From: a virus
DNA: 45,962 nucleotides
IMG/VR virus record: IMGVR_UViG_3300012936_000031
Location: 1-45,962 of that record
Reading direction: 5' to 3' (one strand)
Positions 1-45,962 of the stretch are shown here, piece by piece. The position numbers and the translations under genes were made by a program. Position 1 is the first letter of the stretch. Each line of letters opens with the position of its first letter. The notes below the pieces were generated by a model that saw only the letters and a list, made by a program, of their open reading frames with translations, searched no databases and was not told where the DNA came from.

Positions 1-901
1 AGCTCATTGCCATGTGTGCAGGCATGTTACCTACATCAACATAAAAAATTCTTCTTTCTGGAGCACGTTGAATTCTGTAAATGATAATTGCATCTTCTAG
101 CAATTCTTTTTGCTTGTAAACTTTAAACACACTTTCAAGCAATGAATTACCAAATGGATAATTGTTATCTAACCCTTCTGATAATGAAATGTGTACAATG
201 TGTTTTGCGTCTACTGTAATTTCGTTTTGGCCTTGTTGGAAACGTGTTCCTGTTGGCTGTGCTGCATCGCCTACCATACCACGTGCAAATCCACCGCCGC
301 TTGTATATGAACTTGTTCCGCTTGGTGATGTATTTGTTGTACCGTGTGGTGTAGTTGCAACTAAATCTTTAAAGTTAAAATTAATATCTTTAATTACATA
401 CTGCTCTGGAATCTTTCCTATAGATTCATTAACAATAATTTTAGAAACTTTTGCTTGATCAATATAAAGTAATTTTTTAGTTTCTGGATCTCTTAAAAAG
501 AAACAATCTCCGTATTTGAAAGTGTTACGCACAATACGAAACATTCTGTTTTCAAACTGTTGAGACTTGCTCCACTTTTGCATTGCTTCTTTAAGAAGTT
601 TAGTTTCAGTACCGGAAGGTTGTCCTCTAAAATTAAAATTAAAGTGACTTAGATTTCCGCCATCTTTTCCTGTACAAAATTCTGCAAGAATATCTAGTGC
701 TGCATTTACTTCTGAATCCATATCCATAGTGTCGTATTGCATGTATTTTTCAATACGGTTTGGACTACCAGCATATACGTCAGGAAGATAAGAGCTGTAG
801 TTTGAACGTGCAGGACCAGGACGGCCACCTCCACTAATAGGACTGTAACTGCCTGAATTATTATCAACTGCTACAGGTGTAAAATATTTTTTCCAACTCA
901 T
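1..901 (-). CDS. gp20: Portal vertex protein gp20 (partial, C-terminus beyond window)
   Basis: This is the N-terminal 300 or so residues of the T4-type portal protein, the dodecameric head-vertex ring through which DNA is packaged and to which the tail attaches. Translating the minus strand from the ATG at 901 gives MSWKKYFTPVAVDNN, then a region reading YMQYDTMDMDSEVNAALDIL and a segment IQRAPERRIFYVDVGNMP near the window edge. Both are characteristic of gp20 in marine T4-like phages. The reading frame is open to position 1, so the gene is cut by the window rather than broken. The start lies only 9 bases after the stop of the upstream tape-measure-like gene, so the two are cotranscribed. An AAAGAAAG stretch is the only ribosome-site candidate and is weak. 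T4 gp20 is about 520 residues, so roughly 220 are missing here. The identification rests on remembered family motifs, not on a search. Confidence 0.9.
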   Translation of the reverse strand, partial: MSWKKYFTPVAVDNNSGSYSPISGGGRPGPARSNYSSYLPDVYAGSPNRIEKYMQYDTMDMDSEVNAALDILAEFCTGKDGGNLSHFNFNFRGQPSGTETKLLKEAMQKWSKSQQFENRMFRIVRNTFKYGDCFFLRDPETKKLLYIDQAKVSKIIVNESIGKIPEQYVIKDINFNFKDLVATTPHGTTNTSPSGTSSYTSGGGFARGMVGDAAQPTGTRFQQGQNEITVDAKHIVHISLSEGLDNNYPFGNSLLESVFKVYKQKELLEDAIIIYRIQRAPERRIFYVDVGNMPAHMAMS

Positions 902-910
902 ATACTTTCT

Positions 911-3670
911 TTATGCCCTTATAGAATTCATTTCTTCTAATGCGTCCAATATGCGATATTGGACCCTTAATGTCTCGGCCGCCAATGCAGCCGTCTGCTC
1001 AGTATTTAGCCCAGCTTGTGCTGCCGCTTCTTTTTCTGACTTTCCAGGAACGTAATCTGGATTGTCCATTTTCTTTTGGCGAAGGTTTTGTTCAGCAATA
1101 ACATCCAAAGCGTTAGTTTCATCACCTACTTTAATATTACCTCTTACACCATCAGGTCTAGCACTACTAACTTGTCCAACTGGTACACTTGCTCTAGTAT
1201 CTTTAACTACTGTACCATCTGGTGATACCAAAAAGCTATCTTCGTTTTTGGCAAAATCTTTTAGTGTATCTGTTGCATTGCTTAAACTTTGGTTAAGTTC
1301 TAGTTCTGCTTCTTTTTGAGCATTAAGTTTAGCATCAGCTAAAGTACCATCTTTTGTTTGTTGTAATTCACCTTTAAGAGCTCTATTTAAATTTTCTTTG
1401 GCTATTGCAAGTTTCTTATCAAGTGCTTCGTCACGCTCACCACGTTCATCTAATTTTATTTTTTTCTTTTTTAATGCTTCAATTTCGTTTTCATATCTAT
1501 TCTTAGCGAAGCGAACTTGAAGTTCTTCTCTTTGCGCTGCATTACCTTCTTTCATTAAGTCGATATTTTTTTGCATTTCTGCCTGCTCAGCAGCTTCTTC
1601 ATCACTTGTACCAAGTGTTAAACTATCTCCCCATGATTTTAATTGAAGACCAAGCTCGTAGAATTTAATCCTCATATCGGATATTCCGAGTTTGAATAAA
1701 TCTATTACATCTCCAACTGAACTAAAGCTATTAAAGAAATTAGTAAACGCTTGTCCAACAGCATCAAGTTTGTCATTCAACCAACCAAATGCTTCTGCAA
1801 TCGGTGTTATTACCGGTTCAAAAGTATCACCAAACCAATTCAAACCGTCTGTTACCCAATTCAATGCATTTTTAAAACTTCCCATAAAGAAGTCACTAAC
1901 ACCTTCGATTGCAGGATATAAATTTTTATCTATCATATTACCTACATCGTCTACCATTCTACCAACGAATTCCATTGGTGGTGCAAAAGTATCTTCTAAA
2001 AGATCTTTAGTTGAATTAAATGCACCCATTAATTTTATTCCAACTACATCTGCTAATGGTTGGAATATTCCAGTAACATAACTTACACCGTCTGCTAACA
2101 ATCTAAGTGGGCTAAGAACAAAATCAAGTGCATCTGCAAGTGCTTCGAATCCGTAACCTAATACTGTAATTACAGGATTAAGCACAGCACTAATAATATC
2201 TACCACAGGCATAATAACAGCACTAAGCATTCTAAATATAGGGAATAAAATCTTTTCTGTAAATCCTGCAATAACTTCAAAAGCACCCATCATGGTATCC
2301 ATGATTCCTGTTGATGCTAACAGTCTAGTGAATGTTTGACTTATTTCATTAATACGTCTGCGCATTGCTTCCATAGCACTCATTTGTCCATCGGTAGCCT
2401 TTGCATTTTCATCTTGTGCTTTAGCACCTTTAAGTAATGCGTCAGTCTGAATGTTACCTGATTCAACAAGGTTCATATAATGATCAGCCATTTCAGCGTC
2501 AAATCTAGCAACGTCTCTAAATCTGCCTTTCATTTGTTTGCCTTCTTGAGACATCAAATTGTTTAATTCATTCCTTTGCTTCAGACTGATTGTGCCGCCA
2601 GCTTCTGTAATTTTTGCAAACTCCATCATCATAGCTGCTGACTTAGGCATGGTTGATGCAAACAATTGAGATTCTTTTGTTGTCGCACTTCCTGTAGTAA
2701 TAATATCTTTAGCAATATCTTGTAAGCCTTTGGTTGGCATTCCTGATATTGTATTCCTAAACGAATCAGCAGCTTCTGCTGTCATGCCTGAAATTTTCGC
2801 TTGGAACTGACCGTCTGTTAATAATTGTGCTTGTGCATCTTCAATTTCACTTCTTTCTTTACCTGTTGCTTTTGCAAGTAGGTCAATTTCTTTCATGTAA
2901 TCTGCTGATGCTTTTGTTAACTGCCTTGTTGACATACCTTGCAGTTTACCAGTTCTACCAAGCAAGGTAGTATAACGTGCCATGCTTTCATTTACTTGTA
3001 CAGTTGTGAAACCCATGTTATTAAGTTCACGCATAAATCCACTTTTACGCAAGTCTTTAGACAAATTATCAAAACGCTTACGTCCTGTTTCAACATCTCC
3101 GCCTAGTAGCCTGAATGCATCACCGCTTTTTCTAACAAATGAGCTGTATTCATTTATTGTCATACCTGCTCTACTTGCAGCATTTGACATTTCAAAAACA
3201 CTTCCGCCAAACGTTGCTCCGCTGTTTGTAGCATTCTGAGTTGCGTTAACTAGTTTTTCTGTTGCTGCGGCTGCATTGGCAAATGTGCTGCCTAATAGTG
3301 GAATTTTGCCTGCTGCTTGGGTAACATTGTTATCCAAATTTGAGTAACCAGCCATTGCATTAGTAATAGCATTACTCATATCAGCCATTTTGGTTACAAC
3401 ACCTACAACTGCACCACCAAATTTAGCAACTGATCCCAGTGCTTTTCCTAATGATGCTCCTAACTTGCTTGATGTTGATGCGGCTGCTGCATTACCTTTT
3501 GCTAAATTTTGGGCTGATTTTGCTGCTGCGGCATTCGCTGCGCTGCCGCCGGCACCGCCACCTCCTGTTTTTCCACCAAGAGATTTTAGTATTGCCTGTA
3601 GAGTGGCTTCAGAAGCAGCATTTTTGGCTTCTACTTCGCCAATTCCAGGTATGTCAATCATTACAGCCAT
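911..3670 (-). CDS. Tail tape-measure-like protein
   Basis: A 919-residue protein with tape-measure architecture. The N-terminal 110 residues are Gly/Ala-rich. Residues 110-455 are mostly helical and contain many Met, Ala and Lys/Glu residues. Residues 465-550 form a long hydrophobic segment (for example FPIFRMLSAVIMPVVDIISA), as expected for a tape measure that is ejected and interacts with the membrane. Residues about 690-800 are strongly charged and predicted coiled coil. In T4 the tape measure gp29 has about 590 residues; if this protein sets tail length in the same way, the tail would be longer. The gene sits just upstream of the portal gene on the minus strand and diverges from gp26, an arrangement unlike T4, where 26, 51, 27, 28 and 29 are clustered. 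The start at 3670 is the first in-frame ATG. A second ATG three codons later has no better ribosome site. It could be another large virion protein; no enzymatic motif is visible. Confidence 0.55.
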   Translation of the reverse strand: MAVMIDIPGIGEVEAKNAASEATLQAILKSLGGKTGGGGAGGSAANAAAAKSAQNLAKGNAAAASTSSKLGASLGKALGSVAKFGGAVVGVVTKMADMSNAITNAMAGYSNLDNNVTQAAGKIPLLGSTFANAAAATEKLVNATQNATNSGATFGGSVFEMSNAASRAGMTINEYSSFVRKSGDAFRLLGGDVETGRKRFDNLSKDLRKSGFMRELNNMGFTTVQVNESMARYTTLLGRTGKLQGMSTRQLTKASADYMKEIDLLAKATGKERSEIEDAQAQLLTDGQFQAKISGMTAEAADSFRNTISGMPTKGLQDIAKDIITTGSATTKESQLFASTMPKSAAMMMEFAKITEAGGTISLKQRNELNNLMSQEGKQMKGRFRDVARFDAEMADHYMNLVESGNIQTDALLKGAKAQDENAKATDGQMSAMEAMRRRINEISQTFTRLLASTGIMDTMMGAFEVIAGFTEKILFPIFRMLSAVIMPVVDIISAVLNPVITVLGYGFEALADALDFVLSPLRLLADGVSYVTGIFQPLADVVGIKLMGAFNSTKDLLEDTFAPPMEFVGRMVDDVGNMIDKNLYPAIEGVSDFFMGSFKNALNWVTDGLNWFGDTFEPVITPIAEAFGWLNDKLDAVGQAFTNFFNSFSSVGDVIDLFKLGISDMRIKFYELGLQLKSWGDSLTLGTSDEEAAEQAEMQKNIDLMKEGNAAQREELQVRFAKNRYENEIEALKKKKIKLDERGERDEALDKKLAIAKENLNRALKGELQQTKDGTLADAKLNAQKEAELELNQSLSNATDTLKDFAKNEDSFLVSPDGTVVKDTRASVPVGQVSSARPDGVRGNIKVGDETNALDVIAEQNLRQKKMDNPDYVPGKSEKEAAAQAGLNTEQTAALAAETLRVQYRILDALEEMNSIRA

Positions 3671-3698
3671 AATTTATTTTTGTCCAGTTAACTGCGCA

Positions 3699-3706
3699 TA
3701 TAAATA
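3699..3706 (+). promoter_or_regulatory. T4-type late promoter, TATAAATA, upstream of gp26
   Basis: An exact match to the T4 late-promoter -10 octamer, TATAAATA, lies 47 bases before the gp26 start, in the 83-base gap between the divergent tape-measure-like gene and gp26. T4 late promoters have no -35 element and are read by RNA polymerase carrying gp55, which is encoded at 12828-13670. Transcription would start around 3712-3714, leaving a leader of about 40 bases that contains the CGGAG ribosome site of gp26. Confidence 0.65.
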
Positions 3707-3753
3707 GTTATACTAAGTATGCAATATATAATGTATTTACCGGAGATAAAACC

Positions 3754-4665
3754 ATGGCAGAACAAAATGCATCAAATGATGCAAAAAAAGATGAGCAACC
3801 TAGTATTGCTCCAACAGTAACAGTTAATACGCCGCCTGCAAATCCATTAAGTGGATATTACAGACAGCCTAAAATTTATATCAGATTACCATCAGGTGGA
3901 GATTACTATCCTGAGGGTGCATTAGACGTTAGTGAAAACGGAGACTATCCTGTTTTTGCTATGACAGCAAAAGACGAACTAATGTTAAAAACACCAGATG
4001 CTTTACTTTCAGGAGAAAGCACAGTAGAAGTTATCAAGAGTTGTGTACCTGCCATTAAACAACCTTGGAAAATGCCTACTATTGATATTGACTCGGTATT
4101 GCTTGGTATTAGAATTGCTACTTATGGTTCAGAAATGGATGTATGGGCTAACTGTCCGAGTTGTAAAGAAGAAAACAAATACACTATTCCATTAGTTGAT
4201 TATGTTAACCAAGGTCCTGCTGCATGGAAGAAACAAATTCAAGTAGGTGATTTAGTTTTTAATCTTGTACCTTACGATTATAAGCAAATGACAAAGGCTA
4301 ATATTAAAACACTTGAAGAACAAAGAGTGTTTAGTATTGTTAATGACGAAGAAATGTCAGACGAAGAAAAGATGGTAAAGTTTCAAAAGAGTTTTGTTAA
4401 ATTAACAAATATGACCGTTGATACTATTGCTGATGTTGTTACTGCTATTGAAACTCCTCAAGGTAAAACAGACAATAAGGACCAAATAAGAGACTTCCTT
4501 AACAATTGCGATAAGCAAATCTTCCAACAACTTACAGATCACTTATCAGATATTAAGGGCAGACAGGGTATTCCAGATCAGAAGGTTAAATGTGAAGCAT
4601 GTAATCACGAATGGGATTTACCTGTAACAATGGATCAAGCAAATTTTTTCGCAGACAGATCCTGA
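3754..4665 (+). CDS. gp26: Baseplate hub assembly protein gp26
   Basis: A 303-residue member of the T4 gp26 family (T4_baseplate), which takes part in baseplate hub assembly. The N-terminal 35 residues are polar and low-complexity. The conserved core begins around residue 36 (GYYRQPKIYIRLPSGGDYYP). Two CxxC pairs, Cys134/Cys137 and Cys280/Cys283, are placed like a split zinc ribbon; zinc binding is my inference. The start is supported by a CGGAG ribosome site about 8 bases upstream. The stop TGA is at 4663-4665. Residues 298-299 (Phe-Phe) are encoded by TTT TTC, which forms a -1 slippery site, and the -1 frame continues into gp51. The gene and gp51 form an isolated plus-strand pair between minus-strand operons and have their own late promoter. 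T4 gp26 is shorter (about 208 residues), while marine relatives carry the extended form as far as I recall. Confidence 0.8.
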   Translation: MAEQNASNDAKKDEQPSIAPTVTVNTPPANPLSGYYRQPKIYIRLPSGGDYYPEGALDVSENGDYPVFAMTAKDELMLKTPDALLSGESTVEVIKSCVPAIKQPWKMPTIDIDSVLLGIRIATYGSEMDVWANCPSCKEENKYTIPLVDYVNQGPAAWKKQIQVGDLVFNLVPYDYKQMTKANIKTLEEQRVFSIVNDEEMSDEEKMVKFQKSFVKLTNMTVDTIADVVTAIETPQGKTDNKDQIRDFLNNCDKQIFQQLTDHLSDIKGRQGIPDQKVKCEACNHEWDLPVTMDQANFFADRS

Positions 4666-4877
4666 CGTTGCCCGTCTCAGAGATCGTTGAATTATCCGAC
4701 AAACTCGACAAGGATGCAAGGGCACTTAAAAAAGACATTCTACAAATCTGCTGGTATATGAGAGGAATGGATTATACTGCCGCTATGCATCTATCGTTCG
4801 ACGAACGTAAAATTATCGGAGACATAATTAAGACTAATTTAGAAACCACTAAGTCAAGTGGTTTACCTTTCTTTTAA
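4611..4877 (+). CDS. gp51: Baseplate hub assembly protein gp51 (probably expressed as a frameshift fusion to gp26)
   Basis: The reading frame encodes a conserved C-terminal domain of about 70 residues containing QICWYMRGMDYTAAMHLSFD and ending ETTKSSGLPFF. I recognise this as the short gp51 of marine T4-like phages; T4 gp51 is a 249-residue catalyst of hub assembly. The nominal ATG at 4611 lies 55 bases inside gp26, has no ribosome-binding site, and its first 15 or so residues are only gp26 read out of frame. No good alternative start exists: CTG at 4662 and TTG at 4668 also lack a ribosome site. The frame is -1 relative to gp26, and a slippery heptamer lies in the overlap, so the likely product is a 374-residue gp26-gp51 protein whose gp51 part begins at the CGC codon at 4650. 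The stop shares a TTAA with the stop of the convergent gene. Confidence 0.7.
   Translation: MGFTCNNGSSKFFRRQILTLPVSEIVELSDKLDKDARALKKDILQICWYMRGMDYTAAMHLSFDERKIIGDIIKTNLETTKSSGLPFF
4641..4650 (+). promoter_or_regulatory. Candidate -1 ribosomal frameshift site in the gp26/gp51 overlap
   Basis: In the gp26 frame the codons are GCA AAT TTT TTC GCA. This contains T TTT TTC (4644-4650), an exact X XXY YYZ slippery heptamer, and an overlapping second one, A AAT TTT (4641-4647). A -1 slip there leads into the gp51 frame and bypasses the gp26 TGA 13 bases later. I did not find a convincing stem-loop or pseudoknot by eye immediately downstream, so the stimulatory element is undefined. Confidence 0.65.
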
Positions 4878-7318
4878 GAAGCAGCAACTAACTGTTGCTT
4901 AATTTTATCTTTTACAGGTTGTTGTAATTTAGAAATTTCACCTGCCAATGTTTTTAAATCAATTGGCTTGGCTGGAGTTGCTGGTTGCTCTCCACCTGCT
5001 GCTGGCTGTTCACCATCTGCTGGTTTTTCTTTTGCAAGTGGATCACTTGCTGCTGGCATTGGTTCACCAGTTGCATCATCTTTTCCATCGTTGTTAGCAT
5101 CAACAGGTGCTGCTGGCTCTTCGCCTGCTGCTGGTTCTTGTGCTTGTGCTGGTGCTGCTGCTGTAGCTGGTGTTTTAATTTTCATAGAATCGTAAGTGCC
5201 TTTGATTACATCATCATTAACACCTAATCCTTTAATTACATTATATACTTCATCTGAATCTGTAGGACTTCCTGCTTTCTTCCAAGCAGTCATTAATTTT
5301 TCTGCTGTTACTTTTGTTGTAACTTGTTTGGCAGCGCCTGCAATGCCTGCGCCTGCTTTTCTTGCACCCTTACCTATAGCGGCACCTGCAATTTTAGCAC
5401 CTTGTGCTGCTTTTGCTCCTGCTGCTTTAGCACCTCTAGCAACTGCACCACCTACACCTTTCGCTGCTGCTCCTACTTTTGCTGCTGCTCCGGCAAGTGC
5501 TCCTAGTGGATTTTCTTCAAGTTCTTGTTTGTTGTAATGACGTACAGCATCAAATGCACTTTCAAACATAAGTTTGTTTTCAAGCATGTGCGTGTTAACA
5601 TTTTCTAGTCTATTAAACAGTAGGTATACTTGTCCTTCTGATAATTTTTGACCTTTACTAATTTTACTTTCTTCTTTAGCAACTGCGCCTTCGCCAACAA
5701 CAGTTTTATCTTGCATTGCTGTACCCATTGCAACCGCAGTTGCAGCAGCACCAATGCTTTTAGCAATATCTTGTTTAAGTGTATCAACGAGTGTAGCAAC
5801 ATCTGCTTTAGAATCTGCTGCAACACCTGAATACTCGTCCATAAAATCTAATAACTGTTTAAAGTCTTCGTCTGATAAGTTTGCTTTATCAATGTTGTCC
5901 CATAAAGGGTGTGTTGGATTTGTAAATACTTCTTTAATCATCATTACAGGTTTACCATCAGCATCAACACCTTCAACACTAACTGTGCTTGAGAATGTAA
6001 GTGGTGGATCAATATCACCAACAGTTGAAGTAATCTCTGATTTAAACATGTCACCAACTTTAATTTCGTTACCATCAGGTAATGTAGTTGTTGTTAGTGT
6101 TGGTTGCTCACCGGTCCAACTTGTAGCAAGTGATTTATTAGCTGAAATTTCTGTTCCCATAAACTTAGCATCACTTAGTCCTTTTTCCATTTGAAATATT
6201 TTTTGTACATCATCTGGATCAAGTCCTTTACTTTCTGCCCATGCTTTTACTTCTGGGGAAATATTTGGTTCAGTATCAAAGTTAATACCTGCTTCTTTTA
6301 ATCGATCAGCTGTAACTGTTTCTGCATCTACTGTTTTAACATCAAGTGTACCTTCTGCGCCACCTGGTCCATCAGGATCGGTTGAATCAACTGATGTAGA
6401 AGTGGTTGTATCTCTTGCTAGATCCTGTCCTTCTAGTCCAGCATAATCAGCAAGTGCATCTCTACCACCTAGCTCACCGATTTTCTTTGATGTCTCAGCA
6501 AACTCTGCTTGTATAATTTCTGCTTCTTCTCCACTTACATTTTTAAGTGCTGTTTCTAGTGCGTTTTGTGTTTTAAGTAAATCTTCAATTGCTTCTGGTG
6601 AAACGTCTTCAAGGCTAGTTGCACTCATCGCTTCTAGTCCGTTAACATCAATTGTTTGTCCATCACTAGCAATAATGGCCTGTGAAATATCTGGATCAAT
6701 AAGATCTCCAACTGCTTGTATTGCTCCACCAGCAAGAGCACCAACTGCACCAGTTTTGATTGACTTACCAACTGCTGTTGAAAGTTCTTTACCTTGTAAA
6801 ATATCTTTTGTAGCCCTTGCTAAGAAACCTGCTACAGCACCACCAAGTGGTCCACCTGCCATAGCCGCCGCTGATGTTAGAATAGCAACCGCTACTGTTG
6901 CTTTTCCTGGATTTGCTTTTGCCCAATCGCTTACTGCTTTTACAGCACCTACTACTTTTGAATCTTTGTCGCCAATTTTCTGTTTAAGTTCATTAAACTT
7001 GGCATCCATATTTTGCACTGGCCCTGCTTTTTTAATAGCAGCACCAAGGTCATCAATCTTTTTGTTTATTGCACTTGCTACGTTACCAACAGCATCAGCA
7101 CCTTTACCTATTGCTGTTCTGTTAGAACCTGCTGCTGTTGCACCTTGTTCAATGCTTGTAAATAAATTTTTAATTTGATCTGCTGAAAGATTTGCTTCAG
7201 TAACTATTTTTTCAACTTCAGATACCCAAGGCTGGATAATCTTCTGCTCCATAAGAAGCATCTGTGGATCATTCCATCCTTCAGTGATATATTTTTTTTG
7301 TAATTGTTCTAATCTCAT
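4874..7318 (-). CDS. Large Ala/Gly-rich probable virion protein (unknown function)
   Basis: An 814-residue protein that I do not recognise as a named T4 protein. It begins MRLEQLQKKYITEGWNDPQM. Residues about 30-240 are Ala-rich and helical with a Gly/Ala hydrophobic stretch (AVAILTSAAAMAGGPLGGAV). The middle is acidic. Around residue 615 comes a cationic Ala/Gly/Lys segment with a small-residue repeat (AAKVGAAAKGVGGAVARGAK). This is followed by a helical module containing KKAGSPTDSDEVYNVIKGLG and a Pro/Ala/Glu tail with one DANNDGKDD stretch that resembles a calcium-binding loop. It shares start style, Ala/Gly/Lys segment and PTD module with the upstream gene, to which it is coupled by an ATGA overlap. 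An AGGA ribosome site is present. Size, composition and location among structural genes suggest a virion or internally packaged protein; this is inference. Confidence 0.5.
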   Translation of the reverse strand: MRLEQLQKKYITEGWNDPQMLLMEQKIIQPWVSEVEKIVTEANLSADQIKNLFTSIEQGATAAGSNRTAIGKGADAVGNVASAINKKIDDLGAAIKKAGPVQNMDAKFNELKQKIGDKDSKVVGAVKAVSDWAKANPGKATVAVAILTSAAAMAGGPLGGAVAGFLARATKDILQGKELSTAVGKSIKTGAVGALAGGAIQAVGDLIDPDISQAIIASDGQTIDVNGLEAMSATSLEDVSPEAIEDLLKTQNALETALKNVSGEEAEIIQAEFAETSKKIGELGGRDALADYAGLEGQDLARDTTTSTSVDSTDPDGPGGAEGTLDVKTVDAETVTADRLKEAGINFDTEPNISPEVKAWAESKGLDPDDVQKIFQMEKGLSDAKFMGTEISANKSLATSWTGEQPTLTTTTLPDGNEIKVGDMFKSEITSTVGDIDPPLTFSSTVSVEGVDADGKPVMMIKEVFTNPTHPLWDNIDKANLSDEDFKQLLDFMDEYSGVAADSKADVATLVDTLKQDIAKSIGAAATAVAMGTAMQDKTVVGEGAVAKEESKISKGQKLSEGQVYLLFNRLENVNTHMLENKLMFESAFDAVRHYNKQELEENPLGALAGAAAKVGAAAKGVGGAVARGAKAAGAKAAQGAKIAGAAIGKGARKAGAGIAGAAKQVTTKVTAEKLMTAWKKAGSPTDSDEVYNVIKGLGVNDDVIKGTYDSMKIKTPATAAAPAQAQEPAAGEEPAAPVDANNDGKDDATGEPMPAASDPLAKEKPADGEQPAAGGEQPATPAKPIDLKTLAGEISKLQQPVKDKIKQQLVAAS
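4883..4914 (+). terminator. Intrinsic terminator after gp51
   Basis: Six bases after the gp51 stop there is a perfect 6-bp stem, AGCAAC (4883-4888) with GTTGCT (4894-4899), a 5-base loop, and then TAATTTTATCTTTT. It lies inside the 3' end of the convergent minus-strand gene. It would stop the short gp26-gp51 transcript before it runs antisense through that gene. The stem is short, so efficiency is uncertain. Confidence 0.45.
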
Positions 7319-8235
7319 ATTAACTTTCCTAGCTCAAACTTCTGTTTGGCTGTCAGTTGATCAAGTTGTGCCTGTACTTCTTTTGGTATTGCTTTGTCAC
7401 CTTTTGCACCTTGAGCAAGTCCTGCCATAAATCCTCCGGCGCCACCTTTTGCAGCATCTCCGCTAAACGATGTATCTGCACTTTTTGCTTGACCGCCTTC
7501 GTCTCTAGCAATAGCGTCTTTTACCGCTGCCATAAAAATGTTATCTAGTTGTCCGCCTGTAAGACCTTCCATAAGTGTGCTTACTGTACTGAAGTCTACG
7601 CTTTGATTAACCACTTTCTTTTGCTGTGTTGCTGGAGGTGTCTTCTTAACACCTTTCATTGCGATAGCATCAACACCTTTATTTGCTGCGTCTATTTGTG
7701 ATTGTGTTGCAGGCTGTGAAGTAGTTGTTGTTTTAACGTCTTGTTGTGCTGCGTTTGGATCAGTTTTTTGTGCATTAGGATCAGCAACAGCGTCTTTAGC
7801 GCCAGCAACAGCACCTTTTGCAACATCGCCAACACCTTTTGCTACAGCACCTACGCCTTTAGCAATTCCTTTGCCAACTGCGGCAACGCCCTTAGCCGCG
7901 CCAGCGGCCGCTTTTCCTACGGCTTGTCCTGCTTTTGCAGTACCTGTTACTTTACGCATTTCTGCTTTTGCACCATCTGTAGGATATCCGTTCTTTGCAA
8001 GCCAGTTTAGTACCATATCAGGTGTTGCACCTTGTCCTTGGTCTTGAGTTCCTAAGAACTTCATAAATTCTTTCTTAATTAAGTTGGCTTCCTTGCCTAA
8101 TTCTAATCTTCCTTGTGCTTTGTCACCAACGCCCCCAGGTACTTTACTCAGAACTTTGTCTTTCATACGTGACAAAAACCCTTTAGGTGCTTCATCAAGT
8201 TCTGTATTTTCAACTATTATTTCATTTAGGCGCAT
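7315..8235 (-). CDS. Ala/Gly/Lys-rich probable virion protein (unknown function)
   Basis: A protein of 306 residues beginning MRLNEIIVENTELDEAPKGF. I chose the ATG at 8235 over the one at 8259 because AGGAT lies 7 bases upstream of it, and a late-promoter octamer at 8263-8270 would place the mRNA start close to or downstream of the earlier ATG. The N-terminal region contains GFLSRMKDKVLSKVPGG. A module with NWLAKNGYPTDGAKAEMRK follows. Next comes an Ala/Gly/Lys repeat (GKAAAGAAKGVAAVGKGIAK), a Thr/Gln/Pro-rich linker, and a C-terminal helical part ending QLTAKQKFELGKLI. I recall similar MRLNEII proteins in marine T4-like phages with no assigned role. It is the first gene of a two-gene late operon. 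The cationic small-residue repeat could contact DNA or membrane, but nothing proves it. Confidence 0.5.
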   Translation of the reverse strand: MRLNEIIVENTELDEAPKGFLSRMKDKVLSKVPGGVGDKAQGRLELGKEANLIKKEFMKFLGTQDQGQGATPDMVLNWLAKNGYPTDGAKAEMRKVTGTAKAGQAVGKAAAGAAKGVAAVGKGIAKGVGAVAKGVGDVAKGAVAGAKDAVADPNAQKTDPNAAQQDVKTTTTSQPATQSQIDAANKGVDAIAMKGVKKTPPATQQKKVVNQSVDFSTVSTLMEGLTGGQLDNIFMAAVKDAIARDEGGQAKSADTSFSGDAAKGGAGGFMAGLAQGAKGDKAIPKEVQAQLDQLTAKQKFELGKLI

Positions 8236-8262
8236 TGATTTATCCTGTTCTAGCAACAAATG

Positions 8263-8270
8263 TATTTATT
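8263..8270 (-). promoter_or_regulatory. T4-type late promoter variant AATAAATA, minus strand
   Basis: On the minus strand the octamer AATAAATA differs from the T4 consensus only at the first base. It lies 28 bases before the ATG at 8235. The same octamer appears at three other operon starts in this window, which raises confidence. Transcription would begin around 8256-8258 and cover the two Ala/Gly-rich genes. Confidence 0.55.
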
Positions 8271-8287
8271 TCTGTTATACATTTAAT

Positions 8288-8336
8288 AGAGATCTAAAGA
8301 TCTCTTGCGTTTTCGCTAACGCTCAACGCATTTTTT
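8288..8336 (+). terminator. Tandem hairpins with a T-run
   Basis: A perfect 7-bp hairpin, AGAGATC (8288-8294) with GATCTCT (8299-8305) and loop TAAA, is followed directly by a second hairpin, TGCGTT (8306-8311) with AACGCA (8325-8330), and then TTTTTT (8331-8336). GCGTT can also pair with AACGC at 8318-8322. The layout is that of a plus-strand intrinsic terminator, although no plus-strand gene precedes it. The hairpins may instead shield the late promoter region from incoming transcription. Confidence 0.4.
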
Positions 8337-8362
8337 CATCTTACACTTTATTATATATAGGT

Positions 8363-8387
8363 AAAAACAATTACGAAGTAATTTTTT
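8363..8387 (-). terminator. Bidirectional intrinsic terminator candidate
   Basis: An inverted repeat, AAAAACAATTAC (8363-8374) with GTAATTTTTT (8378-8387), has a triloop, and on the minus strand the stem opens out into TTTTT. It lies downstream of the structured region 8400-8751 and upstream of the late promoter at 8263. On the minus strand it would end the transcript that starts at the gp55-gp47-gp46 operon before it enters the late genes. Confidence 0.45.
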
Positions 8388-8399
8388 AGCATCATCTAG

Positions 8400-8751
8400 A
8401 TATTTGAGCCACAATTCGCCCGTTGCCGGGCAAATTAGTAGTAATAACATCATCTGAGTTATCGTCACCACACCTGTTAAAGAAGATTAAATTGTAACAT
8501 ATAGTTTACAATGTAAATTATATGCAACATTTCACGGAGGCGGCAGACCTTCAACCCCCTACTTCAGCATTCGCAAATCCGCGGAAAGCAGTTAATCCCT
8601 AACAGTCGAAATCACTTGCTTTGTGGTTGTATCTTTTTCACAGAGCCACATCTTTTTATGCCTTAAGTTAGCATTATCCTTGCAACGCACTAGTATCTGA
8701 ACGTGATATCCGTAAGATATACGTCCTCAAAGTGAGTCGAGGTACCCCGAC
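8400..8751 (-). ncRNA. Candidate structured RNA of unknown family in a 538-base gene-free region
   Basis: No gene is visible between 8236 and 8773. The part from 8400 to 8751 is less A+T-rich than its surroundings and is packed with inverted repeats: 8736-8751 (GTCGA with CCGAC), 8726-8736 (CTCA/TGAG), 8701-8724 (ATATC/GATAT extended by ACGT), 8622-8650 (TGTGG/CCACA), 8585-8622 (AAAGCA/TGCTTT), 8536-8559 (GGAGG/CCCCC), 8505-8517 (TTTACA/TGTAAA), and 8418-8431 (GCCCG, 4-base loop, CGGGC). Two of these stems are complete only on the minus strand, where an A-C mismatch becomes a G-U pair, and the 8418 loop reads GCAA (GNRA type) only on that strand. I therefore place the RNA on the minus strand, downstream of the nuclease gene and ending near the terminator at 8363. 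I could not match it to tRNA, tmRNA or a group I intron. Confidence 0.4.
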
Positions 8752-8773
8752 CAAACAATGTTGCTATGTAAAA

Positions 8774-9223
8774 TTAAGCCTTGCTTTTGATATGTCTTTC
8801 GAGAAGTGCCTTACGCAGTTTATCTGAACCGCCTACTCTAACATTAATAATGCCATTGTAGTAATCGTCGGATTCTAAAACCCTACGATCAAATTGTTCT
8901 CTAGCCTCTATGTAACTCATCTCTGCCCTGTTTGTGCAAAAGTAAAGTATTTCTCTTGTGAAGTTTTGTGGACCTAAATTGTCCACATCTGATTGTAGTT
9001 TATCGGAGGAACCCCAATATTCTTTCCAATCTGATTCTTTGTGGCCTCTGCGTTTGTTCTTTTTGCCTTTTAGAGGTGGCTTTGTAGTTTTAAATTTGGC
9101 TAATTTTTTGCCTATGTACTTTTTGTTGTTGGTAATATTTGTAATAAGATAAACAAATCCTTCATATTCTTCTGGAATACTGTCAATGTTTTTGCCTTCA
9201 TATGTCCAACTAGGATTTTCCAT
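8774..9223 (-). CDS. GIY-YIG-type endonuclease
   Basis: A 149-residue protein with a GIY-YIG-like signature. GFVYLITNITNNKKYIGKK (about residues 22-40) carries the Tyr-containing first strand and the YIG motif of this nuclease fold. Conserved features of the phage branch follow: ESDWKEYWGSSDKL (residues 63-76), NFTREILYFC, and a downstream Glu in MSYIEAREQF that could be the metal-binding Glu. The family includes homing endonucleases and repair-type nucleases; small stand-alone copies such as this are common in T4-like genomes. It is the last gene of the minus-strand recombination operon and overlaps the upstream gene by 14 bases. The start at 9223 has no strong ribosome site, which fits translational coupling. 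Whether it is mobile (homing) or domesticated cannot be told from the sequence. Directly downstream lies the structured RNA candidate. Confidence 0.7.
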   Translation of the reverse strand: MENPSWTYEGKNIDSIPEEYEGFVYLITNITNNKKYIGKKLAKFKTTKPPLKGKKNKRRGHKESDWKEYWGSSDKLQSDVDNLGPQNFTREILYFCTNRAEMSYIEAREQFDRRVLESDDYYNGIINVRVGGSDKLRKALLERHIKSKA

Positions 9224-9455
9224 CAGTCTTACTTACTTTACTCGGTCGACCGATCATTCCTTTTCTGGCTTCTTTCCTTACTTGCCTCTTATCTTGAATT
9301 TCTTTTCGCCTTATACTTGCAAAATTTCTTATTTCGGATAACCAAAAACGTGCTTTGATTCCTGCTTCGTCTGAACCTTTGTACTCAAAACGTTCTTGCC
9401 ATTTAAAATAGTTCTGAAATGCCTCGATCATTTTATCGTGCGAATCAGTACTCAT
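9210..9455 (-). CDS. Small conserved phage protein (unknown function)
   Basis: An 81-residue, highly charged protein. The N-terminal half is helical and aromatic (MIEAFQNYFKWQERFEYKG). A conserved-looking segment ARFWLSEIRNFASIRRKEIQ follows, and the C-terminus is Lys/Arg-rich. I recall similar small proteins with a W-L-S-E-I-R motif beside recombination genes in marine T4-like phages, without known function. It is coupled on both sides: its start overlaps the stop of the oxygenase gene by ATGA (9452-9455), and its end overlaps the nuclease gene. An AGGA lies about 11 bases upstream of the ATG. The basic C-terminus would allow nucleic-acid binding, but that is only a guess. Confidence 0.55.
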   Translation of the reverse strand: MSTDSHDKMIEAFQNYFKWQERFEYKGSDEAGIKARFWLSEIRNFASIRRKEIQDKRQVRKEARKGMIGRPSKVSKTDGKS

Positions 9456-10000
9456 TGTAAATTAGGTCCTGTAAAAAACATTGCAAGGGATTTCCTTGTG
9501 CCTTTGGTAACAGGAGTTACTCTGTGCGGTATATAACTTGGAAATACCACTAGTTGTCCTGAACCATTAAAGGATTCAATTTTTTGTTCACCATTAACAA
9601 ATATACTAAACTCACCACCTTGATATTTTTCGGTGCTACAATCTAGTAATGCTGTTAATTTTATATCATAAGGTTCGTTTCGTACAGCATCTATATGCCA
9701 ACTATATTCGCCTTTCTTTTCACTTGTATATTCATTGTATAATAATGTTAAAAAGTCATTTACATTATGTAGATTAAATCCAAAAAAGTTTTTGTTTACA
9801 TCATAAACAATATTAGTAAGTCTTTCTATTTCTGGTTTAAGATCACCGTATGTAACAACATCAACATCGGAAGTTTTTGTAACACCCTGTGCAGGCAAAT
9901 CGCCATAGTGATTTACAATATTTTTTTGAATAGCAATATTAAGATCTGTTAGATCTTGAGGAGTATATGCTTCATCTACACAGTAGTAATCGAACTTCAT
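9452..10000 (-). CDS. 2-oxoglutarate/Fe(II)-dependent oxygenase (prolyl-4-hydroxylase type)
   Basis: A 182-residue protein with the double-stranded beta-helix signature of prolyl-4-hydroxylase-like dioxygenases. The iron ligands are visible as His102 and Asp104 (YSWHIDA) and His159 (PSYIPHRVTPV). The 2-oxoglutarate-binding basic residue is in GTRKSLAMF at about Arg169. The YQGGEFSIF strand is also typical. Such enzymes hydroxylate protein side chains, or sometimes nucleic acids or small molecules, using O2 and 2-oxoglutarate. The substrate here is unknown. The family is very common in marine T4-like phages. Its start overlaps the gp46 stop (ATGA at 9997-10000), so it is made together with the gp46/gp47 nuclease. 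Length is typical for the phage versions and no key residue is missing. Confidence 0.85.
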   Translation of the reverse strand: MKFDYYCVDEAYTPQDLTDLNIAIQKNIVNHYGDLPAQGVTKTSDVDVVTYGDLKPEIERLTNIVYDVNKNFFGFNLHNVNDFLTLLYNEYTSEKKGEYSWHIDAVRNEPYDIKLTALLDCSTEKYQGGEFSIFVNGEQKIESFNGSGQLVVFPSYIPHRVTPVTKGTRKSLAMFFTGPNLQ

Positions 10001-11769
10001 TGTACAATCTCAATATCATTTGAATAACTTGTAAAGCCATTTTCCTTAATAACTTTTAACACGTGATTAACACGACCTGCTAAATCGTCTCTATGTGAGA
10101 TAAGAAATACGTTTTTGTTTCTTTCACGTGTCATTTTCTTAAGAATACTAATAGCACTTTCAACACCTGCACTATCCATACCACTGTCAACAAGTTCGTC
10201 AATAAACAATAAGTTGATACCGTGATACAACGATTCCCAAACGTCTCTAAATGCCCAACTTAGACTTAAAATGAGTCTATTTCGTTCACCTCTACTGAGG
10301 TTATCGAAGTCTAAGTCCTGTCCTAGTTGTGTAATAACCACTGTTAAATCGTTCTGAAACTCTACAATATGTGGCAATCCAACCTTTGCAAGATAGTAAG
10401 TTAAGCGTTGATTTAGATATGCTAAATTCTGTTCAATAATCTTTTTACGTACAAAACTGTCTTTGTTTGTAAGCAGTTTATATAAAAAGTCCTGATGATC
10501 TTTTACTTTAGTCAGTTCATTTAGCGCATCAAAGTTCACTTCTTGTAGTGCTGTTTCTTTTAATTCTTCTATTTGTTCAAGATATGGATTGTCTTCTGCA
10601 CGTTTTTGTTCTAATTCTTTTTGTAAACTTTCAACTGTGTTACGGTGATTGTATGCTTCTTCAACACTATCATATTCTGTGTGCGGACAACTTTCTAATT
10701 CTCCAATTTCATCTAGTACTGCCTTATGCTCTTTGTATTGTTCATCATTTGAAAGAATTTGTTGTGCTGCTTCTGCTAGTAAGTCTTCTTTTCCTTTTAG
10801 GATTTCACCTTGTTTATTGTCGTGCAAATCTTGTCCACAAGCATAACACTTATGATCTTTTAAATCTGCAATTTCTTTTTCTAACTTTGTAATAGTTTTT
10901 TCTTGTTTTTGATTGTCAGCAGTAATGTTTGCCATCCAACGTTCTGCTTCTTCCTTTTTACGCTTTCTATCATTAAAACGTTCCCAACATTTATGTGCTT
11001 CAATTTCTGCTTCAATATTAATGCGTTCAAGTGCTTCGATACTTCTTTCTAGTTCACTTAAATTAGTAAGTTTGTTATCTTCCCATATTTTTTGTTTGCG
11101 TTCCAAACTTTCAATGTTTTGTTGTATTCTTTCGTTGCTGGCTTTTATAGTTTCAATTTTTGTATTTTCTGCATTAATGTCGTCTCTGTTAATGCGCATT
11201 TTTTCTTTCAATGCTTCTGCTTTTTCAGACAGCAAAGTAATACCAAGAAGTTGTTCAATAATCATTCTTTGATCATTGTTTTTCATACTTAAGAAAGGTT
11301 CAGTGTAAGTGTTCAATGCTAGAATATGTTTGAACATATCGTGACTCATTCCAAATAAGTCTTCTATCTCTTTCTGTGTTTCTCTAGAATCGCCTTGACT
11401 TTCATCTTGACTTACTTGATCTTCACCGTTCACAGTAAACTTTGTGATATTAGGCTTACGTCCTCTATGAATAGAATAGTTTACGCCATTCTTTTCAAAA
11501 TCAATAGTAACAAGCATTCCTTTACCGTTGATTTTGTTAATAAGATTATCACGTTTAATGTTTGTAAGTGCATTACCATAGATTGCATAACTTAGTGCAT
11601 TGACGATAGTAGTTTTACCAGTGCCGTTTCTGGAACCGCTATCGTCTCCGCCTAAGTCTAGGTTTTCACCTAGCACTAGTGTAAGTTCTCCTTTGTCAAA
11701 ATCAATTGCTTGAGTTTGATTACCTACACTCATAAAATTTTTGACTGTAATATTTTTAATTCTTATCAT
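9997..11769 (-). CDS. gp46: Recombination endonuclease subunit gp46 (Rad50-like ATPase)
   Basis: A 590-residue SMC/Rad50-type ATPase. With gp47 it processes DNA ends for recombination-dependent replication and host DNA breakdown. In order: an N-terminal lobe with Walker A GSRNGTGKT (residues 45-53), a first coiled coil at about 180-300, a zinc hook CYAC (Cys308, Cys311), a return coiled coil up to about 410, the ABC signature LSRGERNR (491-498), Walker B LLFIDE (520-525), and the H-loop SHR (558-560). Length is close to T4 gp46 (560). An unusual acidic insertion (LDLGGDDSGS) precedes the Walker A loop. The start overlaps the gp47 stop by ATGA (11766-11769), so expression is coupled and a fixed ratio of the two subunits is expected. 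Confidence 0.95.
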   Translation of the reverse strand: MIRIKNITVKNFMSVGNQTQAIDFDKGELTLVLGENLDLGGDDSGSRNGTGKTTIVNALSYAIYGNALTNIKRDNLINKINGKGMLVTIDFEKNGVNYSIHRGRKPNITKFTVNGEDQVSQDESQGDSRETQKEIEDLFGMSHDMFKHILALNTYTEPFLSMKNNDQRMIIEQLLGITLLSEKAEALKEKMRINRDDINAENTKIETIKASNERIQQNIESLERKQKIWEDNKLTNLSELERSIEALERINIEAEIEAHKCWERFNDRKRKKEEAERWMANITADNQKQEKTITKLEKEIADLKDHKCYACGQDLHDNKQGEILKGKEDLLAEAAQQILSNDEQYKEHKAVLDEIGELESCPHTEYDSVEEAYNHRNTVESLQKELEQKRAEDNPYLEQIEELKETALQEVNFDALNELTKVKDHQDFLYKLLTNKDSFVRKKIIEQNLAYLNQRLTYYLAKVGLPHIVEFQNDLTVVITQLGQDLDFDNLSRGERNRLILSLSWAFRDVWESLYHGINLLFIDELVDSGMDSAGVESAISILKKMTRERNKNVFLISHRDDLAGRVNHVLKVIKENGFTSYSNDIEIVQ

Positions 11770-12776
11770 AGGTCTGAATATATCTCCGTTAACATACGCT
11801 TGTCATATGATTCGCTGTCAAGTTGCTCTATCTGATTCATAACAATAGTATCAACACTTTCAAATGAAAGATCAATAGGATCTACATTTGACTCTACTTC
11901 TACTTTTTCTGGAATCAACATAAGTTCACGTAACTTAAATTGCGGAATAAATTGCTCTTTAATAAAGTTTGCTTCTTCAAATGTAATCTGAATATCAATA
12001 GTAACCCTGGCGTGCATCTTTTCTCTTAGATGATCCTCAGGCTTTTCTAACAGTTGTGACAGTTTGAATGTTCTATAAACAGGTTGTCCAGGCCAAGTTT
12101 TATATTCAGGCTTACCGCCCCATTCTAAAAACATCAATCCACGATCATCGTCCCACGCATCTGCGTAGTTGTGTGGAAATGCATTACCGATGTACGTTAC
12201 GTTTCCTTTTGTTTGACGTTGATGAAAGTGTCCACTGAAAACGTATTCTTGATTAACAAAGTGATCTGCCTGTAGTTCACCGTGATCAGGCATTTCTACC
12301 ATTGCATTCATTTTAAAGTATGGAAGTTCAAAATGACCAAACACATATCTACTTTGTATGTCTTTAACTTTTTTCCATTCTTCACCTACAAGCCACGGAA
12401 GCAGTGTAACTTCTCCTTCTGTAAGTTGATCTGTAATCGGAACGATATTAGGAAACAACCTCATAAATTCGATACTGTTAATCTCACGTTTGTCTTTGTA
12501 AAACAAATCGTGATTACCTACCATAAAGTAAGTTTTCTCGAATGTGTTGTTTAGCCTTTCTAAATTAGAAACTGTATAGTTCATTGTGCTGACATCAGTA
12601 GTCGCACGGTTATGGTGCCAGTCTCCTAAAAATATACAAGTCTCAGCACCAGCGGCTTTTGCTTCTTCGCAAAACCATTTTATAAATTCTTCACAATCTA
12701 TATTGTGTGTTCTACTTCCTGATTTCATACCAAAGTGAATATCAGTAAAGCAGGCTGCTTTCTTAAATAACGGCAT
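11766..12776 (-). CDS. gp47: Recombination endonuclease subunit gp47 (Mre11-like phosphoesterase)
   Basis: A 336-residue calcineurin-like metallophosphoesterase, the nuclease partner of gp46. All the metal and catalytic motifs are present: FTDIHFG (Asp12, His14), GDWHHN (Asp52), GNHD (residues 87-90), GHFE (His148) and SGHFHQ (His183, His185). The remaining 100 residues form the C-terminal capping and gp46-binding part. Length equals T4 gp47 (339). The start is supported by AGGAG 6 bases upstream. There is a 51-base gap to gp55, the only appreciable spacer within the operon, in which I see no clear promoter. Confidence 0.95.
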   Translation of the reverse strand: MPLFKKAACFTDIHFGMKSGSRTHNIDCEEFIKWFCEEAKAAGAETCIFLGDWHHNRATTDVSTMNYTVSNLERLNNTFEKTYFMVGNHDLFYKDKREINSIEFMRLFPNIVPITDQLTEGEVTLLPWLVGEEWKKVKDIQSRYVFGHFELPYFKMNAMVEMPDHGELQADHFVNQEYVFSGHFHQRQTKGNVTYIGNAFPHNYADAWDDDRGLMFLEWGGKPEYKTWPGQPVYRTFKLSQLLEKPEDHLREKMHARVTIDIQITFEEANFIKEQFIPQFKLRELMLIPEKVEVESNVDPIDLSFESVDTIVMNQIEQLDSESYDKRMLTEIYSDL

Positions 12777-12827
12777 CTGTTCTCCTACACTTTAAATTGT
12801 ACCTTATACCTAGCAAAAAGTCAAGTA

Positions 12828-13670
12828 TTAAGATTTCTTTTTTCCTTTATCGTGATTTGGATGAGACTCGGCGTTTTGCCTTGTCCAACTTGGATTCATT
12901 CCGTTCATTTCTAATATATCGTCTCGTATATTTTGGTTACGTTTTTCTATATTAATGATACGAACAAATGAATTAGTAACAGCAGCGGTATAGTAAGCAA
13001 AAGGATTATTACTTTTAGATTCATCAAACTGTAGTCCTATTTGTGCCAATTGTAAAATTGCTTGGCCTTTCATTTCGTCATTGTAAGTGTAGCCTCTTAC
13101 GTTTCCTCTTGTTGCATACCGATCACATAGTTTCATCCACATTCTAGCCAAATCGTCTGTTGCTTTACCACACTTTCCATCAAAGTATCCGTTTTCCATA
13201 CCTCCAACCCAATGGCTTTTTCCTACACATATCAAGTTGTCTTTTTCGTCAAACTTCCAATGCTGGAAAGGAGGAAAGTTTACTTTTACGTGTCTATCTG
13301 CTACAGTCTTTTTTGTTTTCTTTCTTCCAAGATCTTCTGGAACGTGTTCAAACGTCATTACCCTAAATACTACTTCGTGTTTTTTAATCTTTCTATAATC
13401 AATTTCAAAGTTTTTAAGTGGAATCTTTTTTCCTGCTGCTTCTACTGCTGCTTCGTGATTTTGCTTTGCTAATCTAACTGCACGATTACGTTTTGCTTCG
13501 GCAATTGTTCTTATGTTAATTTTTTCTAGACTTGGTAAAATTAAGTCGTATTGGTTGAACTCGTCGTCGGTAAAACTGCAAAAAGTCGCTTTGCTTTTAT
13601 GTATTTCCGACAAAAGGTCCTTATTTGTCAAATATTTGATTCTTTTGGTCATAATAATATTGTTCTCCAT
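12828..13670 (-). CDS. gp55: Late-transcription sigma factor gp55
   Basis: A 280-residue protein whose C-terminal half (about 170-255) is the gp55-type sigma region 2 that reads the TATAAATA late promoter. The diagnostic stretch contains LCDRYATRGNVRGYTYNDEM, then GLQFDESKSNNPFAYYTAAV and IEKRNQNIRDDIL. T4 gp55 has 185 residues. The extra N-terminal 160 residues (with IKYLTNKDLLSEIHKSK and KVNFPPFQHWKFDEK) are, as far as I recall, shared by marine T4-like gp55 proteins. The C-terminus ends in a Lys/His-rich tail. Start choice is uncertain: the ATG at 13670 has no ribosome site, whereas a second ATG at 13652 is preceded by GGAG at a 12-base distance. It is the first gene of the minus-strand recombination operon and diverges from the baseplate operon whose late promoter it presumably activates. 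Confidence 0.9.
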   Translation of the reverse strand: MENNIIMTKRIKYLTNKDLLSEIHKSKATFCSFTDDEFNQYDLILPSLEKINIRTIAEAKRNRAVRLAKQNHEAAVEAAGKKIPLKNFEIDYRKIKKHEVVFRVMTFEHVPEDLGRKKTKKTVADRHVKVNFPPFQHWKFDEKDNLICVGKSHWVGGMENGYFDGKCGKATDDLARMWMKLCDRYATRGNVRGYTYNDEMKGQAILQLAQIGLQFDESKSNNPFAYYTAAVTNSFVRIINIEKRNQNIRDDILEMNGMNPSWTRQNAESHPNHDKGKKKS

Positions 13671-13701
13671 ACAGAATAATATAATAGCATATAATTGTAG
13701 A

Positions 13702-13709
13702 AATAAATA
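13702..13709 (+). promoter_or_regulatory. T4-type late promoter variant AATAAATA before the baseplate operon
   Basis: AATAAATA lies 27 bases before the ATG at 13737, in the 66-base gap between gp55 and the baseplate genes. An AAGGAA ribosome site follows about 10 bases before the ATG. The octamer is identical to those at 8263 (minus), 37759 and 45135. It would drive the long plus-strand baseplate transcript. Confidence 0.55.
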
Positions 13710-13736
13710 GAGTAAAGATAAGGAAATATTACCAAA

Positions 13737-14933
13737 ATGGCAGGATTAAGTATAAACCCGTTAGCAAAGATAGTAAGCAAGGTAAATTCTAATGTTTCAG
13801 CGGCTGTTGAATCAGCAAGAACTTCTGCAGTCAATGCTGCGAGCAATATAGATAAAATTGCACTAGACCAAAAAATTGACCAATTGTCTGGTGGACTTAC
13901 AAGTGGTTTAAACCAAGCAGCATCTGGTGCATTATCAGGTAAAGGCTCTTTAGGTGACTTTTCAGACTTTTCTACAGACAGTTTAGGAACTGCAATGGGG
14001 TCTGTTATTAGCAGTCCTACTGGAGCAAGTGCAATTACATCTTTTGCGGATGATGCAGCAGCATCAATAGGATCAGCATCTTCAATTACTAAATTTGGAG
14101 GAGTCAATGAAGCAGTCAACGCTGTGAAAACATCTTCAGAAATTTCCGGTGCTCTATCTAAACTTACAGGCGGTAACTTAGGTGCAGGATTACAAGGACT
14201 TGCCGGCCAAATTGGAAAAGCAGCAGGTAGCATAAATGATATACTATCTTTAAAACGAGGTGCTAATTTACCAGATGGCGGTGAGTTGTTTACAACGACT
14301 GGTGAAAAAATGGATCTTGATACTGGATCACCTGAAGATTGGAGAGTTAGAATTGCTTGTAACTGGGCAATGTTTAATAGTCCACTGTTTGCTAAATTGA
14401 AAGACACGAACGGGGTTGTTTTTCCTTACTTACCTAGTATTAATGTTAGATCAAGTGCTCAGTATACTTCACTTGAACCGGTACATAATAATTATCCTTT
14501 CCAGGCTTACAAGAATAGTCAAATTGAAATGATTACTATCAATGGTGACTTTACTTGTGAAACTGAAGTTGACGCTGCATATTATCTTGCAGCAGTAGTA
14601 TTTTTTAGAACAGTAACAAAAATGTTTTATGGCACTGGACCTAATGCAGGTCATCCACCTCCTGTATGTACTTTAAATGGATATGGTTCTATGATGTTTA
14701 ATAAGTTGCCAGTTGTAGTCAAAAGTTTTTCAATTGATCTACCAAATGACGTAAATTACATCAAAGTAAGTACTGCAATGTCAGCAGGTGATAAACCAAC
14801 TTGGGTGCCTATAAAGAGTGCATTGACTGTTGAAGTAGCACCGATATACAACAGAAACAATCTACGTCAATTTAGTCTTAAAAACTTTGCTGCTGGTAAT
14901 ATGACAAGTCAAAGTGGAGTAGGATACTTCTAA
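13737..14933 (+). CDS. Baseplate/tail-tube initiator-type protein (gp48/gp54 class)
   Basis: A 398-residue protein. The first 170 residues are Ser/Ala/Gly-rich and helical. The C-terminal part is a compact beta-rich domain beginning DWRVRIACNWAMFNSPLFAK and including VFPYLPSINVRSSAQYTSLE, AAVVFFRTVTKMFYGTGP and PPPVCTLNGYGSMMFNKLPV. This second half is what I recall in marine T4-like proteins annotated as baseplate tail-tube cap (gp48) or initiator (gp54), which cap the baseplate dome and nucleate tube polymerisation. I cannot decide between the two by eye. It is first in the plus-strand baseplate operon, and its TAATG overlap with the next gene (14933) couples it to gp53. A 252-residue open frame on the opposite strand is only its shadow. 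Confidence 0.6.
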   Translation: MAGLSINPLAKIVSKVNSNVSAAVESARTSAVNAASNIDKIALDQKIDQLSGGLTSGLNQAASGALSGKGSLGDFSDFSTDSLGTAMGSVISSPTGASAITSFADDAAASIGSASSITKFGGVNEAVNAVKTSSEISGALSKLTGGNLGAGLQGLAGQIGKAAGSINDILSLKRGANLPDGGELFTTTGEKMDLDTGSPEDWRVRIACNWAMFNSPLFAKLKDTNGVVFPYLPSINVRSSAQYTSLEPVHNNYPFQAYKNSQIEMITINGDFTCETEVDAAYYLAAVVFFRTVTKMFYGTGPNAGHPPPVCTLNGYGSMMFNKLPVVVKSFSIDLPNDVNYIKVSTAMSAGDKPTWVPIKSALTVEVAPIYNRNNLRQFSLKNFAAGNMTSQSGVGYF

Positions 14934-15232
14934 TGGCAAAGTATAGTTCCAGTTCACCATATTCAAAAACTAAAGTTACAGACTTTTATTTGGATCTACT
15001 TACAATCAGACCTATACCAAAAGAGGACGATGATTTCTTATATACTATTGAAAATCAATATGAGCATAGACCAGATTTACTTGCTTATGATTTATATGGT
15101 GATGCCGCACTATGGTGGGTATTTGTACAGAGAAATATGAACGTGATAAAAGATCCAGTATATGATTTTGAAATTGGTACTTCAATTTATATTCCAAAGA
15201 AATCAAATCTCAAAAAGTTCTTAGGAGTTTAA
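14933..15232 (+). CDS. gp53: Baseplate wedge subunit gp53
   Basis: A 99-residue protein with the gp53/LysM-like core: HRPDLLAYDLYGDAALWWVF, then NMNVIKDPVYDFEIGTSIYI. gp53 is the last subunit to join the baseplate wedge and clamps the inner wedge proteins around the hub. T4 gp53 is about twice as long (196 residues), so this is a reduced form containing only the conserved domain, as is usual in marine relatives. The start ATG shares its A with the preceding stop (TAATG). It is followed after one base by the next gene. Confidence 0.8.
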   Translation: MAKYSSSSPYSKTKVTDFYLDLLTIRPIPKEDDDFLYTIENQYEHRPDLLAYDLYGDAALWWVFVQRNMNVIKDPVYDFEIGTSIYIPKKSNLKKFLGV

Positions 15233-15233
15233 A

Positions 15234-17954
15234 ATGGCCAATGCAGAGTTCGTAGAACGCAGAATACAAAGCAATGGTAGTTTAGTAAACTTCAACATTG
15301 ATCGCAGTCAAAATTTTATTGACACAACCGTCAATGGACAAAAGACCCGAGTTTTTGGAACAACATCACAGTTAGCAGATTTTCAAAATAAAAAACCAGA
15401 CGGAACAGATGCTCTTGGTGTTAAAACAAGAACAGGAATACCAACAGGAAAAGCCAAAAAAATTATAGATGACGGAATAGGATCAACGTTTAAAGTCCCA
15501 CCAGCAGATTTTATTGATCCTGATAGGCTAGATTTACTTCCTCCTAACGCAGTTCCTGGTAATGTGAAAACTGAAGGAAGTCTTTTACCAAATCCACTAG
15601 AACAATTTGCAAGTTATACACCTTTGTGGACGTTAGCAGTGCTAACACCTAAACAATTTAACAAACCAGACAGTTACAGAACTGATGATTTAAGTTTTGC
15701 CAGTCAAGCAGAATACATTGGCGATGTAAGTGATTTTGCCAGTCCAGATGATTATGCAAAATTATCAAGTTCTATTATATTTTCTTCAGCAGGTAGGGGA
15801 GGAGAGTTTGGTAGACGAAGTCAGATTGATGGTGGAATTTCTCCTGAATATTTTGTAGACAATTTTAAAATGACTGCTGCTATTGCTCCTAGTCCTGCAA
15901 CAGGAACACAAAACGTTATTGGTTTTGAGTTTCAAGTTACTGAACCTTACAGTATGGGATTACTATTACAATCTATGCAGGTTGCTGCGAACAAAGCAGG
16001 ATATCCAGATTATCTTACAGCACCGTTTTTATTAAGATTAGATTTTAGAGGATTTAACGACAATGGACAGATGGTTAAATCTATTAAACCAAAACACTTT
16101 GTTTTAAAACTTAAAAAAGTTACATTTGATGTTACAGAAGCCGGCAGTGTATATGAAGTTTCAGGATACCCTTACAATCACCAGGCTTTCTCAGATACAG
16201 TAGATTCACTGTTTCAAGATATCAGTATTGCTCCAAAAATAGATGAAGATGCAACTGTAAAATCTATTCTAGGCGATGTGGATAATCCTAAAAGTTTAGT
16301 TTCAGTTTTAAATGCTAATGAAGCAGAATTAGTAAAACAAGGCAAGTACGATGTTCCTGATGTATATGAAGTACAATTTCCTGAAAGATCTTTTGATTTT
16401 GTACCAGCAGACAAATCAACCAGCGAAAGCAAAAGTGCAACTATAGGGACTAAAGAAAGCCAAGGCAAAGTCATTAAAGGAAACAATAGCGCAAATTCTA
16501 ATTCAGATACAGGCAATAACAAAATTGCAGATTCAAAATTTGATTACAATGCACAAAAAGGTGGTAACTTTGCGTTTAGAAAAGAAGCAGATACTGTAGA
16601 TGAAAAAACAGGAGTTATTCAAAGAGGTAAAGTAAGTATTGATCCTAAAAATAGAGTCTTTAATTTTACACAGAAAATGAAACTTACTGATGTTATCGAA
16701 CAGGTAATATTAAGTTCAAACTATTCAACACGTGCAGTCAAAGGCGAATTACCAATGACTGAAGAAGGTTATGTACAATGGTTTAAAACTGATGTTCAAG
16801 TTGAGTTTTTAGGCTATGATGAAAGTGTTGGAGACTTTGCTAAAAAATACACATTTAGAGTTGTACCTTATCTTGCTCATAATAGTGTTTTCACAAATCC
16901 TACTGCTAAACCTCCAGGTCAAGATGAATTAAAAAGACAGATTTGTAAAGAATACAATTATATCTATTCTGGACAAAATAATGATATCATTGATTTCAAT
17001 ATCACAATAAACAATTTATTTTACACAGGTATAAATCCAGCGGCAGAAGCAAATACTAAAACAGAAGTCAACAATGACGGCGGCGGAACAGCAGGCAAGA
17101 GTACAAAAGATGCTTCTACAGATAAAGGACCAGATCCCAAAGCCGCAGTTGCAAACTTAGGAAAAAGTAAAGTAAAGCGTGATCCTAATTTACTTAATAC
17201 CTTAAAAGGTGGTAGCGGATATGCTGATGTTGAAAAACGTGTTGCAGAAAATTTCCATAACGCTTTGGTAAGCAATGCAAGTGCAGATCTAATAAAAACA
17301 GAATTAACAATTCTAGGCGACACTTTCTGGTTAATTGAAAGTGGTATGAACAATTATTTTGCACCTGCAGAAGAAGGCGCACAGTTTACACAAGATGGAA
17401 CAGCAAATTACGAAGGTAATGATGTTTTTATTAGATTAAATTTCAGAACTCCTATTCAGTTAGACGAATCAGCAGGACAGTTTGCATTTAGTGACAAAAC
17501 AAAGTACAGTCCTTTTAGTGGCATCTATAGAGTCTTTAGATGTGAAAATGAATTTTCAGGCGGTGTATTCAAGCAAACTTTACATTGTGTAAGAATGCAA
17601 GGCCAAGCAGAAGACTACGATGGCGAAGATATTGCAGAAAGCAAAACCGGCTCTATGCCTACTAATATCGGTGATGATAAACCGCCGAAAAAATCAGTTG
17701 CAGAAGAGACGCCTCCTGCAAAGAGTTTCGAAGATAAAGCAAAAGCATTTGTATTCAATAACTTTGGAATTAATATTGATAGCCTACCAGCAGGAGTAGA
17801 CAGTCCTAAAGAACCAGAAGGTCCTAAACTTATAGAAAGACGTAGACAATCCAATGGTGAATTAGTAAACTTTAACATTGATAGAACCCAACCTTTTGTA
17901 GATGAAAAAGATGCAGCAGGAAATACTATTAGAATATTTGAGACAGGCAAATGA
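15234..17954 (+). CDS. Large baseplate (probable hub) structural protein with duplicated terminal segment
   Basis: A 906-residue protein located between gp53 and the spike gp5. It contains PLEQFASYTPLWTLAVLTPK (from about residue 122), YFVDNFKMTAAIAPSPATGT, EPYSMGLLLQSMQVAANKAG, and late in the chain YSPFSGIYRVFRCENEFSGG followed by FKQTLHCVRMQGQ. These are typical of a large uncharacterised virion protein at this location in marine T4-like phages. The position beside gp5, and the absence of any other gp27 candidate here, suggest a hub role; I am not sure of it. Residues 5-46 (ERRIQSNGSLVNFNIDRSQ) are repeated at the C-terminus, residues 864-906 (ERRRQSNGELVNFNIDRTQ). AGGAG precedes the start. 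The stop overlaps gp5 by ATGA. Confidence 0.55.
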   Translation: MANAEFVERRIQSNGSLVNFNIDRSQNFIDTTVNGQKTRVFGTTSQLADFQNKKPDGTDALGVKTRTGIPTGKAKKIIDDGIGSTFKVPPADFIDPDRLDLLPPNAVPGNVKTEGSLLPNPLEQFASYTPLWTLAVLTPKQFNKPDSYRTDDLSFASQAEYIGDVSDFASPDDYAKLSSSIIFSSAGRGGEFGRRSQIDGGISPEYFVDNFKMTAAIAPSPATGTQNVIGFEFQVTEPYSMGLLLQSMQVAANKAGYPDYLTAPFLLRLDFRGFNDNGQMVKSIKPKHFVLKLKKVTFDVTEAGSVYEVSGYPYNHQAFSDTVDSLFQDISIAPKIDEDATVKSILGDVDNPKSLVSVLNANEAELVKQGKYDVPDVYEVQFPERSFDFVPADKSTSESKSATIGTKESQGKVIKGNNSANSNSDTGNNKIADSKFDYNAQKGGNFAFRKEADTVDEKTGVIQRGKVSIDPKNRVFNFTQKMKLTDVIEQVILSSNYSTRAVKGELPMTEEGYVQWFKTDVQVEFLGYDESVGDFAKKYTFRVVPYLAHNSVFTNPTAKPPGQDELKRQICKEYNYIYSGQNNDIIDFNITINNLFYTGINPAAEANTKTEVNNDGGGTAGKSTKDASTDKGPDPKAAVANLGKSKVKRDPNLLNTLKGGSGYADVEKRVAENFHNALVSNASADLIKTELTILGDTFWLIESGMNNYFAPAEEGAQFTQDGTANYEGNDVFIRLNFRTPIQLDESAGQFAFSDKTKYSPFSGIYRVFRCENEFSGGVFKQTLHCVRMQGQAEDYDGEDIAESKTGSMPTNIGDDKPPKKSVAEETPPAKSFEDKAKAFVFNNFGINIDSLPAGVDSPKEPEGPKLIERRRQSNGELVNFNIDRTQPFVDEKDAAGNTIRIFETGK

Positions 17955-19717
17955 GCTTAGAACGCAGAACACGATACGATAGAACTAGAGGCGTAGGATT
18001 AGGTTCCGGCGTCTATGTTGCTACAGTCATCAGCACGATGGATCCTACCTTTATGGGTAGATTGAAAGTAACACTATTGCGAGAACAAGGTAACGATGTT
18101 GGTACAGAAAATCAAACGTATGTTGTTACCTATGCTTCTCCGTTTTTTGGTTATACTCCTTATGAAGCCCAAGGTAAAAACAAAGATGATTTTAACGATA
18201 GTCAAAAGTCTTATGGTATGTGGATGGTACCACCTGATGTAGGTGTTAAAGTTTTATGTATGTTTGTTGACGGTGATCCTGGGCAAGGATTTTGGTTTGC
18301 TTGTGTACCTGCAAACTTTGCTAATCATATGGTACCAGCAATAGGGGCAAGTCTTTCAGTTGAACAATCGCCATCAGATAAAAAACGTTATAATACAAGT
18401 CAACCTTTACCTGTTGCAGAAATTAATAAAGAAATAAATGCTGACGAACAGGAAATTGATCCTGAAAACATTAACAAAGCAGTACATCCTATTGCAGACA
18501 GATTCTTAACACAAGGTATACTTGAAGATGATGCAAGGGGAACCACTGTTAGTACAGCAAGACGAACTGTACCAAATAATGTTTTCGGTATTAGTACGCC
18601 CGGACCTCTAGACTATGCACCTGGTTCTAAACGTATGCCAATCGGAACAAGAGAAGGCATCAGTCCAACAGCAGTACCTGTTAGCAGACTAGGTGGAACA
18701 CAGTTTGTAATGGATGACGGCGATGACAGATTTACAAGGAAAACAGCACCAGATGTAGGACCAGTAGAATATGCTGATGTGGCAGCAGGGGAAAAAGGAA
18801 TTGAAAATATTCCTTACAATGAACATACACGTATTCGTACTAGAACCGGTCATCAAATTCTTATGCATAATTCAGAAGATTTAATTTACATAGGAAACAG
18901 CAAAGGCACTGCTTGGGTAGAATTAACATCTAACGGAAAAATAGATATCTATGCTGCTGACAGTATAAGCATACACAGTGAGAATGATTTAAACATTCGT
19001 GCAGATAGAGATGTAAACATAGAAGGCGGTAGAAACGTAAACATAAAAGCAACAGCAGAATATGCAAGTACAACTGAACTACATCGTAGAGATGAAGATG
19101 GAAAAGTAATTCCTAAAATACAAGATGACGCAGAATTTGAAGCAGGTCGTGTACAAATAGAAAGTGCATTTAATACAAATATTCTAATAGGTGCTAACGG
19201 CAGAATTGAAACACGCAATTACAAAAACAGTGAAGATGTTGCGGTTGATGGAGATTTAGATATTAGCGTAATAGGTAGCACACGCTTTAGCACAGGTTAT
19301 GGTAATGTTGCACCACACGATTACGAAATAAAAGTTTCAGGAGATACTTTAATCAAAACAACAGGTGATGTTGATATTAATACAGATGGACATAATTGGT
19401 TAACAGCAGGAGCAACCACAGAAATAAACAGTGGTGGCGACCATATTGAAACAGCACCTAACATTCATATGAATGGACCAACAGCATCTACAGCAGCAGA
19501 GGCAGCAGAGGCACAAGTAATCAGCGATCTTATTACCCACGACAATGTTTATACAGACGGTAACTTATTGTGGAATGAGACAAAATATCAATCAGGCGTG
19601 TTTAACAGTATTATGAAAAGAATACCTATGCACGAACCTTGGTTGTTACACGAAAATCAAACACCAAACTTCTTAACACCGTCTGATACAGATAGAGAAG
19701 CAAGTGAGGAACAGTAA
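17951..19717 (+). CDS. gp5: Central spike/baseplate hub protein gp5, lacking the lysozyme domain
   Basis: A 588-residue spike protein. An N-terminal OB-fold (about residues 18-130: GVYVATVISTMDPTFMGRLK, WMVPPDVGVKVLCMFVDGDP, FWFACVPANF) is the VgrG/gp5-type domain. A linker follows. From about residue 290 comes a run of short alternating strands (ELTSNGKIDIYAADSISIHS, NDLNIRADRDVNIEGGRNV) with 8-residue spacing, which is the triple-stranded beta-helix needle, continuing as DVDINTDGHNW and similar. The trimeric needle pierces the outer membrane. T4 gp5 has a lysozyme domain between OB-fold and needle. Here that space is a low-complexity linker with no lysozyme motif. The start overlaps the previous stop (ATGA), and the stop overlaps the gp25 start (TAATG). 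Confidence 0.8.
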   Translation: MSLERRTRYDRTRGVGLGSGVYVATVISTMDPTFMGRLKVTLLREQGNDVGTENQTYVVTYASPFFGYTPYEAQGKNKDDFNDSQKSYGMWMVPPDVGVKVLCMFVDGDPGQGFWFACVPANFANHMVPAIGASLSVEQSPSDKKRYNTSQPLPVAEINKEINADEQEIDPENINKAVHPIADRFLTQGILEDDARGTTVSTARRTVPNNVFGISTPGPLDYAPGSKRMPIGTREGISPTAVPVSRLGGTQFVMDDGDDRFTRKTAPDVGPVEYADVAAGEKGIENIPYNEHTRIRTRTGHQILMHNSEDLIYIGNSKGTAWVELTSNGKIDIYAADSISIHSENDLNIRADRDVNIEGGRNVNIKATAEYASTTELHRRDEDGKVIPKIQDDAEFEAGRVQIESAFNTNILIGANGRIETRNYKNSEDVAVDGDLDISVIGSTRFSTGYGNVAPHDYEIKVSGDTLIKTTGDVDINTDGHNWLTAGATTEINSGGDHIETAPNIHMNGPTASTAAEAAEAQVISDLITHDNVYTDGNLLWNETKYQSGVFNSIMKRIPMHEPWLLHENQTPNFLTPSDTDREASEEQ

Positions 19718-20154
19718 TGAGTAAACTTTTTAATCAAAAGAAAGTGGCATCAAATGTAGCATCAACAGGCGATGATGTGCAAACTTCCTTCACGTACAAA
19801 GGTTTTTCAAGTTCTAATGCTAAAAATGGCTACAAGTTGTATGACATTGACCTTGTTAAACAGGATTTAATTAATCACTTCTATATTAGAAAAGGTGAAA
19901 AGTTACAAAATCCTGACTTTGGAACAGTGATATGGGATATGATTTTTGAACCATTTACTGAAGATGTGAAGAATATAGTGTCAAAAGATGTAGAAGCAAT
20001 CGTAAATTACGATCCGCGAGTAGAAGTTGAAACTATTTCAATTGACAGTACAGAATTTGGTATGAGAATTGACGCTACAGTTAGGTATTTGCCATTTAAC
20101 GTCACTGATAGAATGACGTTTGAATTTGACAGAAATAGCTCAACTATAAAGTAA
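19717..20154 (+). CDS. gp25: Baseplate wedge subunit gp25
   Basis: A 145-residue gp25/GpW-lysozyme-like sheath-initiator protein. The conserved core reads LVKQDLINHFYIRKGEKLQN followed by PDFGTVIWDMIFEPF, including the family's RKGE..NP.FG..IWD pattern. A C-terminal beta-strand region follows (RYLPFNVTDRMTFEF), which starts the sheath handshake. T4 gp25 has 132 residues. The extra N-terminal 20 residues are polar. AGGA precedes the start. Despite the old name, the fold is not expected to have lysozyme activity. Confidence 0.9.
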   Translation: MSKLFNQKKVASNVASTGDDVQTSFTYKGFSSSNAKNGYKLYDIDLVKQDLINHFYIRKGEKLQNPDFGTVIWDMIFEPFTEDVKNIVSKDVEAIVNYDPRVEVETISIDSTEFGMRIDATVRYLPFNVTDRMTFEFDRNSSTIK

Positions 20155-20170
20155 GCAGTTAATTCATTAC

Positions 20171-20178
20171 GCTAAATA
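20171..20178 (+). promoter_or_regulatory. Weak late-promoter-like site before gp6
   Basis: GCTAAATA in the 42-base gap between gp25 and gp6 matches 6 of 8 positions of TATAAATA. It is followed by a TAGGAT ribosome site before the ATG at 20197. It is the only appreciable gap within the baseplate operon. The match is too weak for a firm call. Confidence 0.2.
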
Positions 20179-20196
20179 TTACGTAGGATTTAAAAT

Positions 20197-23100
20197 ATGA
20201 GCACCACTGCAAGACAAAATAATTTAATATTGAACGAAGACTGGACTAGAATCTATCAGACGTTTAAAAACGCTGATTTTAAGTCCTATGACTTCGAAAA
20301 TTTACGTAGGGTTATAATCAACTATCTGCGTGAAAATTATCCTGAAGATTTTAATGATTATATTGAAAGTTCTGAATACATTGCTTTAATCGATGCAATT
20401 GCTTTTCTAGGTCAAAGCCTATCATTTAGACTTGATCTTGCTAGTAGAGAAAACTTTATTGAACTTGCTGATCGCAAAGAAAGTGTATTGCGTATTGCAA
20501 GAATGTTATCATATAATGCTAAACGTAATATTCCTGCACAGGGTTTACTAAAATTTACAAGCCTCAATACAACTGAAGATATTGTAGATAGCAACGGAAA
20601 AAATTTAGCACAACAGACTGTGAGATGGAATGACCCTACAAACACAAATTGGTCAGAACAGTTTATATTACTTTTAAATGCTGCAATGAGTGATAACACA
20701 GAATTTGGTAGAAGCCAAGGCACTGCTAATATAGGTGGTATTCCTACAGAACAATATAGATTTAGATCTTTTTCTTCAGATGTACCTGTGTTTAGTTTTG
20801 CAAAATCTGTATCAGGACGTAATATGGTTTTTGAATTGTTTAGTTCAACATTTAAGGATTCAGAAGAGATTTACGAAGAAGCACCAACACCAGGTAACCA
20901 AGTAGGTTTTGTTTACAGACAGGATGGTCAAGGACCAGCAAGTACCAACACAGGATTTTATATGATGTTTAAGCAAGGTTCTTTAGAACTTGCAGACTTT
21001 ACTATTGATGTTCCTACAACTAATGAAAGAGTAGCAATTGAAAGTCAAAACATCAATAATAATGATGTTTGGCTATTCAATTTAAATGCTAATGGATCGC
21101 AAGGTTCTGAATGGTTGAAAGTAAGTAATTTGCTTGGTAACAATATAATTTACAATTCTATTGCAGGCGACACAAGAGATATTTTTAGTGTTGCAACAAA
21201 AGAAGATGATAAAGTTGATTTAGTATTTGCAGATGGAGTATACGGAAATTTACCACAAGGTTCATTTAGAACTTACTATAGAGTAAGCAATGGTTTAAAT
21301 TATACAATTAGTCCTAATGAATTAAGAAATATTAATGTAAGCATTCCTTATATCAATAAAAGCGGTGCAAGGCACACATTAACAGTTGGATTAGGTTTAC
21401 AGTATTCTGTAAACTCGGCAACAGGTAGTGAAAGTGCTGATCAAATCAAAGAAAGAGCACCTGCAAGTTATTACACACAAAATAGAATGATCACAGGAGA
21501 AGATTACAATCTTGCTCCACTTACTACTTCACAAAATATTTTAAAAGTTAAAGCAGTAAACAGGACTAGCAGCGGTATATCTAGAAACATTGATATTATT
21601 GATGCTAGTGGAAAATATAGTTCGCTTAATGTTTTTGGCGATGACGGTTATATCTATAAACAAGAAAGTGAAAGGTACCTTTCTTTTAAATTTACAAGCA
21701 GTACAGATATTATTAATTTTATAAGAAACAAAGTTGAAAAAGTTTTTTCAGATACAGATGTGTATAATTTTTACATTACTAAATTTGATAAAATTTTGTT
21801 TAGTGAAACAAACATAACTTGGAATAGTATTACTAATGACATAAACAGTGGTACAGGTTATTTCGTAAACAGTGTTGACAACAGTTTGCTTAAAACAGGA
21901 AATTATACTACAAACAATTTGAAATATATTGTTCCTGGTGCAAGTGTACAGTTTGTTGCACCTGAAGGCAAGCACTTTATGCCAGACGGTACACTGATGG
22001 ACGGTGAAGCGGATCACCAAGGAAGCTCAACTTATAGATGGACTAAAGTTGTTAGTGTAAATGGTGATGGTACTAATGCTGGTCGAGGTGTTCTACCAAC
22101 AGGATTAGGACCAATAGTATTTTCCGATAATATTCCTAGCGGCGCTATTGCTACTAGAATAGTTGCCAAATTTACTAACGACATTTCAAGTGCAATAGAA
22201 TCACAGATGGTTACTATTTGTTCTAACAATTTAAACTTTGGTTTACGTTACGATGTTACGGATTCTCAATGGAAAATTATACAAAATGCAAATTTAAATC
22301 TCACAGATGGTTTTAGTTTAGGTAAAGCAGGAGATGTTACAAATGAAAATCTTGATGCTTCTTGGTTAGTTGCATTTGTTAAAGACAACGATCAATATAT
22401 TATTAGAATTAGAAGTTTAGATTACATATTTGGTAGCGTACAACAAAATAGATTTTATTTTGACAAAAATGATAAAGCCTATAATAATATTACAGGACTT
22501 TTAGAAAAAGACAAAATTAAAGTTTTAAGTATTAACAAAAAATTTAACAATGCAGATTCTTTAATAAATGATTATGAGTTTGAAGTTGATGACACAATTA
22601 AGTTCGACGACGGATACGAATCAAGCAAAGAGATAAAAATTGCTTTTGCAGACAAAGACAGTGACGGTGTTGTAGATGATCCGCAATCTTTTGAAAATAT
22701 TGTTGGTTTAGATTTAGATTTACAATTTTTATACTTCAAGAGCGAAATAGACACTTATGGAAGTTTAGTATACAACTTACTAGATAATACAGTTGCAAAT
22801 ATTGTTGCTATTGAAAGAGAGTCACAAGTAAACATTAACAATTATGAAGATGGACAGTTAATATATTTTTATGATGTAAATGAAAACGTTATTAAAAGTG
22901 TAAACAAAACTACAAACACACTTGATTTAGAACCTGATTACAAAGCAGAAGTTGGAAGACAAAATCTTAAGTTCCAATATACTCACGCTGCAAGTTCTGA
23001 TAGAAGAGTAGATCCTAGTTCAACTAACATACAGGACATTTTTATATTAACTAGATCATATGACACTGCATTTAGAAACTATCTAGCAGGTGGTTCAGTA

Positions 23101-23757
23101 GAGCCTACACTTCCTACAACTGAAGATTTAAGAATAGCATTCGGCAGTGGTTTAAATGCAATTAAATCAATAAGCGATGAAATAATCTATCATCCTGTAC
23201 AATATAAAGTTTTATTTGGATCAACAGCAGAAGAAAAACTACAAGCACAGTTTAAGGTTGTAAAAAATCCTAATAAAAATATTAATGACAATAATTTAAA
23301 AGTAAGAATTGTAAATGCAATTAATACTTTCTTTGGAGTTAATAACTGGGATTTTGGCGACAGATTTTATATGAGTGAATTGACAACTTATGTAGTAAAT
23401 TCTGTTTCACCGGACGTTACAAACTTTGTTATATTGCCAAGAGATCCAAGACAAGTATTCGGAAGTTTATTTGAAATTCAAAGTAAGCCAGATGAAATAT
23501 TTGTAAGTGGAGCAAGAGTAGACGATGTTGAAATTGTTTCTAGTATTACTGCTGCTGAAATTAGACAAGGCAGCGGAACAGTTATTAACGCCGGAACTGA
23601 AAGTTCAAGCACAAGTACTAGTTCTTCTTCCACCACAAATTTAACATCAGTTACTACAAGTACAAGTAGTACAACAAGTACCAGATCTAGCAGTTCAGGA
23701 TCTAGCAGTTCAGGATCTAGCAGTTCAGGTTCAAGTGGTGGAGGTTCTAGTTACTAA
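20197..23757 (+). CDS. gp6: Baseplate wedge subunit gp6, enlarged, with Ser-rich tail
   Basis: A 1186-residue protein. The N-terminal region is gp6: WTRIYQTFKNADFKSYDFEN, then LRENYPEDFNDYIESSEYIA, FRLDLASRENFIELADRKES and ARMLSYNAKRNIPAQG, typical of the dimerising wedge protein that forms the inner baseplate ring with gp7 and gp53. A second conserved stretch, RAPASYYTQNRMITGEDYNL at about residue 425, and a C-terminal domain (from about 990) with YKVLFGSTAEEKLQAQF and LTTYVVNSVSPDV also fit. T4 gp6 has 660 residues, so about 400-500 residues in the middle (roughly 470-960) look like an insertion. The last 50 residues are a Ser/Thr/Gly tail encoded partly by a 15-bp tandem repeat. The stop overlaps the next start (TAATG). 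Confidence 0.85.
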   Translation: MSTTARQNNLILNEDWTRIYQTFKNADFKSYDFENLRRVIINYLRENYPEDFNDYIESSEYIALIDAIAFLGQSLSFRLDLASRENFIELADRKESVLRIARMLSYNAKRNIPAQGLLKFTSLNTTEDIVDSNGKNLAQQTVRWNDPTNTNWSEQFILLLNAAMSDNTEFGRSQGTANIGGIPTEQYRFRSFSSDVPVFSFAKSVSGRNMVFELFSSTFKDSEEIYEEAPTPGNQVGFVYRQDGQGPASTNTGFYMMFKQGSLELADFTIDVPTTNERVAIESQNINNNDVWLFNLNANGSQGSEWLKVSNLLGNNIIYNSIAGDTRDIFSVATKEDDKVDLVFADGVYGNLPQGSFRTYYRVSNGLNYTISPNELRNINVSIPYINKSGARHTLTVGLGLQYSVNSATGSESADQIKERAPASYYTQNRMITGEDYNLAPLTTSQNILKVKAVNRTSSGISRNIDIIDASGKYSSLNVFGDDGYIYKQESERYLSFKFTSSTDIINFIRNKVEKVFSDTDVYNFYITKFDKILFSETNITWNSITNDINSGTGYFVNSVDNSLLKTGNYTTNNLKYIVPGASVQFVAPEGKHFMPDGTLMDGEADHQGSSTYRWTKVVSVNGDGTNAGRGVLPTGLGPIVFSDNIPSGAIATRIVAKFTNDISSAIESQMVTICSNNLNFGLRYDVTDSQWKIIQNANLNLTDGFSLGKAGDVTNENLDASWLVAFVKDNDQYIIRIRSLDYIFGSVQQNRFYFDKNDKAYNNITGLLEKDKIKVLSINKKFNNADSLINDYEFEVDDTIKFDDGYESSKEIKIAFADKDSDGVVDDPQSFENIVGLDLDLQFLYFKSEIDTYGSLVYNLLDNTVANIVAIERESQVNINNYEDGQLIYFYDVNENVIKSVNKTTNTLDLEPDYKAEVGRQNLKFQYTHAASSDRRVDPSSTNIQDIFILTRSYDTAFRNYLAGGSVEPTLPTTEDLRIAFGSGLNAIKSISDEIIYHPVQYKVLFGSTAEEKLQAQFKVVKNPNKNINDNNLKVRIVNAINTFFGVNNWDFGDRFYMSELTTYVVNSVSPDVTNFVILPRDPRQVFGSLFEIQSKPDEIFVSGARVDDVEIVSSITAAEIRQGSGTVINAGTESSSTSTSSSSTTNLTSVTTSTSSTTSTRSSSSGSSSSGSSSSGSSGGGSSY
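23684..23728 (+). repeat. 15-bp tandem repeat, three perfect copies, in the gp6 tail
   Basis: GATCTAGCAGTTCAG is repeated three times without a mismatch (23684-23698, 23699-23713, 23714-23728). A degenerate fourth unit follows. The repeat is in frame and encodes the pentapeptide unit SSSSG in the Ser-rich C-terminus of gp6. Perfect short repeats of this sort expand and contract by replication slippage, so copy number probably varies between relatives. Confidence 0.9.
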
Positions 23758-26700
23758 TGGCTAAAAAGAAGTTTCCAGATAGTCAAGTACCAATTAGAAA
23801 GTCCTCAGACTTTTTACCTGATGTCTTTAAGACTGCTGCAAATAAAAAATTCTTAGGCGGAGTATTTGATCCTTTAGTACAACCAGGAGTTCTACAAAAA
23901 ACTACAGGTTACATTGGACGCAGATATGGTAAAACATTTAGGCCTGCCGACACATACTTAGATACTGATCAAACTTTAAGAAGTAGATATCAATTAGAGC
24001 CAGGTGTTACAGTTGAAGTTGATCAAGAAAAGAAAAATTTTTATGATTATCTTGATTTAAAAAATGTTTTAAATTACTTTGGCAATTATACTGATAGAGA
24101 TGATCAAACAAACAGTCAAAAACATTACAGTTGGAATGCTCCTATTGACTGGGACAAGTTTGTAAACTATAGAGAATACTTCTGGGTACCAGAAGGACCT
24201 GACAGTGTTCCTGTACAAGGTCAGAACATTACTGTTACTTCTACGTACAAAGTTACACCAGGCATAGGTTCAAGTTGGATTTTTACTCCAGACGGAGCAA
24301 CAAATAATCCTACTATAGTTTTGTATAGAGGTCAAACTTATAGATTCGAAGTAAACAGTCCGTTAGAAGGATTTGTTATAAGACAAAATTATGATACAGG
24401 AAGTTTAATATATAATCCTTTACGTTTTTACCAAGCAGGCGAATATGCAATATTTGATAATAAACTTTGGCGTGCAAAGGTTGATGTTGAAGCAAGTGAC
24501 GGAAGCACTATTACAGTAGACAGTCAAGATTGGGAATTAATTGATTCTACTGGTTCTACAGACAGTTTAGTGTTTAATGAAGGCGTTACAAACAATGGTG
24601 CTAAAAGAGGAATCATTGAATGGACAGTTCCTCTTAATGCTCCTGAACTTATCTACTATCAAAGTGACACTGATCCTAATAGATTAGGACAGTTTGTAAT
24701 TTCTGATATTGAAGATGCAACATTTATAGATGTTGAAAAAGAAATATCAGGCAAAAAAGATTATACAAGTGCAAATGGTGTGAAGTTTACAAACGGGCTT
24801 GTTGTTGAATTTAGAGGTTTAGTAGAACCTGCACAATATGCTACAGGTAATTGGTTAGTTGAAGGTGTAGGAACAGAAATACACTTAACACAATTTACTG
24901 ATTTAGTGCCACCACAAATTACAAATGATAATCCTGATGTGATATTTGACAATGAAGGGTTTGATACTAAACCGTTTGATGATGCTACACAATATGCAGG
25001 AACAAAAGATTACCTTGTGATTAACAGGAACAGTAAAGACTCGAATCCTTGGTCTAGGTATAATAGATGGTTCCACAGAAGTGTCCTTGAATATGCAGCA
25101 AGTGTAAGAAACACAGACTTTGAAGCAACAGAATCTGCTAGGGCTAAAAGACCAATTATAGAATTTAATGCTAATATTCAACTGTTCAATCACGGAGGTG
25201 TAGCAAAGCAAACCGTAGATTATATTGACGATTATACAACAGACATCTTTAGCAATATAGAAGGAAGTACAGGTTACAGTGTTGATGGTGAATTCTTATT
25301 TGAAGGAGCAAGAGTACTTGTAACCAATGATACAGACATTTTAGCAAACAACAAAATTTATACAGTAAGATTTATTGACCATAACGGTAATACACAAATT
25401 AACCTGCGTGAAGCAGATGATGCAACACCTATAGAAAACGAATGTGTTCTTATTAGAAGAGGTACACAAAATGCAGGAAAGATGTATCACTATGACGGGC
25501 AGCGTTGGAACAAAAGTCAAGAAAAACTAAAAGTAAATCAATATCCTCTATTTGATTTATATGATGCATCAGGTACAAGTTTCAGTAACCAAACTTCTTA
25601 TCCTGTATCTACATTTACAGGAAGTAAAATTTTAAGTTACGCAGAAGGTAACGGAAGAATTGATAATGAAACAGGTTTAAACATTAAGTATCTCAATATA
25701 GATAATGTTGGAGATATAGTTTTTGATTGGAACTTAGATAAAGATAGTTTTTCATATGCACAACAACAGGAAACTATTACTATTCCAGAAAGTATTGGAT
25801 ACTTTAAAATAAATGACAAAATGCAGAATGGTTGGATAGATACTGATCCTGAATATCTTCAACCTATTATAGATTCTGTAACAGTTATTGAAGATACAAA
25901 TATAATTGACTTTTCAAATACAATCGACTGGACAAAACAAACTAGCAATTCACAAATTATATTTTACAAAAATGGTGAACCTATTGTTGAAACACCTGCA
26001 AACAATTACGGAATATTTACATTTGCACAAACATTTGTAAAGAATGATGTTGTAAGTATAAAAATTGTTGATGATGTTAGCCCTAATTTAGGTTACTACG
26101 AATTTCCTGTAGGTGTTGAGAAAAATCCATTAAACAGTAAATTAAAAGAATTTACACTTGGACAGTCTATAGACCATATTAAAAGTTGTTTAGAATTTAA
26201 TACTAATTTTTCAGGTACATTACCAGGACTTAATAATCTTAGAGATATTTCAGATTATCAAAAGCACGGAAAAAGGTTTTTAAAGCACAGCGGAATAGCC
26301 GCTGGCGCTATCGCGTTGCTCAGCGACAAAAACTGGAACGTTATCAAATCCATTCAGTACGCAAAATCTAGTTACACTACATTTAAAGAAAACTTTATTA
26401 AAAAAGCAGGTGAAATTGATTTTGAAGAAGTAAATGCTGATTTTGTTGATGCTATTATACAGGATTTATCAAAAACAAAAAGTATAGAAAGTCCATTTGC
26501 AGATTCTGATATGATTGGTGCAGGCGCATATACTTCTATTGATTATACAGTTGAAGATACAGGAATAACAACGTTTGCATTAAGCGAATCATTTAGCACC
26601 ACAGTATTATCAAGACGTGCAGTTTACGTATACATTAATAATAATCAGTTGCTTTTAGGAACAGATTATACTATTGATGCAACATTCGGTTTTGTAAGAA

Positions 26701-29700
26701 TTTCAAAAACATTATTTGAAAATGATCAAATACAAATTAGAGAATATGCATCTACTTCATTTAGTCATATTCCTCCAACACCAACAGCATTAGGTTTATA
26801 CAAAAAGTATACTCCTAAAAAATATTTAGATGAATCTTTGCAAGAGCCAAGAAATGTAATACAAGGACACGACGGTAGTATAACTGTCGCATATGATGAT
26901 TATAGAGATGATATTTTATTAGAATTAGAATATAGAATCTATAATAATATTAAAAACAACTATGACGAAAATGTTTTTAACATAGATGCGTATGTAGGTG
27001 GTTATTACGGAAACGCACAGTTTAAAAAACAATTAGTTGACGACATTGTCAGTCAAGAATTTTTAAAGTGGATTGCGAATACAAATCTTAACTATACGTT
27101 AAACAGTTTCTTCGAAGACGGAAATCCATATACGTATACCTACAGTGAAATGACAGATCGTCCTGGAAATGAAAATTTACCAGGATGGTGGAGAGGAGTA
27201 TACAAATACTTCTATGATACAGATAGACCACATACACATCCTTGGGAAATGCAAGGATTCACAGAAAAGCCATCTTGGTGGGATGAAGAATATGGTGAAG
27301 CACCATATACTAATGGTAACTTGATTCTATGGGATGATATTAGAGATGGAATAATAAGGCAAGGTGATAGAGCAGGAACTTATCCGCGTTATGCAAGAAC
27401 AAGCATTAGGAACCACTTGCCGGTTGATGCAGATGGTAATTTATTAGATCCTTTAACAAGTGGCCTAGCAGGTAACTTTACATTATTCAATAATAAAGGT
27501 GGATTTAAATTAGGTGATTATGGACCTGTAGAAAATGCTTGGCGAACAAGTGCTGAGTATCCGTTTGCAATGACCATTGCAATGTGTTTGTTGAAACCTT
27601 TTGAATTTATTATAAGCAACTTTGACAGATATAAAACCACAACAAACATTTTAGGACAGATTATTGATAAAGACACAGGTACATTTATTACACCTAGTGA
27701 ATTGATATTACCTATTGCAGGGTTTACACAAACGTCAGGACTAGCAAATTACATTGCTTCTTATATTAAAGGAAAAGGCCAAAATGTTGCAGACATTCAG
27801 GCTGAATTAAATGGCATAAATGTAAGACTTTCTAGTAGACTAAGCGGATTTGTTGATAAAGAACAACAACGTTATCTCTTAGATAGTAAAAACCCTTCGA
27901 GTACATCTTCAAGCATTTTTATTCCTACAGAAAATTATGATATTTTATTTGATATAAGTGCGCCTACATCAAGCCTTACATATAGCGGAATTATCTTTGA
28001 AAAAACTGCCAGCGGTTGGACGTTGGCTGGTTATGATAATATTAAGCCATATTTCGAATACTGGGAATCTGTTCCAAACCAAAAAGATCCTACAATCATT
28101 ATTGGTGGTGTTAGTGTAGGTTTTACAGTATTCGATTTTGGTTTAAAATACACTAATGGTCAGATAGTTGAATATCGAGGATCATATTATAGAGTTAAAG
28201 AATCTTTTACAGCAGGTGATGAATTTGATGAAAGTAAATTTACAAAACTTCCAGATTTGCCTGTTGAAGGTGCAATTACAGCACAGCGCCGCCGCAATTT
28301 TAATAAGACACAAATAAAAAGACTTAGTTACGGAACACAGTACAATACAATTCAAGAAGTTGCAGATTTTATTTTAGGTCATCAAGAATACCTAAAAGAT
28401 CAAGGATTTCTTTTTGATAACTATGACGGGACTACACAGTCTGTACAAGACTGGACAACATCACTGAAAGAATTTATGTTCTGGACACAGCATAACTGGG
28501 CTGTAGGTTCATTGCTTACTGTTTCTCCAGGAGCACAAAAATTAACTATTACTACTCCTGTTGGTGTTGCTGCAAATTTACTTGATACTTTTTATGATTA
28601 TAATATTTTAGGAAGTAACGGTTCTCCGTTAGATTATAGAAATATTGATGTATTAAGAGATTTTCAAACTTTTACAATCACAACTACAGATACCACAGAA
28701 GGAATGTATTATCTTAAAGTTAATACTATCTTGAAAGAACACGTTGTTGTTTTTGATGATAGGACTGTTTTCAATGACGTGTTGTTTGATAAAACCAGTG
28801 GATACAGACAAGAAAGAATTAAAACAAATGGATATAGAACTACAGACTGGGATGGAGATTATACTTCTCCAGGGTTCCTATTTGATAATGTAAACATTGC
28901 AAGTTGGCAACAAAATAGAGATTACAAACTTGGCGATATTGTAAAATATAGAGCAGATAATTTTACAAGTTTATTAAATCATACCAGCGGTGAACAGTTT
29001 GATGATAACAAATGGTCTTTGCTAGACAGCACACCAGAGAAAAGACTTGTTCCAAACTTTGATTATAGAATTAACAGCATCGAAGATTACTTTGATGTTG
29101 ACACAGATGGCTTGTCTAAAACTGAAAGAGAACTTGCAAGGCATACTGTAGGATATCAAACTAGACAATATCTTGAACAACTTGCAGAAGATCCTGTAAC
29201 ACAATTTAAAATTTATCAAGGTATGATCAGAGAGAAAGGTACTTCTAATCCTATTACAAAAATCTTTAATAAACGTAATAATGCAGGCAGTGCCGGTGTC
29301 AACTTAGATGAAGAATGGGCATTTAAAGTTGGTACAATGGGAGGTGCTGATCAATCTCGTTATATTGAACTTGGACTTAACATTGATAATTTTAAACTTA
29401 ATCCACAACCAGTTATAATAACTGATGAAAAAGGCGAGTTTTTAGACAAGTATTATAGAGTAAACCAGTCAAATTTTGATTACACACCAGTGCCTTATAC
29501 AAATAATGTAACACCATTAAGTGCAAATGCAAAACCTTTAAAAACAGCAGGATATGTAAAACTTGGTCAGACAGATTATACAGTTCGTTCAAGAGAAGAT
29601 ATTCCTACAATAGATGTTGCTAGTGTTAAAAGAGGTGAACACGTTTGGATTACATTTGATAAACAGAGTTGGAGTGTGATTAGAATTGAAGAAGCATATC

Positions 29701-32700
29701 ACTTACCTATCGCTCAAGTAGATACTGATCAATTTACAGTAGAAGTAATTTTTGATAAAAGACACGGTTTTAATGTAGATGACTATATTGGAATAAGAGG
29801 TATAGAAGGAATAGACGGATTTTATAAAATTGATTCTGTAACTCCTACTACAATTACGTTTACTACAACTGAGAAACAACCTAAAGCAGAAAGACAATTA
29901 AGTACTTCAGTTTATCCTATATATTTTGAAGAGTCTAGATTTGCAAATTACAATTTGCTGACAGATGAAGATATAGCATTACTTCCTAGTAAAGGCAAGT
30001 TGTTTATTGACAGTAATGATTCTAGTAAATGGGAAGTAGTAGAAAAGAACAGTGTTTATGATAATAAAAAAATTACAAACTACGGATTAACAGATCCACG
30101 TAAAGTTGGAGAAAAAGTTGTTTACAGTGATATACTAAAACAAACTTTTGCAAGTGCATCGCAAACTCCTAGAGTAATGATTTACTTAGAAACTACACAG
30201 GGGTTAAGTGTTAAACAAATTTTACAACCACCTGATACACATATTGATAATGTATTAGGATCGTTTGGTTTAGAACTTGCGTTAAGTCCTGATAGTAAAT
30301 GGCTTGCAGTTGGCTCTCCATTTGCAAATGGATTAAACAGTAATTACAGAGGTGAGTATAGTCCTTTTGTGTCATATGGTGCAGGAAATATTGTGCTTTA
30401 TGCAGGAAAGTTATACGAAGCGATTAATCCAACAGTTGGTGATGGAAGTAGTATTTCAGTTTACAATAGTGACTGGCGTGTTACTAGAACTGTTGAAGTT
30501 GTTGACACAGGAGTAAACGATGGTTATACTCAGCAAGGTGTTGTGCATCTTTACAAATACGCCGGCGATCAATGGGTATTTGATAGAGCAATTATAAGTC
30601 CAAGACAGTTTGAATATGAACACTACGGTAAAAGTATTTCTTTATCATTAGACAATAATGGAGTATACCATATGGTAGTATCTGCTCCTGGAAGTCTACA
30701 CAGAAAAGGTAGAGTTTACATTTACAGTTACGATGCAACAAATGATAAATGGCAACTTGATACAAATGAAAAATATTTTGGAGAATACAATCCAGGTGAA
30801 ATTTTCTTTGAAGGTGTAGCAAGTCCTACAGTAGATATAGATGGTAATGCTAGACCAGAGTTACAAATAAGTGAAATTGGTGATAGCACACCGTTGATGG
30901 GTAAGATTGAAGTAGGTGCAAGAATTACTGGTGAAGGCGTGCCAGACGGAACAATCATTGTAGCGCAGGATAGTGGTACACCTGGCGGTGAAGGTGTTTA
31001 CTTAATAAACAAATCTTTTAGCACAGCAAGTGTTAGAATGAATGCAAATTATTATTATCCTACAGGAAGTATTGTATTTTACAATGGAAGTTATTGGGAA
31101 GCACAAGCAGACAACTATGGTGACGGAAGCACAATTAGCATTGATAGTAATGACTGGTTAAAACTTGATCCTATAGCATCACAAGGTATGCTGCCGCAAT
31201 CTGTAGCACTTGAAGATGACGGTAGTAGTTTGTATACTGGACTATTGAATGAAAATCAAGTTGCTGAACTTGTAATGAATGGACACGAATTCGGTACAGT
31301 TGTAAAAACAAATTACACTGGAGATACTTTAGTCGTAGGTGCTCCGGATGCAGATGGCACATTCTTCCCTAACTATAAAGGTATTTGGCGTCCTGACTAT
31401 GAGTATATGGAAGGAGATATAGTTAAGTTTAATAATTCTTATCATAGATTAACAAACATTGGACCTAATCAAGTTCCGGCTGATAGTACAATCAGAAGTT
31501 ATAATGAAGAACCTGTTGGTTATCCTTGGGTTGATCAAGGTGATAGCACAGAAAAACTTACTGGAAAGATTTTTATATACAAGAAAAACACAGTAGGCAC
31601 TTATGAACTTACACAAACTATTACTGCTGATAATTTAAGCGAGATAAGTGATATTGAAGAAGAAGTAGATATTAATATTGGTGACAAGTTTGGTTATGAT
31701 ATTTCAATAGATTATAGTGCTAATCAAATTGTAGTTACTAGTCCACAAGCAGATATTAATTTCCAAAATCAAGGAGCAGCATTTGTATTTAGGTATGAGT
31801 CAGATTCATCTGTAAACAGATATAGATTAAAACAAAAATTACAAAGTTTTGATAAGTTTCCAAATGAATTCTTTGGACAAAGTATTTGTATGAGTGCAAA
31901 TCAAGAAATTATTGCAGTGGGTGCAAACAACAGTCCTTACAATTTACCTGCTATGTTTGACAACAGTCAAACAGCATTTGATCAAGGCCGAACTACATTT
32001 AGGAATTATGAAGGCTTCAGTGGTAGTGTTTATGTATTTGAAAGAAAAGCAGATAGATATCTACTTACTGAGAAACTTGATGCGGAACTTTCATTAAATG
32101 AATCCTTTGGTAACAGTATATCTTGTGATAAAGATATTATTGTTGTTGGTTCTCCTGATTACATTGAACCTTTACCACACGGTGTTCAATTAGCATATGA
32201 AGGTGAAAAAATAGGAACTGTTAGACACTTTAAGAAACCGGCAGGAGTCAAACCGTTGACTGTACTATCTACACAGGCTGACAATGTAGATATAGAACAA
32301 ATCAAGCGTGTTGCAATTTTTGAAAAAAATGACGATGTAAAATTAACTGATTTAGAATATTTTGATCCTGCAAAACTTAAAATATTAAATGCAGCAGAAA
32401 GAGAACTTTCTTTTAAAGTTCCGTATGATCCTGCTGTGTACAGTGTCGGTACAGAAGATGTAACAGTTGATAACAATATTGCTTGGAACAGCGGAAAAAA
32501 TGTTGGTAAACTATGGTGGAACATAGGTAATGCTAAATGGATTGACTATGAGCAAGGAGATATGTCTTATAGAGTTGGCAACTGGGGTACACAAGCAGTA
32601 GGAAGTACTATTGACATTTATGAATGGGTGTCTTCACCGTTATTACCAAGTGAATGGTCAGTGTTAGCAGACACAACAGAGGGATTGTTAAACAACATAT

Positions 32701-35700
32701 CAGGGCAACCTTTGTATCCTAATGATGATGTTTACAGTGTTAAAGTTTTACTTGATCCAATTACTGGTTTAGAAACAAGTACAACATACTTTTATTGGGT
32801 TAGAAATAAAACTATTGTACCTAATGGAGTAGTTGGCAGAAATATTAGTGCATCTGCTGTTGCTAATTTAATTAACAATCCAGTTTCCGCAGGAAATACA
32901 TTAATCACTTTTGTAGATAGCAACAAATTTGTATTTTACAATTACAGAAATCAAATTAATGTAGACGATACAATTTTAAATATTGAATATTATAACAATA
33001 AAGATAATAAAAATGCTGTGCATAACGAATATATGTTAATCACAGAAGGTGTAGCAGATAGTTTACCAAATGCTAAACTAGAACACAAATGGATAGACAG
33101 TTTAATTGGCTATGATTTACAAGGAAATAGAATTCCTGATACAAGTTTACCTGTGAAACAAAGATATGGTATTTCATTTAGACCAAGACAAAGTATGTTT
33201 ATTGATAAACGTGGTATTGCACAAATTACTATTGAAAAGATTAACACAGTTTTAAAGAAAGAAGCATTTGCTGACACAATAAATTATACTACACTTAATA
33301 GTAAAGATGAACTTCCTTCGGAAATATTAAAACTGTATGATACTAAAGTTGACTTTTATGAAGACTTAGAAAATGTAGGTACAACAAGAGTTAAGAAAGC
33401 AGTCCTAAGTGTAAACTTAGTTGACAATGCAGTTAACAGTATCAATATTTTAGATCCTGGATACGGTTATAAAGTTGCTCCGGATATTGAATTTGAAGGT
33501 GACGGTGTAGGTGCTGTGGCAACTACAACTATTGATAACCAAGGTAGAATTAATTCAGTTAATATTATAAATGGTGGTGCAAAGTACAGAAATATAATTG
33601 CTAAAATTAGAGAATTTAGCGTACTTGTCGAAAACGATTCTACTGCAAATAATTTCTGGAGCATTTATGCCTGGGATGATCAAAGACAAGTATTTTTTAG
33701 AAGCCGCTCACAATCTTATGATACTACAAGGTACTGGAGTAAAGTTGATTGGTGGCAAGAAGGTTATGGATCAACTTCGAGAATTGTACGTGAAATTTTA
33801 AGTGTGTATCAAGAACCTACAGTTTCTTTACAAATAGGCGATCTACTTAAAATAAAAGAATATGGCGCAGGCGGATGGGCTGTATTTGAAAAAGTTACTG
33901 ACAATGTAACAACAGTATTGCTAGGCAACTATAAATTAATTGGTAGACAAAATGGTACTATAGAGTTTAGCGACAGATTATGGAACACAAAAACAAGCGG
34001 AATAGGTTTTGATATAGTTGATGCATTTGATGCAGGTTTATATGATAAAGAAGTTGCATTAGAATTAAGAAATATTCTAAATGCAGTAAAAAATGAAATA
34101 TTCATTGCAGATTATGCAGTGGAATGGAATTCATTGTTTTTTGCTGCTATTAGATATGTGTTCAAAGAACAAACATACGTTGATTGGGCATTTAAAACAA
34201 GTTTCTTAAATGCAACTCATAATATTGGAACTTTCAAAACTACTCCTACTTATAAAGGTGATAACTTAGAATCTTACTTACAATATATAAATGAAGTTAA
34301 ACCATACAGAACTACAGTCAGAGAATTTATCAGCAAGTATGATAATACAGATAATGCAGGATTGCAGACCACTGACTTTGACTTACCACCTGTATACGAT
34401 CCTGAAGTAGGTGCATTAGTAAATGTAGATGAAAATAATGAACTTATAGATACTTTCCCATACAAGAATTGGAAAGATAATAAAGGTTATAGCATTACAA
34501 GTATCATAGTAAGTGATCCTGGTAAAGATTACACTACTGTTCCTACAATTGTTATCGAAGGTAATGGTACTGGAGCAAAAGCCAAGGCTTATATAAGTAA
34601 TGGAAAGGTTAGTGGTGTATCTATTGTTGAAGAAGGTAAAGGATATACCGGAATACCTAAGGTAAGCATTGTTGGCGGTAACGGAAGTAGTGCTTATACA
34701 GCAAAAGCAGTTGCAGTTTTAGGCAATGGTGCTGTTAGAACAATTAATATTACACAAAAATTTGATAGAATAACAAAAGAAGGTACTTACCAAAACTTTA
34801 ATTACGAACAAACATTTACAGCAAGTGGATCTAGTTCGGTATTTGAACTACTTTATCCTTGCAGTATTGACAAGTCAAAAATTACAATCCTTAAAGATGA
34901 CCAATTAGTTCTCGAAGATGAATACATTGTAGAACTTTATAATCAACTTGTAGATGGATACAGTGTTTTAAAAGCAAAAATAACATTTAAATTAAATCCT
35001 GTAGCAGGAAGTGTTATTAAAGTAACATATGAAAAGAATGATAACATCTTAGATGCTGTAAGCAGAATTACTAAATTTTACAATCCTGGCACAGGTATGA
35101 AAGGCACTGACAAAAACCAACTTATGACAGGTATAGACTTTGGTGGAGTGCTTGTACAAGGAACGACTTTTGATGTTACAGGCGGTTGGGACGCATTACC
35201 TTGGTTTACAGATAGTTGGGATAGTGTAGAAGCAGCAGCAGATTTTTATGTAGTGTGCGACGGAAGTACAAATACTGTTACACTTCCTTACGTGCCAGAA
35301 GAAGGCCAAGAAATTAACGTTTACTTAAAACGTGCAGGTGAAGAAGTATTACCTGATATTTTAAATTTACAGTTAGAAGAAGGTGTTAAAGAGCCACCAA
35401 CTGTGCGTATTGACGATCCTAATTATGATGATAACTGGGATAGTAGCGTTAGAGCAAATCCAAATGCACAGATGCCAACTTTTTATGGTGATGGAAGTAC
35501 GAAAGTAATAGAGATAGGAGATTACGTATCTACAAATGATGGAGATATTTTAATTTTTAGACCATCTTCATCAGACGGTAGTGTAACAATTAATGATCCT
35601 AATATCGTAGACACAAATATTACAGGCGGAACTTTATCTAATATGGCAGGAGCCTACACAACCGCAACTGGAAAACTTGCAGAAGAAATACAAATCGACG

Positions 35701-37763
35701 GAAGCGGTTTTGTTACACCGGAAAATGTTCCAGCACCTGAAGAACAAGTACCTGGACAAGTATTAGATAGTGTAAGCATAAAAGTTTTCCAGAAAACAGA
35801 TAGTGGTGCTGCAACATTGTCTAACAAAGTTGCTTTAAGTGACGGAAGCACTGCTACTTACGACATAGGTCAAAACATAATCAACAAAGAAAATTTAATT
35901 GTGTATGTAGATAGTATTAAACAAGAGCTAGGCACAAATTATACAATTAATATTGCAGAAAATTCATTTACTTTTAACACCGCACCTGCAATTAATTCAT
36001 TGATAGAGATTATTTCAGTTGGATTAGGCGGATTAGCAATTCTTGATTACAAGCAATTTACAGCAGATGGTGAAACTTTACTGTATCTTACTCAGGCAAA
36101 CTACACTGAGGCATCTACAGTCTATGTTACTGTTGATGGAATACAAACTGATGCAGGGTTTGTTGAAAGCAGTGAGTTTGTTACAACGGCAGGAAAAGCA
36201 CTTGTGCAATTTGGTACTGTGCCTGCAAGAAACAGCACAATAAAAATTGTTGTATTAGGTGCAGCAACAGATGTTGATAGTACATTATCATCGGTTGTTA
36301 GAGTAAACAACCAGCAAATTATACACGATGGTAGTACAACAAGTTATGATCTTGATAAGTTTGTTGCGTTGACAAGAGAAAGTGCAACATCTTCAATGGT
36401 TGTTGAACTTAATGGAAAAAAATTAAAAGGTGTAGACACAGTGTATGCAGAATACGATGGCGGAACTAAAGATTTTACAATTGGTGTTGATCCATTTGAG
36501 GCGCCTGGTGCAGTTCTACCGCAAAACTTACGTGTGTTTGTAAATGGTTTAGAAAAAGATGTAATTTCTGATTGGATTTACAGTTCAACCTTACGTACTT
36601 TAACTTATACCGGTGATTTAGTAGTTGGAGATAAAATTAAAATTGAAAACAATTTACGTGCAGAATATTCAACAGTAGGAAATAATCTACAGATTGCAAG
36701 TTCAGTAACTTTAAATCCTGGAGATATAATTGATGTTACTTGGTTTGGAGAATATCCTTCGATGAAAATTGTGCAGGATGTTCATCAAGGTGGCAAAGTT
36801 AAGTATAGACTTCCTTTCAAACCAATAAACATAAGTTACATTTGGGTATATCGTAACGGAGATAAACTAGAAACAGATAGTGATTATTATATTGATTTAG
36901 AAAGACAAAGCATATATCTAAATGATGTTGGGACTACAAGTGATATTATTGAAGTAGTATCATTTGGTAGCGAAATTTATAGATTACCTAGTGCTTGGGA
37001 AATACATAAAGATATGCTAAACGTTACTAGATATAATAGATATTGTTTAGATGACGAAGTTACCCTTGCAGCAGACTTAAAATATTATGATCAAACAATT
37101 ACTGTATCAGATGCAAGTAATATTTCGCATCCAATTCCTAGCAAAAATATTCCGGGTGTAGTAAGTATAAACAATGAAAAAATTGAATTTATGGTTGTAG
37201 AAGGCAATACGTTAAAACAGTTGCGCAGAGGAGCATATGGTACAGGTATAGCAGATACTCATCTAGAAGGATCACTTGTAAGTGATCTTGGTAAAGATAA
37301 CACGATTGGTTATACTGATGACCAAATACGACAAGATTTTGTAAGTGACGGAAGCAGTCAATTAATTGGTCCTTTAGAATTTGTTCCGCAAATTGCTAGT
37401 GATCCTAATTGGTTTGCAGGAACTATTCCACAAGAATACGGTAGATGTGATAGTATTGAAGTATTTGCTGGTGGAAAACGCTTAAGAAAAACAAGTTTAA
37501 CTATTTTTGACGAAGCATTAGGCTCTTACAGTCCTATTGCTGATAAAACAGTTGAAGCAGAATTTGCTGTGGATGGTACAAGTGCATATATTAGATTAAC
37601 AAGTCCTGTGAGTGCAGGAACAAGGATTAGTATTATAAGGAAGGTAGGAAATACTTGGTACGACAGAGGCACTACAACCGCTACTACAGGCGCTACATTG
37701 CTTGAAAATAGCACACCAATTAGTAGATTCATTGCAGACAAGAGTACCAGACTACCTGAATAA
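23757..37763 (+). CDS. Giant virion structural protein (4668 residues), FG-GAP-like and carbohydrate-binding-like modules
   Basis: One uninterrupted 14-kb frame starting MAKKKFPDSQVPIRKSSDFL, coupled to gp6 by TAATG. Its position after gp6 is that of T4 gene 7 (about 1030 residues), but I see no clear gp7 similarity. The conserved start contains NAPIDWDKFVNYREYFWVPE. Modules visible: short aromatic motifs of the CBM5/12 style (pattern GDIV.Y....Y.A...DW) near residues 222-263, 1463-1500, 1719-1758, 2201-2246, 2432-2472 and 2548-2580; six FG-GAP-like blades near 2168, 2288, 2510, 2643, 2705 and 2782 (for example FGTVVKTNYTGDTLVVGAPD); Gly-Tyr/Pro repeat segments at 3231-3281 and 3585-3653; and repeated beta domains from about 3990 to 4400. 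These suggest a large baseplate-peripheral or adhesin-like protein that contacts the cell surface. Related giant proteins occur in marine T4-like phages with unknown structure. Confidence 0.7.
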   Translation: MAKKKFPDSQVPIRKSSDFLPDVFKTAANKKFLGGVFDPLVQPGVLQKTTGYIGRRYGKTFRPADTYLDTDQTLRSRYQLEPGVTVEVDQEKKNFYDYLDLKNVLNYFGNYTDRDDQTNSQKHYSWNAPIDWDKFVNYREYFWVPEGPDSVPVQGQNITVTSTYKVTPGIGSSWIFTPDGATNNPTIVLYRGQTYRFEVNSPLEGFVIRQNYDTGSLIYNPLRFYQAGEYAIFDNKLWRAKVDVEASDGSTITVDSQDWELIDSTGSTDSLVFNEGVTNNGAKRGIIEWTVPLNAPELIYYQSDTDPNRLGQFVISDIEDATFIDVEKEISGKKDYTSANGVKFTNGLVVEFRGLVEPAQYATGNWLVEGVGTEIHLTQFTDLVPPQITNDNPDVIFDNEGFDTKPFDDATQYAGTKDYLVINRNSKDSNPWSRYNRWFHRSVLEYAASVRNTDFEATESARAKRPIIEFNANIQLFNHGGVAKQTVDYIDDYTTDIFSNIEGSTGYSVDGEFLFEGARVLVTNDTDILANNKIYTVRFIDHNGNTQINLREADDATPIENECVLIRRGTQNAGKMYHYDGQRWNKSQEKLKVNQYPLFDLYDASGTSFSNQTSYPVSTFTGSKILSYAEGNGRIDNETGLNIKYLNIDNVGDIVFDWNLDKDSFSYAQQQETITIPESIGYFKINDKMQNGWIDTDPEYLQPIIDSVTVIEDTNIIDFSNTIDWTKQTSNSQIIFYKNGEPIVETPANNYGIFTFAQTFVKNDVVSIKIVDDVSPNLGYYEFPVGVEKNPLNSKLKEFTLGQSIDHIKSCLEFNTNFSGTLPGLNNLRDISDYQKHGKRFLKHSGIAAGAIALLSDKNWNVIKSIQYAKSSYTTFKENFIKKAGEIDFEEVNADFVDAIIQDLSKTKSIESPFADSDMIGAGAYTSIDYTVEDTGITTFALSESFSTTVLSRRAVYVYINNNQLLLGTDYTIDATFGFVRISKTLFENDQIQIREYASTSFSHIPPTPTALGLYKKYTPKKYLDESLQEPRNVIQGHDGSITVAYDDYRDDILLELEYRIYNNIKNNYDENVFNIDAYVGGYYGNAQFKKQLVDDIVSQEFLKWIANTNLNYTLNSFFEDGNPYTYTYSEMTDRPGNENLPGWWRGVYKYFYDTDRPHTHPWEMQGFTEKPSWWDEEYGEAPYTNGNLILWDDIRDGIIRQGDRAGTYPRYARTSIRNHLPVDADGNLLDPLTSGLAGNFTLFNNKGGFKLGDYGPVENAWRTSAEYPFAMTIAMCLLKPFEFIISNFDRYKTTTNILGQIIDKDTGTFITPSELILPIAGFTQTSGLANYIASYIKGKGQNVADIQAELNGINVRLSSRLSGFVDKEQQRYLLDSKNPSSTSSSIFIPTENYDILFDISAPTSSLTYSGIIFEKTASGWTLAGYDNIKPYFEYWESVPNQKDPTIIIGGVSVGFTVFDFGLKYTNGQIVEYRGSYYRVKESFTAGDEFDESKFTKLPDLPVEGAITAQRRRNFNKTQIKRLSYGTQYNTIQEVADFILGHQEYLKDQGFLFDNYDGTTQSVQDWTTSLKEFMFWTQHNWAVGSLLTVSPGAQKLTITTPVGVAANLLDTFYDYNILGSNGSPLDYRNIDVLRDFQTFTITTTDTTEGMYYLKVNTILKEHVVVFDDRTVFNDVLFDKTSGYRQERIKTNGYRTTDWDGDYTSPGFLFDNVNIASWQQNRDYKLGDIVKYRADNFTSLLNHTSGEQFDDNKWSLLDSTPEKRLVPNFDYRINSIEDYFDVDTDGLSKTERELARHTVGYQTRQYLEQLAEDPVTQFKIYQGMIREKGTSNPITKIFNKRNNAGSAGVNLDEEWAFKVGTMGGADQSRYIELGLNIDNFKLNPQPVIITDEKGEFLDKYYRVNQSNFDYTPVPYTNNVTPLSANAKPLKTAGYVKLGQTDYTVRSREDIPTIDVASVKRGEHVWITFDKQSWSVIRIEEAYHLPIAQVDTDQFTVEVIFDKRHGFNVDDYIGIRGIEGIDGFYKIDSVTPTTITFTTTEKQPKAERQLSTSVYPIYFEESRFANYNLLTDEDIALLPSKGKLFIDSNDSSKWEVVEKNSVYDNKKITNYGLTDPRKVGEKVVYSDILKQTFASASQTPRVMIYLETTQGLSVKQILQPPDTHIDNVLGSFGLELALSPDSKWLAVGSPFANGLNSNYRGEYSPFVSYGAGNIVLYAGKLYEAINPTVGDGSSISVYNSDWRVTRTVEVVDTGVNDGYTQQGVVHLYKYAGDQWVFDRAIISPRQFEYEHYGKSISLSLDNNGVYHMVVSAPGSLHRKGRVYIYSYDATNDKWQLDTNEKYFGEYNPGEIFFEGVASPTVDIDGNARPELQISEIGDSTPLMGKIEVGARITGEGVPDGTIIVAQDSGTPGGEGVYLINKSFSTASVRMNANYYYPTGSIVFYNGSYWEAQADNYGDGSTISIDSNDWLKLDPIASQGMLPQSVALEDDGSSLYTGLLNENQVAELVMNGHEFGTVVKTNYTGDTLVVGAPDADGTFFPNYKGIWRPDYEYMEGDIVKFNNSYHRLTNIGPNQVPADSTIRSYNEEPVGYPWVDQGDSTEKLTGKIFIYKKNTVGTYELTQTITADNLSEISDIEEEVDINIGDKFGYDISIDYSANQIVVTSPQADINFQNQGAAFVFRYESDSSVNRYRLKQKLQSFDKFPNEFFGQSICMSANQEIIAVGANNSPYNLPAMFDNSQTAFDQGRTTFRNYEGFSGSVYVFERKADRYLLTEKLDAELSLNESFGNSISCDKDIIVVGSPDYIEPLPHGVQLAYEGEKIGTVRHFKKPAGVKPLTVLSTQADNVDIEQIKRVAIFEKNDDVKLTDLEYFDPAKLKILNAAERELSFKVPYDPAVYSVGTEDVTVDNNIAWNSGKNVGKLWWNIGNAKWIDYEQGDMSYRVGNWGTQAVGSTIDIYEWVSSPLLPSEWSVLADTTEGLLNNISGQPLYPNDDVYSVKVLLDPITGLETSTTYFYWVRNKTIVPNGVVGRNISASAVANLINNPVSAGNTLITFVDSNKFVFYNYRNQINVDDTILNIEYYNNKDNKNAVHNEYMLITEGVADSLPNAKLEHKWIDSLIGYDLQGNRIPDTSLPVKQRYGISFRPRQSMFIDKRGIAQITIEKINTVLKKEAFADTINYTTLNSKDELPSEILKLYDTKVDFYEDLENVGTTRVKKAVLSVNLVDNAVNSINILDPGYGYKVAPDIEFEGDGVGAVATTTIDNQGRINSVNIINGGAKYRNIIAKIREFSVLVENDSTANNFWSIYAWDDQRQVFFRSRSQSYDTTRYWSKVDWWQEGYGSTSRIVREILSVYQEPTVSLQIGDLLKIKEYGAGGWAVFEKVTDNVTTVLLGNYKLIGRQNGTIEFSDRLWNTKTSGIGFDIVDAFDAGLYDKEVALELRNILNAVKNEIFIADYAVEWNSLFFAAIRYVFKEQTYVDWAFKTSFLNATHNIGTFKTTPTYKGDNLESYLQYINEVKPYRTTVREFISKYDNTDNAGLQTTDFDLPPVYDPEVGALVNVDENNELIDTFPYKNWKDNKGYSITSIIVSDPGKDYTTVPTIVIEGNGTGAKAKAYISNGKVSGVSIVEEGKGYTGIPKVSIVGGNGSSAYTAKAVAVLGNGAVRTINITQKFDRITKEGTYQNFNYEQTFTASGSSSVFELLYPCSIDKSKITILKDDQLVLEDEYIVELYNQLVDGYSVLKAKITFKLNPVAGSVIKVTYEKNDNILDAVSRITKFYNPGTGMKGTDKNQLMTGIDFGGVLVQGTTFDVTGGWDALPWFTDSWDSVEAAADFYVVCDGSTNTVTLPYVPEEGQEINVYLKRAGEEVLPDILNLQLEEGVKEPPTVRIDDPNYDDNWDSSVRANPNAQMPTFYGDGSTKVIEIGDYVSTNDGDILIFRPSSSDGSVTINDPNIVDTNITGGTLSNMAGAYTTATGKLAEEIQIDGSGFVTPENVPAPEEQVPGQVLDSVSIKVFQKTDSGAATLSNKVALSDGSTATYDIGQNIINKENLIVYVDSIKQELGTNYTINIAENSFTFNTAPAINSLIEIISVGLGGLAILDYKQFTADGETLLYLTQANYTEASTVYVTVDGIQTDAGFVESSEFVTTAGKALVQFGTVPARNSTIKIVVLGAATDVDSTLSSVVRVNNQQIIHDGSTTSYDLDKFVALTRESATSSMVVELNGKKLKGVDTVYAEYDGGTKDFTIGVDPFEAPGAVLPQNLRVFVNGLEKDVISDWIYSSTLRTLTYTGDLVVGDKIKIENNLRAEYSTVGNNLQIASSVTLNPGDIIDVTWFGEYPSMKIVQDVHQGGKVKYRLPFKPINISYIWVYRNGDKLETDSDYYIDLERQSIYLNDVGTTSDIIEVVSFGSEIYRLPSAWEIHKDMLNVTRYNRYCLDDEVTLAADLKYYDQTITVSDASNISHPIPSKNIPGVVSINNEKIEFMVVEGNTLKQLRRGAYGTGIADTHLEGSLVSDLGKDNTIGYTDDQIRQDFVSDGSSQLIGPLEFVPQIASDPNWFAGTIPQEYGRCDSIEVFAGGKRLRKTSLTIFDEALGSYSPIADKTVEAEFAVDGTSAYIRLTSPVSAGTRISIIRKVGNTWYDRGTTTATTGATLLENSTPISRFIADKSTRLPE

Positions 37764-37766
37764 ATA
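37759..37766 (+). promoter_or_regulatory. T4-type late promoter variant AATAAATA overlapping the giant gene's stop
   Basis: The last codons of the giant gene, GAA TAA, followed by ATA, form AATAAATA. Transcription would start about 37772-37774, just past the ATG at 37771. That argues that the next gene starts at the ATG at 37792. It would give the fibre region its own late promoter, independent of the 24-kb transcript upstream. Confidence 0.5.
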
Positions 37767-37791
37767 CACTATGAAACACGAAGAGACTGAT

Positions 37792-38433
37792 ATGCCACAA
37801 AACAATGAACACAAAACAGAATCTAAAAAACCTAATGAAACAGGTGGGTTTCACTTCGAAGGTCATATAAAAATATATGATCCAAAAACACAAGAAGTGT
37901 TTGTAGATAAAAGAAACGCTATACATTATGAAAATATGAGTATTGCAATGGTAAATTCCCTGTCAAACCAAGGCAGAGGAACTATTTTCCAAATGGTTTT
38001 TGGAAGTGGCGGTACTACAGTTGATCCAACAGGACTCATTACATACTTAACACCAAATACTGTAGGTACAAATTCAAGTCTTTATAACCAGACATTTACT
38101 AAAATTGTTGATCAAAATAGTACACAGAATAATGATCCTGCTAGAAACAAAATGGAAGTTAGGCATATCAGCGGAGCAACATATTCTGATATAATTGTAA
38201 GTTGTTTATTAGATTACGGAGAACCCGATCAGCAAGAAGCATTTGATAATTCTGTTGATTTAGATGGTAATTTTGTATTTGATGAACTAGGACTAAAGTG
38301 GTATAATCCAGACGGAGATGGAAAGTTACTTACACACGTTGTATTCCATCCTGTGCAAAAGTCTTTGAATAGACTTTTACAAATAGATTATACAGTAAGA
38401 ATTCAATCGTTAACTGGCTTTACGGAGGTTTAA
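37792..38433 (+). CDS. Conserved virion structural protein of unknown role
   Basis: A 213-residue protein starting MPQNNEHKTESKKPNETGGF. I prefer the ATG at 37792 because GAAGAG lies about 7 bases upstream. The earlier ATGs at 37702 and 37771 are inside the giant gene or at the predicted mRNA start, and lack ribosome sites. After a polar 20-residue start the sequence reads FHFEGHIKIYDPKTQEVFVD, KRNAIHYENMSIAMVNSLSN, FQMVFGSGGTTVDPTG, and ends FDELGLKWYNPDGDG then LLTHVVFHPVQKSLNRLLQI. I recall similar proteins before the fibre genes of marine T4-like phages, with no assigned function. It sits where T4 has gp8 to gp10, so a wedge or fibre-connector role is conceivable. It has no recognisable catalytic motif. 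Confidence 0.5.
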   Translation: MPQNNEHKTESKKPNETGGFHFEGHIKIYDPKTQEVFVDKRNAIHYENMSIAMVNSLSNQGRGTIFQMVFGSGGTTVDPTGLITYLTPNTVGTNSSLYNQTFTKIVDQNSTQNNDPARNKMEVRHISGATYSDIIVSCLLDYGEPDQQEAFDNSVDLDGNFVFDELGLKWYNPDGDGKLLTHVVFHPVQKSLNRLLQIDYTVRIQSLTGFTEV

Positions 38434-38436
38434 TAG

Positions 38437-40587
38437 ATGCCTTATATTGTAAACTTTACAGATAGCGAAAACAAAACACCTATTACGGTGTATGATAATA
38501 CTTCAAGCCAAGACACTAGTTTGTCTTTTCCAGGACGTAATGTTACAGGTTACGGACAAATTATTGCAGAAAACTTTTTATCATTATTAGAAAATTTTGC
38601 AAGTACAAATCAACCTGTTAATCCTGTAGAAGGACAGTTGTGGTACGATACCAATAATGGTGTACTTCAATTATGGGATAATACAAATTGGAAAGCAGCA
38701 TCTAATATTCAAAAATCTCCAGTTGAACCTTCTGTAGAAGATTCAAAGGTTGGAGAATTATGGGTTGATACAACTAATCAACAGTTAAGAATTTATACAG
38801 GTACTAGATGGTTACTAGTTGGACCTAGTGAAAGTTCCTTAGATGGTTTACGTTACGGACCAGCAGTTGAAACAATTGCAGATAGTACAAACACAAATAG
38901 AACAGTTGTCATTACTTACATTGCTGATACACCTGTTACTATTCTATCAAAAGATTCTTTTACACCTAAAGTCAAAATTGCAGGTTTCGATCAGATTAAG
39001 TCTGGTATGAACATTAGTACGCCTAGTACTGATGCACAGGCTGCAGAATTTGCAAGTATATTCTTAGGCGGCAACTTACCAAAACTAATAGGAACAGCAA
39101 GTAATGCAGATGCACTTAATGTAGGCGGTGTAGAAGTAGAAGCAGGAAAATTTTTAAGATCAGATGTGTCAAACACAACTGATTTTGGTATTGCAATCAG
39201 AAACAACACAGGATTAACAATTGGTATTGATGGAAACTTTACAGTAAACACTTCATCAACTGCCGCAAAAATTTATAATAGCAGTAGTGGTTCTTCCATC
39301 GACTTGCAAACAAATAGAAATGGTGTTCCAACAACAGTAATTAGAGTTCTTAATGATAGAGTAGGGATAAACGTTGCTGCTCCAGATGCAGAATTAGATG
39401 TAGACGGTACAGTTAAAATTTCAGGACAAATTAATTTAACAAATGATAATGAAAGTATCAACCTTGCTACAGGTAGTATTGTAACCCAAGGCGGTATTGC
39501 TGTTAACAAAAACTTATTAGTGGGTGGTGCTTTACAAGTAAGTGGTAATACAACTTTACAAGATTTAAATCCAACTGTAACAGACACATATGATTTAGGT
39601 ACTACTACATTCCGTTGGAATAATATAAGATCTAAAAAAATTATTGCAGATGAAATTGAAGGAACTATTAATGGTAACATTACAGGTAATGCCAATACAG
39701 CAACTAACCTAAAAAATGTAACAAGTTTTCAATTACAAGGTGATGTGATTTCAGATGCTATTAGTTTTGATGGACAAGTTGGATCATATACTAAAGTGTT
39801 TAGCACTGAACTTACTGCAAATATTATTACAACAAAAAATAATCCTGCACCAAATAGAAGTGATAAAGATGACGAAGTTCTAATTTATAGACAAAATGCA
39901 TTAGTAGGAAGTGCAAGTTCGGGTCTATTGAAGACAGATAGAGATACTTTTGTAGGTGACTTAGGTGTACCGATAGGTGCAATTATGCCATTCTCAGGTA
40001 CAAGTGTTCCATATGGTTACTTGTTGTGTGATGGTGGTGAAGTTGAAAGAGCTAAATTTCCTGACTTGTATGATGTAGTAGGTACACGTTACAATGGATC
40101 TGATGCGCTGAATGGGTTTGATACTTTCAGAGTACCTGACTTACGTGGCAGATTTGCATTAGGTAAACAGGATATGGATAACAATATTCAAGTTCCTGGA
40201 ACAGAAGGACAAGTATTTGATAACGGTGGTGGAACTCCTGATACTCCTAGAGTTGAAGGTACTGCTCCACAAACTTTAGCAGCAACAGGCGGTTTAAGTA
40301 CTGCTACACTTGATAAAACTAACTTACCTGAACACGAACATACTTTAATAAGTGAAGGTAAAGAATATTTTGCAATTAGACCAGATGCAACTACTGACCA
40401 ATTTGGTCAAAATAAAGATGGTAGTGTTGTGTTTACATCTAAAATGCAATATCTACCTAAAACGTTTGGCGTGTATAAAGAAAGTGACTTTGATTTAGCA
40501 CAACCGATTGGTATTATGAATCCTTTCTTAACGTTAAACTATATTATTAGATCTGGACCACCAGCATTTACAACTGTAGGAACGTAA
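38437..40587 (+). CDS. Tail fibre protein with collar domain (fibre paralog 1)
   Basis: A 716-residue fibre. Residues 1-130 form the N-terminal module shared by all four fibre genes here: GYGQIIAENFLSLLENFAS, a PVEGQLWYDT motif, VGELWVDT and LLVGPS. This is presumably the part that docks to the virion. The middle has repetitive beta-structure (DPTVTDTYDLGTTTFRWNNI, NGNITGNANTATNLKN), typical of fibre shafts. Residues from about 513 form a Phage_Tail_Collar domain (GAIMPFSGTSVPYGYLLCDG, FRVPDLRGRFALGKQDM). The LPEHEHTL His motif near 628 is like the T4 gp12 iron-binding fibre knobs. It is the only paralog with a collar domain. GGAGG precedes the start. Confidence 0.75.
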   Translation: MPYIVNFTDSENKTPITVYDNTSSQDTSLSFPGRNVTGYGQIIAENFLSLLENFASTNQPVNPVEGQLWYDTNNGVLQLWDNTNWKAASNIQKSPVEPSVEDSKVGELWVDTTNQQLRIYTGTRWLLVGPSESSLDGLRYGPAVETIADSTNTNRTVVITYIADTPVTILSKDSFTPKVKIAGFDQIKSGMNISTPSTDAQAAEFASIFLGGNLPKLIGTASNADALNVGGVEVEAGKFLRSDVSNTTDFGIAIRNNTGLTIGIDGNFTVNTSSTAAKIYNSSSGSSIDLQTNRNGVPTTVIRVLNDRVGINVAAPDAELDVDGTVKISGQINLTNDNESINLATGSIVTQGGIAVNKNLLVGGALQVSGNTTLQDLNPTVTDTYDLGTTTFRWNNIRSKKIIADEIEGTINGNITGNANTATNLKNVTSFQLQGDVISDAISFDGQVGSYTKVFSTELTANIITTKNNPAPNRSDKDDEVLIYRQNALVGSASSGLLKTDRDTFVGDLGVPIGAIMPFSGTSVPYGYLLCDGGEVERAKFPDLYDVVGTRYNGSDALNGFDTFRVPDLRGRFALGKQDMDNNIQVPGTEGQVFDNGGGTPDTPRVEGTAPQTLAATGGLSTATLDKTNLPEHEHTLISEGKEYFAIRPDATTDQFGQNKDGSVVFTSKMQYLPKTFGVYKESDFDLAQPIGIMNPFLTLNYIIRSGPPAFTTVGT

Positions 40588-40588
40588 T

Positions 40589-42460
40589 ATGGCATATCAA
40601 ATTAACAAAACAGATGGATCAATTGTAGCAACAGTTGCAGATGGACAAATAGATAATATATCAACTGATATAACGTTGATTGGAAAAAATTATTCAGGAT
40701 TTGGCGAATCATTAAATGAAAATTTTGTTAAATTATTAGAAAATTTTGCAAGTACAACACAACCTACTCAACCTTTAAAAGGACAGATTTGGTTTGATTC
40801 TACAGAGAACAAGTTAAAAGTTTATAGTGGCACAGCATTTGTTCCTGTAAGTTCTGCTACAATTTCTAGTACACAACCAAGCACACTTGGTGTTGGTGAC
40901 TTGTGGTTTAACGATGTTGACAAGCAATTATATTTCTTTGACGGTACTGACACAATTTTATTAGGTCCAGACTATTCAGATTCACAAGGATTATCAGGAT
41001 TAAAAGTAACTAGCATTTTAGATACGCTTAACCAAACACGTGTTATTACAAGTCTTTATACAGGCGGACAACTGTTAGGTATATTTTCTAAAGATGAATT
41101 CACACCAAAAAATACAATAGGTGATTTTACTGGTTCGATTAAACCAGGATTTAATGCAAGTACACTTAATAATATTAAATTTGATGTAACTGCTACAAAC
41201 AGTGAAAAATTAAACAATGTAGACGCTAGTCTTTATGTAAGATCAGATACAGCAAACAGTTTACAAAACGCATTACAAATTGAAAGTGATTTAGGTTTAC
41301 AATTTGGTGCAGGTGGACAGGGTGTTCTTTCTGTTAGTAATGGTGCTGTTAGAATATCTAACCAAGCAACAGGAAAAGAAATTATTGTTGATGTTAGATT
41401 TGATGCCACAACACAAGAAGAAGCAATTAAGATTGAGCCAACTACAAGAACAATCAAACTTTTTGAAAACAAACCAACTAGTAAAGTTGAAATTGATGGT
41501 AGTACAGAGATTGGCGGCGACTTAACTATACGTGGTAGACTTACTATTGAAGATGGAGAAGTTACAACTATCAGACAAACCGAATTGGAAATTGAAGATA
41601 TCAATATTACTCTTGCACAAACAGGAGACAGTTCGGCAAATACAGATACTATAGCAGACGGTGGTGGAATAATTCTTAAAGGAACAAACGATCACGTTTT
41701 CCTTTGGAGTAATTTAGGATTAGCAGGCACTGCTGAATATCCTGAACTAGCAGCTCAAGCGTGGACAAGTAGTGAACACATAAATTTAGCAGCAGGAAAA
41801 GAATTTAAAATTAATGGTGTAACAGTTTTAAGTGGATCTAGTTTAGGAGCCGGTATTACAAGTATTCCAGGTGTTACTGCTTTTGGTACACAAAATGTTG
41901 TTAATGTAGGCCCTGGCACACCTCCAAGTACACAATTAAGAATCGAAAACAACAGAGTATCAACTGTAACAGGAGGCTTAGATTTAGAACTGGCCCCTGA
42001 CACATCAGGAAACATTGCAGCAATTGGCGCACCTAAAATTACAGGATTATCTGATCCTACTGATGCACAAGATGCTGCAACAAAAGAATATGTTGACAAT
42101 ACAGTAGAAACAAGAACAATTGCATTTAGTATGGATTTATCAGATGGTAAACCTAATAGTTATATTGCAACAAACATTCTTGCTAACTTAGCGCCTCCAA
42201 GTGAAAATAGAGACGGTACATTGGCAAGAATACTTTGTACACTTATTAATAACTCAACAACTAGTTTAGAAATCAATCCGTTGATTTCACAATCAACTGC
42301 AACATTTAATACACCGTCAGGAACAGCAGATGCTGTAACAAACGTTGCTATTTCAACAGCAACAGTAGCAGCACCAAGCATTACAACAACTAGAATTATT
42401 AAGGTATTCCAGTTGTTGGCAGGTACTTGGACACACGTGTCTGATACGGTATTACCATAA
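40589..42460 (+). CDS. Tail fibre protein (fibre paralog 2)
   Basis: A 623-residue fibre starting MAYQINKTDGSIVATVADG. The shared N-terminal module is present: GFGESLNENFVKLLENFAS, GQIWFDSTENKLKVY, VGDLWFNDVDKQLYFFDG and ILLGPD, followed by a conserved LGIFSKDEFTPK segment. The shaft contains short heptad-like and beta-rich repeats (IDGSTEIGGDLTIRGRLTIE, TELEIEDINITLAQTGD). GIGAPKITGLSDP-like text and DAATKEYVDNTVETR then mark the entry to a distinct C-terminal tip of about 110 residues with no family match that I recognise. It begins right after paralog 1 (AGGA ribosome site), so the two are cotranslated. The unique tip is probably the receptor-contacting part. Confidence 0.65.
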   Translation: MAYQINKTDGSIVATVADGQIDNISTDITLIGKNYSGFGESLNENFVKLLENFASTTQPTQPLKGQIWFDSTENKLKVYSGTAFVPVSSATISSTQPSTLGVGDLWFNDVDKQLYFFDGTDTILLGPDYSDSQGLSGLKVTSILDTLNQTRVITSLYTGGQLLGIFSKDEFTPKNTIGDFTGSIKPGFNASTLNNIKFDVTATNSEKLNNVDASLYVRSDTANSLQNALQIESDLGLQFGAGGQGVLSVSNGAVRISNQATGKEIIVDVRFDATTQEEAIKIEPTTRTIKLFENKPTSKVEIDGSTEIGGDLTIRGRLTIEDGEVTTIRQTELEIEDINITLAQTGDSSANTDTIADGGGIILKGTNDHVFLWSNLGLAGTAEYPELAAQAWTSSEHINLAAGKEFKINGVTVLSGSSLGAGITSIPGVTAFGTQNVVNVGPGTPPSTQLRIENNRVSTVTGGLDLELAPDTSGNIAAIGAPKITGLSDPTDAQDAATKEYVDNTVETRTIAFSMDLSDGKPNSYIATNILANLAPPSENRDGTLARILCTLINNSTTSLEINPLISQSTATFNTPSGTADAVTNVAISTATVAAPSITTTRIIKVFQLLAGTWTHVSDTVLP

Positions 42461-42478
42461 GGAGAGTAGGAGCGATAG

Positions 42479-44776
42479 ATGGCATATACAATTAATAGAA
42501 GTGATGGAACACAGTTAGTTGTACTAGATGATGGTACTATTGATACTTCTACAAGTTTAACATTAGTTGGAAGAAACTATATAGGCTACGGTGAAGTACA
42601 AAATGAAAACTTTGTTTATCTATTAGAAAATTTTAGTAATGATGCTCCACCTTCAACACCGATTATCGGACAATTATGGTTTGACAAATCTACTAACGTA
42701 CTGAAAGTTTACGATTCAAGTAGCAAGTGGGAAGATATAGGTAGTGCAACACTTTCAGACAATCCTCCACAAAATTCTCCACTAGGTAGTTTTTGGTTAA
42801 AGACAACTAACAATACACTATACGTTTGGACAGGAACAGCGTGGGCGTTTATAGGGCCTGAAGATGCAGATGGTTATGGAACCACAGCAATGAAATCAGG
42901 AACTATTGTAGGCGATAACGATATTACATATCCAATTATAAGAGTTTACGTAAACGGTATTGTGATAGGAATAGTCGCAAGTAATTCATTTACAATAAAA
43001 AGCACAAATCCTGAAACAGGATTTACAGATATCGTTGCAGGATTTAACATAAGTTCGGCACATAAATTTATCGGTACATTGCAAGGTAATTCAACACAAG
43101 CAGATAGATTGACTTCACCAGTGCTTATTAACGGCACAGCGTTTGATGGAAGTTCTGATGTTACAATAAAATCAGAAACAAAGTTTCATTTGAAACGTGG
43201 CAACGGTATATTAGGACAAGATTTTGACGGTAGCCAAGAATTAACTTGGTCTGTTGATGCATCGAGTACAAATACAATTGGAAAAATTGTACAACGTGAT
43301 AGCGGTGGAGATTTTGAAGCCGGAACAATAACTGCTAATTTAGTAGGTAACGTTACTGGTAATGTAACAGCATCAAGTGGTACAAGCACATTTGATATAG
43401 TAAATGCAAACAGTTTTGTTGGAGCTCAATTAACAGGTAATGCAAGTACAGCAACTAGATTTGTAACACCAAGAAATATAAATGGTGTAAGTTTTGACGG
43501 AACAGCAGATGTAACAGTACCAGCAGAAGCATCTACGCTTACAGGAACTGCTTTACCTAATACAGTTATAACTTCTAATGTAGAAAGAGTTGGTACATTA
43601 ATAAGTTTAGATGTGCAAGGAAAAATTACTTTAGACAACAATTTAGAACTTAATGGAACAGGTAGTTCACATATTGCTGCAAACGATTCTATTACATTCA
43701 AAGCAGTTGATCCAGGCGATGAATATTCTATTAAATTAATTAGTAACGAAACAGCAGTCGCTGATGGTGTCGGTCCTAAAGGTGGATTGATGCCACTTAC
43801 CGATCTTGATGGAGATTTAGGAAAAGCAAGTTTACGTTTTGATAAAGTTTATGCACAAACATTTGTAGGTGATGTGCAAGGTAACATCACAAGTGCTGAT
43901 ACTGCTACGAAAGCAACAAACCTTGCAGGCGGTGTTGCAGGCAGTGTTCCATATCAGACAGGAGCAGACACTACAGCATTTACTTCAGTAGGTGTAAGTG
44001 GATATGTATTAACTTCAGATGGAAGTGGAGCACCATATTGGGGAGCACCTTCTTTACAACCACTAACATTCGGAAATTATTTGGACGGAAATGGACGTAC
44101 TGAGTTTCCAGGTAACGTTGCAGTTACACTAGATGTAGATGCGTCTACAACAAATACCGCAAATAAAATTGTCGCTAGAGACGGATCTGGAAATTTTGCA
44201 GCAGGTGTAATCAGTGCAAGTTTATCAGGAAACGCAGATACAGCAACAAGGTTAGCAACTTCAAGAAATATAAATGGTGTTGCGTTTGATGGTAGTGGCG
44301 ACATTACCATTACAGCAAGTGATCCAAATGCAGTTACATTAGCAGGTGTCAATCAAACTATGTCAGGTAGTTATAGTTTGCTAACAACACCTAGTTTACC
44401 TGCACACTTAGTTAACAAATCATATGTTGATAATTTACTTGATACTTTGACAGTACAGTACGCAATATATCAAGCAGTAAGTAGTTTTACTAACCAAGTA
44501 GGAAGTTTTAATTTTAATAATAATTTCTTTTATGTATATCCGCCAAGCGGAAAAACTATGGCAGATTTTGCTGGGGGAATAGTTAGTATTTCTGAAATAC
44601 ATTTTGCAGGGGGCGTAGATGCCAACGATTCTTTAGGTAACTGGTTTAATTTTACAAATGCATCTAATAATGATGTTAGTAATCCTGCAGATGCAGTTAA
44701 AATTCGTGTTAGAGTACAAAATACTGAGCAAAGAGCAAAACCAAGAGCAAATTACTTGTTCTTGTGGAGGAATTAA
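42479..44776 (+). CDS. Tail fibre protein (fibre paralog 3)
   Basis: A 765-residue fibre starting MAYTINRSDGTQLVVLDDG, with the shared module GYGEVQNENFVYLLENFSN, GQLWFDKSTNVLKVYD, LGSFWLKTTNNTLYVW and AFIGPE. The shaft is built from a repeated unit that appears three times (around residues 205, 255-355 and 550-620): IGKIVQRDSGGDFEAGTITA, TGNASTATRFVTPRNINGVS, then FDG...VT, a pattern known from phage tail-fibre repeats. LVNKSYVDNLLDTL leads to a C-terminal tip of about 100 residues ending YLFLWRN. AAGGAG with a second AGGAG lies upstream of the ATG. The small chaperone-like gene follows after 3 bases. Confidence 0.65.
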   Translation: MAYTINRSDGTQLVVLDDGTIDTSTSLTLVGRNYIGYGEVQNENFVYLLENFSNDAPPSTPIIGQLWFDKSTNVLKVYDSSSKWEDIGSATLSDNPPQNSPLGSFWLKTTNNTLYVWTGTAWAFIGPEDADGYGTTAMKSGTIVGDNDITYPIIRVYVNGIVIGIVASNSFTIKSTNPETGFTDIVAGFNISSAHKFIGTLQGNSTQADRLTSPVLINGTAFDGSSDVTIKSETKFHLKRGNGILGQDFDGSQELTWSVDASSTNTIGKIVQRDSGGDFEAGTITANLVGNVTGNVTASSGTSTFDIVNANSFVGAQLTGNASTATRFVTPRNINGVSFDGTADVTVPAEASTLTGTALPNTVITSNVERVGTLISLDVQGKITLDNNLELNGTGSSHIAANDSITFKAVDPGDEYSIKLISNETAVADGVGPKGGLMPLTDLDGDLGKASLRFDKVYAQTFVGDVQGNITSADTATKATNLAGGVAGSVPYQTGADTTAFTSVGVSGYVLTSDGSGAPYWGAPSLQPLTFGNYLDGNGRTEFPGNVAVTLDVDASTTNTANKIVARDGSGNFAAGVISASLSGNADTATRLATSRNINGVAFDGSGDITITASDPNAVTLAGVNQTMSGSYSLLTTPSLPAHLVNKSYVDNLLDTLTVQYAIYQAVSSFTNQVGSFNFNNNFFYVYPPSGKTMADFAGGIVSISEIHFAGGVDANDSLGNWFNFTNASNNDVSNPADAVKIRVRVQNTEQRAKPRANYLFLWRN

Positions 44777-44779
44777 TTT

Positions 44780-45139
44780 ATGTGGTATTTGATAGTTGAA
44801 AATAATGCAGTAGTAGGGGTACAAAATATGGAACCTAATGTTCCTGCTGGAACAACTGTACACCAAATCAGTGATAGTGACTATAAAAAATTACAAGATG
44901 ATACACACTATTGGAACATTGATACATCTCAAATAGTAGCATTTGATGCAGATCATATAGCACAGCAAGAGCAAACAGTAGCAAATGGTAATGAACGTGA
45001 ATTTTTAAACACCACTGATTGGAAAGTGTTGCGCCATATAAGACAAAAGCATTTAGGTATTACTACAAGTCTAACAGAAGCAGAATATACAGAATTAGAA
45101 CAGCAGCGTGAAGCAGCAGCATCTAGGATAATTGAATAA
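44780..45139 (+). CDS. Tail fibre assembly-type chaperone
   Basis: A 119-residue protein. The N-terminal part is a small beta-strand domain (MWYLIVENNAVVGVQNMEPN). A charged linker follows, and then a C-terminal helix pair FLNTTDWKVLRHIRQKHLGI and LTEAEYTELEQQREAAASRI. The TDW...R......Y..L..QR.AA..I pattern is typical of small fibre-assembly proteins encoded directly after phage fibre genes. They help the preceding fibre trimerise or remain as adaptors at its tip. Its location 3 bases after paralog 3 points to that fibre as its client. The stop codon is part of the late promoter of the next fibre gene. Confidence 0.65.
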   Translation: MWYLIVENNAVVGVQNMEPNVPAGTTVHQISDSDYKKLQDDTHYWNIDTSQIVAFDADHIAQQEQTVANGNEREFLNTTDWKVLRHIRQKHLGITTSLTEAEYTELEQQREAAASRIIE

Positions 45140-45142
45140 ATA
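45135..45142 (+). promoter_or_regulatory. T4-type late promoter variant AATAAATA overlapping the chaperone gene's stop
   Basis: The end of the chaperone gene, GAA TAA, followed by ATA, forms AATAAATA, exactly as at 37759. The downstream fibre ATG is 23 bases further, with AGGA (45155-45158) between them. It gives the fourth fibre gene its own late start. Confidence 0.5.
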
Positions 45143-45165
45143 TAGTATAGGAACAGGATAAAAAT

Positions 45166-45962
45166 ATGGCATATCAAGTAGACAAATTTAATGGACAGTT
45201 TCTAACATCTGTAGAAGACGGAACTATTGATACTACTACAGATATAAGATTTGTAGGAAAAAATTACGCAGGTTACGGAGAAGTTCAGAATGAGAACTTC
45301 TTGCATCTACTTGAAAATTTTGCAAATACTACACAACCACCAAAAGCAATTATGGGTCAAATATGGTTTGACTCTGCAAACAAAAAATTAAAATATTATG
45401 ATGGTGTAAAATTTAAAGCAGCATCTGGTGCTGAAGTTTCAGATACAGCACCTTCCGGGTTATCCACAGGTGATTTATGGTGGGATACTTCTGCAAAACA
45501 ACTATACGGCTGGGATGGCTCACAGTTTATTCTAGTAGGACCTGAAGCATCACCGGATCTAGGTGCTAGTGGTGTATCAGCACAAGTTGTAAAAGATGTT
45601 GGTAATACTAACCACAGCATTCTTAAAGTCCAAGCAGGCGGTAAAGTTGTAGGTATTATTTCACAAACAGAATTTAATCTTAACAATACTGTTAATCCAA
45701 TTGATGGATTTGATCTAATCAAAAAAGGATTTACTCTTGTAAACACTAGTAATGTTGGAATTACAACAGCGGATTATTACTATTGGGGAACAGCAGCCTC
45801 TGCAACAGGACTAGTAGTTGATGGTAATTTTGTTGCAGCAGATCAATTTTTAAAGTCAGGTAGCATTGTATTCAATGACAGAATTAAATTTGGTGATGAC
45901 GGAATTAGAATTGGTGATGATAATGATTTTGATATCTATGTAAAGAATGAAGATCAAATCAC
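45166..45962 (+). CDS. Tail fibre protein (fibre paralog 4, partial, C-terminus beyond window)
   Basis: The frame is open from the ATG at 45166 to the end of the window (about 265 codons). It starts MAYQVDKFNGQFLTSVEDG and has the shared module GYGEVQNENFLHLLENFAN, GQIWFDSANKKLKYYDG, TGDLWWDTSAKQLYGWDG and ILVGPE. It is followed by a segment VGIISQTEFNLNN equivalent to that after the module in paralogs 1 and 2, and the start of a shaft (DRIKFGDDGIRIGDDNDFDI). An AGGA ribosome site lies 7 bases upstream. The gene is cut by the window, not truncated. Confidence 0.7.
   Translation, partial: MAYQVDKFNGQFLTSVEDGTIDTTTDIRFVGKNYAGYGEVQNENFLHLLENFANTTQPPKAIMGQIWFDSANKKLKYYDGVKFKAASGAEVSDTAPSGLSTGDLWWDTSAKQLYGWDGSQFILVGPEASPDLGASGVSAQVVKDVGNTNHSILKVQAGGKVVGIISQTEFNLNNTVNPIDGFDLIKKGFTLVNTSNVGITTADYYYWGTAASATGLVVDGNFVAADQFLKSGSIVFNDRIKFGDDGIRIGDDNDFDIYVKNEDQI

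Follow-up and report, generated by a model that had tools for sequence, protein, structure and literature searches.

GOLLD and ROOL are large pseudoknotted phage RNAs of unknown function, and HEARO, or omegaRNA, is a structured RNA that adjoins and partly overlaps an endonuclease gene, that of IscB. Nearer to the case treated here, the Polynucleobacter-1 RNA (Rfam family RF01718) was reportedly described by Weinberg et al. 2010. This 2010 motif from Burkholderiales and fresh water is listed as probably an RNA, of unknown function, and is scored 'y' for cis-reg, i.e. as probably cis-regulatory (PMC2864571, Table 1). A full-text literature search returned no further paper naming RF01718.

The stretch of DNA analysed here, hereafter the window, is a virus-record fragment of 45,962 bases from an uncultured T4-like phage, whose minus strand carries in order the genes for gp55 (late sigma), gp47, gp46, a 2OG-oxygenase, an 81-aa protein, and a SegE-type GIY-YIG nuclease. 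Between the end of the nuclease coding sequence at 8774 and the start of the next one, for a structural protein, at or below 8259 lies a gap of about 500 bases. It holds no coding sequence, as an earlier note made from the letters alone had said of positions 8400-8751, and the G+C content of that interval exceeds that of the window (41% against 35%), again as described. A large structured noncoding RNA is predicted on the minus strand, running from 8773 down to about 8363; the note was thus correct in placing a folded RNA at 8400-8751, but its true extent is larger. The 3' end was set at the T-run and the 5' start at the nuclease stop codon, and the RNA may begin some 10-20 nt inside the last nuclease codons, at a conserved AAGGC. 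The RNA is taken to be noncoding because its longest stop-free run is 49 aa against a shuffle average of 61. Elsewhere in the window, gp55 has a better match in PHROG 12791 than in the family usual for T4, and the structural region at 23757-37763 is a single reading frame of 4668 codons.

The predicted RNA is, like GOLLD and ROOL, a large pseudoknotted phage RNA, but it has no sequence or covariance-model match to them, measures about 400 nt, has no tRNA in the sequence scanned around it, and contains duplicated heptamers. As with HEARO and IscB, a structured RNA adjoins and may partly overlap an endonuclease gene; unlike that pair, it has no Rfam match, its nuclease is of GIY-YIG or PD-(D/E)XK type and replaceable, and no link to a single nuclease family exists. 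Searched against Rfam at the gathering threshold and at E up to 10, the window matches no family, including GOLLD, ROOL, HEARO, OLE and the candidates that had been named for exclusion, tmRNA, manA (RF01745) and wcaG (RF01761). The manA and wcaG motifs were rejected on this ground, and tmRNA on negative ARAGORN and Rfam results in the window, with none in the relatives scanned; ARAGORN found no tRNA in the window or the loci scanned. A group I intron was likewise rejected, having no Rfam match, and the RNA sits between intact genes in the window; a plus-strand group I intron, suggested by GACUAG-like and AAGAUAUAG-like motifs, was dropped for want of Rfam support.

The nuclease gene and the parts of the RNA are as follows, in window coordinates, with the basis of each assignment where one applies:

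8774-9223, minus strand: SegE-type GIY-YIG nuclease (PF19835), directly upstream of the RNA, an adjacency also seen in relatives.
8363-8773, minus strand: whole structured RNA gene (homologous gap in relatives, model match, covariation, boundary comparison).
8682-8764, minus strand: 5' domain (RNAalifold on near relatives).
8764-8760 (GCAAC) with 8686-8682 (GUUGC), minus strand: long-range stem of the 5' domain (one significant covarying pair in the type-A alignment).
8752-8735, minus strand: inner hairpin of the 5' domain, GGUCGGG[GUAC]CUCGACU (arms co-vary).
8734-8731 (CACU) with 8691-8688 (AGUG), minus strand: further stem of the 5' domain.
8622-8650, minus strand: hairpin UGUGG (8650-8646) / CCACA (8626-8622) with a conserved GCUCUG-GAAAAAG loop.
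8585-8620, minus strand: hairpin AAGCA.GUGAUUUC / GGGAUU.ACUGCUU with a pseudoknot strand in its loop.
8600-8605, minus strand: pseudoknot 5' strand CUGUUA, in that hairpin loop, pairing with UAACAG at 8479-8474.
8474-8479, minus strand: pseudoknot 3' strand UAACAG (matched strand pairs, 16-sequence alignment).
8482-8565, minus strand: stem GAAG (8565-8562) / CUUC (8485-8482) around an inner hairpin.
Within 8482-8565, minus strand: that inner hairpin, GGGGG (8559-8555) / CCUCC (8540-8536).
8489-8535, minus strand: hypervariable palindromic hairpin insert (missing or substituted in relatives, from alignments).
8449-8455, minus strand: heptamer X1, AGAUGAU, in a hairpin loop closed by AUAAC (8462-8458) / GUUAU (8448-8444).
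8415-8434, minus strand: hairpin UUUGCCCG-GCAA-CGGGCGAA between X1 and X2 (used as search pattern).
8391-8397, minus strand: heptamer X2, AGAUGAU, a second identical copy (co-changes with X1).
8363-8384, minus strand: UUCG hairpin and T-run, a terminator-like 3' end (sequence).

Taken singly, the minus strand (404 nt) folds 2.8 standard deviations better than dinucleotide shuffles (z = -2.8; 0 of 100 as good) and the plus strand 1.9 (z = -1.9). The 'at least eight inverted repeats' of the earlier note do occur on the minus strand when G-U pairs are admitted (8 hairpins of 6 bp or more, against 5.3 expected), but this count is near chance, 14 of 200 shuffles reaching 8, and is weak evidence alone; with Watson-Crick pairs alone there is one. 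Because the hairpin number lies so close to chance, the single sequence was insufficient to settle whether an RNA exists.

Covariation was looked for in homologous intergenic regions and was present: a conserved, covarying minus-strand fold with a pseudoknot bears out the structured RNA that had been proposed. In an alignment of 16 sequences, running from the GUGG/CCAC hairpin to X2 and comprising 46 named pairs including the pseudoknot, 91% of cells are paired and 23 of the 46 pairs show two-sided changes, with 0 of 500 shuffles reaching any of the values for this structure. When the partners are slid, pairing falls to 44-55%, a control biased toward the structure because the window, on which the structure was drawn, served as guide; the shuffles and the two-sided changes are independent of that guide. 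Compensatory changes extend to eight helices, the pseudoknot among them. The hairpin at 8622-8650 has changed on both sides at 4 of 5 pairs (two of them significant against a tree-based null) and that at 8585-8620 at 10 of 13, and the GAAG/CUUC stem recurs as AGAG/CUCU, GGAG/CUCC, UGAG/CUCA, AGAA/UUCU, GGAU/AUCU and GGGU/ACCU. The closing stem of X1 shows compensatory variation that re-dealt flanks equalled in 0 of 1000 trials; the hairpin at 8415-8434, with 100% of cells paired in the 16 sequences, has one pair changed on both sides. In the 5' domain, the arms of the inner hairpin occur as GGUCG/CGACU, GAUCG/CGAUC, GAUCUAG/CUAGAUC and AAUCAAG/CUUGAUU.

No alignment is needed to follow the pseudoknot: in at least nine sequence versions the loop of the hairpin matches the strand lying upstream of X1, namely CUGUUA:UAACAG, CUGUUUG:CAAACAG, CUUGUUA:UAACAAG, CUUGAUA:UAUCAAG, UAGCGUU:AACGCUA, CAGCGUU:AACGCUG, AUAGCAUU:AAUGCUAU, CUGAUU:AAUCAG and CUGAUC:GAUCAG. 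A tree-based test modelled on R-scape, in which substitutions were re-dealt along a Fitch reconstruction (E up to 0.1), returned 3 significant canonical pairs for the window's own kind, type A, and 7 for type B; the low type-A figure reflects a set dominated by one clade. Counted over the paired positions of the conserved fold, G-U combinations fill 82 cells and A-C combinations 8; this assigns the RNA to the minus strand, and the earlier argument from G-U pairs holds good. So do two of its details, a GCAA tetraloop present on the minus strand only and a terminator-like hairpin near 8363, which is AAATTACTTCGTAATTGTTTTT at 8384-8363.

The family to which this RNA belongs was approached through both its neighbour and its own structure. 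At least 597 relatives of the nuclease were found in IMG/VR, and 80 loci were kept. Where the sequence is long enough, nearly all of these leave a gap of about 450-550 nt, free of genes, right after the nuclease; in eight loci the gap aligns to the window over most of its length at 76-83% identity, in others partially. Two gene-independent pattern scans with the 3' hairpin yielded 113 type-A and at least 120 type-B contigs in IMG/VR, both counts being lower bounds, and 175 different RNA sequences were extracted. A covariance model of the 3' domain (R1), trained on type-A sequences only and with E-values that, as for any home-made model, are rough, scores 121.7 bits on the window at 8390-8569, the window itself having been in the training set; the window carries both marks of the family, this 3' domain and two identical heptamers flanking the 3' hairpin. 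Independent support comes from the conserved structure and from the type-B loci outside the training set: searched over 231 kb, the model recovers 20 of 22 where they were expected and hits nothing else. For 15 of these E is at most 0.02; for the other five, at E 0.03-0.22, it is position, and not score alone, that convinces.

Outside these contigs the RNA was not encountered. BLAST with five RNA versions against 50,697 phage records gave no convincing match (staphylococcal matches were short, covering at most 10% of the query), the exact type-A hairpin pattern is absent from 84,980 prokaryote genomes, and the RNA is absent from the regions inspected in the nearest two cultured SegE lineages and the nearest cultured gp46 lineages (Melnitz, S-SRM01, phiM12, B23, V45v66, RHph_I1_18, S-SM2, phiN3, PA5oct, Phosso and Atu_ph07). 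The nearest cultured gp46 relatives stand at 49% identity; for the window's gp46 (9997-13670) the closest are the jumbo phages Phosso, PA5oct and Atu_ph07, at 47-49%. By these comparisons of sequence, the predicted RNA belongs to a new family, present on well over 200 contigs from uncultured phages of aquatic origin, most of them T4-like.

'Undescribed', the word of the earlier note, stands for the window, which has no Rfam match and is mostly new, but not for the whole family. Six contigs with the same 3' domain match RF01718 (covariance-model score of at least 37 bits taken as criterion) over its full 141 positions at 63-78 bits; the match is the first 141 nt of the RNA and, where inspected, starts directly after the nuclease stop. 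RF01718 thus stops after the 5' third of the complete RNA, and the window, whose 5' module is of other sequence, shows no match to it even at an E of 10. Comparison of boundaries revealed mosaics, several type-B RNAs carrying a type-A 5' hairpin, and the 5' domain is swapped for other modules in relatives, RF01718 being one of these. From the six matches and the type-A/B mosaics, the predicted RNA is modular, with an exchangeable 5' module and a conserved 3' module. Palindromes similar to the insert at 8489-8535 (CGGTGTAGCGTATA...) lie at varying sites in type A and type B RNAs (e.g. L039, L096, L106, L142 and L178), and such inserts may be mobile elements. The UUCG hairpin recurs in relatives, many type-B members having no T-run after it.

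The most distinctive feature is the pair of heptamers. In the window X1 (8455-8449) and X2 (8397-8391) both read AGAUGAU, and more than 20 variants of the heptamer occur among the phages. In a rule-based set of 170 sequences, X1 and X2 are identical in 160, in 12 versions, and the other 10 differ in the last base only, although the rule might favour similar copies because it demanded a loose pattern. On trees built without the repeats, X1 and X2 changed together (same branch, position and base) 37 times out of at most 41 change events, where chance would give about 0.8; type A contributes 21 co-changes (from 24 X1 and 21 X2 changes) and type B 16 (from 16 and 17). Distant members found by the model carry GGGAAAU, AGCGAAA, ACCACAG, AGCACAU, ACUUGAU or GUAUGAA, each in two exact copies at the same spacing, as read by eye and then confirmed by string search. 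X1 and X2 are thus kept identical as the heptamer varies from phage to phage. Searches by co-change and by string turned up no sequence complementary to the heptamer, either inside the RNA or less than about 1.5 kb away, the co-change search giving one weak and unconvincing column (5 of 6 events among about 4000 tests), and the complement is not enriched on the window's sense strands as antisense targets would be.

SegE lies upstream of the RNA in 135 of 146 unique loci with enough upstream sequence, most of the remainder having a PDDEXK_15 nuclease (PF24608) in the same slot after gp46, and searches seeded with alternative nucleases found the RNA beside more distant SegE and PDDEXK_15 genes. 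Exceptions occur: SegE is inverted between gp46 and the RNA in L332, L333, L336 and L352; it follows the RNA, in reverse order, in L197 and L240, from a phage that is not T4-like, while L230, which goes with these two, is cut at the contig end; L254 and L260 have the RNA away from gp46 and any nuclease. An RNA strictly bound to SegE was dropped in view of the PDDEXK_15 and inverted loci. We conclude that gp46 is the shared anchor in T4-like phages and that the occupant of the nuclease slot can be exchanged; the RNA, occurring as it does in other contexts, positions and orientations too, is a gene in its own right. Transcription with the gp55-to-nuclease operon, as first proposed, is possible, but is not required by an RNA also found in other nuclease contexts and orientations. 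As side observations, the RNA precedes SegE in L324 and L326 too, as in L197 and L240 (5230-6164), all non-T4-like; the slot after gp46 is a swap hot spot holding SegE, PDDEXK_15 or, nearby, an extra GIY-YIG homing-type gene (L177 and others); and L254 also encodes proteins resembling, by sequence, ClpP, tRNA lysidine synthetase and Bax inhibitor.

The reading we favour, with a rough probability of 0.55, is a trans-acting two-site scaffold that presents one recognition sequence twice. The RNA folds into a modular, pseudoknotted scaffold whose 3' module displays the heptamer in two settings, X1 within a hairpin loop and X2 downstream of a stable hairpin. Acting in trans, it would offer two equivalent contact sites to one partner, which could be a nucleic acid of complementary sequence or a binding protein, encoded by phage or host, whose specificity differs between phages. 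With the sites held at a fixed distance, a single RNA could engage a pair of partner copies, or a single partner at two positions. The RNA would probably arise either by release from the early gp55-gp47-gp46-nuclease transcript or by synthesis in parallel with it, and would end at the UUCG hairpin. Against this stand the lack of a heptamer complement nearby, the T-run missing in many type-B relatives, and the conserved position after gp46, which a cis-acting element could explain too. The partner may be a protein or a nucleic-acid target, and the RNA may instead assemble with itself. A narrower proposal, to be held only tentatively, is a two-site guide or decoy RNA whose duplicated, fast-changing specificity determinant evolves with a trans partner, and which may work with the neighbouring nuclease; to our knowledge, no RNA class described so far is built in this way.

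Much less probable than the two-site scaffold is a cis-acting element, namely a leader controlling the next gene, or else a 3' UTR or attenuator that keeps the late structural genes apart from the early gp55-gp46-nuclease operon. The RNA does have the early operon on one side and, on the other, a late gene whose ATAAATA at 8269-8263 resembles a late promoter, and Polynucleobacter-1 was scored as cis-regulatory (PMC2864571, Table 1). The downstream genes nevertheless differ, two families making up 55 and 33 of 114 same-strand genes with the rest scattered, and in 23 of 137 loci the first long open reading frame downstream is on the opposite strand. In the window a terminator-like hairpin and two more hairpins separate the RNA from the late promoter, the RNA occurs in other contexts too, and a leader would have no need of a duplicated, co-changing heptamer. 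The two further hairpins, GCGUUGAGCGUUAGCGAAAACGC and AGAGAUCUUUAGAUCUCU, lie at 8329-8288; a motif, UUGAGCGNNAGCGA, occupies the same spot with co-varying stems in type A, B and C loci, and ATAAATA comes just after it.

About level with the cis-acting element is a self-assembling ornate RNA in the manner of GOLLD or ROOL, whose loop-loop helix and heptamers would be interchain contacts. The style of architecture is shared, that of a phage RNA with a conserved 3' and a variable 5' region and a kissing-type helix (PMC12286853), but there is no Rfam match to GOLLD, ROOL or OLE, the RNA is about half the size of GOLLD, and the heptamers, being identical and not complementary, do not pair mutually and have no complement in the same RNA.

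More doubtful still is that the RNA serves the nuclease next to it as a guide or scaffold, the heptamers acting as short guides, much as omegaRNA does for IscB. SegE or PDDEXK_15 adjoins the RNA in nearly all informative loci, the non-T4-like context keeps RNA and SegE adjacent in reverse order, and in many type-B phages the 5' end of the RNA overlaps the last nuclease codons. The RNA stays, however, while the nuclease is swapped for an unrelated fold (PDDEXK_15) or inverted (L332, L333, L336 and L352), and L254 and L260 lack a nuclease of either kind nearby. In those cultured phages that were inspected, SegE relatives come without gap or model match, gp46 is the common neighbour in T4-like phages, and homing endonucleases settling beside a conserved gene would also explain the adjacency. 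That there is no RNA at all, merely chance hairpins or a pseudogene remnant, would suit a hairpin number barely exceeding shuffles but is refuted by the covariation, with its controls, in eight helices including the pseudoknot, and deserves practically no credence.

These aquatic phages, in their hundreds, share a conserved and elaborate predicted RNA of which Rfam has one 141-nt fragment of one subtype; since such phages hardly tolerate spare DNA, the RNA must pay its way. RF01718, until now an orphan motif, becomes a 5' module within a larger phage RNA. The co-changing heptamers offer a rare functional clue, narrowing the question to which partner recognises seven letters, and in that form it is testable.
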